Below, one piece after another: positions 1-64,000 of a DNA stretch of 64,000 nucleotides. Location: the NCBI GenBank assembly GCA_944384205.1, contig CALWSL010000001.1, positions 413,026-477,025 on the forward strand, in the 5' to 3' direction. Each line of letters begins with the position of its first letter. The first letter of the stretch is position 1. The translations under genes and the position numbers were made by a program. Source of the stretch: an uncultured Acetatifactor sp. (GTDB lineage Bacteria > Bacillota > Clostridia > Lachnospirales > Lachnospiraceae). The notes beneath the pieces were generated by a model, which worked only from the letters and a program-made list of their open reading frames with translations, was not told where the DNA came from and ran no database searches.

Positions 1-573
1 ATTAAACTGCCAACTCCTTATTTTGTAGTATTCTATAACGGATTAACCAGTCAGCCGGAACGAAAAGAAATGAAGCTGTCAGATTCCTTTATGACACCTG
101 TAAATGAGCCTGCACTGGAACTGAAGGTAGTGCAGCTAAACATCGGAACCGGACATAACCGGGAACTTATGGAGAAATGCCCTCTCCTGGCGCAATACTC
201 CCAATACGTGTCACGAGTACAGGAATATGCGTCAGGTTTGCCCTTGAAAGAAGCTGTGGAAAATGCAGTGGATGAATGTATCCGGGAAGGCATTCTGGCA
301 GATTTTCTCCTAAAAAACAGATCGGAGGCGATTGCAGTGAGTATTTTTGAATATGACGAGGAAAAGGAACTTGCACTATTTCGGGCAGCAGAACATGAGG
401 AAGGTCTTGAACAGGGAATCCTTAAAGGACGTGAACAGGGACTGCGCGCCCTAATTAATACCATGAAAGAATTTTGCACAGATTCTGATGAAATATATAC
501 CAAGGTAACAAAGAATCCTATCTATGTCACCTTGACAAGAGAGGAATTTGATAATATTTTACAGAAGAAATAA
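1..573 (+). CDS. Rpn-family nuclease/transposase, C-terminal part
   Basis: The reading frame is open from the first base, so the gene begins outside the window. The visible part starts IKLPTPYFVVFYNG and runs about 190 residues to a stop at 571-573. The segment PYFVVFYNG followed by QPERKEMKLSDSF is typical of the PD-(D/E)XK transposase-like proteins (Rpn/YhgA-like, recombination-promoting nucleases) that are abundant in Lachnospiraceae. The catalytic core would lie upstream and cannot be checked. The C-terminus carries the usual acidic region with EQGILKGREQG. It sits next to an IS21 fragment, so this end of the window is a mobile-element graveyard. The internal ATG at 70 is not the true start. 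Confidence 0.75.
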   Translation: MKLPTPYFVVFYNGLTSQPERKEMKLSDSFMTPVNEPALELKVVQLNIGTGHNRELMEKCPLLAQYSQYVSRVQEYASGLPLKEAVENAVDECIREGILADFLLKNRSEAIAVSIFEYDEEKELALFRAAEHEEGLEQGILKGREQGLRALINTMKEFCTDSDEIYTKVTKNPIYVTLTREEFDNILQKK

Positions 574-789
574 ATATGCGACCTCGACCTTGATAAATGC
601 CGTGATTTCTTTGAAGTTATCGATAGCAGGGATAATCATAAATCCACAATTATTGCTTCGCAGCTGCCTGTTAAGTCATGGTACGACCTGTTTGCTGATA
701 ATACCTATGCGGATGCATGTCTCGACCGTATCATTCACAAGGCGTTCCGCCTTGAACTGAATGGAAAGAACATGCGTAATCCGGTTTAA
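574..789 (+). pseudogene. IstB C-terminal fragment (IS21 family)
   Basis: Directly after the stop at 573, the same frame is open for 71 codons with no start codon and reads TIIASQLPVKSWYDLFADN, then ADACLDRIIHKAFRLELNGK. This is the C-terminal end of IstB, the AAA+ helper ATPase of IS21 transposition. Walker A and B regions are missing. It differs in sequence from the complete IstB at 53347-54102, so it comes from a different IS21 relative. An imperfect hairpin follows at 811-854, which may be the remains of the element end or a terminator. Confidence 0.75.
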
Positions 790-829
790 TTAGTGATAAG
801 CTTTCCGTTTGGAGCGGACAGCCTTTCCG

Positions 830-1182
830 CTATCGCGGACTGGCTGTTCCGTTCAAGCGGAATATGCACATTAAGCCAAATTTATCATGTATTTCCTTCA
901 TTTTGGAAAAAGTTTTATTGTCAAATATACTATTATAATCAGACTCATGCTTTGTAATATCTTCAAATGCCTCAATAAAATCATCGATTGAAAATGAAAA
1001 ACGTTTTGCCAAATTTGTCTCCAAATTATCTTTAAGGTATGAATCCTTTCTTAGCAAACTTTTATTGCCTTCGAGAGGACGATAACTATTCCCTCCCAGT
1101 CTCCCCTATTTTGAAAGAATACAATACCTATAACCATTAAGCAAATACATGCTATAATTGCAGGAATTATATACTTACTCAT
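830..1182 (-). pseudogene. Broken polysaccharide-deacetylase-like gene (frameshift plus 3' truncation)
   Basis: An ATG at 1182, two bases after the pyruvyl transferase stop and with GGAGGG in the end of that gene, opens a 43-codon frame (to 1051) starting MSKYIIPAIIACICLMVIGI, a membrane anchor. A second frame overlaps from about 1090 and reads RKDSYLKDNLE, then RFSFSIDDFIEAFEDIT and SIFDNKTFSKMKEIHDKFG. The latter resembles secreted or anchored polysaccharide-deacetylase-like proteins that begin with a FSIDD motif. Joined by one frameshift near the G-rich stretch at 1085-1100, the two frames make one anchored protein. The similarity stops near 855, where unrelated IS-remnant DNA begins, so the catalytic domain is lost. 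It is probably the former last gene of the polysaccharide operon. The family call is from memory of the motif, not from a search. Confidence 0.55.
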
Positions 1183-1184
1183 GA

Positions 1185-2258
1185 TTACTTTCCCTCCATA
1201 ATTTTTTTCAACTGCTCTGAGTATTCTGCAATATCAATAGGTAATTCTCTAATTTTTTCCATCTGAATTCTGTCACAGCTTTCCATCACTTCTGCGATAT
1301 CCACTGTTTTATGCAATGCAATGAATCGCTGATCTTTAATCCATTCATATGATCCAAGTATTTTATTATCCAGGGATTTAATAATCACACAAGGTGTTCC
1401 AGTGATACTGCAAAAAATCATCCCATGCATACGATCTGTCAACACCACCTTAGCTCTTTGAAATTCATGCAACAATGAAAAAATTTCATATTCCCTGAGT
1501 TCTGCTGTTACATTTCTGTTTACTGTAGTATCATATAGAAATGCGTCAGGATAATGCTGACAAAATTGATTGATTAATGTATATGTCTCTTCTCGAGATA
1601 AATTACTCTCAATTTCTCTTCTAAGACATATCACATGATCTTGCCGTAGTTCTTTATTAATTCTTACTCTTGTTGATAAGTAAAATACTATGTCCGGTAA
1701 TAAAAATGATTTATTGCATGGATATTCTTTTTGCATAATCTCATAGCTATATTTTTCTCTTGCAATCAGTATCAAATTAGGATTTGAAGAGTATATTCTT
1801 TTACTTCTGCTAAGATCCTTTCTACCACGCTCATCATCAGTATACGTAACTGTAGTAGGCATAGAAATGATACGTCGATTTTTTATGTGCTTAATACAAA
1901 AACGACGTGCTGCTTCAATATCAGGATAAAGATTACCCATATTACCACCACCTTGAAGCAAAAATAAATCGTCTTTATTGCTGTTTGCCAGAATTTCTCT
2001 TAAATATCTATAGGTGTCATCAATCGAAACTTCAACTATTTTATATCCAGGAAAATTATCCTTGAGAAAGAACGTTGTTGCCAAGGCAATTGCTTGATCT
2101 CCTAAATTTCCGTACTCTGGTTCAGTTAATATATAAATAACTTTTTCATCTTTTCTTCTATTTATTATATATTTCCCTGTGTTTTGCCCCCAATAGTAAT
2201 ATATGTCATACAATGATAGCTTACGAATTATTTTATTTATCAAACGATTTACTTTCAT
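1185..2258 (-). CDS. Polysaccharide pyruvyl transferase family protein
   Basis: A 357-residue protein of the pyruvyl transferase family (CsaB/EpsO-like), which adds pyruvate ketals from PEP to sugars of surface polymers. Family hallmarks visible are EPEYGNLGDQAIA near residue 45, LLQGGGNMGNLYPD near 100, and the C-terminal VVLTDRMHGMIFCSITGTP near 280. The length is normal for the family. It is the last intact gene of the polysaccharide operon and is followed within two bases by a broken gene. The sugar acceptor cannot be told from sequence. Some family members have other substrates, so the reaction itself is inferred. Confidence 0.85.
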   Translation of the reverse strand: MKVNRLINKIIRKLSLYDIYYYWGQNTGKYIINRRKDEKVIYILTEPEYGNLGDQAIALATTFFLKDNFPGYKIVEVSIDDTYRYLREILANSNKDDLFLLQGGGNMGNLYPDIEAARRFCIKHIKNRRIISMPTTVTYTDDERGRKDLSRSKRIYSSNPNLILIAREKYSYEIMQKEYPCNKSFLLPDIVFYLSTRVRINKELRQDHVICLRREIESNLSREETYTLINQFCQHYPDAFLYDTTVNRNVTAELREYEIFSLLHEFQRAKVVLTDRMHGMIFCSITGTPCVIIKSLDNKILGSYEWIKDQRFIALHKTVDIAEVMESCDRIQMEKIRELPIDIAEYSEQLKKIMEGK

Positions 2259-2361
2259 TTTAAATTTACTAACACCCTTCTTATATATTTTTCACACTCT
2301 GAATATCCTTATAAGGAAGTACCACTGTTCCGAAGGCACCTCCAAAATACGTACACCCATT

Positions 2362-3792
2362 TTATGATTTTCGCATAATAAATTTCCCAATAATTTTCTT
2401 GATTACTATTTTACTTTCAGTAAAATACAGCAGTACAATTATTGTGAAAAATACGCTTTCGATTGAATACAATAAAACGTCATCATCACCCAAGTTCAAA
2501 ACAACACTTTGTATCATAAGAATCAAATATGCCAAAAGATCTCTTAGTAAATTAATTTTAAGATTTATATACTTACGAGAGGTAAATAGCCTTATTAACC
2601 AGATAATGGCAAATGAAATTGTAGTTGAAACAGCCGCCCCAATAGGGCCAACTATTGGAGTAAATATAATGTTCAGTACTAAATTCACTACTGCACCTGC
2701 CAGTGTCGACTGTGCAAAGACTTTTGAATCTTTCACCGCCGAAAAAAAACCACCTATGTATCCCGACATTGAACTGAATACTATTGCTATAGTCAGGAAA
2801 GGAACATATCTCCAAGCTGTATAAAAATCTTTAGCATACAAAATCTTTGCCAGAAACTTATCAAAGAGGATCACCCCAGAGCACACTATTACCATAATGC
2901 TATTGTATAAATTATAAGTAGACTTGAAAAAACCATTCTTATCTTCTGGATCATAATCCTTTACAACCGATAGAGTCCAAGCTTGAGCAAAAATGGTCTG
3001 AAATACATTGAGTATAGAAGGGATCTTAGATGCAACAGAATAAATTCCATTTGCCGAAAGTCCTGCAGCCCAAATAACAACATATTTATCTGAGGCACTA
3101 TTAATCCAAAATCCTATAGCATTAGTAATGAGCGGTACAGAATATCTTATCATCTCTTTTTTTTCAAGTGCATATTTTCTCTTAAAATGAACTTTTGAGA
3201 GGTATCCGAGTCTTATAATTAAATATATATTCTGAATAAGCGGTCCAATTATGTATGCTAAAAAATATCCATTAAGTCCCATATTAAACACGAGCAAAAA
3301 CATGATATTTAAAATTATAATGACAGCCGATGACACAACACTCGAAATTGATAAATCTGCTATATGGTCAGTGCCTCTCGCATAATAAGTAACGATACTG
3401 TTTAATGCTTGTGTAACATACATTAGCAAAAAGAATACCGCATACTTATCTATCGCTTTAGATAATCCGATATAATGATTTATAATTAAAAATGCTGAGA
3501 CCACTATTGTACTTAGCAAAAAATATTTGAATGAAATTGTTGTTATAGCATTCTTATCAAAAGATATATCAATTGAAAATCGTAATACTGCATCTGATAT
3601 ATTCAATGTAATAATCGGTACAAGTAATAAAATTGTAGTATTGAATAAATCATATATACCGTAGTCCGCTGTAGACAACACACTCGTATACAACGGAACT
3701 AGAAAAAAACTAAGTATTTTAGTTGCAAAATTGCTAAGCGTCAGGAGTCCAATATTTTTTGCAAGATAATTATAACTATTTCTTCTTTCCAT
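2362..3792 (-). CDS. wzx: Oligosaccharide flippase (Wzx type)
   Basis: A 476-residue, very hydrophobic protein with about 12-14 predicted membrane segments. The start reads LAKNIGLLTLSNFATKILSF, the classic opening of MVF/MATE-type polysaccharide flippases. It would move undecaprenyl-linked repeat units across the membrane for polymerisation by the Wzy at 7082-8428. A GGGGGA ribosome site lies eight bases before the ATG. Its presence with Wzy and Wzz makes this a Wzx/Wzy-dependent polymer locus. The gene is AT-richer than the regulatory genes upstream, as is usual for the serotype-specific part of such clusters. Confidence 0.9.
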   Translation of the reverse strand: MERRNSYNYLAKNIGLLTLSNFATKILSFFLVPLYTSVLSTADYGIYDLFNTTILLLVPIITLNISDAVLRFSIDISFDKNAITTISFKYFLLSTIVVSAFLIINHYIGLSKAIDKYAVFFLLMYVTQALNSIVTYYARGTDHIADLSISSVVSSAVIIILNIMFLLVFNMGLNGYFLAYIIGPLIQNIYLIIRLGYLSKVHFKRKYALEKKEMIRYSVPLITNAIGFWINSASDKYVVIWAAGLSANGIYSVASKIPSILNVFQTIFAQAWTLSVVKDYDPEDKNGFFKSTYNLYNSIMVIVCSGVILFDKFLAKILYAKDFYTAWRYVPFLTIAIVFSSMSGYIGGFFSAVKDSKVFAQSTLAGAVVNLVLNIIFTPIVGPIGAAVSTTISFAIIWLIRLFTSRKYINLKINLLRDLLAYLILMIQSVVLNLGDDDVLLYSIESVFFTIIVLLYFTESKIVIKKIIGKFIMRKS

Positions 3793-3807
3793 TTAATATA
3801 TCCCCCA

Positions 3808-4932
3808 TTATTTCTGACCCAAACGCTTTATAAATCTTTTTACTTTACCTCCCAGGCAAACAACTCGTATTACCTTGTTCCATCGCATAGCTTTTTTCTT
3901 TTGATCTTCATTATAAACCTCATTCGATTCAGATAACTTCGACGAAAAAAAATCTCTCACCTCGGGTTTAAACCAATGTTCTCCTGTTGTCATTTGTCGA
4001 TCACGTTCTTCATAATAAAAAGGCGTCTCCAGTTCCGGAATATCTCCACAAGCCAAAAAGGCGTGGCCATTAAAACAATGAGGTAACCGACATTTTCCGA
4101 TGGCTCTAAACTTAATTGGCTTGTTTGAATCTTTAAAAGTGCCTAATACATCACCACCATAACACTGACTATAAAGTCCTGATTCCAAATCAACAGCTAA
4201 GCTCCATAAACCTGCATAACAAAAATCACATTTTCTATTTTGATTAAAAATACTGAGTTTAAATTTAAAGAGTGCCGAATCAAATTGTGACCAAATATTA
4301 TAATATTCCTCCCTACTATATTTTGTAAGAAGAGCAATATCATCTGTTCCCTCATTACGTGCCACTGTTATGTGTGGCAGAGCACCAAATTCCCTAATTG
4401 AAAATTCTTTAATTTCATCGATAAAAGGAACTAACTCATCATGTGGAGTTATCTCTATCGTATAAGAAATACCTGAGTTTTTTATCCTGTTGACGTTTCC
4501 AATAAATTTACTCATCATACCTTTTTTTTTCAATTCCAAGTAATGGAAAGAAAATTTTATGAACAAATGTTTTTTTTGATTATCATCAAGCTTTTCTATA
4601 AGTTCATCAAACTTCCTTTCAAGTGTCCCGTTAGTCACAATATCAGTATAGTGACCCTCTTTTGTTAATTCATACACCAAATCGATTAGTTCAGGATGCA
4701 TCATGGTTTCCCCAGCAGCACACAAGTTAAAGTAGCATGGACCACCTAACCTCTCTTTTGAAAAAAAGTTTACAAATTCTTTTGGCTCTGTTGCAAAAGG
4801 CTTAATTCCTCCAGCATATACTGTATTATTATCATGATGGCTTAAATAACAGTACATGCAACGAAAATTACAGACATGCACAGGAATCAAACATGTAATA
4901 AATCTCTTAATCTTATCCATATCTATTATCAC
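3808..4932 (-). CDS. Radical SAM / SPASM-like enzyme in polysaccharide cluster
   Basis: A 374-residue protein with the radical SAM signature C21-x3-C25-x2-C28 (VCNFRCMYC), the ligands of the SAM-binding 4Fe-4S cluster. A second cysteine group in the C-terminal third (CDFCYAG, SQCYGGD, GKCRLPHCF, LACGD) suggests a SPASM or twitch-type auxiliary cluster. It sits between a GT2 and the flippase, overlapping the GT2 stop by four bases (GTGA), so it is translated with the polymer genes. Radical SAM enzymes in such loci can epimerise, deoxygenate or modify sugars or lipid carriers, but the substrate here is unknown. A GTG (4932) or ATG (4920) start are both possible. Confidence 0.8.
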   Translation of the reverse strand: MIIDMDKIKRFITCLIPVHVCNFRCMYCYLSHHDNNTVYAGGIKPFATEPKEFVNFFSKERLGGPCYFNLCAAGETMMHPELIDLVYELTKEGHYTDIVTNGTLERKFDELIEKLDDNQKKHLFIKFSFHYLELKKKGMMSKFIGNVNRIKNSGISYTIEITPHDELVPFIDEIKEFSIREFGALPHITVARNEGTDDIALLTKYSREEYYNIWSQFDSALFKFKLSIFNQNRKCDFCYAGLWSLAVDLESGLYSQCYGGDVLGTFKDSNKPIKFRAIGKCRLPHCFNGHAFLACGDIPELETPFYYEERDRQMTTGEHWFKPEVRDFFSSKLSESNEVYNEDQKKKAMRWNKVIRVVCLGGKVKRFIKRLGQK

Positions 4933-5885
4933 TTTCTTATTAATTTAAGGTCTCTACACAGCCATTTATATATACCTGGGAAAACTCCAATAAGAATCAG
5001 TTGAATTCTTTTTTTTATCGAAATATTTCGTTCTTTAATTAAAGAAACAATATTCTCTCGAGTTCTCTCTTTTAAGATCTTATATTCATTGTCTACATCA
5101 GCTTTTGCAGTGAATGCCTTTTGAATATAAGATAAATAATAACCAAGATAGCCAACCTTTAATCGTTCAGATGTAAGACCACAATGTATTGAATCAGTGT
5201 AAACGAATTCTATTGCATCAATTAAATCCTTATTTTTTTTATTGAAGGTAGTTCTTGTAATTGAGTTAGTTCTTTGCCTGTAATAGTACAGTTTTTCTTT
5301 GATATAAACTACCTTGTCAACTTTCTTTAAAAGCTTGTAAGTGGTAACTATATCTTCAAACAATTTTCCTTCTGGGTAGCATATATTTTCAAATAAACTA
5401 CGTTTATAAATTTTATTCCATGCAAAACATTGAAATCCGTAGTCATCAAATAATGTAGATATTGCATCCTCCCGGCTTAAAACCTCAATTTCAGAATCGC
5501 TATCATTATTAAATCCTGATGAAGTATAATCACAGCAAGCAATCTCGGTATTCGATGACATAACAGCGTTATACAATTTTTCAATCATTTTTTTATTTAG
5601 ACAGTCATCGCTATCCACAAACACTATAAAATTACCTCTCGCGACATTAAGACCAACATTTCTCGCACTTGACAAACCGCCATTTTTTTTATGAATAACT
5701 CTAATTCTTCTGTCTTGATCGGCAAATATATCACATATTTCTCCGGATTTGTCTGTAGAACCGTCGTCGACTAAAATTATTTCAATATTATTGTAACTTT
5801 GATTGATAATCGATACTAAACAATCATCAAGAAACTGTGCCACATTATATACTGGCACGATAACAGATATCAAACTTACCTTCAT
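4929..5885 (-). CDS. Glycosyltransferase family 2
   Basis: A GT-A fold glycosyltransferase. SVIVPVYNVAQFLDDCL opens the nucleotide-sugar domain, ILVDDGSTDKSGEICD follows, and VDSDDCL is the metal-binding DxD-like motif. I choose the ATG at 5885 because it has AAGGAG upstream (11 bases) and gives the usual short family N-terminus. The frame is open to 5948, where another ATG with AGGTG nearby would add 21 residues and overlap the acyltransferase stop. The C-terminus has a basic helix, as in many membrane-associated family members. It adds one sugar of the repeat unit, with donor and acceptor unknown. Confidence 0.88.
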   Translation of the reverse strand: MKVSLISVIVPVYNVAQFLDDCLVSIINQSYNNIEIILVDDGSTDKSGEICDIFADQDRRIRVIHKKNGGLSSARNVGLNVARGNFIVFVDSDDCLNKKMIEKLYNAVMSSNTEIACCDYTSSGFNNDSDSEIEVLSREDAISTLFDDYGFQCFAWNKIYKRSLFENICYPEGKLFEDIVTTYKLLKKVDKVVYIKEKLYYYRQRTNSITRTTFNKKNKDLIDAIEFVYTDSIHCGLTSERLKVGYLGYYLSYIQKAFTAKADVDNEYKILKERTRENIVSLIKERNISIKKRIQLILIGVFPGIYKWLCRDLKLIRK

Positions 5886-5935
5886 TCTATGGCAGTCTCC
5901 TTGTTCTTCCGTCATTTGTTTATTTTTTTTCTCAA

Positions 5936-6958
5936 TTATTGAAACCATACTTCACCTAAAGCAATGTATCTTACTAATTTTATCTTTCTCAGCAAATATT
6001 TTGAAACAACTAAAGTCACAACTGTTCCCAGTAAAAACATTATTAACACTGTAAACGCATAAGGGCATTCCATTTTTCTGTACATTAGATATCTTATTGG
6101 TCGTTGAACAAAATAGCTTATCAAATATAGATCATAGCTATATTTCCCTAGCATATCTAAACTCTTTCTTACAATTCCTTTATTTCTAACTAGTAAATAT
6201 GAAACCAACATCACAAAGTAAATCGCTAAACAACATGTTACAAAATACTCTGTCTTTACCACTGATGTGAAAACTATAAACATGGCTAACGCCAAAACTC
6301 CAAATATTAGGTATGTAGTATGACTAAATCTTGTTTTTATGCTCTCATATTTATTCGCTATAACAACCCCAAATGCATAGTAAGTTGTAAATTTTAGGAA
6401 ATTATCTATAATACTATCCGGAAAAATATAAGAAAACAGCAAAAATATGAGTCCGACACAAATATATATCCAGCACTTTGTGTTCGTCATTGCATTTTTT
6501 TTTGCTAATAATTTACCTGTGCAAAAATAAAGAATGGAAATAATAAGTAAAGTCCATAAAAACCACATCGTGACATTAGGGCTAACACCTATCAAAATCT
6601 TCCACGCATCCCCAGGTGAAAAGGGAGTTGTTGAGTACTTAGCCCCAAAAGTTTTTATTAATAAGCCAATTAATGAATAAAAAATATAAGGTACTCGCAA
6701 ATGCCACATTTTCTTTTTTAATACATTAACAAGAATATACTCTCCTCGAATAAGTTTTCTCGAAGATACAAAACCTGCAAAGAAGAAAAATAATCCCATG
6801 TGGAAACTATAGACCAAATCTACTAAATAATGAGCTAACGAATTTGTTATCTCCTGCCCTAGATCCGGAAATGAATGACCAAATATCACGCACAGCACTG
6901 CAATTCCACGGGCAATATTTATTTCAGGGTAGTACCCATCTCTTATATTTTTATTCAT
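5936..6958 (-). CDS. Acyltransferase 3 family membrane protein
   Basis: A 340-residue polytopic protein with about ten membrane segments. INIARGIAVLCVIFGHSFPD near residue 15 carries the family's conserved R and H, and SFHMGLFFFFAGF near residue 50 is the second hallmark. The family (OafA, WecH, EPS acetyltransferases) moves acetyl or succinyl groups from the cytoplasm to sugars. Here it probably O-acetylates the polymer repeat unit. It is separated from Wzy by 123 bases and from the next gene by a short gap. Confidence 0.85.
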   Translation of the reverse strand: MNKNIRDGYYPEINIARGIAVLCVIFGHSFPDLGQEITNSLAHYLVDLVYSFHMGLFFFFAGFVSSRKLIRGEYILVNVLKKKMWHLRVPYIFYSLIGLLIKTFGAKYSTTPFSPGDAWKILIGVSPNVTMWFLWTLLIISILYFCTGKLLAKKNAMTNTKCWIYICVGLIFLLFSYIFPDSIIDNFLKFTTYYAFGVVIANKYESIKTRFSHTTYLIFGVLALAMFIVFTSVVKTEYFVTCCLAIYFVMLVSYLLVRNKGIVRKSLDMLGKYSYDLYLISYFVQRPIRYLMYRKMECPYAFTVLIMFLLGTVVTLVVSKYLLRKIKLVRYIALGEVWFQ

Positions 6959-7081
6959 TTTCTAGCCTCTCAATCTTCCTATGTCTCCTAATCTCTTAGC
7001 TAATCCAATCCTAGTAATCAATAAGTTATACGCTGTGACAGCACTACAAAATATCAATCTTAATTTTATGGACAAGTATTA

Positions 7082-8428
7082 TTACATAATTTGTTTATAT
7101 ATTTTTTTATGTAACCAATCTGTTCGATATATAATGATTTTACCTCTTCTAAATTTCACATTTGCAAAGAATTTCTTAATTATAAACAGACTTATTAGTA
7201 TATAAACAAATGCTACAGAAACTACCATTTCAAAGTATTTGTTAGAAAAGAAACTAAAGAAAATTGAAAAAGCACAGTATGCATATATAATAATTCCATA
7301 ATTGATACCTGCTATGTTTTTATACCTTTGCAAGCGTTCATACATCCACTCTGAAACTGCTCCAATAGCAAATAAAATTACACTTGTTCCGATAAAACCG
7401 AAATCTTGACAGATCGGCATTAAAATGGTATAAACATTTCCTAAACCAGTCTTGCCAATCCATCGATATTCATATAGACTAATTACATTATATTTTAGAT
7501 TTCCTGTTGACTCATAAAGCTTCAGGTATGTCTGCCTCAAAGTCTGTCCACCAAACACCTGAGATGGAGCATGCTTTTCTGACAAATAAAGTTCAAGATT
7601 TTTTAATGGCGAGCCTACATATGTCGATAATGTCTCTACAAATGTAAATTCATTACTCGATCTTCCAGTTGCCATTGTAGTGATCTGGAAAAGTATAATT
7701 ATTATCCCTGCAAAGAAGATTATCTTAGGCAAATTTGATAAATTAAAATTACTTTTCCACCCTGTACTCGCCCCATGAAGAAGATAAAACATAACTACCC
7801 CACTTATAATAAACAAGAAAAATGTATTTCTAATTCCCTGGAGTAAAGAAATCATCATCCCGAAAACTATAATTAAATATAACACAAAATGATTCTTTTT
7901 TTTACACACTTTATTATTGATTGCAATATATCCAGCAAGAAGAACACCAGAGATATTAAAATATTGCATTACCTTTAAATAACTGGGTACATATACCAAA
8001 CGATTATATTTATTTGCATTGTAATACTGACCAATTGCAGTCAAAAGATTTCTGCTAGAAACATTTCTTAGGACAACATATATCGTTATAATTGCAATGA
8101 ACACTTCTAACAATAAATACAAATATAACTTATACTTTGATATTTTTATAGCATATAACTGTGCAGGCTTTATTACAGGATGGTCTAATGCATACACTAT
8201 CTTTACTACAAGGCATCCTAAGCTGAATGATATTGTTCCGATGGAAACCAGCACAAGCAATGCAGGATTTTGAAAGCCTCCCCATTTATCCTGGAAAATC
8301 CACGCCCATAATGCTGATAACCAGAATCCCACTGTAAACAATATAGCTGGACTGCAAAAATTTCCTCTAAAGATAACAATATCTAATATTAAAATCAAGG
8401 AAAGTATTAAAAACAAATAAAATATCAC
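7082..8428 (-). CDS. wzy: O-antigen/capsule polymerase (Wzy type)
   Basis: A 448-residue integral membrane protein with about 10-12 hydrophobic segments and a large extracytoplasmic loop (residues about 260-340, YVGSPLKNLELYLSEKHAPS onward). This topology, and a location between a GT and the flippase, fits the repeat-unit polymerase. Wzy proteins share very little sequence, so the call rests on topology and context. The start overlaps the HAD gene stop by four bases (8425-8428). Confidence 0.75.
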   Translation of the reverse strand: MIFYLFLILSLILILDIVIFRGNFCSPAILFTVGFWLSALWAWIFQDKWGGFQNPALLVLVSIGTISFSLGCLVVKIVYALDHPVIKPAQLYAIKISKYKLYLYLLLEVFIAIITIYVVLRNVSSRNLLTAIGQYYNANKYNRLVYVPSYLKVMQYFNISGVLLAGYIAINNKVCKKKNHFVLYLIIVFGMMISLLQGIRNTFFLFIISGVVMFYLLHGASTGWKSNFNLSNLPKIIFFAGIIIILFQITTMATGRSSNEFTFVETLSTYVGSPLKNLELYLSEKHAPSQVFGGQTLRQTYLKLYESTGNLKYNVISLYEYRWIGKTGLGNVYTILMPICQDFGFIGTSVILFAIGAVSEWMYERLQRYKNIAGINYGIIIYAYCAFSIFFSFFSNKYFEMVVSVAFVYILISLFIIKKFFANVKFRRGKIIIYRTDWLHKKIYKQIM

Positions 8429-10377
8429 TGGTTTGCCTTTCTTCTTAAAGTTTCAAATATTTTACTGTACGGAAGTTTAATCCTAAATAAAGCCTTCATA
8501 AACCCTATTTTCCACTGACAATCATATATATCCCTTTTCAACTCTTTTACATGAAAGATATAATGTACAAAACTTTGTGGGTTAGCCAAATAAACCTCAT
8601 CTCCACAATTGAAAAATCTCATCTTTCCAAACTGTTTAATGTTAATCATTTCAGGTTCATTTCCAACTCTATGCATATGATCATACATCATACTGAAGTC
8701 ATTGCTTAAAATACGGGATAAGATTGAGGGGTTATAATCAGATGCGAATTGAAATGCCCCTTCCTGTACCCTGGCTATCATTTTTGCTTCTAACATCAGC
8801 TCACCATCTGGCATTCGGTATTCGTATGGATATCTCTCGGCAACAATTCCATCCTCTGTTTGAATATATCTTTTTACGGAACCGTCTTGCTCTAAAAACA
8901 TGGATTCAATTAAACCAATATATGCACTCTCCAATTCTTCATCTTGCCGATTAAAACAGTCAAAGGCATATCCCTTTGCCTTTCCTTCTTGCCCCCTCAA
9001 GATTATTTTGGACTTATTTGTCATTCCTACATAGTACCCGTAGATATCATTGTCAATATGTATATCATTCAATGTATCTGTTAGAGCCTTTTGCATCGAA
9101 CCCGCCCACCCAATATCAACTATGGCAGTTTTCTTTGAAAAATCAAATTGTTGAAGATAGGACACAAGATTATTATATTCATCAGTTGCGTTTCTTCTTA
9201 ATGCCTCATGAATTTCCTCATACAATTTTCTTACTCTTTCATCATGTACTAAATTATCTCTCTTAATCTGCAAAGTAAAATCAATATTGTTTTTTTCTAT
9301 CTGTTGTCTATAATTATTGGCATCCAATCCAAGACTATCAAATATTTGTATTATATTCGTCATATTGGGAACCGAAAGACTACTCATCACTTTTTCAAAT
9401 TCACTATTTTTTGCTAAGCGAGGTACCCTTAAGCTTCTTCTCGATACTTCTATGTATAAAGATGGGATATCCTTATCATATCCAAGTGAATCATATAACT
9501 TTTTCATCACAAATCCGTCTCGAGCTAAAAACAAAACTTGCTTGATTCCTTCTTTTTGAGCTTCGGTATAAATCCATTTCACAAAACCATACAGAAGCGG
9601 TCCAAAAACTTCGTATCCAAATTGACTATATGTGTCACCGATATCAACATGATTGTTCAGGAAAGCATCAAGCACTTTACTATCGAACTTACCATCTTTA
9701 GGAGTATAATTTCTCTGTAACCTTCTATTATATGTAGCAATTTTGTAACTTGGAATCCTCCCCGCTTTCGCCTTCAAATAATCCGCCTTAAATGAATTCC
9801 CAATATGCATGATCTTATTTGGTTTGACTTGCAAATCATTACATACATATTTAAATAATGAACCGTCTGCCTTAGTCATCCCATGTTCGTTTGATATGTA
9901 CAATTTTTTAAATCCAGAAATACCGTTCTTTTCCAACAACTGTTCAATAACATTTCTTGATAAATACATATCCGAAATTAAAATGATCTTCGAATGTTTC
10001 AAAGCATAGTAAAATATACTTTGAATTTCTTTATTTATAGAACTCAACTCAATTTCAGTATTAATCTCGTTTCTCTTGAGAATATCCGTTCTATTTCCAC
10101 CGTAACAAGCATAAATATCATCAAGCGTAATTTCTTTACTGTCACTTTTGGCTCTAGCTAATACTTCAGCCTTTTTTCTTTTTTCGTAAAAGTTCTTTTC
10201 GTTAGTCTTTCTCTCGACAATTTTGAACACATCTGTTGGATTCGGCACATCTCTCTTTAATAATGTATCAAATATATCAAATGACACGTACTCAACCGAG
10301 TCAATTTTTTTATATAATTCTGACATTTCACAGGATGACCAGTTATCCATTTTTTCACGTAATAACTTCTTAATCAT
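8425..10377 (-). CDS. HAD-superfamily hydrolase with C-terminal extension (COG5610-like)
   Basis: A 650-residue protein. The HAD core has the nucleophile motif SFDIFDTLLKR near residue 33, motif II ILISDMYLS near 135 and motif IV HIGNSFKADYLKAKAGR near 195. The second half (250-650), with LFLARDGFVMKKLY and IVDIGWAGSMQKAL, matches large proteins found in polysaccharide clusters and annotated as predicted HAD-family hydrolases. Role in the pathway is unknown; a phosphatase or phosphotransferase step on a sugar or lipid-linked intermediate is plausible. It lies 12 bases after the GT2 gene. Confidence 0.75.
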   Translation of the reverse strand: MIKKLLREKMDNWSSCEMSELYKKIDSVEYVSFDIFDTLLKRDVPNPTDVFKIVERKTNEKNFYEKRKKAEVLARAKSDSKEITLDDIYACYGGNRTDILKRNEINTEIELSSINKEIQSIFYYALKHSKIILISDMYLSRNVIEQLLEKNGISGFKKLYISNEHGMTKADGSLFKYVCNDLQVKPNKIMHIGNSFKADYLKAKAGRIPSYKIATYNRRLQRNYTPKDGKFDSKVLDAFLNNHVDIGDTYSQFGYEVFGPLLYGFVKWIYTEAQKEGIKQVLFLARDGFVMKKLYDSLGYDKDIPSLYIEVSRRSLRVPRLAKNSEFEKVMSSLSVPNMTNIIQIFDSLGLDANNYRQQIEKNNIDFTLQIKRDNLVHDERVRKLYEEIHEALRRNATDEYNNLVSYLQQFDFSKKTAIVDIGWAGSMQKALTDTLNDIHIDNDIYGYYVGMTNKSKIILRGQEGKAKGYAFDCFNRQDEELESAYIGLIESMFLEQDGSVKRYIQTEDGIVAERYPYEYRMPDGELMLEAKMIARVQEGAFQFASDYNPSILSRILSNDFSMMYDHMHRVGNEPEMINIKQFGKMRFFNCGDEVYLANPQSFVHYIFHVKELKRDIYDCQWKIGFMKALFRIKLPYSKIFETLRRKANQ

Positions 10378-10389
10378 TATAATCCTCTG

Positions 10390-11451
10390 TTATACTTTTA
10401 AAGCTTTATTAACTGAAACAGATTTTAACTTATAGAATAAAGATGCCATGTTCTCTTTTACAAATCCAATAAACTTCCCCACCACGAGGCAACCTTTCAC
10501 ATTTCTATTTTTCATCGGAATTGATGCTATTCTAAGTAATTTGGAATTTATTTGGCCCATACTGAATGCCTTTACACTAAGTGAATCATTTACAACTTCA
10601 TAGATTCGTTCCTTTATATCATCACGACCGCTAATCGCGATCTCCTGTACGCACTGAACCAAACGAGATGCATAGTACCCATAAATTACCGAAAGGACGT
10701 CCTTATCTGTTGTTCCCCAATGCTGATAAACCTTAAGAATATGTTCAAACTGTTCTTTTCGTTTCTCAAACAACATTCCATCAAAAACAGTTGTTGTTTC
10801 TGATCCAGCTCTTGATCTGAAAAAGTGATAACCAGCTGATGAACTGATTGCAACCCTTTCAATATCCATAATAACCTCCATATTAAAATGTAAATCATCC
10901 CATTTTAGGTTTGGAAATTCCAATGCATGCTCACGGACATAATCAGCTCGATATAACTTATTCCACGGCACAGCCATCATCATATTATCAAAATAATTGT
11001 GAATGTTATTACGGACAAGCTGCTGATTAAAATAATTCTTTTCAGATTCGAATACTTTATAAGATTGTCTGGAATTGTTTTCATAGTATTCCATTGTATA
11101 TCCCGTTACAACAAGCTGTGCATTAGTTTTCACAGCTAAATCATACATCTCCTGAAGATAATTTTCTTCAAGCCAATCATCTGAGTCTGGGAAATAAAAG
11201 AAGTCACCAGATGCCTCTTTTATTCCAATGTTTCTTGCACTTGGCGCACCACCATTCTCCTTATGAATTACACGCACCCGATTATCCTTTTTTGCATACT
11301 CATCAGCAATTTTGCCACATGAATCTGGTGAACCATCATCGACAATAAAAAGTTCAAAATCCGAAAATGTCTGATTTAAAATACTATTAATACACTTCTC
11401 AAGGTATTTCTCAACTTTATATACAGGCGTAATTACTGAAATTTTACACAT
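10390..11451 (-). CDS. Glycosyltransferase family 2
   Basis: A GT-A glycosyltransferase with ISVITPVYKVEKYLEKCI, LFIVDDGSPDSCG and FPDSDDWLEENYL (DxD motif), about 350 residues. I choose the ATG at 11451 (MCKISVITPVYK) because AAGGAAAAG lies just upstream. An in-frame ATG at 11478 lacks a ribosome site. It is the first serotype-type gene after the sugar transferase, separated from it by a 330-base non-coding stretch, so it probably adds the second sugar. Confidence 0.88.
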   Translation of the reverse strand: MCKISVITPVYKVEKYLEKCINSILNQTFSDFELFIVDDGSPDSCGKIADEYAKKDNRVRVIHKENGGAPSARNIGIKEASGDFFYFPDSDDWLEENYLQEMYDLAVKTNAQLVVTGYTMEYYENNSRQSYKVFESEKNYFNQQLVRNNIHNYFDNMMMAVPWNKLYRADYVREHALEFPNLKWDDLHFNMEVIMDIERVAISSSAGYHFFRSRAGSETTTVFDGMLFEKRKEQFEHILKVYQHWGTTDKDVLSVIYGYYASRLVQCVQEIAISGRDDIKERIYEVVNDSLSVKAFSMGQINSKLLRIASIPMKNRNVKGCLVVGKFIGFVKENMASLFYKLKSVSVNKALKV

Positions 11452-11781
11452 ATTCTTTTCCTTCTCAATATACTTCATTATTTATATTTACTCAGATCTT
11501 ATATCCCATATAGAATTTCATGTTCGATAATTTAAATTCTCAATGTTTTACAATATATAATTCACTACACCAAGGTCTTAGACATTAGACTTGTTGAGAT
11601 TCTATGTCCCATAGCGAACCAATTTGTATCTCAAGGCACTATCCAACCGCTTCTACCCAAAAGCATCTTTTCCAACCCATTTTCATGTATTTTCCGGTCA
11701 CCATACCGTTTTCCCACCCCACTAGAACTTCCACCCAACCATTCATTCTCCGCTCTTTCTTATCATATTGCTCAGCAATAC
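11452..11781. other. Long non-coding gap inside the polysaccharide operon
   Basis: About 330 bases without a convincing gene. On the minus (transcribed) strand the part next to the sugar transferase (11640-11760) is rich in G-tracts (GGTTGGGTGG, then GGGGTGGG) which could form a G-quadruplex or purine-rich RNA structure. The half next to the GT2 is AT-rich. I see no intrinsic terminator and no JUMPstart (GGCGGTAGCGTG) element, and only weak promoter-like matches. It marks the border between the conserved genes and the variable genes. Confidence 0.5.
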
Positions 11782-13203
11782 TCACATCGCTCCCACACTT
11801 CCCACCACAATCATTATGGTTTTCAGCAATATCTTGATATCCAGTCCAACATTCCAATCCTCTATGTACGCAGAATCCAGCTTTACAACATCCTCAAAAT
11901 CCGTGATTCCGCTTCTGCCGCTTACCTGCCACATACCGGTGATACCGGGTTTGATAGCCAGACGGACACGATGATGAAGAGCATATTTTTCCCACTCGTC
12001 CACAGTAGGAGGGCGGGTACCCACAAGAGACATGTCTCCCTTTAATACATTGTAGAACTGGGGAAATTCGTCAATGCTGTACTTGCGGATGAAATGCCCA
12101 ATTCCCTTGATGATACGCGGGTCATTCTTCATTTTGAACATCATTCCATCTTCTATCTGGTTTTTTTCCATCAGTTCTTTTTTGCGCTCCTCCGCATCCA
12201 GATACATGCTTCGGAATTTATACATCTTAAATTTTTTCCCGTTTCTTCCTACCCGAATCTGGCTGAAAAAAATAGGACCGGGAGACTTCATATAAATGGC
12301 AGGCGCCACAAACAAAAATAAAACTCCTGTCAGCAGACATCCCAGGATACCTCCCAAAATATCCAGTGTTCTCTTATAAAATAGCTGTTTGGAAGATACC
12401 ATATTCACACTGGTAGTCAGCACCGTATAATTTCCCAGACGCTCTATCCTCTGCCGTCTGCCCTCTGAATTATTCAGCTCCATCAGGCATCTGTGTACGG
12501 TTACTCCCATTGTGCTGCATGCACGTATAATTTGAAGAGCCGCATCCTCCGGTACAGCATTCAGCAATACTTCATCCACCCATTCTCTGCATACATACTC
12601 TACCATAGTATTTCTATCCGCTACGACTGTAATACCGCCGACGCTGTCACCAATCATACTCTGATCCACAATCACAAGTCCGCTCAGGCGGAATCCATAA
12701 TAATTTTTTCTGGATAAAATATTACAAACCGTCTCTTCCGCATGTTCTTTATCTGTAAATACCAACAGAGAACGCTGGCTCATAAGGATTGTCGGTCCCT
12801 TTAAAAGATGCTTTTTCCAAAGCAGTCTGACCGGATAACCAAGCAACAGATAAAATACTCCTGTCAGCAGCAGCGTCATACGGGAATAAAGTTCCCCCTC
12901 CTGCGTTAAAAACAGGTAAAAGACTGAAAATAACGTTACAAAAAGCGCCTGCTTAACGGTTGCGGCAAATTCTTTATAATACCCTCTTTTTAAAACATTT
13001 TTAAAATTTTCACCTAAAAAAACAACTATAATCTGTATCAGAATCAGCACAATGGCTTCTTTGCGGTAAAGCGACTGCGCATATGGGTTATTCACGCCAT
13101 GGCGCGCCATATAAGCCGCCAGAAAAGCCAGTTGCAGACATATCAAATCCAACAATATGAAATCCCAGTGCTTTAGCCATCCTTTCGCTGATTTTCTGTA
13201 CAT
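11782..13203 (-). CDS. Undecaprenyl-phosphate sugar phosphotransferase (initiating transferase)
   Basis: Polyisoprenyl-phosphate hexose-1-phosphate transferase, which starts each repeat unit. N-terminal membrane segments and a CoA-binding-like region precede a C-terminal bacterial sugar transferase domain with KRTLDILGGILGC, SPGPIFFSQIRVGRNGK, FKMYKFRSMYLDAE, DEFPQFYNVLKGDMSLVGTR and KPGITGMWQVSGRS. These are the catalytic-domain motifs of WbaP/CpsE relatives. I place the start at the ATG at 13203 (MYRKSAKGW), seven bases after AAAGGAG. The longer frame to 13272 runs through a hairpin and lacks a ribosome site. Length (473) is normal. The first sugar is probably Glc-1-P or Gal-1-P, not determinable here. 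Confidence 0.92.
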   Translation of the reverse strand: MYRKSAKGWLKHWDFILLDLICLQLAFLAAYMARHGVNNPYAQSLYRKEAIVLILIQIIVVFLGENFKNVLKRGYYKEFAATVKQALFVTLFSVFYLFLTQEGELYSRMTLLLTGVFYLLLGYPVRLLWKKHLLKGPTILMSQRSLLVFTDKEHAEETVCNILSRKNYYGFRLSGLVIVDQSMIGDSVGGITVVADRNTMVEYVCREWVDEVLLNAVPEDAALQIIRACSTMGVTVHRCLMELNNSEGRRQRIERLGNYTVLTTSVNMVSSKQLFYKRTLDILGGILGCLLTGVLFLFVAPAIYMKSPGPIFFSQIRVGRNGKKFKMYKFRSMYLDAEERKKELMEKNQIEDGMMFKMKNDPRIIKGIGHFIRKYSIDEFPQFYNVLKGDMSLVGTRPPTVDEWEKYALHHRVRLAIKPGITGMWQVSGRSGITDFEDVVKLDSAYIEDWNVGLDIKILLKTIMIVVGSVGAM

Positions 13204-13230
13204 TTCCATACTCCTTTGTAATTCTTTAAA

Positions 13231-13256
13231 GTCCCCCTCCCCCATAAGGGGAGGAC
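13231..13256 (-). terminator. GC-rich hairpin between SPKTG gene and sugar transferase
   Basis: On the minus strand GTCCTCCCC, a TTAT loop and GGGGGAGGGGGAC form a very stable stem followed only by CTTTAAAG. The lack of a proper U-run suggests a partial terminator, attenuator or mRNA-stability element that lowers expression of the downstream sugar genes relative to the surface-protein gene. Confidence 0.5.
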
Positions 13257-13289
13257 GACAACCACATGTCAAAACAAGTCATAGATTTT

Positions 13290-14027
13290 TTAGCGGTTAT
13301 AGCGAACTTTCTTCGCACATACAGCAGCAGATGCTAAACATATAACTGCCAGAATGCCTGCTACAGGCAGCATCTCGCCGGTCTTGGGAGATTCAGCGGG
13401 GCTGTTTTCCGTTGATGCAGCAGCAGCGTTGGATGCAGAAGCAGCCTTCTGCTCTACCTCTACCAATACGATAGGGGACAGGGACTTGAAGGTTGCTGTA
13501 ATCTGTCCGTCAGCAACAGTAGCATCAATGGTTTCCCATACGCCGGTTGCCTCATTCAGATGCAGAACAATATAGTTCTTTGCTGCATCTCTTACAAAAC
13601 CAGGCACAGAGATAGTCAGGGTAACTCCCTCTGCAGGAATGGTTCCCTCAACAACAACATCTACAGCAGCTTTCAGAGTAGCAGCTACAGTTTTACCTGC
13701 CGCTGCGGAAACTGTCTTCCTGGCAAACGTATCAGCTACTGAAAAAACATTGTTCATGACAGCAACATCTACCGCCTTCGTTTCTTTCACTTTTACTGCA
13801 CTGCCGGAAACAGAAACCGTTACACCGGTACTCAGTTCATCGGCTAACTTTGACAATGATTCTGTAACGCTTGCATCAGGAGCGGTAAGATCTGCCGCCA
13901 CTGTTTCAGTCGTTACAGAAGCAGAAGTATTTGCGGTACTGGGACTCTCTGCAGCAAAAACAGTCATACCAAAGGTAAGCGCCATTGCCATGCTCAGTGC
14001 CAGCACACTTGTAAGTTTCTTTTTCAT
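13290..14027 (-). CDS. Secreted protein with SPKTG sortase signal
   Basis: The protein begins MKKKLTSVLALSMAMALTFG, a classical signal peptide, with cleavage probable after VFA. It ends with a cell-wall sorting signal: SPKTGE, a hydrophobic span (VAGILAVICLASAAVCA) and a basic tail KKVRYNR. The middle is Ala/Thr/Val/Ser-rich and beta-rich, with a region (ETIDATVADGQITATFKSLS) common in small anchored proteins of Clostridia. I choose the ATG at 14027, nine bases after AAGGAGG; the ATG at 14036 abuts the ribosome site. The class B sortase two genes upstream is the obvious partner. Function is unknown; it may be a surface protein tied to the polymer layer. Confidence 0.8.
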   Translation of the reverse strand: MKKKLTSVLALSMAMALTFGMTVFAAESPSTANTSASVTTETVAADLTAPDASVTESLSKLADELSTGVTVSVSGSAVKVKETKAVDVAVMNNVFSVADTFARKTVSAAAGKTVAATLKAAVDVVVEGTIPAEGVTLTISVPGFVRDAAKNYIVLHLNEATGVWETIDATVADGQITATFKSLSPIVLVEVEQKAASASNAAAASTENSPAESPKTGEMLPVAGILAVICLASAAVCAKKVRYNR

Positions 14028-14093
14028 CGGTATCATCCTCCTTTCCTCATAATTACATGTGGTTATATCAAGCCTTTCAGCCTAATACCTTTT

Positions 14094-15221
14094 TTACAGT
14101 CCTATCTCTTCGTAAAAGACCTTCAGTATCAACTCGTACAATGCTTTCTCATCCGCATAAAATTCTTCAAAGCGGTCTCCTTTCACAGTCTCACCCTGCA
14201 GGCTATACATATTTCTGCCGTCAAATCGGTAATCTGTGATTTGTGTAGCCAGATAGCTGACCTCATCCACAGTAACGTCTGTCACCATGTATTTGCTTAA
14301 AGTAGTATATAAAGTCACCGGTAAGGTGATATCTGTCTTCATCATTTCCGTTGCTTTCGCGGCATACGCCGTCAAATACTGTTTCTGTCTTTCTAAACGC
14401 CTTCCCGCGCTGCCGACGCTTCCTGCGCCGCGATAATCTCTGTTATGTAAATATTGGTAAGCCTGTTCCCCTTTTAAAAGGACTGTATCACCTTCCCTGA
14501 TATCACTGTTTATGACATCCTCAAGGGCTACTACTTCAATACCGCCCACGGCGTCATTCAGCAAAGATATGGCGCCCATATTGATGGCACAATAACCATG
14601 AATCGGCAACTGGTAGAACAGCTTTGATACCGCCTCTACGGTACGTTCACAGCTAATTTCCGCCCCATCGCCGTAGCCATGCTGTAATGCAATCTGGGCT
14701 GTAGACACGCCTCTGTAATCGCCTTCTTCGTTATATACAGCAATCTCTGTCATCGTATCCCTGGGAACACCGATAATGGATATTTCTTTCGTATGAGGAT
14801 TCAGCACCAGCAGGAAAACAGCGTCGGACTGACCACCGTCAATACCGTTTTTGACCGGCTTAACTACATCCTTCTTATCAATACCAAGAAACAAAAAGGT
14901 TAAGATATCTTCGTTATAACGATAAACAGCTCCCTGATAACGGATATCTCCTTCCTGCCATATATATGCCGGATTGTCACCCGCAGCCGTTTCCTCGTCT
15001 GCATTTTCACCACGTGCCCGTACATTCACGGAATCCTGATTGATATCCTCCGACAGTTCCGATATACTCAGATTTGGTCTGTTACTGCCGCTCCTCTTAT
15101 ACAATCTGTTTTTTCCGGAAATCTGCAAACCTACAAACACAGCCACCCCCGCAATTACGAGAATGACAACGGCAAGCATTATTTTCACAATAATCCTGTA
15201 AACCCTTGCATTAATCTTCAT
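14094..15221 (-). CDS. LytR-CpsA-Psr (LCP) family ligase
   Basis: A 375-residue protein with one N-terminal membrane helix (about residues 10-32) and an extracellular LCP domain. Visible hallmarks are FLFLGIDK, GQSDAVFLLVLNPHTK, ISIIGVPRDTMTEI, INMGAISLLNDAVGGIEV, and the arginine-rich LHNRDYRG plus GRRLERQKQYL. LCP enzymes transfer undecaprenyl-linked polymers to peptidoglycan, so this is the likely enzyme that fixes the polysaccharide to the wall. The start overlaps the sortase stop by 11 bases. Confidence 0.9.
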   Translation of the reverse strand: MKINARVYRIIVKIMLAVVILVIAGVAVFVGLQISGKNRLYKRSGSNRPNLSISELSEDINQDSVNVRARGENADEETAAGDNPAYIWQEGDIRYQGAVYRYNEDILTFLFLGIDKKDVVKPVKNGIDGGQSDAVFLLVLNPHTKEISIIGVPRDTMTEIAVYNEEGDYRGVSTAQIALQHGYGDGAEISCERTVEAVSKLFYQLPIHGYCAINMGAISLLNDAVGGIEVVALEDVINSDIREGDTVLLKGEQAYQYLHNRDYRGAGSVGSAGRRLERQKQYLTAYAAKATEMMKTDITLPVTLYTTLSKYMVTDVTVDEVSYLATQITDYRFDGRNMYSLQGETVKGDRFEEFYADEKALYELILKVFYEEIGL

Positions 15222-16044
15222 TCAACAACACTCCCTGCACCAGATAGCGGTTGTCTGGCTTCGTGGAAATACAGGTGGACAGCGTTAAAATTTTATCCGC
15301 CGCAGTTACCTCCACATCTTCCCTCAAATTACAGTTCATGGAACGCGTATTCAAAATATCATCAAGGTAATCCTGAAAAATTACCTCATTGGTAAAATCA
15401 TAATTGTACAATAAATGTTCATCCGTAAATTCATACGCTGCAAAAATCTCATAAACCAAAAGCTTTTCCGGTGTGTAAATATATACATAAGGATGCTCTT
15501 CAAAATATTGACTGTCCTCAAATTTGTGTAAGCCGGCAAACATGGTTCCTTTCTTCATATTGTGACCATAAAGAACCGTATTCGGGTCCGTAAAATCTTT
15601 TGTATTATAGTTCTCTGAATAAATACAGCCGGGATATCCCTCACTGCCGTCCAGATTATGAGTCAGATAATAATTATTGTCCGCAGGGTGCTGCAGCACG
15701 GGGTAGTCAATCATGCTGTCAGGAATATAAATCCAGGCATAGATATCTGCATTGGTATTTTCCTGCAAATCCGCAAAATCGATTTCCTTCTCCGGTATCG
15801 GAATCCCAGCCTCTCTCAGTGCTTCCAGCAAGTCAGGCTCCTTCTCTTCCTCTGCAGTATCCGCTTTTTCTTCCTGTATTTCCTCCGTAACCTCTGTATT
15901 TTCCGCCAGTTGTTCCAACTGCTTCTCCGCACTCTCACGGTCAACTATCTGCTTTATAAAAATAATTCCCGAAACAAGCGCGCCAATCAGAAAACACACA
16001 CATAATACGAATGCCGCTTTCTTTTTATTCTCCATAGTTTCCAT
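15211..16044 (-). CDS. srtB: Class B sortase
   Basis: A membrane-anchored cysteine transpeptidase: short cytoplasmic N-terminus, one helix (AAFVLCVCFLIGALVSGIIF), an acidic linker and the sortase fold. Catalytic residues are visible: His in NTVLYGHNM, Cys in LTLSTCIS and Arg in DNRYLVQG, with DSMIDYPVLQ and the extra helices of class B. The frame is open to 16080 with in-frame ATGs at 16080, 16068, 16044 and 16035, all inside the cpsD tail repeat. I prefer 16044, which has GGAAAG four bases upstream. It probably anchors the SPKTG protein at 13290-14027. A sortase within a capsule operon is uncommon. Confidence 0.88.
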   Translation of the reverse strand: METMENKKKAAFVLCVCFLIGALVSGIIFIKQIVDRESAEKQLEQLAENTEVTEEIQEEKADTAEEEKEPDLLEALREAGIPIPEKEIDFADLQENTNADIYAWIYIPDSMIDYPVLQHPADNNYYLTHNLDGSEGYPGCIYSENYNTKDFTDPNTVLYGHNMKKGTMFAGLHKFEDSQYFEEHPYVYIYTPEKLLVYEIFAAYEFTDEHLLYNYDFTNEVIFQDYLDDILNTRSMNCNLREDVEVTAADKILTLSTCISTKPDNRYLVQGVLLNED

Positions 16045-16094
16045 AGTACTTTCCGTAATATTTTCCATAGTATTTTCCATAATACTTGCCGTAA
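16025..16094 (-). repeat. 12-bp tandem repeat coding the Tyr-rich CpsD tail and sortase start
   Basis: Five near-repeats of a 12-base unit (TAT TAC GGA AAA and variants) encode YYGK repeats at the end of CpsD and, in another frame, the MENTMENITES start of the sortase. TAT and TAC alternate between units, so the protein repeat is kept while DNA identity is reduced. The 3' units also supply the GGAAAG ribosome site of the sortase. Confidence 0.8.
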
Positions 16095-16732
16095 TAGCCC
16101 TTACCGGACATATCCACCTTATTCAGCACACAGCCCAGAATCCGGCAGCCCGTCACATCCAGTTGTTCCTTGACCTTGCGCACAAAGTGGTAGCTGATAC
16201 TTCCGCTGGCAATAACGATGACTGCCCCGTCACAGCATTTGGACACCACTGCACTGTCAATCACGCTCCCCAGCGGCGGCGTATCTATGATAATCATGTC
16301 ATACGCTCTGCGGGCATTCTCAATCATTTTCCGAAACCGGTGATTGCCTAAAAGCTCGCTTGGATTGGGCGGCACCGGACCGGAAAATACCATATGCAGA
16401 TTCTTTATGTCGGTAACACACAGCGTTTCCTCAAATTCCACTTTCCCCACCAGATAATTCACCAGTCCCAGTCTGACTTTTCCTTTTTTATGACGCTGGC
16501 GCATAACAGATTTCCGCAAATCCGCATCCAGCAGCAATACTTTCTTTCCCATCTGTGCATAGGACTTCGCCAGTTCAAAGGAAATGTTACTTTTTCCTTC
16601 ATTGGGCGTACAGCTTGTGATACAAATTACTTTGATATCTTCACCCGAAAATTCAATATTGGTCCGAAGTGTTTTAAATGCCTCTCTGCTTCTGAAATCC
16701 AGCTCCGAATTCTTCAATTCTATGTTCTGCAT
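16025..16732 (-). CDS. cpsD: CpsD/CapB-type tyrosine kinase
   Basis: Bacterial tyrosine (BY) kinase that, with its Wzz activator, controls polymer length and export. Walker A is CTPNEGKSNISFELA (near residue 41), Walker A' is VLLLDADLRKS and Walker B is MIIIDTPPLGS. The C-terminal tail is five YYG units ending GNYGE, the autophosphorylation tyrosine cluster. The 235-residue size is normal for the stand-alone Firmicute form that uses a separate activator. ATG directly follows the TAA of the Wzz gene, with GGAGG upstream. Its phosphatase is the CpsB at 17575. Confidence 0.93.
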   Translation of the reverse strand: MQNIELKNSELDFRSREAFKTLRTNIEFSGEDIKVICITSCTPNEGKSNISFELAKSYAQMGKKVLLLDADLRKSVMRQRHKKGKVRLGLVNYLVGKVEFEETLCVTDIKNLHMVFSGPVPPNPSELLGNHRFRKMIENARRAYDMIIIDTPPLGSVIDSAVVSKCCDGAVIVIASGSISYHFVRKVKEQLDVTGCRILGCVLNKVDMSGKGYYGKYYGKYYGKYYGKYYGNYGE

Positions 16733-17572
16733 TTAGTTTCCTCCCTCTGCAGCCGAAGGCTGTTCTAACTCTTCTACTACCAGCTCCGTCTCATCCATCT
16801 CCGCATGATTTTCTTCCTGGGGACTGCTTACTCCTGCGAAATCTGCGGCTGTTTCCATTCTCCTTCTGTGTTTATGCCGGTCTGATGTCTCTATCACGGG
16901 AATCATTGCAAGGGTACTGAGTCCCAGATATTTCTCGATATCATCACTGGTCTTGATAGTGTCATCTACCAGAAAGCGAATCACCAGAATCATCGCGCAA
17001 AGAAACATTCCCAATAACAAGCCTGCTCCCGTCCATTTCGCAACGCCGGGACTGGACGGCGTCTCCGGAAGATTTGCTTCCTCCGCCACATTAACTGCCT
17101 GAATATCCATAACATTTTTGATATGCTCCGACGCCACCTTTCTGATTTCGTCGGCAATAAACTGCGCCATCGCCGGGTCTTCATCTTCCACAGTAATGGC
17201 AATGATACGGGTATCCGTAAGCGTCTCCACCGAAACACGTTCTGCAAAGCTGCCATACTTCTCATCCAATCCGCAAATCTCAATGACCTGCTCCAGCACA
17301 TATCTTCCCTTGATAAGCTGCGCATAATCCTTGGTAAGCTGTGTTCCCAACTGCACATCGCTATAGGTTAAGGTACTATTGTCCTGCTTATTCAAAATAT
17401 AAACCTTAGTAGTTGACTGATACCGGGGCGTAATGACAAATTTACTAAGCATAAATCCTGCTATTCCGGTCAGAAATCCACATAAAAGAATCAGCCACAG
17501 CCAATGTAGTAAAAGACCGAACATCTCCTGCAAATCTATCTCAATCACATCTTCCGTGTTTGTATTCTGCAT
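16733..17572 (-). CDS. cpsC: Wzz/CpsC chain-length determinant and kinase activator
   Basis: The protein has two membrane helices, LLHWLWLILLCGFLTGIAGF and GAGLLLGMFLCAMILVIRF, bracketing an extracellular domain that begins PRYQSTTKVYI. The cytoplasmic end VDDTIKTSDDIEKYLGLSTL is the kinase-activating motif. I place the start at the ATG at 17572 (MQNTNTEDVIEID), right after the CpsB stop with AGGAGAG upstream; a longer frame to 17641 overlaps CpsB. An acidic C-terminal tail (EENHAEMDETELVVEELEQ) extends beyond the usual end. Confidence 0.92.
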   Translation of the reverse strand: MQNTNTEDVIEIDLQEMFGLLLHWLWLILLCGFLTGIAGFMLSKFVITPRYQSTTKVYILNKQDNSTLTYSDVQLGTQLTKDYAQLIKGRYVLEQVIEICGLDEKYGSFAERVSVETLTDTRIIAITVEDEDPAMAQFIADEIRKVASEHIKNVMDIQAVNVAEEANLPETPSSPGVAKWTGAGLLLGMFLCAMILVIRFLVDDTIKTSDDIEKYLGLSTLAMIPVIETSDRHKHRRRMETAADFAGVSSPQEENHAEMDETELVVEELEQPSAAEGGN

Positions 17573-17574
17573 TT

Positions 17575-18321
17575 TTACTCTCCTGCTTTCTTCTTTATTT
17601 CTAATGAACCATCTAACAAACGGCTCATCGCATTTCCACAAAGGATTGCATCCACATAGGAACTCTCATACTTCTTATATAAATGTGCTGCACATTTTAG
17701 CATCGCCGGTTTCCGCCCTGATGTGTTATGGGCATCTGTACCGATAAAATCTACAAGCTCCGCTTTTAAAAGCTTATGTATAAAATTTTTTGTCTTCCAT
17801 CCTGCATCTCCGGTCACGCTTCCTGCATTTACCTGAATCCCGCAGCCCATTGCTTTTAGCTCTTCCACGCAGATTTTATCCTTGTACAAACACTCATAAC
17901 GCTCCACATGTGCCAGTATGGGAATATATCCCATACCCAGAATATCTTCCATGGCATTTCTTATGTAGGTATAGCCTTCAAAGGGCGAAAACTCTATTAA
18001 CACAGATTCCGTACCATTCAAAGTTTTGAGCGCACCTGCGTGAAATTTTTCCTCCAGCTCACTGTGGTAGTAGATTTCATTTCCCGCATACAATGTAATG
18101 GGAATGTCCATTTTTTTTATTTCCCGCCGCACCTTATCCACTGTCCGGTTCATTCGCTCTGCATCCGCCGGAAAGCGCCCTGCCTTATAATGCGGGGTCG
18201 CTATGATATGCGTAATCCCTTCCTGCCATGCTATCTGAAGCATTTTCAGCGTTTCGCCCATCTCCTGCGCACCATCATCCATATTTGGCAAAATGTGCGA
18301 ATGAATATCAACATAACCCAT
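17575..18321 (-). CDS. cpsB: CpsB/CapC-type protein-tyrosine phosphatase (PHP domain)
   Basis: A 248-residue manganese-dependent PHP-domain phosphatase that removes phosphate from CpsD. Metal-binding motifs are VDIHSHILPNMDDGA at the N-terminus, IIATPHYKAGRF, YAGNEIYY, ILAHVERYE and IGTDAHN near the C-terminus. First gene of the operon, about 75 bases downstream of the predicted transcription start. The three genes cpsB-cpsC-cpsD are in the standard order. Confidence 0.93.
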   Translation of the reverse strand: MGYVDIHSHILPNMDDGAQEMGETLKMLQIAWQEGITHIIATPHYKAGRFPADAERMNRTVDKVRREIKKMDIPITLYAGNEIYYHSELEEKFHAGALKTLNGTESVLIEFSPFEGYTYIRNAMEDILGMGYIPILAHVERYECLYKDKICVEELKAMGCGIQVNAGSVTGDAGWKTKNFIHKLLKAELVDFIGTDAHNTSGRKPAMLKCAAHLYKKYESSYVDAILCGNAMSRLLDGSLEIKKKAGE

Positions 18322-18353
18322 TTCTGAAAATTCCTTTTGTGCAAAACTTTCTT

Positions 18354-18375
18354 ATGTCAAACCATTTCTTGACAT
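18354..18375. repeat. Inverted repeat in cps operon leader
   Basis: ATGTCAA at 18354-18360 and TTGACAT at 18369-18375 are a perfect 7-bp inverted repeat with an 8-base loop, located in the 5' leader of the cps operon. The half-site resembles the AGTCA half-sites of the promoter operator, so it could be a second binding site or a small RNA hairpin. Confidence 0.5.
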
Positions 18376-18404
18376 AATTCCCATTAAATTTACATGTCTA
18401 ACTT

Positions 18405-18433
18405 ATTACAGTCACTTTAGTGACTATAGTCAA
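18405..18433 (-). promoter_or_regulatory. Promoter of polysaccharide operon
   Basis: On the minus strand a -35 box TTGACT (18428-18433), a 17-base spacer and a -10 box TGTAAT (18405-18410) give a good sigma-A promoter. Transcription would start near 18398 and run through the whole polysaccharide cluster. Confidence 0.7.
18410..18432. promoter_or_regulatory. Nested palindromic operator over cps promoter
   Basis: AGTCAC (18410-18415) and GTGACT (18420-18425) form a 6-4-6 inverted repeat, and TGACTATAGTCA (18421-18432) is a perfect 12-bp palindrome overlapping it. Together they give three alternating TGACT half-sites that fill the spacer and touch both promoter boxes. This is a convincing repressor operator; the adjacent divergent XRE gene is the natural candidate for the binding protein. 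Confidence 0.65.
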
Positions 18434-18494
18434 GTATATGATTATAAAATAAACTAATAATAAGTATACCTGTTAAAAAAGGGGGTTCCACATT

Positions 18495-18713
18495 TTGATT
18501 GATTATTCTCCCTTTTGGGAAACATTAAAACAATCAGAAGAAACAACTTATACATTGATTACAAAGCACCATATATCCAGTGCAACAATAGATAAATTAA
18601 GAAAAAATAAACCTATGACTACCACGACGTTAAATGATTTATGCCGAATACTTCATTGTGAATTGCCGGATTTGGCAAAATATGTTCCATCCGAAAACGA
18701 CCAGGCATTATAA
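18495..18713 (+). CDS. Small XRE-family helix-turn-helix regulator
   Basis: A 72-residue Cro/CI-type DNA-binding protein: YSPFWETLKQ, then TTYTLITKHHISSATIDKLR (the HTH) and TTTLNDLCRILHCELPDL, the usual full-length form of the single-domain family. The start is TTG at 18495, nine bases after AGGGGG; no ATG is available. It is divergent from the cps operon and next to the nested palindromes, so it probably controls that operon and itself. No effector domain is present. Confidence 0.85.
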   Translation: MIDYSPFWETLKQSEETTYTLITKHHISSATIDKLRKNKPMTTTTLNDLCRILHCELPDLAKYVPSENDQAL

Positions 18714-18750
18714 AAGGTCATCTTATCACTCAGGATAAGATGACCTTTTA
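18712..18750. terminator. Bidirectional intrinsic terminator
   Basis: A perfect 16-bp stem (arms 18712-18727 and 18734-18749, core AGGTCATCTTATC) with a 6-base loop, flanked by A-run and T-run. It ends both the XRE gene (plus) and metA (minus). Confidence 0.9.
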
Positions 18751-18755
18751 TCATG

Positions 18756-19661
18756 TTATAATTCATACGGCGTCGCCTGATAAACATAATAATTGAGCCA
18801 GTTACTATACAAATTATTGCTGTGCGACCTCCACTGCAGCAGCGGTCTCTCTTCCGGATTATCCTCCGGGAAATAATTGTACGGCACCTGAATAGGCAAG
18901 CCCTTATTCAAATCTCTGACATATTCGTTTCGCAGTGTATATCTGTCATATTCGGGATGCCCGTTTACAAATATTTTTTTGCCATCCTCTGCGATTGCCA
19001 GAAAAACTCCTGCCACAGGAGATTCCGCAAGAACGGTTAAATCCTTACAAGCGTGAATTTCTGACGCAGGCGTCTCGGTATGCCTGCTGTGAGGGGCAAG
19101 AAAAATATCGTCAAAGCCTCTCACCAGCGGAATCTTGCGATTGGCAACCTTATGTTCATAAATCCCAAACAGCTTATGGGAAAGATGCGCTTTATTAATC
19201 CCGTAAAAATGATAAAACGCCGCCTGCGCCGCCCAACAAATATACAGCGTGGAGGTTACATGGGTCTGTGCCCAGTCCATAATCTCACAGGTTTCCTCCC
19301 AGTAATCCACTTCCTCAAAAGAAATATCCTCAACGGGCGCTCCCGTAATAATCATTCCGTCAAAGTTACGGTCACGGACATCATCCAGGGTAATATAAAA
19401 TTTGTTCAAATGACTTGCTGAAGTATTTACCGACACATGGCTTTTTACCGTCATAAAAGTCACGTCAATCTGCAGCGGTGTGTTGGACAACGCACGCAAA
19501 AGCTGCAGCTCCGTGTCCTGCTTAATCGGCATATTATTTAAAATCAACACCTGCAAAGGACGAATATCCTGATGCAGCGCACGGTTCTCGTCCATCACAA
19601 ATATATTTTCATTTTCCAAAATTTCCTTTGCAGGTAAATCGCTCTGTGTTTTAATCGGCAT
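18756..19661 (-). CDS. metA: Homoserine O-acetyltransferase
   Basis: MetA family enzyme of methionine synthesis (homoserine plus acyl-CoA). The catalytic Cys142 lies in YICWAAQAAFYHFYG, His235 and Glu237 in VNGHPEYDRY, all at the textbook positions. Residue 111 (TGAPVE) is Glu, the determinant that selects acetyl-CoA over succinyl-CoA in characterised MetA proteins (Gly gives succinyl). The 301-residue length is standard. Only 54 bases separate it from ligA, and no S-box or T-box leader is visible. Confidence 0.95.
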   Translation of the reverse strand: MPIKTQSDLPAKEILENENIFVMDENRALHQDIRPLQVLILNNMPIKQDTELQLLRALSNTPLQIDVTFMTVKSHVSVNTSASHLNKFYITLDDVRDRNFDGMIITGAPVEDISFEEVDYWEETCEIMDWAQTHVTSTLYICWAAQAAFYHFYGINKAHLSHKLFGIYEHKVANRKIPLVRGFDDIFLAPHSRHTETPASEIHACKDLTVLAESPVAGVFLAIAEDGKKIFVNGHPEYDRYTLRNEYVRDLNKGLPIQVPYNYFPEDNPEERPLLQWRSHSNNLYSNWLNYYVYQATPYEL

Positions 19662-19715
19662 TTTATTATCCTCGTACTTTCCTTTTTATCGTTCTATCCT
19701 ATTTTAAATTCCTTC

Positions 19716-21683
19716 TTATACTTCAATCCCATACTGCGCTAAAAACTCGTCCTCTGTGAGAATCGGCACTCCCAGCTCCTTCGCCTTTTTATTTTTCGTG
19801 GAATTAGAAGTACTGTCATTGTTAATCAGACAGGTCGTTTTGCCGGTAACGCTTCCCGTCACCTTTCCGCCCTTTAACTCAATCAGCTCCTTCAAATCAT
19901 TCCGGTTATCAAAATGCAGCAGACTTCCGGTAACTACAAAAGTAAGTCCTGCAAGCGTCTGGCTTTCTGCTGATACCTGTGGAACCTCTATCTGTAATTC
20001 CTTCATCAGACGGTCAAGCTTCTGCAGATTATCCTCATCCTGCATATAGGCGGCATATGCGGCTGCAATGACCTCTCCCACGCCGTCCACGGCACTTAAG
20101 GTCTCCACATCCGCGTTTCGCATTCGCTCCATATCGTAATCAAAGTATTTACACAGCATCTTTGCATTTGCCACACCGATATTGGCAATTCCCAGCGCAT
20201 AAATGACTCTCGGCAGCGTGGTATTTCTCGCCTGCTCAATGCCGGCAATCAGATTCTGATAGGACTTTTCGCCAAAGCCCTCCATCTGCGTAATTTCATC
20301 CTTGTAGCGGTCAAGGTGGAACAAATCCGCATATTCATGGATAAATCCACGGTCAATAAATTTTTCCAGGGTTGCCTCGGACAAACCGTCGATATTCATG
20401 GCGTCCCTGCTTACAAACAGGGTAAACGACTTAATCCGCTTTGCCGCGCATTTTTCATTGGTACAATATAAAGACTGTACCTCGTTCATCTGCTTAATCC
20501 GGGTGGGTTGTCCGCAGACAGGACATACCTTCGGAATCTCCAGATTATCGCTTTTCGTCAGATTTTCCGCAATCTGGGGAATAATCATATTCGCCTTATA
20601 TACGGTAATGCGGTCTCCTATCCCTAAATGCAATCCCCGTAAAATACTGATGTTGTGCACGGAAGCACGGCTTACCGTAGTTCCCTCCAGCTCCACGGGT
20701 TCAAAGATTGCCACTGGATTAATCAGTCCGGTACGGCTGGCGCTCCACTCTATCTCCTTCAGCGTAGTTTCCTTCAATTCATCCGCCCATTTAAAGGCAA
20801 TGGAATGTCTGGGGAATTTGGCGGTACGCCCCAAAGACTGACCATAAGCAATATCTTCATAGGTCAGCACAAGTCCGTCTGACGGAATGTCATAGGTTTC
20901 AATCCTCTGCGCAAAATCCTCTATCGCCGATAAAATGGTATCCTCCGTTACTGTCTGATGCTCTACCACTTCAAAGCCCTGCTCCTCCAGAAAGCGGAAC
21001 TGTTCTTCCCTGGAATTGTGAAAATCCACTCCCTCTGCCTGCACCAGCGTAAACGCATAGAACTTCACATTTCTCTTTGCTGTAATTTCATTATTTAATT
21101 GTCTTACGGAACCGCTGCAAAGATTCCGGGGATTCTTATATTTTGCCTCTGCATCCTCAATCTCTGCATTAATTTTCTCAAAATCGGAATAACTGATAAC
21201 AGCTTCTCCCCGCAAAACCAATTCTCCCTGATAGGCTATCGCTACCGGCAGATTCTTAAAAGTCCGGGCGTTGTTCGTAATTACCTCACCGATTTCGCCG
21301 TTGCCTCTTGTGACCGCTTTTGCAAGTTTTCCTTCACTATATGTCAGTACTATAGTCAAACCGTCTAATTTCCAGCTGAGAATTGCAGGATTTCCCTGCA
21401 GCCAGTCCCGCAATTCCTCAGGATTTTTTGTTTTGTCCAAAGACAGCATAGGACTCTCGTGACGCTCCTTTGGAAGCTCATCCACAGCTTCATACCCGAC
21501 AGTGACCGTGGGACTGTTGGCAAGCACCACCCCCGTCTCCTGCTCCAACGCTGCAAGCTCATCATATAATTTATCATATTCAAAATTGCTCATGAGTTCT
21601 TTATCCTGCGCATAATATGCCTTTGATGCTTCGTTCAGGGTATCTACAAGATATTTGATACGTTCTACTTTTGATGACTGCAT
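19716..21683 (-). CDS. ligA: NAD-dependent DNA ligase
   Basis: A 655-residue LigA with all domains: Ia region at the N-terminus, adenylation domain with catalytic Lys105 in SWKLDGLTIVL, OB fold, a four-cysteine zinc finger (CPVCG and YCTNEKCAAK), helix-hairpin-helix repeats and a C-terminal BRCT (LAGLTFVVTGSLLHFDNRND). The nucleotide-binding segment reads TRGNGEIGEVITNN instead of the common TRGDGxxGEDVT, a divergent subtype. The start overlaps the rluF-like stop by 19 bases. Seals nicks in replication and repair. Confidence 0.94.
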   Translation of the reverse strand: MQSSKVERIKYLVDTLNEASKAYYAQDKELMSNFEYDKLYDELAALEQETGVVLANSPTVTVGYEAVDELPKERHESPMLSLDKTKNPEELRDWLQGNPAILSWKLDGLTIVLTYSEGKLAKAVTRGNGEIGEVITNNARTFKNLPVAIAYQGELVLRGEAVISYSDFEKINAEIEDAEAKYKNPRNLCSGSVRQLNNEITAKRNVKFYAFTLVQAEGVDFHNSREEQFRFLEEQGFEVVEHQTVTEDTILSAIEDFAQRIETYDIPSDGLVLTYEDIAYGQSLGRTAKFPRHSIAFKWADELKETTLKEIEWSASRTGLINPVAIFEPVELEGTTVSRASVHNISILRGLHLGIGDRITVYKANMIIPQIAENLTKSDNLEIPKVCPVCGQPTRIKQMNEVQSLYCTNEKCAAKRIKSFTLFVSRDAMNIDGLSEATLEKFIDRGFIHEYADLFHLDRYKDEITQMEGFGEKSYQNLIAGIEQARNTTLPRVIYALGIANIGVANAKMLCKYFDYDMERMRNADVETLSAVDGVGEVIAAAYAAYMQDEDNLQKLDRLMKELQIEVPQVSAESQTLAGLTFVVTGSLLHFDNRNDLKELIELKGGKVTGSVTGKTTCLINNDSTSNSTKNKKAKELGVPILTEDEFLAQYGIEV

Positions 21684-22429
21684 ATTGTATTCCTGCCTTT
21701 TTCTATATTATCACAATTTGAGATTCCTGCCGCGCCATAAAGCGCTTCCAGTTCTTCGCCTGTCACCTCACGCCAGGCTCCGTATTTCAAATCTCCCAGC
21801 TTGATATTCATAATCCGTACGCGTTTCAGGCTCTTCACCTGATAGCCGAGCGCTTTGCACATTCGCCGTATCTGTCTGTTGACTCCTTGGGTCAAAATAA
21901 TCCGAAACGTAAATTTTCCTATCTGGGAAATGCTGCATTTTCTCGTTTTAACATCCAAGTCCTTTAGATAAACTCCTTCGCTCATTCTTGTTAAAAAATC
22001 AGATGTTATTTCTTTATCCACCTTTACAACATACTCTTTTTCATGGCGGTTAGCGCCCCGCATCACCGCATCTATCAAATCTCCGTCGTTGGTAAGGAGA
22101 ATCAGTCCTTCCGAATCCTTATCCAGCCGTCCCGCATAGGTGACGCGTACAGGATAATCAATTACATCCGTTATCTTTCTCTCCGCATGAACATCCCTCT
22201 CCGTACAGGTGACTCCAATCGGCTTATAGTATGCCAAAACCACATTTTTCTTTCGTCCTGCCACTATATTACCGTTTACCGTAATTTCATCCGCTCCACT
22301 CACGGTCTGCCCTATAGTCGCAGGCATGCCGTTAATCCATACTTTTCTCTGTTCAATCAGTTTATCCGCTTCCCTTCGGGAGCACACGCCGCACTGGGCA
22401 AGATATTTATTCAAACGAACCTGTTCCAT
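21665..22429 (-). CDS. rluF: RsuA/RluF-family rRNA pseudouridine synthase
   Basis: A 254-residue protein with an N-terminal S4 RNA-binding domain (VRLNKYLAQCGVCSRREADK) and a pseudouridine synthase domain with the catalytic aspartate in AGRLDKDSEGLILLTNDG, then LTQGVNRQIRRMCKALGY. RluF acts on 23S U2604; the exact site for this homologue is inferred. It overlaps the ligA start and lies 24 bases after the RNase H gene, so the three form one transcription unit. Confidence 0.88.
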   Translation of the reverse strand: MEQVRLNKYLAQCGVCSRREADKLIEQRKVWINGMPATIGQTVSGADEITVNGNIVAGRKKNVVLAYYKPIGVTCTERDVHAERKITDVIDYPVRVTYAGRLDKDSEGLILLTNDGDLIDAVMRGANRHEKEYVVKVDKEITSDFLTRMSEGVYLKDLDVKTRKCSISQIGKFTFRIILTQGVNRQIRRMCKALGYQVKSLKRVRIMNIKLGDLKYGAWREVTGEELEALYGAAGISNCDNIEKGRNTICSHQK

Positions 22430-22453
22430 ATTTTATCGACTTTCTCCCTGTTT

Positions 22454-23158
22454 TCACACTTCCTCATAAACTGTCATTTCTTCGATTTTTCTTACCGCAG
22501 GAATGCCCTTTCCCTCCGTCAAGCCCATTTTCGCCATTTGGTCTGCCAGCTCGTTATATTTTACATTGGTATGCGCTGTCACCTTGGTAAAGGTAATGGC
22601 AATGCTTTTGCTCCATCCCCGCATTGCTGCCGCATATTTCTGTGTCAGCTCCGTCTTGCTGCGCCACTCTCCAGTGACCCACTTTTCAATTCCCTGATAG
22701 TCATAGCGGATTTCGATTGCCCGAAAGCCGTTAAATATAGCAAATTTAACGGCATACATAGCCCCCAGCATCTCTCCCGTCACATTTCTATGCTGCAAGG
22801 ACTGGGGATTATCGCCGTTTCCATATTCCGTATAAATATGCCCGTCCGGCAGAATAAAGACACAGCCAAAAGCATATTTTTTGATGGAATCATCATAGCT
22901 TCCATCCACATAAGCGAGCAGGGTATTCTCAGCAGGGAAATCCATTTCGGCACGGGCAGTCTCTGCCTGCTTTGCATTCGTTTCTACAACCGGTTCTGTA
23001 CCGACCTCTCCTATATAGTCCTTCGCCTCAGCCAACGTCGCAAACCCCTTGTATTCCGCTCCGGGAAATCCCTCCACAGATGACTTACAATCCGCCCAGG
23101 AAGAAAACACACCCGTTATTTTACCTTTTCGCACCGCATAAAACTTTTTTGCTGCCAT
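22454..23158 (-). CDS. rnhA: Ribonuclease H with N-terminal viroplasmin-like domain
   Basis: A 234-residue RNase HI type enzyme that cuts RNA in RNA-DNA hybrids. The N-terminal hybrid-binding domain has FYAVRKGKITGVFSSWADC and EYKGFATLAEAKDYIG. The catalytic set is visible: Asp in AYVDGSY, Glu in NVTGEMLGAMYA, Asp in IRYDYQGIEKW and Asp in NELADQMAK. All four acidic residues are present. Confidence 0.92.
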   Translation of the reverse strand: MAAKKFYAVRKGKITGVFSSWADCKSSVEGFPGAEYKGFATLAEAKDYIGEVGTEPVVETNAKQAETARAEMDFPAENTLLAYVDGSYDDSIKKYAFGCVFILPDGHIYTEYGNGDNPQSLQHRNVTGEMLGAMYAVKFAIFNGFRAIEIRYDYQGIEKWVTGEWRSKTELTQKYAAAMRGWSKSIAITFTKVTAHTNVKYNELADQMAKMGLTEGKGIPAVRKIEEMTVYEEV

Positions 23159-23326
23159 TCCTTCTCCTGTCTGTCGGTTACTGCCCTTTTTTTCTTTTTA
23201 AAATACTTCAAATGCAAGCTTCGCTTACAGCTTTTTGGCACAAATTCTCAACAGATATGATTATATCAATTTTCTCACCGTTTTACCATACCTTCCTGTA
23301 AGAAGTTTGCTGATTTTAGGACACAA

Positions 23327-24096
23327 TTAACAGATACTTTCACACATCTCTAAAAAATAAGCATGTACGGAGGTATTCTCCGTCACCTCCGAATGAAAGG
23401 AGACTCCAAGCTGGTTCTGATAACGGACAGCAACAATATTTCCGTCAACCTCTGCCAATACCTCAACGCCTTCCCCCACGCTTTCAATATAGGGTGCACG
23501 GATAAAAGTCATTGGGATGTTTCCGATAGGGCGCATTTGTGCCTCTACAGAAAAGCTTCCCAACTGTCTGCCGTAAGCATTTCTTTTTACCGTGACAGGC
23601 AGCGTGCCAAAATATCTTTTTTCATCATTCGACAGATTTTCCGCAAGCAGAATCAAGCCCGCACAGGTTCCAAAAACAGGAAGCTTACCGTTTTCATGCA
23701 CATATTTTACCAGTTCATAAGATACCTGCAATTCCTTTGCCGTGTTGAACAGCTCATCCTCTCTCATGGAAGTGATTCTTGCAATTTCCTGATTCCTTCT
23801 CAACGCTTCGCCCAATCCTTGGCTCCGCATACAAAGGGAACTTTAAATTTTGTCTTGTCAATATGGAACACATCATCTGCCGGGGAAAGTACTTCGCTTT
23901 CATCAATATAATCAATTTCGATTGCTTCCAGAATCTGCGCTTCCGCAAAATGACCGATTCTGCACTTTGCCATAACCGGAATAGAAACCGCTTCCTCCGC
24001 GATTCTCGCCTGTTCGGGAGTCGTAACATCCATGATTACGCCTCCTTTTAACATCTGTGCCAATTCTTTGTTTAATTCATATCTGCTTGCTGCCAT
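23327..24096 (-). pseudogene. pdxS/pdxT: Decayed pdxS-pdxT (PLP synthase) remnant
   Basis: The 5' part (ATG 24096) reads [19 protein letters not shown], the PdxS start, but IAEEA is joined directly to [14 protein letters not shown], losing about 33 residues. Near 23810-23822 one base is missing (VCGAKD then WAKR stop), and the continuing frame goes GLGEALRR straight to NQEIARITSMREDELF, losing about 27 residues including the RTKGEPGTG phosphate-loop region. At about 23675 the PdxS sequence VHENGKLPV is fused to PdxT (FGTCAGLILLAENL), deleting the PdxS end and the PdxT start. The PdxT remainder keeps Cys (GTCAG) and His/Glu (SFHSEVTE). Three deletions and a frameshift make pyridoxal phosphate synthesis by this locus impossible. 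Confidence 0.9.
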
Positions 24097-24098
24097 GA

Positions 24099-24656
24099 TT
24101 GCTACTCCTTATACTCTCTGATTCTTCTGTTCATTTTGCCATTTACAACAAAATTTATATCAAGCAGGTTCTGACCCCCGGCGAGAAGCTTCCCTCCAAG
24201 CGCACTTTTGCAAAAAATCTGGGTATAGCATCATCACCATTGAAAATGCCTATGCCCAGCTACAGGCGGAAGGGTATATCTACTCCATCCCCAAGAAAAG
24301 CTATTTTGTATCAGACATCAAAACGGTACATTCTGAAAAAAATGCCGTCCTTTCCTCCGAAAATGTGCAGCTTTCCTCCGGTGCAGGCACCTGGTAAACA
24401 AATTTTACATGGAGCTGTCCTTCTACTCCTGCACGGTTTCCAATTTTGAGCAGTATACTCTGGCAAAATTTATCGAGGACGGATATTTTTGAAAAACATA
24501 TCAATCGTATGCGAAGCTACTACCATTCTAAAAGGGGTCTTTTGCTGAATGCCCTGCGCACCAGTAAACTGGCTCCCTATGTAAAAATCATGGAGGAGGA
24601 CGCCGGACTGCATTTTATTATTCAGCTAAAAACCGGAGTCCTTTACAATATTGTCG
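24099..24656 (+). pseudogene. pdxR: Decayed MocR/PdxR-type regulator (divergent from pdxS)
   Basis: Plus-strand remnants of a GntR-HTH plus aminotransferase-fold regulator. VLTPGEKLPSKRTFAKNLGI is the winged helix; after a one-base loss near 24221-24230 the next frame continues SIITIENAYAQLQAEGYIYS then IPKKSYFVSDI. Most of the aminotransferase domain, including the PLP lysine, is gone, and the C-terminal end resumes with FEQYTLAKFIEDGYF. A further frameshift in the T-run at about 24485 separates this from EKHINRMRSYYHSKRGLLL and IMEEDAGLHFIIQLKT. The divergent position next to pdxST is the standard one for PdxR. Confidence 0.85.
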
Positions 24657-24657
24657 C

Positions 24658-24689
24658 AAAAAAGACCCGAAATGCTTCCGGGTCTTTTT
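24658..24689. terminator. Intrinsic terminator after PEP-binding gene
   Basis: AAAAAGACCCG and CGGGTCTTTTT form a strong stem with a 9-base loop and T-runs in both directions. It ends the minus-strand gene at 24729 and would also have ended the pdxR remnant. Confidence 0.85.
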
Positions 24690-24728
24690 CACAATTGCTT
24701 CCGATTTTGCCATATTGTTCTTACTTTT

Positions 24729-27314
24729 TCATCCGCCAACCGCTACAGTGCATACCAGCCTTTCTTCGCCGATATCGTGATAAAGGAAGCTGCCTTTATC
24801 ACTTACATCATACACTCCTATAACGCCTTGCAAATCGGCATCATTCGGGCAAAATTCCGTAAGGATATTATCCAGCGTCCTGAGTAAATCCGGTTGGAAG
24901 GTAATGGTTTTTTCATTGTCAAAAACAGCTCCGTATAAAATATTTGCTTCCACCAAATCCTGAAAAATATGACTGCCATAGGAAAGCTCCGGCATATACC
25001 CTGCCTTTGTCTCCGACATTTCGCAGATTGCGCAAAATCCACTGATATCTGCAAAGGTGGTTGGCACCCCAAGCTCCGGCGAGGAGGTTCCAATTCTGCC
25101 GGGAGTCATTAAAAGCAGTTTTTTGCCCTGGTTCCGAAACTGCCAGTTAATCGCCCCGATTGCCCTGGCAATTCTGTATTTTGAATTGTATTCCATATTA
25201 TAATATGCCACCGGCTCCACCATCACAATATAATCAAGCTTCATCGCGCTTGAAAGTCCCATGGAGGCATGTCTGCATTCAAGAAGCACCTTATCCTTTT
25301 CTATATCGGAGGGAATCCTGATATCCTCTGTATTATGCGCCACCTGAAGGGGTCTGCACTGAAGCAGATTGATTACATATTCACCGCTGACGGAGATATT
25401 AATAGTATATTCGATATCCACAGGATAATCATAGGCTTTCTGTAACAGGGAAAGGATATCCTTCATGGACGTCATCAAAGGTTCGTTTCTTACCAGTCCC
25501 TCGCAGGATACAAACAGAATATCTCTGTTCTGACCACGCTCTCTAAACATTCTCTCTGCATCGTAATCATGCTCCAGCAATATTTTTTTAAGGTATGCGG
25601 GAATTTCCCGTTCTATCTCCGATAGTTCCTTCCGCTCCACATTTCTGGTTGTCCGGTCAATTAATTCAATCTTCCTCTGGGAATACTGGTGCTTTTGGGC
25701 GATGGTTGTGGCTGACGTAAGCACCGGATTATCCAGACTGATAATCCGGGGATAGGATCCTTGCGTTCTGTCCACGGCGCCCGTACCCAAACCCATTACA
25801 AGGCGAAGCATTCCCGCCTTCGGGTCCATGGATTCCAAAAAGCGATAGGTGCTGTAGGAATAGCCCACACCTGCGGCACACGGCATAAAAAAGTTCTCAT
25901 ATCTGGAACCCGATACCCTCTGTACCAATAATGCCATCTGTTCATCTCTTTTTTCCAGACCTCTTCTCAGACGATAATCAAGAGCGGATTTGCTCATGGT
26001 ACTGGCATATACCTTGCGCACCGCCTCCTCGAACTCATGCAGTCTTTCCTCTATCGTGCCCACATTGGAACAGAATACCGACTCATACTTTCCGGCAAAG
26101 GCATTTCCGAATCCATCCTCCAGAATACTGCTGGAGCGGACAATAATGGGGTCCTGCCCATAATAATCCAGAAGCTTACGGAACTGCTCTTTCTGGCTTT
26201 CCGAAAACGTTCCGTGTTTCAGACAGTCTGCAAAGGTATCCGCCAGGCTGAAATACTCCTCATCCGTACGCTGCCTGATTCTGATATCCCAGATATCATT
26301 CTGAACGATAAAGGTATAAAAAACATCCGAACCGATATAAAAGGAATCGTGAGGTTCCAGTTTTTCATAAATATCAGGACGGTTATTCTCCACAAGCTTT
26401 CTTGCAAGAAGCATTCCGCATGACTTTCCGCCAATCATTCCCGTTCCGATCATTCTGTCCCGAATCATGAAATAATCTTCCGGTTTAAAGTTTTCTTTAA
26501 TCAGCACTCGCATTTTTCTATCTCGGCTCATCATGATATCGCACATCCTGCCGCAGGCGTCTTTTACATCCATTCCGTTTTGGTACATCTGCTCCGTCAG
26601 ATTAAAAAATCTGTCCCAGCTTTCTACATACTGTTCATCATTTCCCGCCGGATTTTTATTCATCAGTGCATAAAACCTGCTGACATCCACCCCATCCATA
26701 ATCGGTCTGAAAAATCCTGTATCTTTTTGATACTGATGCGGCAGAAACATCGTTTCGGAATATCGGTTCCATACTTTTAAGGGTCTTACAAACACATAAG
26801 AAGCATCTGAATATACGTCCAGAAACAACTGCGTGGTATCGCGGATTTTGGCAATCGCCTCAAAGGAATGCTTTCCTCTGATTAATGGAAAAAAAGCAAC
26901 GGTGTCCAGCTTAAACAGGAACGGACAGGTAACTCTGAAAAAGTTACCCATCATCAAATCTGTCGCCCAAGCTGTCTGAAGCTCCGACAGACAATCGAAT
27001 ACATAGAAAGCGTCATATCCTCTTTCTTCAATAATGTTATGTATTTCCACTGTGAACGTCTCAAAACGGTGGGAAAGCTCCACCTTTACCAGCTCTACGT
27101 CCGGCTGCGGCTCCACCAGCGGCTCATGGGAAGCAAATCTGATATAGCTTATTTTTCTTCCGTCCGCTACCGCCTGTTTTACATACGGCTCTAAAAAGAA
27201 GCGAAATTCTTCCAGATTTGTCACTCTCCATACCACATTGTCTCCCAGCCGGATATTGTCAAATGCTTTATCCATTTCAGGAATGCCTGATAATACTCGT
27301 TCAAACGCCGCCAT
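24729..27314 (-). CDS. PEP/pyruvate-binding domain protein, 861 residues
   Basis: The central and C-terminal part is a PPDK N-terminal (PEP/pyruvate-binding, ATP-grasp) domain: GGKSCGMLLARKLVE near 300, DPIIVRSSSILEDGFGNAFA near 400 with the conserved arginine, and YTINISVSGEYVINLLQCRP near 660. The first 230 residues (GIPEMDKAFDNIRLGDNVVW, YIRFASHEPLV, GYDAFYVFDCLSELQTAWA) look like a degenerate RecA/KaiC-type domain without an obvious Walker A. The histidine-swivel and PEP-utilising domains of true PPDK or PEP synthase are not evident, so it is not a complete enzyme of that class. It stands alone with its own GGAGG site and terminator. Function unknown. Confidence 0.75.
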   Translation of the reverse strand: MAAFERVLSGIPEMDKAFDNIRLGDNVVWRVTNLEEFRFFLEPYVKQAVADGRKISYIRFASHEPLVEPQPDVELVKVELSHRFETFTVEIHNIIEERGYDAFYVFDCLSELQTAWATDLMMGNFFRVTCPFLFKLDTVAFFPLIRGKHSFEAIAKIRDTTQLFLDVYSDASYVFVRPLKVWNRYSETMFLPHQYQKDTGFFRPIMDGVDVSRFYALMNKNPAGNDEQYVESWDRFFNLTEQMYQNGMDVKDACGRMCDIMMSRDRKMRVLIKENFKPEDYFMIRDRMIGTGMIGGKSCGMLLARKLVENNRPDIYEKLEPHDSFYIGSDVFYTFIVQNDIWDIRIRQRTDEEYFSLADTFADCLKHGTFSESQKEQFRKLLDYYGQDPIIVRSSSILEDGFGNAFAGKYESVFCSNVGTIEERLHEFEEAVRKVYASTMSKSALDYRLRRGLEKRDEQMALLVQRVSGSRYENFFMPCAAGVGYSYSTYRFLESMDPKAGMLRLVMGLGTGAVDRTQGSYPRIISLDNPVLTSATTIAQKHQYSQRKIELIDRTTRNVERKELSEIEREIPAYLKKILLEHDYDAERMFRERGQNRDILFVSCEGLVRNEPLMTSMKDILSLLQKAYDYPVDIEYTINISVSGEYVINLLQCRPLQVAHNTEDIRIPSDIEKDKVLLECRHASMGLSSAMKLDYIVMVEPVAYYNMEYNSKYRIARAIGAINWQFRNQGKKLLLMTPGRIGTSSPELGVPTTFADISGFCAICEMSETKAGYMPELSYGSHIFQDLVEANILYGAVFDNEKTITFQPDLLRTLDNILTEFCPNDADLQGVIGVYDVSDKGSFLYHDIGEERLVCTVAVGG

Positions 27315-27453
27315 ATATAGCCTCCTCCTGATTGATATTTACGATAAATATTATACTGTTTTTCCTGTATTGCTTCAATAATATCTGAGGAAAAAATGAT
27401 TCGTTATATGGCAAAAAAACTGATGGCACAGCCAATTCAGCAGGGATTGTACG

Positions 27454-28722
27454 CTATCTTCCTCTTATCTGATAATTTTTGTATATGCGGTTTCCATAGA
27501 ATATCAGCGCTGCACTGATTGTCATATAAATAATGGGGGCAATCTGAAAATTCGTAAAATGCACCCCGAAAACACTGACCAATCTGTCATCCCATAACTG
27601 CCATACGCGCAGTAATACAGTGGGAAGGAGTTCATATATTTGCGATATTACTCTGAAACGATAGGGCACGCTGACTAACATCGTAGCAATCACGCTTCCT
27701 GTCATAAGTCCCATTACCGCAACACTGTTTTTCATAGCTTCAGACAAAAACATTACAAGAACGCTGCCAAAAATGCCGGCAGCCACATAGACCAGACTCA
27801 TAAGAAGTGCCGCCTGTCCCATCGTCAGATTCCACGAGCAGATGGGTAAATATACCTGCACTGCCACTCCATATCCTCCCGCTCCGTAAACACATAAAGT
27901 AGAAAAAATTGCAGGTAACAGCAAAAGTACGCTACATACTGCTCCAATAGTCACTCCTGCTGCCATTTTAGAAAAGAAAAGTGTTTTCTTTCCATATCTG
28001 CTGCATAAAATCAACTGGTCTGTTTTTCTCAAATGCTCGTCTGAAAAAATATTGGACAGACAGATTGCGATTGCTAAAAACAGCATAATATTCAAGGACA
28101 GAAACTCTTCCAGAATCCTTTTCCAGCCTTCTGCATAACCATATACAAAAGGCTTATCAATCGTATTTTCCTTTTCTGTCCAGTATGATTTTTCTTCCTC
28201 CGTTAATTTCTGCTCCAGCCAGTTATCCTGTACCCTGCCAAGTCTTGTCTGATATAAAAGTTCCTCATTTATGGTATTGATTGCTTCATAATCCCCCATA
28301 ACCATTTTTACATAGGAGTAAATTTCTTTATATTGCTCCCGTTTCTGACTCCGCGCCTTCCTTATCTCTTCCTCTTCGTCCTTATAGTCAAGCGTCAGAC
28401 TTGTTCCCATCACCGTACCATCTTCCGAGCTGTACTCAACGGTATGTATCCCCTGATAGGCGTCCTTTACCTCCTCCAGCAGCGCATCATCTATTGCCTG
28501 TCCGTTTAACGCCTCTGCGTTTTCTTTTTCCATTGCCAGAAATTCAAAACCGCTGATTTGTACTCTTTCCTCTCCGTCAGCATAAGTGTATGCAGTGGTA
28601 AGCGGGTCTGCTATCCCCATATACACAGCGGTCAGTACCAGTATGCTCATTGTTATCCACACAATTTTTCGCATACATACTTTTTTCAGTTCATACGTAT
28701 ACAATATACCAAAATTATTCAT
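27454..28722 (-). CDS. ABC transporter permease (ABC-2 type)
   Basis: An approximately 420-residue membrane protein: one N-terminal helix (VWITMSILVLTAVYMGIADP), a long extracytoplasmic region (about 45-205) and five further helices. This is the layout of ABC-2 permeases for peptides or antimicrobials. I choose the ATG at 28722 (MNNFGILYTYELKKV), eight bases after GAGGAG and overlapping the ATPase stop by eight bases. It works with the ATPase at 28715-29422. Substrate unknown. Confidence 0.82.
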   Translation of the reverse strand: MNNFGILYTYELKKVCMRKIVWITMSILVLTAVYMGIADPLTTAYTYADGEERVQISGFEFLAMEKENAEALNGQAIDDALLEEVKDAYQGIHTVEYSSEDGTVMGTSLTLDYKDEEEEIRKARSQKREQYKEIYSYVKMVMGDYEAINTINEELLYQTRLGRVQDNWLEQKLTEEEKSYWTEKENTIDKPFVYGYAEGWKRILEEFLSLNIMLFLAIAICLSNIFSDEHLRKTDQLILCSRYGKKTLFFSKMAAGVTIGAVCSVLLLLPAIFSTLCVYGAGGYGVAVQVYLPICSWNLTMGQAALLMSLVYVAAGIFGSVLVMFLSEAMKNSVAVMGLMTGSVIATMLVSVPYRFRVISQIYELLPTVLLRVWQLWDDRLVSVFGVHFTNFQIAPIIYMTISAALIFYGNRIYKNYQIRGR

Positions 28723-29422
28723 TGCGGCTCTCCTCTCCAAACTGTTTTAAATAAAATTCCTCTAAATCTCCATTCTGTTCCTCCCATTTCCCCTGGTAAA
28801 TCAGTTGTCCGTCCTTCATCAACAGCACTTTGTCCGCTATATGCTCAATATCCGAAACAATATGGGTAGAGAGTAACACAATATTTTCCTTTCCCAGTTC
28901 AGCGATAAGATTCCGGAAACGCACTCTCTCTTTGGGATCAAGTCCTGCTGTCGGCTCGTCCAGCACTAACAGTTTGGGCTCGTTAAGCAATACCTGTGCA
29001 ACACCGAGCCTTTGCTTCATCCCGCCGGAGTATGTTTTTATCTTTTTCTTTGCTACATCCTGTAATGCTACCAGCTCCAGTAATTCCTTTACCTTTCTTT
29101 TTGCGTAAGGTTTGCTCAGACCCTTTAATGCCGCCATGTACAGCAAAAAATCCTGCCCGGTAAACTCCGGATAATAACCAAAATCCTGGGGCAGATAACC
29201 TAATTCTGCGCGATATTCCTCCGTCGTCACATCTTTATGGTCAAATGAAACCGTCCCGCTGGTCGGTTTCAAAATACCGCAAATCATTCTCATCAGCGTA
29301 GTTTTTCCGGCTCCGTTGGCTCCCAATAATCCATAGACTCCCGGCTGCAGGCGCAAAGAAACTCTGTCAACTGCAATTTTGTTTTTATATTGTTTTGATA
29401 AACGGTCTACTACTAATTCCAT
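28715..29422 (-). CDS. ABC transporter ATP-binding protein
   Basis: A 235-residue nucleotide-binding subunit with Walker A GANGAGKTTLMR, Q-loop LGYLPQDFGYY, signature YSGGMKQRLGVAQ, Walker B LLVLDEPTAGLDP and the switch histidine in LLSTHIV. It belongs to the CcmA/BcrA-like group used with ABC-2 permeases. Translationally coupled to both neighbours. Confidence 0.92.
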   Translation of the reverse strand: MELVVDRLSKQYKNKIAVDRVSLRLQPGVYGLLGANGAGKTTLMRMICGILKPTSGTVSFDHKDVTTEEYRAELGYLPQDFGYYPEFTGQDFLLYMAALKGLSKPYAKRKVKELLELVALQDVAKKKIKTYSGGMKQRLGVAQVLLNEPKLLVLDEPTAGLDPKERVRFRNLIAELGKENIVLLSTHIVSDIEHIADKVLLMKDGQLIYQGKWEEQNGDLEEFYLKQFGEESRNE

Positions 29423-30783
29423 ACCATTTCCTCCGTTTGATAAATCGCTTTTTTGTATTCATTCCATGCCTTTGCAAATAAACAAATTACAAATATACAC
29501 CACCATATAAATTGTTTTTTTTCATATATCCCCGGAAGGATTTGTTTTAATATCAGATTTAGAAAACTGACCATAACAGATATTCCCATACAAATATATA
29601 TTGTTTCTTTTCCATGCACCTTTCTTACTGCCACAAGCCCCAATACAGAAGTCAATAAATACGGAACAATTAAATAAATACCAACCTGTACGAAGGGAAG
29701 CAGGGCATTTTTCCTGACGAAAGGTATTAATGTGCAAAATATGATAACATGCAGCAAGCCTATCGCGCTCAATCTGGCAAGGGTGACGCTTTTTAGGGAA
29801 AACCTTGACGCCATTTCCAATTCGGACATGGAATAGATGGCTGACCTGGCATTTTCTGTAACTGCACATAATGCTATAAACGGCATCATGGCTGAGATGA
29901 CCCAGATGCAGTCCTGCCCTACATGATGGATGCTCGTAATGGCTAAAGCTGCAATCAAAACAGATACAAACCAGACTCTTTTTCTGATATAGGAAATCTG
30001 TGATAATAGAAATGAAAAGGTGCTTATCCGGGGCTGACCTGTTTTTTTCAAAAATTCTTCTTTTCGTTTTGGCTCAGGAGCCGAAAAGGCTTCCTCCAAA
30101 ACTCTTTTTAGATGGGATTTCAAATAGATTCCTCCTCTCCCAGTTTCTTCTGTAGCTTCTTGATTGCTTTTTTGATTTTTCGATATAACGCAAATCTGGA
30201 TCTCATGTTTAACACTTTCCCTTAAGTTATTATCATTAATAAGCCGAAAGACATCAATCCCTTGTTCTTGTAATACTTGTATTCCTCTCTCCATATATTC
30301 CAACTCTATATTCGTTTTATTACCTTTTTCAAATCTAGTTAAACAACTACGTTCCTTAAGTCTATTCTGTATTACATCACTATCAGCAAAAACAGCAATC
30401 TGCAAATCGGGCTGAACAATCTCATTATTGATAGCCAAAATAAACTCTTCACTTACTCCGTCCATCCGCTGTAGAATCAAAGAAGAAAGAACATATCTAT
30501 CTGTAATAACAATTTTCCCTTTTTCTAATTGTGGCACAATCTCATCCTTTAAATGCTGATAGCGATCTGCCGCAACCAGACATGCCACACTTATCCCATC
30601 ACACTTTTCGGCATATTTCCTCACAAAACATCCTAATTCGTTTTCTATAGGCTCTTTCGTAAAACAAGTATCAATTCCCTGTTTCTCCAACTCTTTTTTT
30701 AATTCTTGTATAATTGTAGTCTTTCCTGCCCCATTAGGACCATCAATAGCTATCAGTTTTCCACTATAAAGATTTTTGTTCAT
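29413..30783 (-). CDS. Thymidylate kinase fused to ABC-operon membrane protein
   Basis: Residues 1-205 are a dTMP kinase domain: P-loop AIDGPNGAGKTTIIQELKK, ITDRYVLSSL (DRY-type motif) and LKERSCLTRFEKGN (lid). From about residue 221 the frame changes character into KSHLKRVLEEAFSAPEPKRK, PRISTFSFLLSQISYIRKRV and five or six membrane helices, the usual cytoplasmic-tail-plus-membrane protein that precedes such ABC transporter genes. An intact AGGAGG site (30131-30136) and TTG start (30123) lie inside the fused frame, so the 236-residue membrane protein (29413-30123) may be made on its own. The kinase has no stop codon of its own. The fusion looks like an accident of insertion. Confidence 0.75.
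   Translation of the reverse strand: MNKNLYSGKLIAIDGPNGAGKTTIIQELKKELEKQGIDTCFTKEPIENELGCFVRKYAEKCDGISVACLVAADRYQHLKDEIVPQLEKGKIVITDRYVLSSLILQRMDGVSEEFILAINNEIVQPDLQIAVFADSDVIQNRLKERSCLTRFEKGNKTNIELEYMERGIQVLQEQGIDVFRLINDNNLRESVKHEIQICVISKNQKSNQEATEETGRGGIYLKSHLKRVLEEAFSAPEPKRKEEFLKKTGQPRISTFSFLLSQISYIRKRVWFVSVLIAALAITSIHHVGQDCIWVISAMMPFIALCAVTENARSAIYSMSELEMASRFSLKSVTLARLSAIGLLHVIIFCTLIPFVRKNALLPFVQVGIYLIVPYLLTSVLGLVAVRKVHGKETIYICMGISVMVSFLNLILKQILPGIYEKKQFIWWCIFVICLFAKAWNEYKKAIYQTEEMVWN
30120..30206 (-). pseudogene. C-terminal tail of a displaced regulator, probably a sigma factor
   Basis: In the frame +1 to the kinase fusion, 28 codons read RSRFALYRKIKKAIKKLQKK then LGEEESI and stop. The TGA stop overlaps the TTG start of the membrane protein (TTGA), a native translational coupling. 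A basic helix ending like this is typical of sigma-70 family factors that head sigma-membrane-protein-ABC operons. The upstream part has been replaced by the thymidylate kinase segment. The sigma identity is inferred from operon type. Confidence 0.55.
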
Positions 30784-30800
30784 AAAATCCCCTATTCACA

Positions 30801-31100
30801 TCAAAGAAATATCTTCGTAATATCCTGATACCGATTCACAACCCGGTAAATCTCCACATACTCTTTCCCAATCTTATACAGCACAACATAATTTCCGCAA
30901 ATCACATATTTATAATCCGTTCGGAAGCTAACCCTTTTAGCAAGATCAGCTCCCATGTACGGAAATTGCTGTATATTCTCAATTCGAGCATATATCTCCT
31001 GAATGGTCTTTACTGCCATTTCTTCATTATCTTCAGCAATATACTCTTTAATGTTCTTCAAATCCTCTGCTACAATAGGGTTAATCCGTAATTTCATCAT
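30801..31100 (-). CDS. RelE/ParE-family toxin
   Basis: A 99-residue toxin of the RelE/ParE superfamily: KLRINPIVAEDLKNIKEYIA at the start, then RIENIQQFPYMGADLAKRV and YKYVICGNYVVLYKIGKEYV, ending VNRYQDITKIFL. The pattern YRVVNRYQD is the usual C-terminal motif. It follows its antitoxin by three bases. Whether it acts on ribosome-bound mRNA or gyrase is not determinable. Confidence 0.88.
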   Translation of the reverse strand: MMKLRINPIVAEDLKNIKEYIAEDNEEMAVKTIQEIYARIENIQQFPYMGADLAKRVSFRTDYKYVICGNYVVLYKIGKEYVEIYRVVNRYQDITKIFL

Positions 31101-31103
31101 AGG

Positions 31104-31352
31104 CTATACCCCGACAGATTTCTTCAGTTCGCTCAAACTCATCCATGCACTTTCATCCTTAACTGCTTCTTCCGCTTCCTGCAACTTCATCAACAGTTTT
31201 TTCTCAGCCTTCTCACGCTCATAGTCCTCAATATCCATAACCACAAACTTGCCTCTACCATTTTTGGTCAAAAACACGGGTTCTCCAACCTGGCAATTTT
31301 TCAATACTTCGTTATAATTTCTTAAATCTGATACGGGTAATATATTCGGCAT
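31104..31352 (-). CDS. Phd/YefM-family antitoxin
   Basis: An 82-residue antitoxin with the Phd/YefM N-terminal DNA-binding fold (ILPVSDLRNYNEVLKNC, PVFLTKNGRGKFVVMDIEDY) and an acidic, helical C-terminus that would wrap the toxin. First gene of the toxin-antitoxin operon, with palindromes in its promoter that suit autoregulation. Confidence 0.9.
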   Translation of the reverse strand: MPNILPVSDLRNYNEVLKNCQVGEPVFLTKNGRGKFVVMDIEDYEREKAEKKLLMKLQEAEEAVKDESAWMSLSELKKSVGV

Positions 31353-31392
31353 AAAATTAACTTCCTTTCTTCAATATAGTTTCATCATCCTA

Positions 31393-31443
31393 CACATATA
31401 TTATACAAATATGTGTTGTAAAATTCAACGTAAAATTTTACAA
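31393..31443 (-). promoter_or_regulatory. Toxin-antitoxin promoter with two palindromic operators
   Basis: Minus-strand -35 TTGAAT (31423-31428), 17-base spacer and -10 TATAAT (31400-31405). CACATAT/ATATGTG (31393-31399, 31409-31415) brackets the -10 box, and TTGTAAAAT/ATTTTACAA (31416-31424, 31435-31443) brackets the -35 box. This fits conditional autoregulation by the antitoxin-toxin complex. Confidence 0.75.
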
Positions 31444-31492
31444 CTTTTTTTCAATACCATATAATGTGTCGTATCCTAAGCTTATTGTATAC

Positions 31493-31530
31493 ACAAAAAA
31501 GCCCCAGAAATTCAACATTTCCAGGACTTT
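31493..31530 (-). terminator. Intrinsic terminator of gdhA
   Basis: On the minus strand CCTGGAAAT pairs with ATTTCTGGGG around a short loop (one bulge and two wobbles) and is followed by CTTTTTT. It is about 70 bases after the gdhA stop. Confidence 0.75.
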
Positions 31531-31599
31531 TCCATATAATCCGCTTATCAAATTATCCTTCGGACAATTCATAATTCGCAAAACAAACTTACTTGTCTT

Positions 31600-33038
<1,439 letters not shown>

Positions 33039-33063
33039 CGGGCACCCAATTGTCCCATTCATT

Positions 33064-33092
33064 ATTATATATCGTGAAGACAAAATGCACAA
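33064..33092 (-). promoter_or_regulatory. gdhA promoter
   Basis: Minus-strand -35 TTGTGC (33087-33092), 17-base spacer, -10 TATAAT (33064-33069). Predicted start near 33057, giving a leader of about 110 bases that holds the palindromic repeats. Confidence 0.65.
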
Positions 33093-33156
33093 CTCACTTT
33101 ATCTCATTAAATTATAAAAGTTTTTTATATTTTTTTATACAACTTGCACAATATTA

Positions 33157-33168
33157 TATACATGTATA
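33157..33168. repeat. 12-bp palindrome TATACATGTATA, one of a pair
   Basis: A perfect palindrome upstream of the gdhA promoter. Eleven of its twelve bases recur at 32964-32974, just before the gdhA ribosome site, so two copies about 193 bp apart bracket promoter and leader. A dimeric repressor acting by looping would explain the arrangement. Confidence 0.55.
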
Positions 33169-33202
33169 CAATAATAATCCTGACTTCTCCCTGTTAGAAT
33201 AA

Positions 33203-33634
33203 TTACAGGTAATCCTTCAATCTCTTGATATTTTTTTCTTCAAAATCTAACAGCTGCTTCGCTAACGCAGTAGGTTGTTCTCCTGCATTCGTGTTGTGAT
33301 GCAGCACTTTTTCCATTTCCAGTACTCCCATATTGCTGCCCTTAATCATCAGCTCTGCGATATGCCCCGTACTGGTATTTAGCAGGGTATTATAATGAAT
33401 TCCCGCTTTCAGCATCATATCTGTAAAATAACTGCTGTGATACGGCTCTGCCTTGGCTTCCAGCAGCTGCTTTGCCGCTTCGTTGTGAAGTTCGGAATAT
33501 TTTAACGCCTGTCTGGATATCTGTACTGCCAGATTGTCGTCATGCACTTTATCTGATATTGTCTCAATTGCCTTTATCGCCATTTCCGTGTTTCTTTGAA
33601 TCTCCCGATACACTGCTACTTCCTGTGAATTCAT
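33203..33634 (-). CDS. Conserved helical protein, unknown function
   Basis: A 143-residue, almost entirely alpha-helical protein (MNSQEVAVYREIQRNTEMAI, YSELHNEAAKQLLEAKAEPY, TLLNTSTGHIAELMIKGSN, LLDFEEKNIKRLKDYL). I recognise it as a conserved Lachnospiraceae protein with a possible ferritin-like four-helix layout, though no clear metal-binding EXXH set is visible. No signal peptide. It stands alone upstream of gdhA in the same direction. Confidence 0.7.
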   Translation of the reverse strand: MNSQEVAVYREIQRNTEMAIKAIETISDKVHDDNLAVQISRQALKYSELHNEAAKQLLEAKAEPYHSSYFTDMMLKAGIHYNTLLNTSTGHIAELMIKGSNMGVLEMEKVLHHNTNAGEQPTALAKQLLDFEEKNIKRLKDYL

Positions 33635-33765
33635 GTCACACCTCCGTTATTCTATACGATTGAACGAAACCATCTTTTCACAATCCACAAAAAAGCTTTC
33701 CATAGTTTCATCTATAGAAAGCTTTTCCTTTTTCATATATTTTATTCATTCAATATACAATGCCA

Positions 33766-35001
33766 TTACTGCACATAATCGGCTTTTACATACCCTATCC
33801 TACCATTGTAGTTAATCTTACACCAGCCGTTTTCATTTGCCAGCAAATCAACGGATTCTCCACCGGCAAGAACACCCAGTCTCTCCGCATCCTCGCTTGC
33901 GGAAGCACGAACATTGATATTGGTGGTAGCGGTAACAGTGCCTATAATTTCAGCGCCGTCCGTACTCTCGACAAGCTGCAGATACTCCGACTTTATAAAT
34001 CCATCCTTGCCCTCGAATAATACCTTAGACCATCCATTTGCCTTCTGTTCCAAAACCTGTAATCTGGTACCGCCGGATACCTTGCCAAGCTTATCCGCCT
34101 GTTCACTGTCCGAGCTCCTTACATTTACAGTAGTGGTTGCCGTGGCATACTGCACCACATTCTCTGCGGATGTCTCAGCAGAAGTTTGCTCTGCACCTTC
34201 CCCGGCATTATCACCATTTTCAGTATTCTCTGCTTCACCCCCTGTACCGTTTCCATCGGTCTCCTGTGAAGACTCCATATTTAAATCTGCAAGCCTAGTT
34301 CCGACAGCAGCGTTCACCTGCGTATCCATCTCACTCAGATAAGTCAATATCTCGGGATGTTCCATCATCAGATTATTATATTCTACATTGACGCGGTTGT
34401 TAAACTCCACAACATCATCCTGCGACATAATAGTGCCAATATATTCATTGGCTTCTTCGCTGATTTCCCCCCGGTTAATATAAAGCTCTCCCTGCTCATT
34501 GGTACAGATATAATATGCAGAATACCCCGGTACCTCTTCCTCCTGTCCGTCAAAAACCACTCTGTAATATACAAAGGCTATTGTAGAACCCTCTTCATAT
34601 CCCGGCTTCGTATAGATTTCAAGCGCGGGGTACATCTCAATATACTTCGATTTTTCCACATATTGAAGCATATCTGAGGTGGAAATTTCATCGCATACAC
34701 TGTTCAGGGTCTCCTCATCTCCCAAAGCCATGGCATTATAAAAACCGGTAATCAAAGCTGTAATGGCAGGATCCTCATTCAAAGTCATCGGAATCTCTTC
34801 CACCGTCTCCGACGCATCCGTCTCCTCCGGCTCGCTCTCCGGGACAGTTTCTGTATTTTCCTCCGCCAGTCTGTCCGCGTTGTTTACCGATAATGCAACG
34901 GATACCGTAATCGCCACTGCAACAATTACCAAAACAGGGAACAAAATTTTACTATGTTTAACGATATAATCAACTGCAATCCTTATTTTATCCTTCCACA
35001 T
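33766..35001 (-). CDS. Membrane-anchored protein with two bacterial SH3 domains
   Basis: An approximately 411-residue protein: one N-terminal helix (ILFPVLVIVAVAITVSVALS), an acidic linker rich in Glu/Thr, a nuclear-transport-factor-like middle region (ITALITGFYNAMALGDEETL), a low-complexity linker rich in Gly/Asn/Glu, and two SH3b domains near the end (TTTVNVRSSDSEQADKLGKV and TTNINVRASASEDAERLGVL). SH3b domains bind cell-wall peptides. I choose the ATG at 35001 (MWKDKIRIAVDY) with AAAGGA upstream; the longer frame runs into the tRNA gene. Likely a surface or wall-associated protein. Confidence 0.82.
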   Translation of the reverse strand: MWKDKIRIAVDYIVKHSKILFPVLVIVAVAITVSVALSVNNADRLAEENTETVPESEPEETDASETVEEIPMTLNEDPAITALITGFYNAMALGDEETLNSVCDEISTSDMLQYVEKSKYIEMYPALEIYTKPGYEEGSTIAFVYYRVVFDGQEEEVPGYSAYYICTNEQGELYINRGEISEEANEYIGTIMSQDDVVEFNNRVNVEYNNLMMEHPEILTYLSEMDTQVNAAVGTRLADLNMESSQETDGNGTGGEAENTENGDNAGEGAEQTSAETSAENVVQYATATTTVNVRSSDSEQADKLGKVSGGTRLQVLEQKANGWSKVLFEGKDGFIKSEYLQLVESTDGAEIIGTVTATTNINVRASASEDAERLGVLAGGESVDLLANENGWCKINYNGRIGYVKADYVQ

Positions 35002-35026
35002 ATTAATCCTTTCACAATCAAAAAAA

Positions 35027-35144
35027 ACAAGGTGATGTAAATGCATCCGACAGGAATCGAACCTGCATTAAAGGCGTCGGAGGCCTCCGTTCTATCCATT
35101 AGACTACGGATGCAAATTATTACAAATTTGTTACATCACCTTGT
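35027..35144 (-). repeat. 14-bp inverted repeat enclosing the tRNA gene, with T-run
   Basis: ACAAGGTGATGTAA (35027-35040) and its complement TTACATCACCTTGT (35131-35144) lie on either side of the tRNA gene. In the minus-strand transcript the first arm is at or near the 5' end and the second follows the tRNA and is directly followed by TTTTTTT. The terminator stem would thus have the whole tRNA as its loop, and leader and trailer would pair in the precursor. Confidence 0.8.
35042..35113 (-). tRNA. tRNA-Arg (anticodon CCG)
   Basis: Acceptor stem GCATCCG/CGGATGC, T-arm GCAGG-TTCGATT-CCTGT, anticodon stem GAGGC/GCCTT with loop CTCCGAC (anticodon CCG, U33 and A37 present), discriminator A. Reads the CGG codon. 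The D-stem has one mismatch, and CCA is not encoded. 72 bases. Confidence 0.93.
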
Positions 35145-35146
35145 CT

Positions 35147-35175
35147 ATAATATCACAAAAATACTAATATGTCTA
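35147..35175 (-). promoter_or_regulatory. tRNA-Arg promoter
   Basis: Minus-strand -35 TAGACA (35170-35175), 17-base spacer, -10 TATTAT (35147-35152). The start would be near 35140, so most of the first arm of the enclosing inverted repeat begins the transcript. Confidence 0.65.
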
Positions 35176-35217
35176 CCTGGATTTTATGGAAAAAAAGAAA
35201 AAAATTACGAAGAATTT

Positions 35218-36141
35218 CTAGATTACTGTAATCCGTTCCGAATGACGATCATAATAATAGAGATTATCCGAAAGAATTTCGTCTGCTTCCACCTGTGTGG
35301 CATTTACATCCACAACCATTTCCCGAAGCTGCTTCGCATTCCCCTGTCCACTGTCAGGCAACAAAATGACTTCGTGAACAGAACTTGGAAGGATATAAAA
35401 ATTCTTTCCTTCCTTTTCCGCCAGCCGCTTTAAAACATCCTGATACAAAATACATATCGCTCCCTGAACTCTGTTTGCATTGCTTAAAATTTTCATTGGC
35501 ATCGCCGCAAAGAATCCTTGCTGCTGCACTTCCTCCATCAGCGTTTCAATCCCAAAACCTCTCTGCCTTGCGACCATTTCTTTGATGGCGTCCTCCATTG
35601 TTCTGCATTCCCAAGGGAAAAGTGTGGGCGTATTTCTCTCCGCCAGCTCTAACAATTTCTCTGTGGATATGTTCCACATCTCCATATGAGAATTGTATAT
35701 CAGAATAGTGCCGCTCCCCAGCTTATCTCCCTGATAAGCATAATAAAAACAGATTGCCATATCAAGATAACGTATATGCGGTATTTTTACAAGCAGTTCA
35801 CGGTTTTTCTCTGCCGAAATCAGGCGATAACAGATTCTGTCCTTTACCCTGTCAAAATCCCTGAAAAAAGACATATCGATATCGCCCTTTGGCGTATCCT
35901 CCTCGTAAATCTGCAAAATCCGGTCAACCACTACAGAAAGCGGCACTCCTCCTTCATACGCCTCCCAAAACGGATTCAAATAAATCGTCGGTGCAACATT
36001 ATACTTGGGGGAGCTAATCATCAACCCCTGCAAAACCGTATTATTATTCTTCTGCACCTCCTGTATCCGGACCTGATAGTCCGCCCCCAGCCTGTTAGCC
36101 GCTGCATTTCTTACCTTTAACACGAATTCTTTTAACTCCAT
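35218..36141 (-). CDS. DUF5688 family protein
   Basis: A 307-residue cytoplasmic protein. NVAPTIYLNPFWEAYEGGVP near residue 49, YRLISAEKNRELLVKIPHI near 106, FFAAMPMKILSNANRVQGAI near 210 and FYILPSSVHEVILLPDSG near 250 match the DUF5688 family, which is common and often multi-copy in Lachnospiraceae. Its function is unknown. No membrane segment or signal peptide is seen. A GC-rich structured element lies directly upstream. Confidence 0.8.
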   Translation of the reverse strand: MELKEFVLKVRNAAANRLGADYQVRIQEVQKNNNTVLQGLMISSPKYNVAPTIYLNPFWEAYEGGVPLSVVVDRILQIYEEDTPKGDIDMSFFRDFDRVKDRICYRLISAEKNRELLVKIPHIRYLDMAICFYYAYQGDKLGSGTILIYNSHMEMWNISTEKLLELAERNTPTLFPWECRTMEDAIKEMVARQRGFGIETLMEEVQQQGFFAAMPMKILSNANRVQGAICILYQDVLKRLAEKEGKNFYILPSSVHEVILLPDSGQGNAKQLREMVVDVNATQVEADEILSDNLYYYDRHSERITVI

Positions 36142-36157
36142 ATAATATATATCCTTA

Positions 36158-36242
36158 CCTTTCCGTGCTGTCTAAAACTCCGGCGGTCAAGCGCAGCACC
36201 CGCGTGCCGCCTGACGGCAATGCGGCATTCAAGACAGAAAGG
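36158..36242 (-). other. GC-rich, multiply self-complementary leader element
   Basis: An 85-base segment far richer in G and C than its surroundings. Outer arms CTGTCT (36168-36173) and AGACAG (36232-36237) pair, extended imperfectly by CCTTTC/AAAGG. Inside, GGCGG (36182) can pair with CCGCC (36207), and GCCGC (36206-36210) with GCGGC (36222-36226) as alternatives. It sits 17 bases before the DUF5688 start, in its leader. It could be a structured RNA or a dispersed repeat; I do not recognise it as a known riboswitch. Confidence 0.45.
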
Positions 36243-36261
36243 AAGCTTTTTGTTTTTTACA

Positions 36262-36306
36262 CAAAAAAAGACAACGGAAACTCCATCGGGAGCATGTCCA
36301 TTGTCT
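36262..36306 (-). terminator. Intrinsic terminator of efp
   Basis: On the minus strand AAGACAATGGACATGCTCC pairs imperfectly with GGAGTTTCCGTTGTCTT and is followed by TTTTT. It is 30 bases after the efp stop. Confidence 0.8.
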
Positions 36307-36336
36307 TACAAGTCCGGTAATTATGATTTGCAGTGA

Positions 36337-36894
36337 TTATACACGGGACAGATATTCACCCGTTCTGGTGTCAATCTTAATGATATCGCCCTGATCCACA
36401 AACAAAGGTACAGATACTACTGCACCGGTTTCTACGGTTGCAGGTTTGGAAGCGCCTGTTGCGGTATCACCCTTGAAGCCCGGCTCTGTCTCTGTAATCT
36501 CAAGCTCTACAAACAGAGGCGGTTCCACAGAAAATACACTGCCGTTGTGAGAGCATACCTTGCACATCTCATTCTCTTTTACAAACTTCAGCGCATCGCC
36601 TACTGTTTCCTGATTCAGTGCAATCTGTTCAAAGTTCTCTGTGTCCATAAAGTAATATAAGTCGCCGTCAGAATATAAATACTGCATATCTTTTCTATCA
36701 ATACGTGCCTGGGGGCATTTCTCGGTAGGTCTGAAAGTCTTCTCAACCACACCGCCGCTCTTAATATTTTTCAGCTTGGTTCTAACGAAAGCTGCACCCT
36801 TTCCCGGTTTTACATGCTGGAATTCAATAATCTGGTATACATTGTTATCATACTCAATCGTAATACCATTTCTGAAATCACCTGCAGAAATCAT
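36337..36894 (-). CDS. efp: Translation elongation factor P
   Basis: A 185-residue EF-P that relieves ribosome stalling at polyproline. Lys32 in [14 protein letters not shown] is the position modified in other bacteria. The KOW-like first domain and OB-fold domains ([36 protein letters not shown]) are complete, ending with the conserved [20 protein letters not shown] 90-base gap separates it from aroKQ upstream. Confidence 0.96.
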
Positions 36895-36984
36895 AATCTA
36901 TTCCTCCTAATATTTTCACGTTTATAATCCTTTAACAGTTTAATATAAAAAGAATTATATTTCAACTGTTTTTAAAAAATTTGT

Positions 36985-37941
36985 TCAAAAATTTGTTTCA
37001 ATGACGAAATCAATCGCCTGAAGGTAACCGTCAAGCCCTTGTCCGTATATCTGCTTGTCACAGGCTGGCGCTGTCACCGAAACCTTTCTGAACTCCTCTC
37101 TCCGGGTAATATCCGAAATATGAATCTCTACCTTGGGAACGGTAATGCTTGCCAGCGCATCCCTGATGGCATAGCTGTAATGCGTATATGCGCCGGGATT
37201 AATTACAATGCCCTGTGTGCCGTCAAAATATGCTTCCTGAATACGGTCTATAATGCCGCCCTCATGATTGCTCTGAAAAACGGTAATCTCATTTCCGGTC
37301 TCTTCCGCCTTCTTCTGAATCAGATCAAGCAGATATTGATAATCCTGCGTTCCATATACACTTTTTTCCCGGATTCCCAGAAAATTCAGATTCGGTCCGT
37401 TGATAACCAAAATTTTCATTGGTATTCTCCCCCTTTCTCTCACAATTCTGTCGACGATATCCTCCAGAGAAAGCTCGTCCGCATCGATGATAATATCCGC
37501 GCATTCCTCGTAAGCTTCTTTTCTGTCCTCCATCAGCTCGCGGATTCTGGAAAGCGGCTCTTCGCACTGCAGCAGCGGACGGGTAGTGTCCGTTTTCAGA
37601 CGCTCGTAAACCGTTTCCGGACGCACACGCAAATAGACCACCGTACCGCACTCCTTAAGAAGCCGCCTGTTTACCGGATTTATCGGCGTACCGCCTCCGA
37701 CGGAAAGAATCCTCGCATACTTCCTTTCCCTGATTTCTTCCAAAAGTTCCGTTTCCAGCCTGCGGAAATACGGCTCGCCATTTTCTTCAAATATCTCACG
37801 AATAGTTTTGTTTTCCCGCCGTTCAATCAATTTGTCCGTATCCTCTACAGCCATGCGCATTTTGTAGGAAAGCTTCAGTCCCACGGTAGTCTTGCCGCTG
37901 CCCATAAAACCGATTAATATTATATTTTTCTTTCGTTCCAC
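36985..37941 (-). CDS. aroK-aroQ: Bifunctional shikimate kinase / 3-dehydroquinate dehydratase II
   Basis: One frame encodes two shikimate-pathway enzymes. Residues 1-165 are shikimate kinase (IILIGFMGSGKTTVGLKLS, VEDTDKLIERREN, LSVGGGTPINPVNRRLL, DTTRPLLQ). Residues 173-318 are a type II dehydroquinase (MKILVINGPNLNFLG, FQSNHEGGIIDRIQEAY, INPGAYTHYSYAIRDAL, VEIHISDITRREEFRK). Lengths match the separate enzymes. I place the start at the GTG at 37941, four bases after the aroE stop with GAAGGGA upstream; the frame is open to 38043 but would overlap aroE. They catalyse steps 5 and 3; the aroE product does step 4. Confidence 0.9.
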   Translation of the reverse strand: MERKKNIILIGFMGSGKTTVGLKLSYKMRMAVEDTDKLIERRENKTIREIFEENGEPYFRRLETELLEEIRERKYARILSVGGGTPINPVNRRLLKECGTVVYLRVRPETVYERLKTDTTRPLLQCEEPLSRIRELMEDRKEAYEECADIIIDADELSLEDIVDRIVRERGRIPMKILVINGPNLNFLGIREKSVYGTQDYQYLLDLIQKKAEETGNEITVFQSNHEGGIIDRIQEAYFDGTQGIVINPGAYTHYSYAIRDALASITVPKVEIHISDITRREEFRKVSVTAPACDKQIYGQGLDGYLQAIDFVIETNF

Positions 37942-37945
37942 TGTC

Positions 37946-38833
37946 TCAAATCCCTTCTTGCCCAATTCCCATGGCATCCTGCATCCGTTTGTAAACATAA
38001 TCTGCCAGAGAATCACTGACACCCTGTCCCGTCCAAAGCTCATAAGCGATAATCCCCTGATACAACAGCATCTTCAAGCCGTTATACGCCCTGCCGCCCT
38101 GCTTTTTGGTAAGCTCCATAAATTTCGTACAGGCAGGATTGAAAATCAAATCGTATCCTGTATGTATCTTCCGATAAAAAGCTTCGTCCACAATCACCGC
38201 ATCGTCCACATTGGGATACATCCCCACATTGGTTGCCTGAATTGCCAGAAAATGTCCGTCTCCCGGCAGTTCCTTATATGCCATAAGCGGCATCGCATAC
38301 GCGAATTCTTTTCCCACAAAGGCATTGACCTCATCCGCTATGGTCTGCGCCCTCTCCACGGTACGGTTTAACAGAATGACCTCCGCTGCCTGTTTTTCCG
38401 CAAGCAGCATTGCCACGGCTCTCGCCACGCCGCCGGCTCCCAGAATCAGCACCTTTTCGCCCTTAATCTGCACACCGTCGGAGCACATGGCACGATACAG
38501 TCCCGGCATATCCGTATTATATCCTTTAAAGCCGCCCTGCACGCGTACCAGTGTATTCACTGCGCCGATGCGCTCTGCCAGCGGGTCGATATCCTTTAGG
38601 AAAGGAATCACATCGCTCTTGTAGGGCACCGTGACATTCAGTCCCAGCAGATTCAGCGCATAAGCTCCTTTTACCGCGTCTCCGATAAATCCTTCGGGTA
38701 CATGAAAGGGCACGTAAGTCAGATTTTCTCCCGTAACATCCGCCAGCGTATTATGAATCACAGGGGATACGGTGTGCTCCACCGGATTCCCCAAAAGTCC
38801 GCAGGTGCGCGTATAACCGTTAATCGCTGTCAT
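37946..38833 (-). CDS. aroE: Shikimate dehydrogenase
   Basis: A 295-residue AroE reducing dehydroshikimate with NADPH. CGLLGNPVEHTVSPVIHN and LNVTVPYKSDVIPFL hold the substrate site (catalytic Lys), AVNTLVR and GYNTDMPGL follow, and ILGAGGVARAVAMLLAEK is the nucleotide-binding loop with LNRTVERAQ. Starts with ATGA overlapping the yqeG stop. Part of the operon 40889 to 36985. Confidence 0.95.
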   Translation of the reverse strand: MTAINGYTRTCGLLGNPVEHTVSPVIHNTLADVTGENLTYVPFHVPEGFIGDAVKGAYALNLLGLNVTVPYKSDVIPFLKDIDPLAERIGAVNTLVRVQGGFKGYNTDMPGLYRAMCSDGVQIKGEKVLILGAGGVARAVAMLLAEKQAAEVILLNRTVERAQTIADEVNAFVGKEFAYAMPLMAYKELPGDGHFLAIQATNVGMYPNVDDAVIVDEAFYRKIHTGYDLIFNPACTKFMELTKKQGGRAYNGLKMLLYQGIIAYELWTGQGVSDSLADYVYKRMQDAMGIGQEGI

Positions 38834-39348
38834 GGTCTGTCTCCTCCGCTGCTTTTATTTTTTCTATGGTAAAAAAACAATACGATTTTTTCCAGATAAC
38901 GCTTCAGCACAATCTGTATCTCTTCCTTCGGGTGAATGGGCTTTACCAGATAGGTTGCAATTCCCGCCTTCTTTGCTCCCCACACATCCGTAAAAAGCTG
39001 ATCTCCCACAAATACGGTGTTTTCAGGCACAGTCTGCATCAGACGCATCGCTCTCAGATAGCCTTTCCTTCCCGGCTTTCCCGCCTGAAAAATATAGGAA
39101 GAACCCACGCTGTCGTTAAACATTTTTACCCTTGGTTCTTTATTATTGGAAAGAAGAATTGTCCGAAAGCCTATTGAATGCAGACGCGCAAACAGCTTAA
39201 CCGCACGCTCGTCCGCCGGTGCGCCGTGGGGCACAAGGGTATTATCGATATCAAAGATAATTCCCCTGATACCCTTGCCGTACAGACCTTCATAATCGAT
39301 TGCATACGCGGATTCCACTTCGTTATCGGGATAAAAGGGTTCTAACAT
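38830..39348 (-). CDS. YqeG-family HAD phosphatase
   Basis: A 172-residue HAD IIIA phosphatase of the YqeG type. GIIFDIDNTLVPHGAP is the nucleophile motif, ILLSNNKEPRVKMFN motif II, and AGKPGRKGYLRAM with VFVGDQLFTDVWGAKKAG motifs III and IV. In Firmicutes it commonly precedes aroE. The physiological substrate is not established. Confidence 0.9.
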   Translation of the reverse strand: MLEPFYPDNEVESAYAIDYEGLYGKGIRGIIFDIDNTLVPHGAPADERAVKLFARLHSIGFRTILLSNNKEPRVKMFNDSVGSSYIFQAGKPGRKGYLRAMRLMQTVPENTVFVGDQLFTDVWGAKKAGIATYLVKPIHPKEEIQIVLKRYLEKIVLFFYHRKNKSSGGDRP

Positions 39349-39361
39349 GTAAATACCATCC

Positions 39362-40477
39362 TTATTTTATGATTAAATCCGCCTTTTCCCTCACAGAAAA
39401 AGCGGCAAAATACTTCTCTTCCATAGGAATCCAGCGTTTCTGAAAATCGGAGAGCTTTTCTGCTCCGTTACGATCGCGAATGCGGGCAAGCTGCTCCCCT
39501 TCTTCCACATCGGAAAAGACCGTCAAATCCGCATACTTGCCAAAAGCGGGATGGCAACTGTATGCACCTTCCACAATCCGCAATGCACCTGCCGGAACGC
39601 TCCTGCTTCCGCCGGGCTTCATTTTACTACAGTCAAAATATCGGTAAGAAAACGCCTCCCTGCATCTAAGCCTTGGAAGAATCTCCTCCTGAAATCTCTC
39701 ATAATGAACATTTCCGCCGGGCTGCGAAAGTCTTTCCTGCGTGCGCAGCTCCATCGGCAGGAAAAAATCATCCATATGGATAATGCCTGCGCCTGTGATT
39801 TCGGACAATATGCCCGCTATCGTGGACTTCCCGGATGCACAGCGTCCGTCTATAGCGATTACTCCTGCTGTCTGACCGGGGACGCCCTCCTCCGATAACT
39901 GTAATTCCGCCATTTTTTTAAGAAGGGGCAATGTCCGCAGATAGTTTCCTGTAACCACACGGTAAGCCGGCTTTTCTGCCGCACGATACTGTTCACTGTG
40001 ATGCACTGCTCTGGGACCGGTTTCGTTGTATTTTTCCGTATATTCCGAAAAATCCTTATCGGAAAAGGCAAATGCCCCCTCCTTTACCGCTTCTTTTGCA
40101 ATCTCAGTATATTCCCGAAAAGTACCCTGCAATATTTCCTCCTGCCTTCGTCCGCCCTGTCCCGTTGTTTTCTGTAATGCCTGCTGCTCCACACTCCCCG
40201 CAAACATCCGAAACAGCCACTTTGCCGGAAGTCCTCTTTTTTTCCATGCGCTCAGATTCACCCGGTATCTGTCTGCATGAATCCGCTCATAGAGCAGTTC
40301 TTCCTCTGCAGGAACCGCTTCATACTCCTTCTGAAAATACGCATATGCCGCTGTCTTATCCTGCAGCAGATGTTCCGCTCCGTAAACCGCCTGAAACAAA
40401 AGCTTGTACACGTCCTGAGGCTCCATAGAAGGATGCAGCGCCGCCTGCTCTAATAAATATGTTTTCCATTCCGCCAT
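39362..40477 (-). CDS. Uridine-kinase-like P-loop protein with N-terminal extension
   Basis: The second half (about 200-370) is a uridine kinase/phosphoribulokinase-like NTPase: IAIDGRCASGKSTIAGILSE (Walker A), IIHMDDFFLPMELRTQERL, FSYRYFDCSKMKPG and ALRIVEGAYSCHP. The first half (EPQDVYKLLFQAVYGAEHLL) is a separate helical domain unknown to me. I place the start at the ATG at 40477 (MAEWKTYLLEQ) with AGGGAT upstream, four bases after the DUF3842 stop. The substrate is unknown. Confidence 0.8.
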   Translation of the reverse strand: MAEWKTYLLEQAALHPSMEPQDVYKLLFQAVYGAEHLLQDKTAAYAYFQKEYEAVPAEEELLYERIHADRYRVNLSAWKKRGLPAKWLFRMFAGSVEQQALQKTTGQGGRRQEEILQGTFREYTEIAKEAVKEGAFAFSDKDFSEYTEKYNETGPRAVHHSEQYRAAEKPAYRVVTGNYLRTLPLLKKMAELQLSEEGVPGQTAGVIAIDGRCASGKSTIAGILSEITGAGIIHMDDFFLPMELRTQERLSQPGGNVHYERFQEEILPRLRCREAFSYRYFDCSKMKPGGSRSVPAGALRIVEGAYSCHPAFGKYADLTVFSDVEEGEQLARIRDRNGAEKLSDFQKRWIPMEEKYFAAFSVREKADLIIK

Positions 40478-40481
40478 AACG

Positions 40482-40889
40482 CTATCCCTGCAATCCCGCA
40501 ATCCGTGCGGCTGCTTCCTTAATATATTCCGTCAGTTTTTTGCTCTCCACTCCCACAATCGTGGCATGATAACGGTTCATGGGAATCAGGAAAAGGCTGG
40601 CTTCACTGGAGGAAACTGCCTCTGCCATTCTGGGCGTAATCTCTCCCAGCATGGCGTTTGCCATGACGATTCCCATGGGACCCACAATCACATCCGCTCT
40701 GCCGCTGTTATATACCACTGCGTTTTCTCCCGTAGCGCCGTTCACCGCACCGCCCTTCATCATATTTGCCGTAGCCATAGCGTTTGTTCCTACCGCAACC
40801 AACTCTGCCTGAGGACAGGCTTGCGCAAGCGCCTCCACAAGACTTCTGCCGACTCCGCCGCCCTGACCGTCCATAATCATAATCCGCAT
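40482..40889 (-). CDS. DUF3842 family protein
   Basis: A 135-residue protein, glycine-rich at the start (MRIMIMDGQGGGVGRSLVEA), with ELVAVGTNAMATANMMKGGA, ADVIVGPMGIVMANAMLGEI and FLIPMNRYHATIVGVESKKL. This pattern belongs to DUF3842, a conserved Clostridia family of unknown function with a possible nucleotide-binding fold. First gene of the operon that runs to aroKQ. Confidence 0.82.
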   Translation of the reverse strand: MRIMIMDGQGGGVGRSLVEALAQACPQAELVAVGTNAMATANMMKGGAVNGATGENAVVYNSGRADVIVGPMGIVMANAMLGEITPRMAEAVSSSEASLFLIPMNRYHATIVGVESKKLTEYIKEAAARIAGLQG

Positions 40890-41047
40890 CCTTAGTACCT
40901 CTATACTTCTTAACTTTATGCTTCAAATGTAATAACTATCATATCACGTCCCGCTTTCTGCTGTCAACGCGCCCTTCCTTTTTGTCTGCTCCCGATTTTT
41001 CTGAGGCGCTGCCGGCTCCCACCCGCAGCATTTTTACACATTTTTTC

Positions 41048-41076
41048 TTGACAAAAGTCTGCTTTCCCGCTATGAT
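41048..41076 (+). promoter_or_regulatory. Promoter of ECF S-component gene
   Basis: TTGACA (41048-41053), 17-base spacer, TATGAT (41071-41076): one mismatch from the sigma-A consensus. Start near 41083, giving a leader of about 210 bases. The promoter is strong, which suits a gene controlled afterwards by attenuation. Confidence 0.75.
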
Positions 41077-41172
41077 AAAAAATGAATTCCAAGAAGGAAT
41101 CTGCTGCTCAGAAGAGCTACAAGCATTATTTCAACAGTTCAATATCAAAATATAATAAATATGAAAAGAAAC

Positions 41173-41247
41173 GCCATGAAGGTGACTGCCCTTTTGAAAA
41201 AGGGCTTTGTTCTTCGTGGCTTTTTGCGTTTTATACGCACCAAAGCC
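41173..41247 (+). ncRNA. Candidate attenuator/riboswitch in ECF S-component leader
   Basis: Structure A pairs GCCATGAAG (41173-41181) with CTTCGTGGC (41212-41220) around an inner hairpin GCCCTTT/AAAGGGC (41188-41205), leaving internal loops GTGACT and TTTGTT, and is followed by TTTTT. Structure B pairs GGCTTT (41218-41223) and TGCGT (41225-41229) with ACGCA (41235-41239) and AAAGCC (41242-41247). A and B share 41218-41220 and B also uses the T-run, so they are mutually exclusive: A resembles a terminator and B an antiterminator. No T-box sequence and no riboswitch known to me is seen. Confidence 0.45.
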
Positions 41248-41291
41248 ATACAGAATATTTTCACATACTATATTTTATCTTGGAGGAACTT

Positions 41292-41837
41292 ATGAAAAAA
41301 CCGATGAATACTCTTTATAAATCCGTTTCCACAGCGGTATGTATCGCCCTTTGTATGGTGCTCCCCTTTGCCTTCCACGCCATTCCCAACGGCGGCACTC
41401 TGTTTTCACCGATGCACCTTCCCGTTCTGCTCTGCGGTGCTGTCTGCGGTCCCCAGTACGGTCTGATCTGTGGATTAGTAGGACCCTTATTGTCCAGCAT
41501 TCTCACCGGAATGCCCGGCATGGGACACCTGCCCGGCATGATGGTTGAGCTTGCCGTCTATGGTCTGGTTTCGGGACTGGTGATGCGTTTTTTACACACC
41601 GGAAAGCAAGTTGCGGACTTATACATCAGTCTGCTCGCAGCAATGCTTTCAGGTCGCATTCTTGCCGGCATTGCAAGAGCTCTGATTTTTACGGCAGGCG
41701 AGTATTCCCTGAAAATCTGGGCAAGCGCATATTTTGTCTCCTGTTTCCCGGCTATCGTTTTACAGCTTGTGCTGATTCCGATTCTCTATGTCGCCCTGCA
41801 GCGCGCCGGTCTTGTAACAAACCGCAATAAAAAATAA
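41292..41837 (+). CDS. ECF transporter S component, substrate unknown
   Basis: A 181-residue, six-helix membrane protein: SVSTAVCIALCMVLPFAFHA, SPMHLPVLLCGAVCGPQYGL, CGLVGPLLSSILTGMPGMG, GMMVELAVYGLVSGLVMRFL, and an end with AIVLQLVLIPILYVAL. This is the fold of the substrate-binding subunit of energy-coupling factor vitamin transporters. The start is the ATG at 41292, six bases after GGAGG. Residues upstream of it (frame open to 41082) belong to the leader. No EcfA or EcfT gene is nearby, as is usual for group II systems. Given the lost pdxST locus, a B6-type substrate is possible but unproved. Confidence 0.8.
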   Translation: MKKPMNTLYKSVSTAVCIALCMVLPFAFHAIPNGGTLFSPMHLPVLLCGAVCGPQYGLICGLVGPLLSSILTGMPGMGHLPGMMVELAVYGLVSGLVMRFLHTGKQVADLYISLLAAMLSGRILAGIARALIFTAGEYSLKIWASAYFVSCFPAIVLQLVLIPILYVALQRAGLVTNRNKK

Positions 41838-41848
41838 CCTCTTTCCGC

Positions 41849-41902
41849 AAAAAGGGAGTTAGAAAATCAGCAGACCTCATCACTGCTTTCCTAACTCCTT
41901 TT
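41849..41902. terminator. Bidirectional intrinsic terminator
   Basis: GGGAGTTAG and CTAACTCC form a stem that continues inward with CAGCAG/CTGCTT, with A-run before and T-run after. It ends the plus-strand S component and the minus-strand flavoprotein. Confidence 0.85.
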
Positions 41903-41915
41903 CTCTCACAAGCGG

Positions 41916-42533
41916 TTATCTCACAAAATTTGTTTTTACCTTTTCGTTATATGGCAGGGTAATTCCGTTCTCTTTTCCGAGAGCAATACATTTCAGCATC
42001 CATACCATGTTTTTGCCAAGATTGTACATCGTCATCAAACCTTCTTTATCCTGCTGCACATCCTCCGGCTTGGAACCATATACATGGTTCCAATAAGTAG
42101 AAGATACAATGGGCATGGAACAAATGGTAAAATACTTATTAATCACATCAAAGGAAGCCGTTGTTCCCGCTCGTCTCGCACTCAGCACTGCTGCCGCAGG
42201 CTTGAAGGCAAAATGTTTACTTCCGGAATAAAATACCCGGTCCATAAAGGTGAGAAGCCGTCCGCTGGGATGGGCATAATAAACCGGAGAACCGAATACA
42301 AAACCGTCGGCGTCCTTTGCCTTCTCCACAAATTCATTGACAACATCGTTAAATACACATTTTCCTGTCTCCCTGCAACTGTTACATGCAATGCAGTCAG
42401 GTAACGGTGCGTTTCCGATAAAGAAAATCTCCGTCCCGATTCCCTCTTCATTCAATGCACGGGCAACCTCCTTCAATGCTTCCTTTGTGCATCCCTTCTC
42501 TCTGGAACTGCCATTTACCAACAATACGTTCAT
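41916..42533 (-). CDS. Iron-sulfur flavoprotein (Isf-like), NADPH-dependent FMN reductase family
   Basis: A 205-residue flavodoxin-fold protein. VLLVNGSSREKGCTKEAL is the FMN phosphate loop and GSPVYYAHPSGRLLTFMDR the second flavin loop. Cys47-x2-Cys50-x2-Cys53-x5-Cys59 (DCIACNSCRETGKC) is the compact 4Fe-4S motif of archaeal and clostridial Isf proteins, which carry electrons or reduce small oxidants. It stands alone between a terminator and a gap. Confidence 0.88.
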   Translation of the reverse strand: MNVLLVNGSSREKGCTKEALKEVARALNEEGIGTEIFFIGNAPLPDCIACNSCRETGKCVFNDVVNEFVEKAKDADGFVFGSPVYYAHPSGRLLTFMDRVFYSGSKHFAFKPAAAVLSARRAGTTASFDVINKYFTICSMPIVSSTYWNHVYGSKPEDVQQDKEGLMTMYNLGKNMVWMLKCIALGKENGITLPYNEKVKTNFVR

Positions 42534-42604
42534 TCAAATCATCCTCCTACCTACAGCTTATGATAGATGATTTTATTGTATACATTCGCATTAAAATCTG
42601 AAAG

Positions 42605-43564
42605 CTACAAAATACCGCCTATCTTGTCCACCTGCTCCTGCCGCAGATTTAACAGATAATTTGCCGCCTGTGGATCATACTGTTCCAGCAGGCAGAGATA
42701 ATTGCCTGATTCCTTACAATCCATAAATCTGCGGTACATGATTTCCATATCACGTTCTCCAAACAAAATACCAAGCAGGCTCAAATCATAGTCATGCTGG
42801 GCGTCTCCCAGCACACCCGCATCATAGGCTGCGGTCATCAGGTTGTACGTTTGTACCTCTTTTCCGATATTGTGTGCCGCATTGTACAATTCAGGATCTA
42901 TTCTTTTTAAATAAATCAGATATCTTGTCTCAATGTTTCGATTAGGCATACCGCTGCATATCCAATTGGCAATTTCCTCCAGAGACGCTCCCATCTCAAT
43001 ATCTTCCACTAAGTGCATGTCATAGGTCCCGTCTTCATTTCTGGTGAAGGTGTATCGTCCATCCTCTGAATATTTCGTACCGGACCAGATATATTTTGTC
43101 TCTGCCCGTTCTTCAATCATTACCAAAAAAGCAGTTCTGGAAGCCGTAAATGCTTTCATATCCTCCGTAATTTCCAATTTACCGCCTGCCACAGCCATCT
43201 GAACCAGCTCATATTCCGAAATCAATTCTCCATGATAATAAACGGTGCAGTCTTTCAACGTATTATAAGATTCCGGAAGTTGTACTGCGTCCGCCTTTTC
43301 CTTATCGATTGTTTCATATTCCGCTTCCGACTTACAACCTGCTGTCCGGTTCCCGGAATAACTTCCCGTAACCACCGCCGTTCCATAGTAAGCTTTTACA
43401 TCCTCTTCCAAAAGCGTCACGGAACCAAAGCCCATTTCAAAGGATACACGGGTTTTCTTTGTAACGGTATGTACGGATACCGTCCTCCTTCCGGACGCTT
43501 CCAGAATACGCATGGCTCCCTGATTTTTTATCTGTTCCATTCTTAATTGTATTGAATCCATCAA
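42605..43564 (-). CDS. Protein of unknown function, paired with FliD-like gene
   Basis: A 319-residue soluble protein without signal peptide or membrane helix. Visible segments are MEQIKNQGAMRILEASGRR, YTFTRNEDGTYDMHLVEDIE and LLNLRQEQVDKIGGIL. I do not recognise the family. It follows the FliD-like gene by 16 bases in the same direction, so the two are probably co-transcribed and related in function. Confidence 0.6.
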   Translation of the reverse strand: MMDSIQLRMEQIKNQGAMRILEASGRRTVSVHTVTKKTRVSFEMGFGSVTLLEEDVKAYYGTAVVTGSYSGNRTAGCKSEAEYETIDKEKADAVQLPESYNTLKDCTVYYHGELISEYELVQMAVAGGKLEITEDMKAFTASRTAFLVMIEERAETKYIWSGTKYSEDGRYTFTRNEDGTYDMHLVEDIEMGASLEEIANWICSGMPNRNIETRYLIYLKRIDPELYNAAHNIGKEVQTYNLMTAAYDAGVLGDAQHDYDLSLLGILFGERDMEIMYRRFMDCKESGNYLCLLEQYDPQAANYLLNLRQEQVDKIGGIL

Positions 43565-43580
43565 TTATCATCCTGACCTT

Positions 43581-44246
43581 TCATCCCCGGAAATCATACT
43601 TGCTCATGCTCATGGAATAAGTAGTTCCTGTTGAATGATATCTGCTGCTTAAATTCTCCATATTTGCCTGGGCATTGTCGGAAATTCTGGATGCCAAAAA
43701 CGCTGTCTTTTTGGTAAAATCACCGTCTTTTCCAAATATTTTTTCCAACGTATCGATATCCGCTGCCTTCAGCTTTTCCATGTCAACACTTGCACTTCCA
43801 TCCTTTCCGAACGTAATTCCAATGCTTTCCAGATTTTCACGATTATCGTCCGCCGTCTCTATCATCATCTGGCAATAAAAGTTATTCAACGTATTGGAAG
43901 TGGTGCGCAGTAATTTCAAGGTATCATTATAGCTATCAAGCATTTCTTTCACATATTCGCAAATTTCCTGATTGCTTCCACTGCTTCTTGCAGAAGCAAA
44001 CAGATTATCTTCGCCCTCCCGCAACAGGCTATCCGCCGCCTGCTGCAGCTTTTCGGCTTCCTGATTCAGCTTTTCATAGTCCTGCATTTTAACGGTATCC
44101 GCAGCGTCGGCTTTCTTCGTATTCAACGCCTCCAACAGGGAATTGTTTGAACTGTTCCCGTTTACATAATTTAAAAGCGATGTTTGGTTTATCGGCAGCC
44201 CAGCTTTTCTTGCAGATTCATTTGCCATTTGTGTCGTAACTCTCAT
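43581..44246 (-). CDS. Protein resembling a flagellar cap/hook-associated (FliD C-terminal) domain
   Basis: A 221-residue, helix-rich protein. The beginning VTTQMANESARKAGLPINQT resembles flagellin or hook-associated N-terminal coiled segments. Residues 95-200 (ILDSYNDTLKLLRTTSNTLNN in pattern, then GITFGKDGSASVDMEKLKAADIDTLEKIFG in part, and TAFLASRISDNAQ) look like the FliD C-terminal region, where a short-cap variant of that pattern is seen. No other flagellar genes are in the window. It may be an orphan structural or surface protein. Confidence 0.55.
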   Translation of the reverse strand: MRVTTQMANESARKAGLPINQTSLLNYVNGNSSNNSLLEALNTKKADAADTVKMQDYEKLNQEAEKLQQAADSLLREGEDNLFASARSSGSNQEICEYVKEMLDSYNDTLKLLRTTSNTLNNFYCQMMIETADDNRENLESIGITFGKDGSASVDMEKLKAADIDTLEKIFGKDGDFTKKTAFLASRISDNAQANMENLSSRYHSTGTTYSMSMSKYDFRG

Positions 44247-44359
44247 ACGTCCTACCTCCTTATTCTTATACCACCTTCATCGACACATCCGTTTTCTTTC
44301 CAAACACGCGCTTCACCATCGGACTATTTTCCGCACCGAATGACTATAATATCGCCGTA

Positions 44360-45067
44360 TTACTCCATTCCCTTAAACAGAGTATACTGTCTTTTTACTT
44401 CAGGATATCTGGATTTCGGTACGGATATTTCCTTTCCGTTTGTCAGTCTTAAAACATAACTGCTGATTTTTTCTATATAACGCATATTCACCAGATAACT
44501 TAAATGTGTCCGGATAAATCCCATATCCTTTAAATCCGCTTCAATTTCATCCAGCTTCCGGTAAATACTGTATGTCTGCTTTTTAGTATAAAATATATTT
44601 TTATGTCGGGAAGTTTCTACATAAATGATTTCGTCCGCTCTGAGACTTCTTTTACCTTCCACAAAAGAATATTCCACAATCTGTTCCTTTTGTTTTATTT
44701 CCTTTAGGAGTTCGTCCATACACTCCCCGATGGTCTGGTTTAAATCGTTCTTCAGCAAAAAACGGCTGGCTCTCACCTTATAGCCCTCCACAGCATAGCT
44801 CATATCTGCCGTCACCAGAACAATCGGCAGATCAGGATATGTGTCTTTTATTTTCATTGTAATTTTAAGCCCGTCCGTCTCCGCCATGTCGATATCCAAA
44901 AAAATAAGCCGGCATTCTTTTAGCGCCGCATTATCCTCACTGAGCTTCACTCCTGAGGCATATTCTATAATTTCAAAGTTCTCATCATTCTCCTTTTCAT
45001 ATTCCCGCAGCAGTTTTTTCAAAATCTCTCTGTCACTCTGGCAATCGTCGCAAATAATGATATTCAT
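44360..45067 (-). CDS. LytTR-family response regulator
   Basis: A 235-residue AgrA/LytR-type two-component regulator. The receiver domain has IIICDDCQSD, the phosphoacceptor in FLDIDMAETDGL, VLVTAD and the lysine in RFLLKND. The LytTR DNA-binding domain has SFVEGKRSLRADEIIYVE, FIRTHLSYLVNMRYIEKI and ISVPKSRYPEVKR. I place the start at the ATG at 45067 after GAGGGA. No histidine kinase gene is adjacent, so it is an orphan here. Confidence 0.9.
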   Translation of the reverse strand: MNIIICDDCQSDREILKKLLREYEKENDENFEIIEYASGVKLSEDNAALKECRLIFLDIDMAETDGLKITMKIKDTYPDLPIVLVTADMSYAVEGYKVRASRFLLKNDLNQTIGECMDELLKEIKQKEQIVEYSFVEGKRSLRADEIIYVETSRHKNIFYTKKQTYSIYRKLDEIEADLKDMGFIRTHLSYLVNMRYIEKISSYVLRLTNGKEISVPKSRYPEVKRQYTLFKGME

Positions 45068-45204
45068 GTCTTCCCTCATCTCCAAAAGTACTTTTCATAA
45101 ATATGTATCGGCAATAATTACGGATTCTCTTGAGAGGACTGCACAAAATTACCATTCTTTGCACAGAATGACTATTTGGAAATCCTTATTAATTTTCCAT
45201 GCAC

Positions 45205-45242
45205 AAAAAGATGGCAAAGACCTAAAGTCTCTGCCATCTTTT
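45205..45242 (-). terminator. Intrinsic terminator of sigV-rsiV
   Basis: AAAAGATGGCA and TGCCATCTTTT arms with inner AGAC/GTCT pairs and T-runs on both sides. It starts at the rsiV stop codon. Confidence 0.9.
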
Positions 45243-46175
45243 TTATTTTCTGATATCACTCAATACCTCTGCCGGAATTTCAAATTCTACGGCTCCCATA
45301 TACATCGGCGCCACTTCCCCTTCATCAAAGCCGATTACGACATTGCCTTTTTCGTTCAGATAGAAGGACGTTTCTTCTGTGATAGACTTAAAATTCCACT
45401 CTTCAATCTCATCATGCAGCCAGTAATAAACATTTTCGTCTGCATCCATCTGTGCCTGCATCTGTTCTTTGATATTCTCGCTGATTGGTGTAATATAATC
45501 TGCACCGTCAACAAAAATATCTTTTAACTTAAGCCTTTCCCCGGTATTCAAATCAATGGTATAATAATAATTCCACTGATATCCGCTGCCTGCTCCCTGA
45601 TAGCAGATAAGCTTTAGCGTAAAATAATCCTGCGTTGTTGTCAGCACTTCGCTCTTTACAACGATATCCTGATAATTCATTTCTTCCTGCAAATTTGCTT
45701 CAAATTGTTTTATCAGTTCATCTGTGATTTTCTGGATTTCTGCATTGATTTCCTCTGTCGTACGTTCCAGTTTATCCTGTACCTCACTATTTTCAATCTG
45801 TCCCTCTACCTTTATTTCAGGGACCTCAATATCCGCCATATTTCTTTCTTCATCATATTTGTAATCACGGAATGTCACAACTTCCACAAGCTGACCAATT
45901 ATCGGTATCTGTTCCATTGCATTGGCAATAGTAGCCGATGTATTGGGTAAAATCATAAATGCTGCTACAAATGCAGCCGCCGTCGCCGCAACTTTTCTCA
46001 TTTGCACTTTCTTCCTTTCCTTTTTATCTGTCCTTTTTGCTTCTTCCATTTTTGCCCGCAGTTTTTCTAACTGTTCCTTTGACATTTGTGGCTTTTGATA
46101 TTCTTTTTTTAAAAGTTGAAGCTCCTTTTCCACCTGACTGTTTTTCTCTACTATTCCAGGAAAATTATAAATCAT
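45243..46175 (-). CDS. rsiV: Anti-sigma factor RsiV-like (DUF3298)
   Basis: A 310-residue membrane protein: cytoplasmic sigma-binding N-terminus (VEKELQLLKKEYQKPQMSKE, LEKLRAKMEEA), one helix (VAATAAAFVAAFMILPNTS), then an extracellular DUF4163/DUF3298 region (IVVKSEVLTTTQDYFTLKL, YYYTIDLNTGERLKLKDIF, FYLNEKGNVVIGFDEGEVAP). This is the RsiV layout; in other Firmicutes it senses lysozyme and is cut by regulated proteolysis. It follows the sigma gene by four bases. Confidence 0.88.
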   Translation of the reverse strand: MIYNFPGIVEKNSQVEKELQLLKKEYQKPQMSKEQLEKLRAKMEEAKRTDKKERKKVQMRKVAATAAAFVAAFMILPNTSATIANAMEQIPIIGQLVEVVTFRDYKYDEERNMADIEVPEIKVEGQIENSEVQDKLERTTEEINAEIQKITDELIKQFEANLQEEMNYQDIVVKSEVLTTTQDYFTLKLICYQGAGSGYQWNYYYTIDLNTGERLKLKDIFVDGADYITPISENIKEQMQAQMDADENVYYWLHDEIEEWNFKSITEETSFYLNEKGNVVIGFDEGEVAPMYMGAVEFEIPAEVLSDIRK

Positions 46176-46179
46176 GCCG

Positions 46180-46731
46180 TCACCTCCCCATCTCGCCGCT
46201 TAAACTACATCTTTTTTTGCCTACCTCGTCAGAAAGAGAACTTCGCAATTTTTTCGTACTGCGATACAGTCTGCTCTTAATCGTATTCACATTTTCATCA
46301 AGAATATCCGCAATTTCTTCCAGTTTTTTATCTTCAAAATATTTCAATATAACAACAGCCTTGTCTTTATCCGGAAGTGAATTTAATGCTCTCTGCAAAT
46401 CTACATTAACATAACTGTCTTCCACAAAACCTGCTTCCGTTCTGCTTTCTTCCTGCATCTCTTCATAAGAAACGAATTGGGGCTGCTTTAAATATCGGAA
46501 GCATTCATTCAGCATAATGCGGTATATCCATGTTCCTGCATATTCCGGCTTCTTCAAGGTATGACTGCTTCTCAATGCCTTGTAAGCCCCGTTTTGCACA
46601 ATATCACAGGCATCGGCTTCATTATGCACATAGCTGTAAGCCAGACGAAAATACTGATTATACTTTTCCAAAATAATTTGTTCTATTAATCTTTTATTTG
46701 TATTCTCTTTTTTCTCGAAAAATAAGCTCAA
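46180..46731 (-). CDS. sigV: ECF-type sigma factor, SigV-like
   Basis: A 183-residue sigma factor with region 2 (YNQYFRLAYSYVHNEADACD, WIYRIMLNECFRYL) and region 4 (LNSLPDKDKAVVILKYFEDK, LEEIADILDENVNTIKSRLY). The start is TTG at 46731, eight bases after AAGGAGG. With RsiV downstream, it likely switches on lysozyme or envelope-stress genes. It is probably autoregulated through the promoter at 46766-46794. Confidence 0.9.
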   Translation of the reverse strand: MSLFFEKKENTNKRLIEQIILEKYNQYFRLAYSYVHNEADACDIVQNGAYKALRSSHTLKKPEYAGTWIYRIMLNECFRYLKQPQFVSYEEMQEESRTEAGFVEDSYVNVDLQRALNSLPDKDKAVVILKYFEDKKLEEIADILDENVNTIKSRLYRSTKKLRSSLSDEVGKKRCSLSGEMGR

Positions 46732-46765
46732 GGCTTTTCACCTCCTTTATACCTTTCTGTAATAT

Positions 46766-46794
46766 TAGACCTATGTTGTTCAAAAAAAGTTTCA
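46766..46794 (-). promoter_or_regulatory. ECF-type promoter of sigV-rsiV
   Basis: On the minus strand TGAAAC (46789-46794), followed by a T-run, and GGTCTA (46766-46771) 17 bases further resemble the TGAAAC ... CGTC promoters of ECF sigma factors, including SigV. Direct autoregulation is inferred. Confidence 0.6.
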
Positions 46795-46898
46795 ACTAAA
46801 AAAATTTTTAGAAGTAATTACAAGCAAAAATTTCAAACTTCAAAACTTTCAAACCGCTAAGAAGAGCATTTCATCCTAATTATGCTCTACAGCTATAC

Positions 46899-49800
46899 TT
46901 ATAAACTATTTCTAATAACAGAATAAGCATGCGGCATAGAATTCACAATTATTTTATCAGAAATCAGAATTGCTCCATTAGGTATCGTCCTGTCATCTGG
47001 ATTCCACATTGCAGGATGCACATAAATTTCTGTTTTTCTTCCTTCCCTTACGCCATAGATTTTATTGTTTTCAAAAACAATATCAAATCCTGCTTCTTCT
47101 AAACTTGCCATCTCCTTTATTCCTTTAATTAGAGTTACTTGCCTGTCATAAGGAATTGGCTCTGCCTTTGTTTTATTTTTACTCCAGTCAAGTAACTGCT
47201 TCGCCAAATGCCTGTCAAGTAGGTTTTGCACTCTCTGATTCCAATAGTGTTTCAAACAATCATGGCAAGCTGTTGCACAATGATTTTTACATTCTAACAC
47301 CTTATATGTTTCTTCCATTAAATCTACGATACGCCCTGCAAGCATTGAACTATAACCTGCTCCACTCGACAAACTATCAAACAGAAAAATATCAACACAC
47401 ACTTTATCCGGTGCATAACGTAATCGATATCCGCCTTTCAAATCATTGAATTCAACATCCAATAATTGACCAGCAGCCAAAACCATTGCCTCAGAGAGTG
47501 TTTGTGCGGCACCTTTTATCCACAAAGCATCCTGTCTGGTATTAACTTTTTTAGGATCCAAGCTTATTTCAATCAAAATCATATCCGTCAAAAAGCTATG
47601 CCCTAAAAATGCATTTATAATGCTACTATCCGGGTGTGTGCAACGAGTTCTTAATCTCGGATGTCTGTACGGCGGTCTGATTTTTTGCAGTCCGAATCTG
47701 TCATCTCCCGGAACAGCAGCTCCGCAATCTTCGCATACTGTAAAGCCCATTCCTTCAGGTCCCTGATTCAATATTGTAAGTGGTTGGTCAATCAACCGAC
47801 CATATCTTACTAATTCATAAGCATTCGGCTGCCTCATCTCATTATCTTTTATCGGAGACGCATAACTCGGTAATTCAGCATATGACATCTCTGCTTCTGC
47901 CTCAGCTTCTCGTATGCTACTTCCATCTATCGGAGCAAATCCCCAAGGCTTAATAACATGCTGGTACTTGATACTTTCTTGTAAGCAGAATGGGCATTTC
48001 TTCCCCGGATCCTCATATCCAACCCAATTGCATGCCGTGTTTTCACAATAAAACAGAGACTTGTAATACTCTTTACTTTCAAAATACTTTCTTGCCGGAT
48101 GCTCTTTATCTTCATCCTTGAATTTTGAATGGAAATTATAAATACCGCCCGACTTATATGTCTTTTTATTTACCACAATCAGCCTTCCTGGTGCATATTC
48201 ACTGATTGCCATATCTAATGCTCTATCTGGCTCTTGTTCGACCTTGCTTCCTTTGCTATCTTCAATACTAAACCCAACAACATTTCTCGGGAATGAATAA
48301 GTCGGGAATATTCCTTCTTCCAAAAACACATCCAATAATTTCTTTTCGTTGTCGTTTGAGTCATAGTAATCATCCTTGAAAGCATTTATCTTTTCCGATA
48401 GTGCTTTTACTGCTTCTATAAATTCTTGTTTTTGTCCTTCTATGAATTCTTTTTTTGACTTAGGAACCAGAGATTTAATCTCATCTTCCGTAAATCTTTT
48501 TGCTTGTACAAAAGCCAAAAATTCTTCCCTATATAAATTAAAAAATTCAATGGTGCCTACAGTATTTGCCGCTGTATCATACTTATCCAGAAATTCAGAT
48601 ACATAAATAACATTCAAATGTCGGTATATCAGTTTTCTATTATCAGTATCTATTGATGGATGACGCGGTTCACCAGCTATTATTCTTTGTGGATTATTAA
48701 AGTAATAACTATCGTGCGGTCCATTATCTGTATATGTAATAATTGTTGATATTGCAGATCCCCTTCTTCCCGCACGACCTGCTCTCTGCTGATAATTTTC
48801 ACGCATAGGTGGAATGTTTCGTAATCCCACTGCAGTTAAAGACCCAATATCAATACCTACTTCCATCGTAGTCGTGCAGCTAAGAACATCAACCGGTCCC
48901 TTATCATCTATATAGACATTCTGAAATCTCAGCTCATACTCCTCTGTAGTAGACCACATATCAATTCTTTGATCTTTATGTGATAACTGTGCTGTATGTT
49001 CTTCTGTATTAATTCTTGTCATTAGTGCATCTTTCTTTCCTGCAACAGCATCAAGAATTGGTTGTCTCCAAAACTCCAAGCCTTCAAACTCATTTTGAGT
49101 CATAACTTCCGGTGTTCCTTCACAACACCAGACACACTTATCCCAAAGAGTATACGGAAATACTCGACCACAAGCAGGACACTTATACCATGCACGTTCA
49201 GAATCAAAGTTTAAGGTAATAACTTGTGGATTCAAAAACAATCTATCATTTTCATCCTTACCTTTTTGGGTAAACTTACACAAGCTTTTATAAATTAGTT
49301 TCTGCTTATCCGGCTCTATTCCATTTCCTTTTAATAGTTTCTCGAAACGGACAGGAAACTTTCCATCAATCTCAATACCAAAACGAGGAATATTGGTCAG
49401 ACTTCTTCTAACATTTCTATTTATGTCATAATCATATGCATAACTATCTGTTAAAATCTCAGCACACCATGCTGCAAATAATCCAAAGAACTGTTCTTCG
49501 GTAATCCCCGCTTCATCTCTTTCAAGATCATCTAAAACCTCGTCAAGCAAAGTTCCATTACATGGTTCAATCCAACACAACCCCAAATCTGTAAAAGATC
49601 TGAAATTACTACATAAAATTTTAAGCAAATATCTCGAATACAACTCCGGTACAGTTGCAAATCGCTGTTTCTTTAAATCCTCATAATTGATCTTCCGATT
49701 TCTTCTTCCGCCTCTCTGAGCCTGTCTATTAATAACCTCTTTCATCTCCTGAAGATGGTCATGCAAATCTTTTTCGTCCTCACCATAGAAGAATCTTAAT

Positions 49801-52160
49801 TTATTATCCAATGCAACTTTCAGGAATGCAACATACAGCAAATCCATGCTTGCTTCATGATCGGTACTGTCAGCCCATTTTTGGAGTTCTTTGGCCGAAA
49901 CCGTCAATGCTTTTCTCATTGCATCTTCATCAGCAACGGATGTAAGTTCTTTTGCCAACGTGGCTGCCCTCTGTCTGCTATCTGAGAACAATAATACTTT
50001 TCTTCCCGCATTTGGGGTGAGCTCCAATTTCTCGGGATCAGTAATCATTGGAGGCTGTATCATCAACTGCTCTGAAACAAGATGAAAGAACGGTTCATTT
50101 CCTTTTGTTGAAAAGTCCGTTGTATGTAAGTGCATTTTCCCACATCGAGGACACGTTGAAAAAGTATACATATTGGGAGAATCTTTAGGGCTTTTCAGTG
50201 TGAAGGCAACGTGCATATATTGCGGTTCTCCTGCATGTCCATCATCCATTTCAAGACGTCCCGCAATGGAATTCAACCACCCTGTCTTAACATCTTTCCT
50301 TGCCTTAAATTGTGTATTTTCAGGAATTATATAATAATGTATTTCCTTAAAAGTTTTATCCGTGACAATACCTTTTTTATTCCATACGAAACGAGCCTGT
50401 GGTTCATCTTCATCAATGTATCCCTTTAAAAATAATGCCCCACAAGTTCTATCATTCAATAATTCATAAATTTTTCCACCACACTTACATACATCATCAT
50501 GATTACCTATGTATATCTTTCCCAAAGGCATATCCGAATCACGATGTTTTTCAGAACAATTAGGATTAGCACAAGCATAAATCCCTCCTATTCCTCGAAA
50601 CATCATATGTAATCTGGATGGAAATAATACTTGCCCCTCTTTATTTTTTGCCATCGGAGCCACTGACAATAGCACGCTTACTGCTTTTTGTGCAATCTCT
50701 TCTGAGACTTCCGGAAAAACATTTGAAGCAAGTTTTGCAAAGGAAACTGCCTTTCCTCGGCAATTTTCCATAATCTTCAAGAGCGGTTTAAGCCTTACTA
50801 ATTCTGTATACAGCCACTGCTCAACTTCTTCCTCTTTAAAAAAACTGCAATTATTTACATCTAAATTTACAATTTCTCCAAATTTCTTTATGGCAACCAA
50901 TCTATTCTCTGAATGTAATGAATCAATGTCAAATAGTGCAATTTGCTTCGGATCCACATCATAACTACGCTCGTATTGTATCTGTTCACGCTCTCCTGTT
51001 ATAATTTGAATCTCATGCAACTCTGGACTATCTACAGCAGTCAAATCGCAAATAAATTTTTCAACTTTGTCATTTTCATTCTGTGGAATACTTGCACTCG
51101 TCAATATAAACTGTAATTTTTCTCTCTTAACCCCTAACTTATGCAGAAAACGTCTTATCAATAGCGCAACTTCTCCACCAGAAGCGCCTCTATACATATG
51201 CGCTTCATCAATAATGAATAACAATTTATTATTTTCATCTTGCTCAAGCCATTTTTTAGTATCTTCCCAAATACTCTGCTCTTCTTGCCTCATCAGCATA
51301 TACTCAAGCATAGAATAGTTCGTGATTAGAATGTCTGGCGTATTGTCCTGCATTTCAAATCTTGTTATCATTTCTGCATCGCGATTATCCGTCACATGCT
51401 TTCCTTCCAACAAGCCATCTGTAAATTTCTCCATATCATATTTCGCTGGAAATTTCCCCATCTTCTTCAACTGATTTACAGTTTCTTCATCACGTGCAAT
51501 CAAATTTGAGCGTAATGTATCAGAAAGAGCTTTATCTTGCTCTCCCCTAATTTCACCTGCATATGGAGTTCTACCAGTATACATACCAAACTGAGGTCGT
51601 CTGGAAACACCGGTGTATTCAGTAAACATATCATAAAATGATGCTGTTCCTATCATACGGCGCAATCTTCCCAACTGATCTGATACAAGTGCATTCATTG
51701 GATACAGCATCATAGCCCTTACACCACGCTGTTTCCATGAATCATGATTGCATTTCGCTTCATTAATGAGTTTAGTTACCATTGGCCACATAAAACATTC
51801 TGTTTTACCGGAACCGGTACCTGTAGCCACAAACAAATCATGTTGTTTGTAAAATCCTTCTAAAGCCTGAACCTGATGAGCATACGGACTCTTATACACA
51901 CCCATTTTACGCTCAATCATCTGCTTTAATATTACCTTTATACCAATTGGAATATCTGCATTTTCTATTCCGTCACGAAGTGACATATAAGCCGTATTCG
52001 CCTCGATATATGGTTCCTTCCACATTACTCCTTGCGCTTCCAATTCAGTTCTGCACAACTCACGCAGTTCATCATTTTTTCCAAAATATGCTGTTTCAAC
52101 ATAATCGATTAATCTCTGTTTTAAAGCCTCATGCGTATTTTCAATACTGTATTCATCCAT
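46899..52160 (-). CDS. Giant DEAH helicase with DUF1998/MZB domain (DruE-like defence protein)
   Basis: A 1753-residue superfamily 2 helicase. Walker A GTGSGKT is at 114-120, DEAH (FIIDEAHMYRG) at 318-321, SAT-like LTSASIP at about 354 and motif VI QRAGRAGRRG near 1125. Zinc-type pairs include YKCPACGRVF, CVWCC, CENTACNWVG and CPFCLQ. The C-terminus has the DUF1998/MZB cysteines CKNHCATACHDC near 1630. The size and order (helicase after a DNA methyltransferase and two unknown proteins) fit DruE of Druantia type II better than DrmA of DISARM. The gene is complete. It is separated from the rest of the system by the IS110/IS21 insertion, and a possible own promoter lies at 52211-52239. Confidence 0.75.
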   Translation of the reverse strand: MDEYSIENTHEALKQRLIDYVETAYFGKNDELRELCRTELEAQGVMWKEPYIEANTAYMSLRDGIENADIPIGIKVILKQMIERKMGVYKSPYAHQVQALEGFYKQHDLFVATGTGSGKTECFMWPMVTKLINEAKCNHDSWKQRGVRAMMLYPMNALVSDQLGRLRRMIGTASFYDMFTEYTGVSRRPQFGMYTGRTPYAGEIRGEQDKALSDTLRSNLIARDEETVNQLKKMGKFPAKYDMEKFTDGLLEGKHVTDNRDAEMITRFEMQDNTPDILITNYSMLEYMLMRQEEQSIWEDTKKWLEQDENNKLLFIIDEAHMYRGASGGEVALLIRRFLHKLGVKREKLQFILTSASIPQNENDKVEKFICDLTAVDSPELHEIQIITGEREQIQYERSYDVDPKQIALFDIDSLHSENRLVAIKKFGEIVNLDVNNCSFFKEEEVEQWLYTELVRLKPLLKIMENCRGKAVSFAKLASNVFPEVSEEIAQKAVSVLLSVAPMAKNKEGQVLFPSRLHMMFRGIGGIYACANPNCSEKHRDSDMPLGKIYIGNHDDVCKCGGKIYELLNDRTCGALFLKGYIDEDEPQARFVWNKKGIVTDKTFKEIHYYIIPENTQFKARKDVKTGWLNSIAGRLEMDDGHAGEPQYMHVAFTLKSPKDSPNMYTFSTCPRCGKMHLHTTDFSTKGNEPFFHLVSEQLMIQPPMITDPEKLELTPNAGRKVLLFSDSRQRAATLAKELTSVADEDAMRKALTVSAKELQKWADSTDHEASMDLLYVAFLKVALDNKLRFFYGEDEKDLHDHLQEMKEVINRQAQRGGRRNRKINYEDLKKQRFATVPELYSRYLLKILCSNFRSFTDLGLCWIEPCNGTLLDEVLDDLERDEAGITEEQFFGLFAAWCAEILTDSYAYDYDINRNVRRSLTNIPRFGIEIDGKFPVRFEKLLKGNGIEPDKQKLIYKSLCKFTQKGKDENDRLFLNPQVITLNFDSERAWYKCPACGRVFPYTLWDKCVWCCEGTPEVMTQNEFEGLEFWRQPILDAVAGKKDALMTRINTEEHTAQLSHKDQRIDMWSTTEEYELRFQNVYIDDKGPVDVLSCTTTMEVGIDIGSLTAVGLRNIPPMRENYQQRAGRAGRRGSAISTIITYTDNGPHDSYYFNNPQRIIAGEPRHPSIDTDNRKLIYRHLNVIYVSEFLDKYDTAANTVGTIEFFNLYREEFLAFVQAKRFTEDEIKSLVPKSKKEFIEGQKQEFIEAVKALSEKINAFKDDYYDSNDNEKKLLDVFLEEGIFPTYSFPRNVVGFSIEDSKGSKVEQEPDRALDMAISEYAPGRLIVVNKKTYKSGGIYNFHSKFKDEDKEHPARKYFESKEYYKSLFYCENTACNWVGYEDPGKKCPFCLQESIKYQHVIKPWGFAPIDGSSIREAEAEAEMSYAELPSYASPIKDNEMRQPNAYELVRYGRLIDQPLTILNQGPEGMGFTVCEDCGAAVPGDDRFGLQKIRPPYRHPRLRTRCTHPDSSIINAFLGHSFLTDMILIEISLDPKKVNTRQDALWIKGAAQTLSEAMVLAAGQLLDVEFNDLKGGYRLRYAPDKVCVDIFLFDSLSSGAGYSSMLAGRIVDLMEETYKVLECKNHCATACHDCLKHYWNQRVQNLLDRHLAKQLLDWSKNKTKAEPIPYDRQVTLIKGIKEMASLEEAGFDIVFENNKIYGVREGRKTEIYVHPAMWNPDDRTIPNGAILISDKIIVNSMPHAYSVIRNSL

Positions 52161-52210
52161 TTAGTTCTTCTCTCTATACTTTCTTATTTATTTTGCACAA
52201 AAAAGCTCTT

Positions 52211-52239
52211 ATTTTAGCCATTTGTGCAATGGTTTACAA
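52211..52239 (-). promoter_or_regulatory. Candidate promoter for the helicase gene
   Basis: Minus-strand -35 TTGTAA (52234-52239), 17-base spacer and -10 TAAAAT (52211-52216). The spacer holds a palindrome CCATT/AATGG (52218-52232). It could keep the helicase expressed after the IS split the operon. Confidence 0.5.
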
Positions 52240-52615
52240 AGTTACAAACAATGATAAGCTTTCATTAATGGGCGAAAACTGTGTCATTTCAGGTTCAATG
52301 CACGTATGTTTCCAGTCAGAAAGGTGCACGAAATAAAACGTCATCTTTTTTATGAAGGCGATTCTGTGTCCCATTCTTCTCTATGGCTGCTAACCTCTCA
52401 TGTCTAACAGGATCATCCTCTACTACAAGGATCCTAAATTCCTTCGTCCAGCCTACCCATAGTGGGGTGCCACTTTTGCTCCTTATCAGGGTCATGCCCT
52501 ATAATAAATGTCTTAGCGGCTTCGCTCTGCTTTGTCATTGCCAGAGAGCACTCCTGTAATCCAGCACCAATTGAATCCTTGGCGGACGTTATCTGTTACA
52601 GTATGTGCTTTTTTA
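52240..52615 (-). other. 3' non-coding part of IS110-family element and junction
   Basis: About 375 bases between the IS110 transposase stop and the helicase promoter. The part nearest the transposase (about 52340-52615) is non-coding on both strands and contains several short inverted repeats such as GTGGCACCCCAC. A long 3' non-coding region is where IS1111-type members of the IS110 family encode their bridge RNA. The part near 52250-52340 has a 35-codon open frame (DWKHTCIEPEMTQFSPI) without start codon and may be host-gene or IS-end sequence. The exact element end cannot be placed. Confidence 0.45.
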
Positions 52616-53253
52616 TTAGGCTGCTTCCTGCCTGATGATGTCCCTTCGGAACTTCTCCTCATCAAAGTCGCAGCCTGTTTGTAATACTACGTAGAATACT
52701 CGTATTGCCTTACACGCAACTGCTATCTTTGCCTGCATTCCTCCTAGCGGATTCTTAGTTCTGTTCCTGTAATAAAGGAAAACATCCTGAAATGCCGGAT
52801 TCCAGTTCATTAATGCACATGCTGATTCATACATGGTTCTTCGTAGTTTTCTTCTGCCCCTCTTACTGATTCTTGGCTGACCTTTCTTCTTACCAGAACT
52901 CTTTTTGACTATTTCCAGTCCTGCAAGTTTCTGTATCTTCTTAGGGTCAGTGAAACGTCCGATATCACCAACCTCTGCGACAAAGCCAATCACAGTACTC
53001 ATCCCTACTCCTTTCATGGCGAGCAGTTTCTCCACATTTGGTACTTCTTTTACTTTTTCTTCCAGGTACTCATCAAGTCTTTTTAGCTGTTCTGCTTTCA
53101 GGATGTAGTCTTTTACAAGAACCCAAATCTCAAGTCTTGCAGCCTCACCGGCTTCCAGTCCCACACTGTTTTGTGCAGCTTCTACCAGGGTCTGTGCCCT
53201 CTTTATTCCTGCCGCACGCACCTTTGCATCACGCCATATCTGATTGATTCCAC
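52616..53253 (-). pseudogene. IS110-family transposase, 3' half
   Basis: Begins at GGINQIWRDAKVRAAGIKRA right after the IS21 insertion and continues through the Transposase_20 domain: VEKLLAMKGVGMSTVIGFVA, IGRFTDPKKIQKLAGLEIVK and the serine-nucleophile region RRTMYESACALM. Joined to the 5' half across the 5-bp duplication, the frame is restored (KIG-A-GGINQ). The helical extension VLDKKQ at the start is IS21 sequence. Confidence 0.85.
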
Positions 53254-53346
53254 CTGCTTGTTTTTTGTCAAGCACTTTTCCCTGAAAAAAGCGTTAAAAT
53301 TCCCTGTTTCCGTCGAGGGATTTTCCCTGCTTTCAGCGGGTACTAT

Positions 53347-54102
53347 TTATGCATCCCGGCGCATGAGGGCGTGTTCCATCCGGTAACTTTTTCCTTCGAA
53401 GATCAGCAGATGTCCATGGTGGACAAGACGATCGATCATAGCTGCCGCCATCTGGTCATCTGTAAAAATACCGCCCCATTTGGAAAACTCCAGGTTTGTA
53501 GTTAATATCAGGCTTTTGCTTTCATAGCTGTCAGATATCACCCGGAACAGCAGCTGCGATCCGTCCTTGTCCACTGGGACATATCCCCATTCATCCAGAA
53601 TAAGCAGGTCAAGACTGCGCAGATCCCTGAAGAGACGCTCCAACGTCCCATTTTTGCGGGCTTCCGCCAACTTTAGCACAAGTTCTGTTACGGTATAAAA
53701 TTTTGTCTTATAACCGAGATTACAGGCCTTCACGCCAGCCGCTATTGCCATATGTGTTTTTCCAATGCCCACCGGGCCATAAAGTACCAGATTTTTCTTC
53801 CCGGGAACAAACTCCAGCGCTTCAAGCTCCTCCCTGCAGAATGCAGGGGGAAACTTTACATTTTTGTAACTGTAGTCCTCGAAGGTTTTATAGATTGGAA
53901 AACCGGCACGTTTGACCAGACGTTTCCGGCGGTTTTCATCCCGCAGGGTAAGTTCCTCATTCATAAGCTCCAAGACGAATTCCAGCTGTTTCTGGGTCCC
54001 TTTTTCCAGACAGACCTCAGAGATCCTGCTGGAAAGGAACAGCTGCCTGCTTGCCTCAAGTATCCGGGCGCAGAAATCTTCTTTCATTTTCGGCGTCATC
54101 AT
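53347..54102 (-). CDS. istB: IS21 helper ATPase IstB
   Basis: A 251-residue AAA+ protein that selects the target and activates IstA. Walker A GPVGIGKTHMAIAAG near 109, Walker B LLILDEWGYVPVD near 172, sensor region LILTTNLEFSKWGGIF, arginine-containing IDRLVHHG and the C-terminal DnaC-like end. Full length. Confidence 0.93.
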   Translation of the reverse strand: MMTPKMKEDFCARILEASRQLFLSSRISEVCLEKGTQKQLEFVLELMNEELTLRDENRRKRLVKRAGFPIYKTFEDYSYKNVKFPPAFCREELEALEFVPGKKNLVLYGPVGIGKTHMAIAAGVKACNLGYKTKFYTVTELVLKLAEARKNGTLERLFRDLRSLDLLILDEWGYVPVDKDGSQLLFRVISDSYESKSLILTTNLEFSKWGGIFTDDQMAAAMIDRLVHHGHLLIFEGKSYRMEHALMRRDA

Positions 54103-55574
54103 GATACTGCGCCCCCTTTCTTCAGGAATGCTTCGTCATACGCTTCTAGCGATGGACCAGCCTCCGGAGGCGTACAAATGCCATAACCGGTAATCCGGGC
54201 AGCCAGTACGGAAGCATCACAGATGTTGATATTTCCTCTCGCGCAGGCCATTTCCATGGCACTGGCTGCTGCATGGAATCCATACTGGTTGGTCAGTTCA
54301 TTCATGATCCGCAGGCAGTCTTTCAGTTTCTCTTTTGGCTGGGCATCCATGTAGGTACGCAGGGCATCTGGGGTCTCGCGGCGCAGTCCGCTGTTCCCCC
54401 ATGCACCGGAGTTTTTCATAAGAACAGCAAGAGTCGTGCTGTGATCGCTGATATCCGTACGGCCTTCGCCAAAAGCACGCCGGTGGGTAGTGGTAATCTG
54501 CCCTCCTTCCGTAAGGATATCTACCGTATGGGCATGTATCCCGACCAGCACCTTTTGATTGGCGTTTTCCGGCATGGTGGAATAAAAATGCTTCCCATCC
54601 ATACAGACTTTTCCATATCCATCCGCTTTCAGCCACTCATACCTGCAGACATTGAATCTCTTGGGCGGCAGCATCAGGAGCGCTTTCCTGTCTTCTTCAA
54701 AGAGTTCTCCGATAGGCACCTGCTTTTTGTAGTGAAGTTCAGCAGCTTTCTTTTCATGCTTAAGGAGCAGTTTCTGATTGTATTTTTCAATCTCTGTGAA
54801 ATGCGGAACCGGAACAAACAGGTTTGCACGGTTATAATCCACCTTACGCTCCACGTTCCCTTTTTCCCAGCCGGAATAGGGATTGCAGAACCGGGCCCGA
54901 AAATGGTAGTGGGCACGGAAACGTGAAAAGAGTTCTGATTCATGGATCGCATCGCCAATCCTCCGGCCAACGCCGGTCGCATTGTCAAAGATCAGTAATG
55001 GCGGCACACCGCCAATAAATTCGAAGATATCCTGAAGCCCCTGGCAGACACACTCAGCGGTTTCCCCACCGAACACCTGGCTGTAACCATCATTGCTGTA
55101 GGGGAATGACACGGTAAGGTACTTCTTGCGGCAGAGTTTCCCTGCTTCATAGAAATCTGCTTCGCCAAAATCCACCTGTGCAGGGCCGGGATCCCAGATC
55201 AGTTCCAGGTTCGCTTTCTCCGTCTGTATAGAACGGCACTTTTTCATATAGCGCTGGACAACACTGTAGCTTCCGGTATAGCCTTGTTCCTCTATCAGCC
55301 GCTCATAGACCCGCTGGGCGGTGTGGTGTTGTTTACGCCAATGCTTTTTATCCTCCTCCAGCCATTCCTGTATAATTGGTTTAAAAGGATCCAGCTTGGA
55401 AGGCTTTCCCATCGTAATTGGTGGCTCAGGAGAAAAATCATCCTGAGAGAGATATTTCCGTATTGTTTTTGGATCCGCACCGGTTTTTTCAGAGATTTCA
55501 CTGATACGGTATCCACAATTGCTCAAATCTTTGATATGATTGATTTGGGACATAGTGAGCATCTTCGAATCCAA
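54099..55574 (-). CDS. istA: IS21 transposase IstA
   Basis: A 491-residue DDE transposase: N-terminal HTH (QINHIKDLSNCGYRISEISE), catalytic core with Asp in PAQVDFGEADF, Asp in LLIFDNATGVG and Glu in YSGWEKGNVERKV, and a C-terminal beta-barrel/HTH region. The start may be the ATG at 55562 or an upstream TTG. ATGA overlap with istB. Complete. Confidence 0.93.
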   Translation of the reverse strand: MDSKMLTMSQINHIKDLSNCGYRISEISEKTGADPKTIRKYLSQDDFSPEPPITMGKPSKLDPFKPIIQEWLEEDKKHWRKQHHTAQRVYERLIEEQGYTGSYSVVQRYMKKCRSIQTEKANLELIWDPGPAQVDFGEADFYEAGKLCRKKYLTVSFPYSNDGYSQVFGGETAECVCQGLQDIFEFIGGVPPLLIFDNATGVGRRIGDAIHESELFSRFRAHYHFRARFCNPYSGWEKGNVERKVDYNRANLFVPVPHFTEIEKYNQKLLLKHEKKAAELHYKKQVPIGELFEEDRKALLMLPPKRFNVCRYEWLKADGYGKVCMDGKHFYSTMPENANQKVLVGIHAHTVDILTEGGQITTTHRRAFGEGRTDISDHSTTLAVLMKNSGAWGNSGLRRETPDALRTYMDAQPKEKLKDCLRIMNELTNQYGFHAAASAMEMACARGNINICDASVLAARITGYGICTPPEAGPSLEAYDEAFLKKGGAVS

Positions 55575-55734
55575 CTTGTTGGATTTATCCTCCTTTATCT
55601 TTGGTCGTGCTTAGATAAAGGATAATCGTAATGTAGGGGGGATTCAATATGTCCCGCCTTTTTTAGGGAAATTCCCTTGCTGATTTCAGGGAATTCTGAC
55701 GCTTTTTTTCGGTAATTTTATTGTATCATAAACA

Positions 55735-56371
55735 CTGCTCCGATTTTTAAGATATCCTGTGGTAGTGGTGCCTCCTTAAGAAGCATAAGTCCACTGGTGG
55801 AATCCCAATCGGCATAACACTCAAAATACTCTGGGAAGAACTTTTGAAGCCATCCCTGTATCTGATTTGACAGACGCACATGCTGTTTCATGATCTGGTC
55901 TCTGCAGACAGAAGCCTCTCTAATCTCTGCATACACACCACTTGGAAGATAAGAAGTTGAATACCTTCCATCCTTCACAAGTAACGCAATGGTCTTGGGA
56001 TCCTTTAAATCACTTTTCTCAGGGCTGTTATCATCCAGTTCCATGCTTCTGTTAACTGTAAACGGATTAACCGTTACAAGCTGGATATCGTGGTCCTGTA
56101 AGAACTTCTGAAAAGTAAGCCAGTAGCAACCGGTAGGCTCACAGCCGACAATCACCTTCTTCATTTCGGTTTTATTCATGAGTTCCTCTGTCCACCTGAG
56201 GAAAGTAAGGAATCCCATTCCGGTGTTGCTAAACTTAAACACTCTTCTGGAAAGTTCAAATCCCCTCCAGTCAAACGCTCTGCAGAAGTGAGTTTGTGAT
56301 CCAACATCAACTCCCACAATTAAAGTGTCACTTGTTACTTGCTTTAGTCTGTCGTTCTGTGTTAAATTCAT
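55735..56371 (-). pseudogene. IS110-family transposase, 5' half
   Basis: DEDD (RuvC-like) N-terminal domain: LIVGVDVGSQTHFCRAFDW with the first Asp, KKVIVGCEPTGCYWLTFQK with Glu, and SDLKDPKTIALLVKDGRY with the paired Asp. The frame enters IS21 at KIGAV and stops at 55718. The start is the ATG at 56371 (MNLTQNDRLKQ), seven bases after GGAGG. Confidence 0.85.
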
Positions 56372-56448
56372 TTTGAAACCTCCAGTATTCTTAAAGTGTT
56401 TTTTCATCCGCCAAGATGAACACCTTAATTGTACTTCGAGGTTTCTTT

Positions 56449-57498
56449 TTATTCAATTGGCGTTATTTCTGAATTACAGGAATGCTCCTTAAAATCAATA
56501 CCTAAACCATCGGTAATAATATTTCTTATATTCTCCCATATAAAGCTGGGTACAACATAATTGTATTTATCATCCATTGAATTTAACGGCCAGCAATATG
56601 TATCTATTATCGCCTGCTCTCTTAATGGCAAACCACAATATAAACTCAACAGGTACACTGTATCCCTTTTATTATATGTCGCCTGCATTATATTTCCAGC
56701 ATGTTTTCGGAGTGCTAATAACACTCTTCTTTCTTCCTTCCATTCAGCTAATACTGTTGTAATCGGTGAATTCCAGTATTTATCATGCTCTTTTTTTATC
56801 AAATGGTATTCATGTAAGCCATTGTAAAGTGCTAGTCTTGCAAGAATTTTCTTTTCGTTATTTGGAACTGCATTTGTCCATGATTGATAGGGCGGTCTCT
56901 TACTAAACGGATTAAAAAACTCAAACGCATCTATGTTGCGGCATTCAGTCCATGATGCTCCTGCATATAGCCAGTCAATATACTCATCAATATCAATCCT
57001 ATCCACTGGGACTCTATTTTCATTATCCCCTTCAGTGCGAACAATTCTGGTTACCCCGACATGCTCCAGTCTACTTATTTCTTCTGATAGACCGGTCACT
57101 CTATCGTAATCATCGGTACAATAACGTTTCTCATATACCGGTAATCCAATATTCCGTGATTCATCAATTTCCATTAACTCACCGGCGGCTAACATTTTAT
57201 CTCGCAATGCTCGAACTAATTCATCGCCATCAACCGGATTTTTCAAATCCTTAAAAATCCACTTTTTACACACCGGAAATGCATCTGACATAATAACCAG
57301 CAGTTCTTTTATCCTGCTTAATACGTATGCCTTGCTTTTTCTGTCATACTTCTGAGTGGTTTCATCCATAACAGAATATCTCATCCAATGACATAACGCA
57401 CAATAAATAACTCTTCCAGCATAATTAGTCTGTGATTCACCAGCATACGGTTTTATTCGCATGTCTTGTGCCATTTTTGTTAAAGCATTATTATCCAT
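56449..57498 (-). CDS. Defence-island protein of unknown function, 349 residues
   Basis: A soluble, mixed alpha/beta protein (CALCHWMRYSVMDETTQKYD, VCKKWIFKDLKNPVDGDELV, NIDAFEFFNPFSKRPPYQSW, YCGLPLREQAIIDTYCWPL). I recognise no family. It lies 11 bases downstream of the 127-residue gene in the same operon. The stop is four bases before the IS110 boundary region (TAA, then AAAGAAACC), so the C-terminus may have been cut by the insertion. Confidence 0.6.
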   Translation of the reverse strand: MDNNALTKMAQDMRIKPYAGESQTNYAGRVIYCALCHWMRYSVMDETTQKYDRKSKAYVLSRIKELLVIMSDAFPVCKKWIFKDLKNPVDGDELVRALRDKMLAAGELMEIDESRNIGLPVYEKRYCTDDYDRVTGLSEEISRLEHVGVTRIVRTEGDNENRVPVDRIDIDEYIDWLYAGASWTECRNIDAFEFFNPFSKRPPYQSWTNAVPNNEKKILARLALYNGLHEYHLIKKEHDKYWNSPITTVLAEWKEERRVLLALRKHAGNIMQATYNKRDTVYLLSLYCGLPLREQAIIDTYCWPLNSMDDKYNYVVPSFIWENIRNIITDGLGIDFKEHSCNSEITPIE

Positions 57499-57508
57499 AC
57501 TCTCTTAC

Positions 57509-57892
57509 CTATTTCACCGGAATTGTTATTCCACTCTTATTTAGAACATCCCCTAAATTTTCATCCTCCGAACAGACATCACACGCATATACAATACCTT
57601 TCTGCATAATTTCACCCAATGTGTTTCCTCCTACAAGTATGAAATACAATTGCAACAAGTTACTATACTCAATTGAAACTGATTTTCTTATATAACCATT
57701 CTTTACCAGTCTGCTAAATGTCTTTTTATATATTTCCTGACTTTTCCTCATATCAAGTTCCGGAATAAGTGGTTTCAAATCATGATTACCTATCAGAAGA
57801 TAGTCTTCAACCGGAAAATGCAGTTCATTTTCCGCATCTATTACAATTGCATAATTCAGCATTGCTTTAGACATCATTTCCAAGTTCTTCAA
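57509..57892 (-). CDS. Small defence-island protein or frameshifted C-terminus of the coiled-coil protein
   Basis: 127 residues. The frame begins with TTG overlapping the TGA of the preceding gene (TTGA) and reads LKNLEMMSKAMLNYAIVIDA, FPVEDYLLIGNHDLKPLIPE and SRLVKNGYIRKSVSIEYSNL, a winged-helix-like end. No strong ribosome site precedes it. The junction reads as a natural continuation (YLFFAVS then LKNLEMMSK), so one lost base may have split a protein of about 660 residues. ATG at 57877 is an alternative start. Confidence 0.6.
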   Translation of the reverse strand: MKNLEMMSKAMLNYAIVIDAENELHFPVEDYLLIGNHDLKPLIPELDMRKSQEIYKKTFSRLVKNGYIRKSVSIEYSNLLQLYFILVGGNTLGEIMQKGIVYACDVCSEDENLGDVLNKSGITIPVK

Positions 57893-59496
57893 ACGGACAC
57901 GGCGAAGAACAAATACTTTGCTTTACACACTTCACACATTCTTGCAAAAAGAATTTCGTTATAATTATCCAAAATCCCTTTTATACATACCACTTGAGCT
58001 TCACTTTCATTGACGATATCAACAAGTATCTTCAAACTCTCTTTTTCCGAATCAATATTAATTACCAATGGCGAACTTTCGTGTAGCAAAGCTGCGAGTG
58101 CCTCGGATAGATAAGTACATACTTTATCAATTGCAATTATTCCCATTCCGTGTAAAATAGCCGCCAAAACAGCACCGGCAACTTCTGTTTCATTATCAAA
58201 ATACAAAGATATATTTGTCTTATAATCTTCAAAAAAATCTTCTATAGAACTGACATCTGCTCCATATTCTGCATTTTCATCAAACTGTCTCGCCGGTATT
58301 ACAACAACATCGGATAAATTTGAACAAACCAAGGTTTCATCTGAATTTGTATTATCCCTTTGATTCTCATATCCTAATTTTTGAAATATGATAGAATCTA
58401 TTTTTCTTTCAATAACTCTTTGTTCAAATGATTCAAAATATCTATCTTCAATAGCATCCAATTCCTGAATGTAATTATCAAGTTCCTTCTTTCTTTGTTC
58501 AAGACCATCAACCTGTTCATCCAATACTTTTTTCTTATCAGTCAACTCTGCCACTTGTAATCTAAGTTCTGCCAATTCATTGGACAACATCTCCTCTGAA
58601 GAAATTAGTTGTTTCCGATATTGTTCCTCCAGCTCTGCTCTCTTTTTCTCCGCTTCTGCCTCAAGTGCAAGCAACAGATTCTGGTACTTTGCTTCAGCTT
58701 CATCAGATGCATTTTTCCGTTGTATATCATCTGCCACTTTTCTTGCTTCGAGTTCTTTTTCATACTCGGAGAACCATTCCTCTTCTCTTCTTTTCCTTTC
58801 AGCCTGCGTTATATTTTCGTGTTTTTTCAATCTTTGTTCTGTAGCACTCAGCTTCTCTTGAATTTCTTTATATATTACATTTTTTTCTTCAATTTGTTTC
58901 CTTAAATCACGTTTTTGCTGTTCAAAGTCTACCGATAGCCTCTTCTCCTGCTCCTTTAATGCTTCCTGAATTTCCTCCAGATGCTTTGCTTCAAGCGTTC
59001 TTGCCTGACTGATATTTTCTATCTCCGCCTCTATCCCTTCACGAATCTCTTTTTCAATCATAATATCCTGAAGCTTAAGAAAAATGAAAAACAAATCAAT
59101 TGATATATCTGTAGCTGAAACATCTAAAATTCTAAAATATAACTCCGCCATTTCCTTTATATTGTATGCCTTTATGTCATCAACACAAATAGCTGGCTCC
59201 ATGCACTTCGATATGGCTTCCCTAAACTTTTCCCTGTATGTATCCAACTGAGTTGCAATAGCCGCTCTAAATGGTTCTTCACCTTTTTTGAATAGATTAA
59301 ATGCAATCCCCGGAAGTAGTTTTTGTACTAATGCAGATTTTTTATCTAATCTGCCTAATATTTTCGCGTACTTTATGTATCGTTTGTCCTTTATCGGTAT
59401 CAAAAAAAGTGTAAGATCCGCATTTTTACAAACAGTATTTATTTCCTCCTCGTTAAAAAGATCTAACAATTCAAAGTTGATTTCAATTTTGCTCAT
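57889..59496 (-). CDS. Coiled-coil defence-island protein (possible DruG/DruF-type component)
   Basis: 535 residues. The helical N-terminal domain has FELLDLFNEEEINTVCKNAD and CVDDIKAYNIKEMAELYFRI. A long charged coiled coil spans about 160-380 (LEEIQEALKEQEKRLSVDFE, AELEEQYRKQLISSEEMLSN). The C-terminal globular part includes VVVIPARQFDENAEYG, IVNESEAQVVCIKGILDNYN and CKAKYLFFAVS, suggestive of an ATPase-like or regulatory fold. RBS GGAGG is good; overlaps the upstream gene by 14 bases. A structural or sensing role in the defence complex is inferred. Confidence 0.65.
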   Translation of the reverse strand: MSKIEINFELLDLFNEEEINTVCKNADLTLFLIPIKDKRYIKYAKILGRLDKKSALVQKLLPGIAFNLFKKGEEPFRAAIATQLDTYREKFREAISKCMEPAICVDDIKAYNIKEMAELYFRILDVSATDISIDLFFIFLKLQDIMIEKEIREGIEAEIENISQARTLEAKHLEEIQEALKEQEKRLSVDFEQQKRDLRKQIEEKNVIYKEIQEKLSATEQRLKKHENITQAERKRREEEWFSEYEKELEARKVADDIQRKNASDEAEAKYQNLLLALEAEAEKKRAELEEQYRKQLISSEEMLSNELAELRLQVAELTDKKKVLDEQVDGLEQRKKELDNYIQELDAIEDRYFESFEQRVIERKIDSIIFQKLGYENQRDNTNSDETLVCSNLSDVVVIPARQFDENAEYGADVSSIEDFFEDYKTNISLYFDNETEVAGAVLAAILHGMGIIAIDKVCTYLSEALAALLHESSPLVINIDSEKESLKILVDIVNESEAQVVCIKGILDNYNEILFARMCEVCKAKYLFFAVSV

Positions 59497-61060
59497 TAAG
59501 TATTTCCTCCAATACCTTTATCATTGCCGTAGATATACTGTTACTTTTTAATACATCATCAATATAGTTCCTCGACAACGTGACTTTCTCTTGAATTTCA
59601 TATATTTGAATTCGTACTTTGTGCGGTAGTTTTACCTTTTTTGTTCCTTTGTACTTTCTAAACAAACGAAATAATTCTTCATCACTTATCGTCACGTTTT
59701 CTTGCTGTTTTTCTATAGATACAGCGAGAATACTAATAAGGAGTCTGTTCTGTAATACATATATCAAATCACCATCTTGCAGATCCTCAAAAATATACTC
59801 TCCAATACCGCCATTCTTTTCTATTCGTCCACTCTTTCGAATCAAAATAAAATCCGTCTGGTGACCAGATTGAAATAATATCTTTTTGCAATTTCTACAT
59901 ATGTTTCCTTTTTCAAGCGCAACACACTCATCATCTATCAACTCATAAACATCGGCATCATTCGATATAATGTTTCTCGATCTCTTTAGAAGTAATGTTC
60001 CGCTCGAAACATATTTTCGGTCTATATTAACTAAAGCTTCTTGATCCCATACTCTAACGCATGTTAAATGATTGGCTGAGACTAATTCATCCGGAATTTT
60101 TCTTATTCCCTGATAAACATATATCCTCGGATTATCATTCCCCGAAACAACATATCCATAAACACTTTGTTCTCTATTATTGATGATATATCCATCTTCC
60201 GTCTTCACGACAGGCGGCCATATTGGTACAAATTCAGGTTGCTTTTCGAGAAGATGAATTTTTAAATTTGACCTTAAGTATGATGTAAGGTAACTAAACT
60301 CTGAGTCTGAAATATCTGATGAAAATGACCCACAAAAAACATTTAAGACATTATCCTTTAATATAAGTCTCCCACATTTTTCCATATCAATCCCCGGTAT
60401 ATTATATGGAAGCTGTGGTTGGCGACGCACCCAATAATACTCAACATCAGTAGTTATGGAGTCTCCATATCTAATTTTCTTTCCACCTTGTTCAGATACA
60501 ATAAATATCGCTCCCTCAAATGAAAAGCCATCTGCATAATCAGACCAATGCTGTGAGACTGCCAATGCTTTATTCATTGGTTCGTAACAAATATAATACT
60601 TGTGCCCAGACAAAGGGATATAGTCCAACGGTATTAAAGCAGTATCTTCACAGGAAAATCTTTCATTATTAATTCTATATGTATTCTTTCCACCAATCTT
60701 TACTGATACTGACTCCTTAATTGCTTTTTCCATAAGCCCAGACGGTAATGCCTTAAATCCCATATATAAATAAAAGTCACCTGAAGAAATTTTTCGCATA
60801 TAGATAGGCAATCCTATCCGCTCATAGACGGAATCCGTTGGATTACCATCAACTCGCCTATCACATTCCACAGAAACATTATTATTTTTATCCGGATAAT
60901 GGGCAAAATGATTATTTTTTCCATTACCAGTTAAATGAACTGCCTCTCCACATTCCGGACAAATAAATCTATCCCTACTATAATATCGAGAGCGGTCGTA
61001 TTCATCTGCATTCGCCTCTTTTTGTTTTCCTCTTGCATAAAAATCCAAAGCAGTTTTCAT
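59483..61060 (-). CDS. Zinc-finger defence-island protein with CoiA-like N-terminus
   Basis: About 525 residues from the ATG at 61060 (MKTALDFYARGKQKEA), eight bases after GGAGG; the frame extends to 61141. FICPECGEAVHL and NNHFAHYPD form a Cys2His2-type site as in CoiA-like proteins. A second pair lies in ICRNCKKILFQSGH. The middle is beta-rich (DFYLYMGFKALPSGLMEKAI). The catalytic nuclease motif of CoiA is not evident. Next to the methyltransferase and nuclease genes, it may recognise DNA or the complex; function unknown. Confidence 0.62.
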   Translation of the reverse strand: MKTALDFYARGKQKEANADEYDRSRYYSRDRFICPECGEAVHLTGNGKNNHFAHYPDKNNNVSVECDRRVDGNPTDSVYERIGLPIYMRKISSGDFYLYMGFKALPSGLMEKAIKESVSVKIGGKNTYRINNERFSCEDTALIPLDYIPLSGHKYYICYEPMNKALAVSQHWSDYADGFSFEGAIFIVSEQGGKKIRYGDSITTDVEYYWVRRQPQLPYNIPGIDMEKCGRLILKDNVLNVFCGSFSSDISDSEFSYLTSYLRSNLKIHLLEKQPEFVPIWPPVVKTEDGYIINNREQSVYGYVVSGNDNPRIYVYQGIRKIPDELVSANHLTCVRVWDQEALVNIDRKYVSSGTLLLKRSRNIISNDADVYELIDDECVALEKGNICRNCKKILFQSGHQTDFILIRKSGRIEKNGGIGEYIFEDLQDGDLIYVLQNRLLISILAVSIEKQQENVTISDEELFRLFRKYKGTKKVKLPHKVRIQIYEIQEKVTLSRNYIDDVLKSNSISTAMIKVLEEILNEQN

Positions 61061-61091
61061 GCGACTTCCTCCCAATATCGTAACTCTCTTC

Positions 61092-61832
61092 TTAATCTCC
61101 CGAATTAAATTCAACCAACTTTTCCCAATCAATAGCCCCATCTTCTTTACAGAAACTATTTGAGAACTCTCTGATTAATCTGTTTGCCGCCTTATTGTAA
61201 CTTTCCTTATAAGAAGCAACATATTGTTCCGGCATGGTTCCCATAAAGTTGATTATCTTAATATAAAATTCTTCATCTCCAGTAAGTTCTGCCCAGAACT
61301 GCTTTCCAGCTAATTCCTGATACATCTTCGGCTTCCCTCTGCCACTATCCTTTTTCTTACCGTAACAGTACCCGATATAAGCCTCATATCTTGCCTTTGC
61401 CTGCTGTGCCAATTTTGCTGCTGCCATAAAATTCTGTTCCTGGCGTTTTTTGCTATCGGCATTAAATACAGAAGGGCCACTCTTCACAGCTATAGCATAG
61501 ATTGTATTACTATCATCATCTTGTATCATCAAATCAATACCTTCTGCCAAGGCTTTGTTTCCACCACTTACTGCTATAGCAATTGGCTCAAAAAAGCAAT
61601 TTCCGAAAATTGTCTCCTCGCTGGATGTCACAAAGGCACTTAAAACAGATTCCACTATCTCTGAAGCACTTTCCATTGCCTTTGCCCGGTACAAATATGG
61701 ATTCTTTCGCTTTATTACTTTCTTGATATCAAGAGTATCAATTTTTTCTATCAAGGTTCCATAAAATGTTTCCAATGCTTTTGCTATAGCCTGTACTACT
61801 TCTGCTTCATCATAAGAATTGTTAATCGCCAT
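61092..61832 (-). CDS. PmeII-like type II restriction endonuclease
   Basis: 246 residues. NPYLYRAKAMESASEIVESV, FVTSSEETIFGNCFFEPIAI and LAEGIDLMI followed by IYAIAVKSGPSVF match the PmeII family. The putative PD-(D/E)XK residues are Glu73, Asp100 and Lys117. It directly follows and overlaps the cytosine methyltransferase by 11 bases, as in a restriction-modification pair. The recognition site is not predictable by eye. Confidence 0.78.
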   Translation of the reverse strand: MAINNSYDEAEVVQAIAKALETFYGTLIEKIDTLDIKKVIKRKNPYLYRAKAMESASEIVESVLSAFVTSSEETIFGNCFFEPIAIAVSGGNKALAEGIDLMIQDDDSNTIYAIAVKSGPSVFNADSKKRQEQNFMAAAKLAQQAKARYEAYIGYCYGKKKDSGRGKPKMYQELAGKQFWAELTGDEEFYIKIINFMGTMPEQYVASYKESYNKAANRLIREFSNSFCKEDGAIDWEKLVEFNSGD

Positions 61833-63027
61833 ATGAATTTCCTCCTAATTCCATTGCATTTTTAATTCTATTGTGTACGCTGGTTCCTCTGAACCGCTTT
61901 GTTTCTATGGTTGATGTCCTATTTGCTGTAGAAATAATTGCTCTACCAATAGCTTCGGCCAATCCAACAGGAACTGCATTTCCAATTTGCCTATATTGTG
62001 CAGATATTGTTCCCGTAAATTTCCAATCATCCGGAAATTGCTGAATTCTGGCATATTCTTTTATGCTCAATGGTCTATCCTGTCTCGGATGACAAAGCAT
62101 TGTCGCTTTTTGTGCCGGTGAAGTTGTAATTGTGGGAGATGGTTGCTTATATGATAATCTACGGTAAAACCCTACTTTTCCACCACCAGACTCATAAGCT
62201 CCTCCCATAGCAATAGGAATCACTTCTTCGGGCAAATCTCTCCAATTTCCACCTTCCGGAACCATGTGAAGATATTTTTTTCTATCACCACTTAACGGTG
62301 TGTACTCGCCCGGATTATTTTCCAAATCTTTTATAGCCTCACCAACTGTTTTCCATCTATAATCTGGATTTTGATGCGTTTGAAAATGAGTCGGTATTGG
62401 CAAGAATATATCCTCATTATCTCTGCTACCTATCAATACAAAACGTTCACGGAACTGCGGCACGCCATAATTTACAGCATCTAAAATTCCGTAAACTGTT
62501 TTATATCCCAACTTGTTAAATTCGGACAAAATAACATCTAAAACTGTTCCCGGTTTTTGCTCCGGCTCATCCTTAACTCTTTCTTCTGTGGAAACATGTT
62601 TCAACGGTGAAGAAACTATACCCTTTACATTTTCCATCACAAAAAATCTTGGGCGAATATAATCTATCATTCTTATAAAGTCCATAAAAAGACTTCCTCT
62701 CGGATCATTAATTCCAAGTCTTTTTCCAGCAGTAGAAAAAGGCTGACAAGGCGGTCCTCCACAAATCATAAATGGTTCACCTACATGCAATCCGGTCAGT
62801 TCCAGAAGTGTCTCCGGCTTTATTTCTCTAATATCTCCCCCGAGTACGTTATGACCATTAGCCTTCATCGTTTCTACACACGAAGGTTCAAAATCCTGAC
62901 CGATAACCACATTAAGTCCTGCCTTTCCAAGACCAATATCCAGTCCCATTGCCCCCGAAAACAATGAAATCACATCACGATTATTTTTATATTTCTCGCG
63001 TACTTCTTCTAAATTAAAGTTTTTCAT
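61822..63027 (-). CDS. DNA (cytosine-5) methyltransferase
   Basis: 401 residues. Motif I LFSGAMGLDIGLGKAG, motif IV GGPPCQPFSTAGKR with catalytic Cys (about residue 94), motif VI ENVKGIV, motif VIII RERFVLIGSRD, motif IX YKQPSPTIT and motif X RQIGNAVPVGLAEAIG. The target-recognition region between VIII and IX is full length. The ATG at 63027 overlaps the XRE stop (TGATG). It protects host DNA from the neighbouring nuclease and helicase system. In Druantia type II the methylase would be DruM. Confidence 0.92.
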   Translation of the reverse strand: MKNFNLEEVREKYKNNRDVISLFSGAMGLDIGLGKAGLNVVIGQDFEPSCVETMKANGHNVLGGDIREIKPETLLELTGLHVGEPFMICGGPPCQPFSTAGKRLGINDPRGSLFMDFIRMIDYIRPRFFVMENVKGIVSSPLKHVSTEERVKDEPEQKPGTVLDVILSEFNKLGYKTVYGILDAVNYGVPQFRERFVLIGSRDNEDIFLPIPTHFQTHQNPDYRWKTVGEAIKDLENNPGEYTPLSGDRKKYLHMVPEGGNWRDLPEEVIPIAMGGAYESGGGKVGFYRRLSYKQPSPTITTSPAQKATMLCHPRQDRPLSIKEYARIQQFPDDWKFTGTISAQYRQIGNAVPVGLAEAIGRAIISTANRTSTIETKRFRGTSVHNRIKNAMELGGNSYGD

Positions 63028-63236
63028 CAAACTTCTTCTCCGTCATCTAATATAAATTTTCTTTCGAAGGTTGTTCCTGTTGCCTCAGCAATCTGCTCCA
63101 AGTCAGATACTGTAAATGTTTCTCTCTTAAGCTTAGCATTCAGATTCTGAGGTGACATTCCCATTCTGCGAGCCAATTCTGAAACACTAATATTAGTTCG
63201 CACGCATAATACTTTTATTTGTTCTGATATAGTCAT
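63027..63236 (-). CDS. XRE-family controller protein
   Basis: A 69-residue helix-turn-helix protein (IKVLCVRTNISVSELARRMG, MSPQNLNAKLKRETFTVSDL, GTTFERKFILDDGEEV), first gene of the defence operon. It is coupled to the methyltransferase by TGATG. The palindrome flanking its promoter suggests it controls its own operon, like C proteins of restriction-modification systems. Confidence 0.88.
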   Translation of the reverse strand: MTISEQIKVLCVRTNISVSELARRMGMSPQNLNAKLKRETFTVSDLEQIAEATGTTFERKFILDDGEEV

Positions 63237-63270
63237 AATGGTACCTCTTTAAAAATTCAACAGCTACATT

Positions 63271-63311
63271 GCAAGTATAAAACACAGAGTTTAAATAGTC
63301 AATATACTTGC
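63271..63311 (-). promoter_or_regulatory. Defence-operon promoter inside a 9-bp inverted repeat
   Basis: Minus-strand -35 TTGACT (63297-63302), 17-base spacer, -10 TATACT (63274-63279). GCAAGTATA (63271-63279) and TATACTTGC (63303-63311) are a perfect inverted repeat flanking the two boxes and covering the -10. This looks like an operator for the XRE controller. Confidence 0.75.
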
Positions 63312-63373
63312 TAATATATGGTATTTATGGTTTTATTGTCAGGTTTCTATTGTTAATGCTATAAAACAATGAA

Positions 63374-63410
63374 CAAAAAAACTGCCAACACTTCATCGTG
63401 TTAACAGTTC
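63374..63410 (-). terminator. Intrinsic terminator of serine recombinase
   Basis: AACTG-AACAC and GTGTT-CAGTT arms with GATGAA loop, followed by TTTTTTT on the minus strand. It separates the recombinase from the defence operon. Confidence 0.88.
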
Positions 63411-63427
63411 TTCTGTAAGTTTATGTT

Positions 63428-64000
63428 TTATTTTTCTTCGTTCTTAATTCTATGGTAATCTTCCATATTGATGCTTAAGTCTACGTAAGAATCGGGCTTT
63501 GATTTTCGGTTGCTCAAGAGGCACACAGTCTCAACGGTACTTTCGTTGTCCCAATCCAATTCGTATATCTCCTTCCCATTGAAAAACACAGGAAATCTAA
63601 ACTTTAGACTACGAAGGATTCTTCCGTCCGCCTGCTCTTCCTCGTAAATGTTTACATCTGCAAGGAAGCTCTTCATAAAGGTTTTCTTCTCAATATCCGT
63701 AAATCGGTCGTACAGCTTATCAAAGAATAATAAGAACTGATATACATTATTTGCAGATATTTTCTCCTGCCTAATATTATACAATCTGGTCTCCACTTCT
63801 TCAATCAAAGTTTCGATTTCTTCTATCTCATCATAGAGCTTGTCCAGACGCACCTGCATATCCTCATACTTCTTGTCATAATGCTTGTCCGATACGGATA
63901 AGTTGTCCATCTGATTTGCCAGCTTATTCTTAGCTCCGGTTACCTGTTTTAATCTCTCCTGTAAGCCTGTATGCTCTCGGTCCAGTTCCTGCGTATCAAT
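63428..64000 (-). CDS. Large serine recombinase, C-terminal part
   Basis: The frame is open to the window end, so the gene begins outside it. The visible 190 residues start with a coiled coil (LQERLKQVTGAKNKLANQMD, LDKLYDEIEEIETLIEEVE) and end with the conserved tail of TndX/TnpX-like site-specific recombinases (FTDIEKKTFMKSFLADVNIY, FRFPVFFNGKEIYELDWDNE, STVETVCLLSN). The N-terminal catalytic serine domain is not in view. Such recombinases excise and integrate conjugative and mobilisable elements, so the defence island may be cargo of one. Confidence 0.88.
   Translation of the reverse strand: MDTQELDREHTGLQERLKQVTGAKNKLANQMDNLSVSDKHYDKKYEDMQVRLDKLYDEIEEIETLIEEVETRLYNIRQEKISANNVYQFLLFFDKLYDRFTDIEKKTFMKSFLADVNIYEEEQADGRILRSLKFRFPVFFNGKEIYELDWDNESTVETVCLLSNRKSKPDSYVDLSINMEDYHRIKNEEK

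Follow-up and report, generated by a model that had tools for sequence, protein, structure and literature searches.

Gene content of the operon

The window analysed here is a 64,000-nt stretch of a contig from an uncultured Acetatifactor species, and all coordinates refer to its full length. It carries a leftward operon in the order XRE regulator, C5-methylase, nuclease, DruB-like protein, DruC pieces, DruD, an insertion and DruE (Table 1). The initial annotation had described a leftward operon, and the XRE, methylase, nuclease, CoiA-like, coiled-coil, 349-aa and DUF1998 helicase genes that it named are all present; its 127-aa frame, on the other hand, is no gene of its own, and the helicase gene does not directly follow the gene for the 349-aa protein, a 4.3-kb insertion, whose transposase genes it did not list, lying between them. 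The nuclease and the 127- and 349-aa proteins had been taken for extras to the Druantia type II set; the 127-aa frame is a fragment of DruC and the 349-aa protein is DruD, a Druantia type I part. We call the first three genes the head and druB to druE the body.

Table 1. Features of the operon, its insertion and its surroundings, listed from right to left in the window
Feature	Position	Strand	Evidence or remark
Integrase C-terminal part (context, outside the system)	63428..64000	-	serine type by sequence reading; upstream of operon, near contig end
Promoter-like site TTGACT, 17 nt, TATACT	63274..63302	-	precedes XRE gene
XRE/HTH regulator, 69 aa (head gene 1)	63027..63236	-	3' end overlaps methylase start
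C5-cytosine DNA methyltransferase, 402 aa (head gene 2)	61822..63030	-	PCQ, ENV and GNAV motifs present
Type II restriction endonuclease, EcoO109I family PF14511, 246 aa (head gene 3)	61092..61832	-	Pfam
DruB-like protein, CoiA-type zinc ribbon then beta-sandwich (Ig-like) domains	59483..61060	-	frame open to 61141
DruC-like first piece, 535 aa	57889..59496	-	helical N-terminus, long coiled coil, part of degenerate AAA+-like domain (model and motif count from relatives)
DruC second piece, 127 aa, out of frame with first	57509..57892	-	aligns to residues 536-662 of intact 662-aa DruC of L007 and L040
DruD, 349 aa	56449..57498	-	PADLOC DruD1; last residues derived from inserted element
Inserted DNA, 4.3 kb, IS110-type with IS21-type inside	52173..56484	-	absent from L007, L008, L040, L029
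IS110 transposase N-terminal piece, DEDD domain	55718..56407	-	PF01548
IS21 transposase IstA	54099..55574	-	sequence match
IS21 helper ATPase IstB, putative	53347..54102	-	by position and sequence reading
IS110 transposase C-terminal piece, Transposase_20	52616..53275	-	PF02371
DruE, type I group, YprA-family SF2 helicase, 1753 aa, DUF1998/MZB	46899..52160	-	GTGSGKT, DEAH, QRAGRAGR and four-cysteine motifs present

The restriction head

The XRE, methylase and nuclease genes overlap one another. By Pfam, an EcoO109I-family nuclease (PF14511, E 1.5e-67, 227.7 bits with a cut-off of 22.5) adjoins a C5-methylase (DNA_methylase, 2.3e-70, 238 bits with a cut-off of 22), the pairing of an EcoO109I-type restriction-modification system; single and profile searches with the nuclease against solved structures returned no EcoO109I entry. 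Nuclease, methylase and small HTH regulator stand in the order seen in heads of this family found without Druantia, from which the window differs in that a four-gene Druantia body follows after 31 nt. The head looks intact from its sequence, with no break seen.

The Druantia body and the absence of DruA

The PADLOC model DruE1 matches the helicase over residues 1-1751 of 1753 with 1915.1 bits, the next model, DruE2, reaching 653 bits, and Pfam finds DEAD, Helicase_C and MZB domains. DruD1 matches the 349-aa protein over residues 3-340 (E 1.1e-27); BLASTP with the Nitrosococcus watsonii protein in the DruD place returned nothing. The DruB-like protein, for which we took the start used by relatives (61060, 31 nt past the nuclease stop), has a Pfam CoiA N-terminal domain (6.4e-7) and a weak match to DruB1, confined to residues 37-175 (E 2.6e-6). 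Its alignment with Pseudomonas putida DruB by hhalign has a probability of 92.7% over the zinc domain, and these matches together with its position suggest that it is DruB. No similarity was found by hhalign to the 955-aa N. watsonii protein in the DruB/C place, and no nuclease was among the Foldseek and VIA-align matches listed for DruB.

The assignment of DruC draws on its position in the operon, which fits, and on a weak hhalign match to P. putida DruC (34%); PADLOC detected DruC neither in the first piece in the window nor in the five relatives' DruC proteins scanned, and hhalign showed no similarity to the N. watsonii protein in that place. In a structure model of a relative's DruC, a long coiled coil is accompanied by an AAA+-like domain at the C-terminus, and the Walker A motif is present in none of 32 aligned rows. 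In this the protein may resemble the systems that Bell et al. (2025; PMC12458937), in the part of that paper available to us, call 'Type IV CoCoNuT', a name for Druantia types I and II taken from their inactivated CnuB/McrB-like GTPases.

Druantia type I consists of DruA-DruB-DruC-DruD-DruE (Doron et al. 2018, as given in the accessible text of PMC7251935). With DruE1, DruD1, a DruB-like zinc protein and a coiled-coil protein in the DruC place, the window follows this order but lacks DruA, whose place is occupied by the XRE, methylase and EcoO109I-family nuclease genes. The DruA model (PF14236, DUF4338) had no match in the window's own genome or in 36 relatives' genomes, those of 37 of the 43 loci described below less L009, some of them incomplete MAGs; as a positive control it found DruA on both of two plasmids, P. 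putida pKF715A and that of N. watsonii, on each of which the gene is first in the operon. The pKF715A operon, DruA-B-C-D-E, has the gene order of the window body. By these homologies the system is a DruA-less variant of Druantia type I and not a full member. The idea that DruA is itself a nuclease was dropped because PMC10853773, in the portion at hand, calls DUF4338 a GNAT acetyltransferase domain.

Damage to the body in this genome

Residues 1-534 of the intact DruC of L007 align to window positions 59496-57895, and its residues 536-662 align to 57892-57512 in a different frame; the L040 protein aligns likewise. The 535-aa frame thus corresponds to residues 1-534, and the 127-aa frame, considered as a separate component, was rejected as the broken-off end of DruC. 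A programmed frameshift was also discarded, since inspection by eye found no usual slippery run in the 71 bases around the break and intact relatives need none. An assembly error may be the cause of the break instead.

In L007, L008, L040 and L029, DNA matching window position 56485 runs straight into DNA matching 52172. In relatives without the insertion druD and druE abut (in L007 druD runs into druE), and in the window the last residues of DruD have been replaced by the insertion. No second copy of the 5' part of the IS110 element was found in the same genome. On its sequence the Druantia half is probably damaged, its druC frame being broken and 4.3 kb being inserted between druD and druE, so that in its present state the body probably does not function.

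Fronts of Druantia bodies in relatives

A genome collection was scanned with patterns taken from the DruE of the window itself, a choice biased towards close relatives, and gave 43 loci. The front of druB was readable in 34 (at least 1.5 kb upstream, or a visible head, which is why L013 counts), and nine loci end too early. An EcoO109I head precedes the body in eight of the 34 (L007, L008, L009, L010, L015, L016, L040, L043), an Eco47II head (PF09553) in four (L011, L013, L017, L030) and a C5-methylase alone in one (L018). The other 21, a class whose upstream genes were scanned in part, have neither a type II head of these kinds nor a C5-methylase in front. A body does not need a type II head, given these 21, which tells against a two-part reading of the operon; so do the other restriction genes that the scanned upstream genes of some headless bodies include (type I HsdS in L034, HsdR in L046, GmrSD in L022), as in any defence island.

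The eight EcoO109I-headed loci, all from other genomes, repeat the window's gene order without the insertion, with the XRE gene found in six; here DruC of L016 and L043 was assigned by position, as were DruB and DruC in divergent loci, druB is split in L007, and L040, which with L012 forms two contigs of one MAG, ends inside druE. In a further sample with less bias, 397 genomes of the same bacterial family, the DruE1 model matched 16 at 1e-100, of which 10 score above 1400 bits; the front was readable in five of these 10, and two have a head, namely the window and G317, the latter probably being the same record as L015 and not an independent case. A scan of viral contigs with the nuclease gave three loci, in one of which (L093) the frames are sized like those of the L016 operon, a likeness by size only.

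Methylases also occur in other arrangements. An adenine (D12) methylase lies behind DruE in L083, L084, L085, L089 and L090, by Pfam in L083 and by similarity in the others, that of L089 being shorter and 282 nt away; two of these five bodies have a readable front, with no head. L044 has a C5-methylase behind DruE. In L018 a methylase gene of the EcoO109I group ends 2 nt short of druB and has no neighbouring nuclease gene; the methylase is sister to the nuclease-linked ones of L009 and L010 (support 97/93), which points to loss of the nuclease with retention of the methylase. This one case hints that the methylase may by itself matter to a Druantia body.

Heads without Druantia

In the 397 family genomes PF14511 occurs at eight places in seven genomes, and DruB follows at two, the window's own and G317; one further place (G383) has another architecture. 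Where DruB does not follow, the head is succeeded by a methyl-directed nuclease that overlaps it by 4 nt (L058; PADLOC mREase_II, 456 bits), by an HD-CE/HATPase protein without a PADLOC match (L059), by Wadjet JetA and JetB 313 nt away (L060; JetA1, 750 bits), by a second C5-methylase and then a GmrSD-type protein (L061), or by a second C5-methylase (L051, a 3.3-kb contig). A class-level sample had PF14511 in five of 376 genomes, the window's own included, with DruB after none of the other four. PF09553 was found above cut-off at 14 places in 387 genomes, one of them followed by DruB (G018). The next gene was scanned at seven of the 13 others: in L120 the Eco47II head is followed by a CBASS-type cyclase and, beyond that, an E2/E1-type protein, in L122 an Abi_alpha protein is next to it, and the remaining five genes are of a housekeeping kind or unclear. 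Most heads stand without Druantia, and the head is not dedicated to it.

These surveys bear on several points of the initial annotation. It had proposed PADLOC profiles and a search for the gene order in other genomes, which returned Druantia type I parts, no DruF or DruG for proteins 2-6 at E <= 0.1, and the same order in the eight loci above. The unlinking of the helicase from its neighbours in relatives, which it had named as grounds for abandoning its proposal, is not seen for DruB-C-D-E, which stay together, but does apply to the restriction pair, which occurs with and without Druantia. Its suggestion of a hybrid of restriction and Druantia-type defence agrees with what we find: the type II restriction-modification pair is complete, and its joint to a Druantia body recurs.

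Separate evolution of head and body

The nucleases of the eight other Druantia-linked heads are 80-97% identical to that of the window, and those of five heads not followed by DruB 68-96%. Among the Druantia-linked heads, identity to the window drops to 31% for DruB and 24-27% for DruD; in L016 the nuclease is 83% and DruE 53% identical, and in L043 the values are 86% and 52%. Judged by these sequence identities, heads and bodies evolve apart. On a DruE tree of 49 rows, made by a quick method, the EcoO109I labels (eight rows) need four changes, at least three of them forced, the Eco47II labels (four rows) need three, all forced, and all labels together need eight, compared with 14.2 in shuffles. 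All headed bodies fall within one clade of 24 of the 49 rows, so that head and body may have been joined once, early on, and have undergone swaps and losses since. On the tree of heads, the nine that are Druantia-linked and the five others are mixed (three changes, two forced).

The joint itself is tightly spaced. When its start is chosen by a shared N-terminal motif, druB begins 20-41 nt downstream of the head in 12 of the 15 loci, across two unrelated nuclease families, the exceptions being -4 nt (L013), 66 nt (L030) and 2 nt (the methylase-only L018). In a set of five (100/99), the head of L060, which precedes Wadjet genes, nests among Druantia-linked heads; the similarity of its DNA to the window ends at 61090, beside the stop codon of the nuclease and two bases beyond the gene. 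Such a boundary is what a swap between head and body would leave.

Regulatory signals and site avoidance

Eight of 10 aligned heads, linked to Druantia or not, retain a TTGAC box before the XRE gene; promoter-like sites taken as a class are not enriched over shuffles (55 observed against 50.6 expected). On the operon strand there is no terminator-like site between the nuclease gene and druB, and weak ones lie inside druB (59869-59857) and druC (58173-58160). Rfam at the gathering threshold gave no match in 46000-64000.

The prototype specificities of the two nuclease families, RGGNCCY for EcoO109I and GGNCC for Eco47II, overlap. The window has 37 GGNCC sites, compared with 117 in shuffles, and seven RGGNCCY sites, compared with 27. 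Under a stricter expectation the window has a GGNCC ratio of 0.64, and EcoO109I-headed, Eco47II-headed and headless clostridial loci have ratios of 0.54, 0.47 and 0.57, respectively. Avoidance of GGNCC was accordingly rejected as a sign of an active head: being equally strong in headless clostridial loci, it proves nothing about head activity.

Discussion

The best reading of these sequences is that the head is exchangeable in front of a DruA-less Druantia I body. We consider it likely, on balance, that the locus is a two-part defence operon in which a portable restriction head and the core DruB-DruC-DruD-DruE act as layers. The promoter before the XRE gene would most likely drive head and body together, and a body standing behind a restriction head would be kept under the regulator of that head. 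The methylase would mark the host's own DNA and the nuclease would cut unmarked incoming DNA as the first layer. In the second, formed by the body, DruB with its zinc ribbon and Ig-like domains and DruC with its coiled coil and dead AAA+-like domain could serve in recognition or as a scaffold, and DruE, presumably an ATP-driven helicase, could load on single-stranded or 3'-tailed phage DNA. Cooperation between head and body is possible. In the literature consulted, no mechanism is worked out for Druantia type I. Restriction-headed, DruA-less Druantia I systems are not described in the open-access titles and opening parts of abstracts among the matches listed, and the supplements of PMC12458937 may list such forms.

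A closer relationship is conceivable, in which head and body are one machine, the methylase marking self for the body and the nuclease supplying cuts and DNA ends for DruE to process. A methylase is thought to work as part of the machine in Druantia II (DruM) and in DISARM. Functional integration of this kind would fit the methylase retained in front of druB in L018, the presence of two unrelated nuclease families with overlapping prototype specificities in the same slot, and the five related bodies with an adenine methylase behind DruE. It would also suit the composition of the body, since none of DruB, the two DruC pieces, DruD and DruE has a nuclease domain recognised by Pfam and, in the available text of Bell et al. 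(PMC12458937), the Vsr nuclease domain predicted in type I DruE is an inactivated one. However, in 21 of 34 bodies the front carries neither a type II head nor a C5-methylase. The same head precedes Wadjet genes, a methyl-directed nuclease and others, and hence does not belong to Druantia alone; L018 is one isolated instance that could reflect recent loss, and GGNCC avoidance lends no support. We regard full integration as unlikely. Also rather unlikely, in our estimate, is a broader version of exchange in which head cassettes are general front ends, recombined at the end of the nuclease gene before a Druantia I core, Wadjet or a methyl-directed nuclease (and, for the Eco47II head, before CBASS), the head promoter and regulator would impose the timing of restriction, and the head would replace DruA through self-marking and DNA ends.

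Defence genes generally cluster, and a mobile restriction-modification system might simply have landed beside Druantia with no functional or regulatory link. The cassette is indeed mostly found without Druantia, and integrase genes or pieces lie beside the window operon and in L018. Chance proximity nevertheless sits poorly with a same-strand joint that spans 20-41 nt in 12 of the 15 loci and involves two nuclease families unrelated to each other, and with head labels that need at least three changes each on the DruE tree, and we think it quite improbable. Even less credible, to the point of being very improbable, is Druantia type II (DruM-DruF-DruG-DruE), to which the initial annotation had likened the operon, or DISARM class 2. 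The window shares a C5-methylase with the former and a C5-methylase plus a DUF1998-type helicase with the latter, and its methylase matches DruM2 with 308 bits and DrmMII with 286 bits; it scores better, however, with plain type II methylases (340 bits) and has its nuclease partner. PADLOC scores speak against both systems: the helicase is of the DruE1 group (1915 versus 653 bits for DruE2), the 349-aa protein is DruD1 and the CoiA-like protein, weakly, DruB1, while DruF and DruG gave no match at E <= 0.1 for proteins 2-6 and were not among the best 25 matches for the helicase or the methylase. In contrast to DISARM class 2, the window combines helicase and zinc module in one DruE1-group protein, with no DrmB among the best 25 of 32 PADLOC matches for the helicase and a partial DrmA match of at most 48 bits. 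Druantia IV, composed of DruE, DruF and DruL in the part of the PADLOC paper seen (PMC8565338), likewise differs from the window system.

On the reading we prefer, a two-part operon, bodies with a head, with a methylase alone, with a methylase behind or with none of these amount to natural gene-swap experiments. The variants suggest that BCDE is the core and that DruA or the head is the exchangeable part, and they open to testing whether DruE depends on self-marking or on DNA that is already cut. Annotation that requires DruA may miss systems of this kind in Clostridia and their kin.

Surroundings of the operon and GGNCC avoidance

On one side, the Druantia operon adjoins the C-terminal part of an integrase, and the contig ends on this side, 25 bases past the window end. 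The low-GC cluster at the far end of the window probably consists of cell-surface polysaccharide genes, as judged from reading the sequence.

Features of the window around the operon
Feature	Position	Strand	Remark
Integrase, C-terminal part (phrog_95)	63428-64000	-	Adjoins operon
Low-GC cluster: flippase, glycosyltransferases, acyltransferase	1-12000		Sequence reading

Within the operon, about 400 non-coding bases (52173-52600) lie beyond the transposase of the IS110-type element that separates druD from druE. In some IS110 elements, the guide RNA lies in a non-coding stretch after the transposase; Rfam gave no match in this one.

GGNCC was the most avoided of the XYNY'X' palindromes in the clostridial locus sets, with or without an adjoining GGNCC-type restriction system. 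It was not the most avoided in the Bacilli locus set.

Variation among related operons

Among the operons compared, druB is present as two tandem copies in L040 (4067-6989) and is split in L007 (5421-6982), and druD is split in L017 (8954-10002), so that either gene decay or misassembly is not uncommon in such operons. The DruE proteins of L019, from a metagenome-assembled genome named Prevotella, and L049, from [Clostridium] aerotolerans, are almost identical (path ~0.01 in the DruE tree), which reflects either recent transfer or mis-binning.

L049 also carries two genes 3' of DruE, for a nuclease of the NgoPII family and for an adenine methylase. A gene for a D12-type adenine DNA methylase lies 3' of DruE in L083, L084, L085, L089, and L090, which form one Druantia I clade; the assignment is from Pfam for L083 and from similarity to L083 for the other four.

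Restriction genes in front of other bodies

In L120 (1-5785), a gene for a CBASS-type cyclase begins 44 nt after an Eco47II restriction pair, and a gene for an E2/E1-type protein comes next; these CBASS-type genes are a second kind of body after a restriction head. Type I restriction genes precede druB in two Druantia bodies that lack an EcoO109I- or Eco47II-kind head and a C5-methylase in front of it. In L034 (2561-5872) the gene is HsdS, which lies near druB together with a DUF2971 gene, and in L046 (1963-5118) it is HsdR. These type I genes are perhaps further kinds of head.
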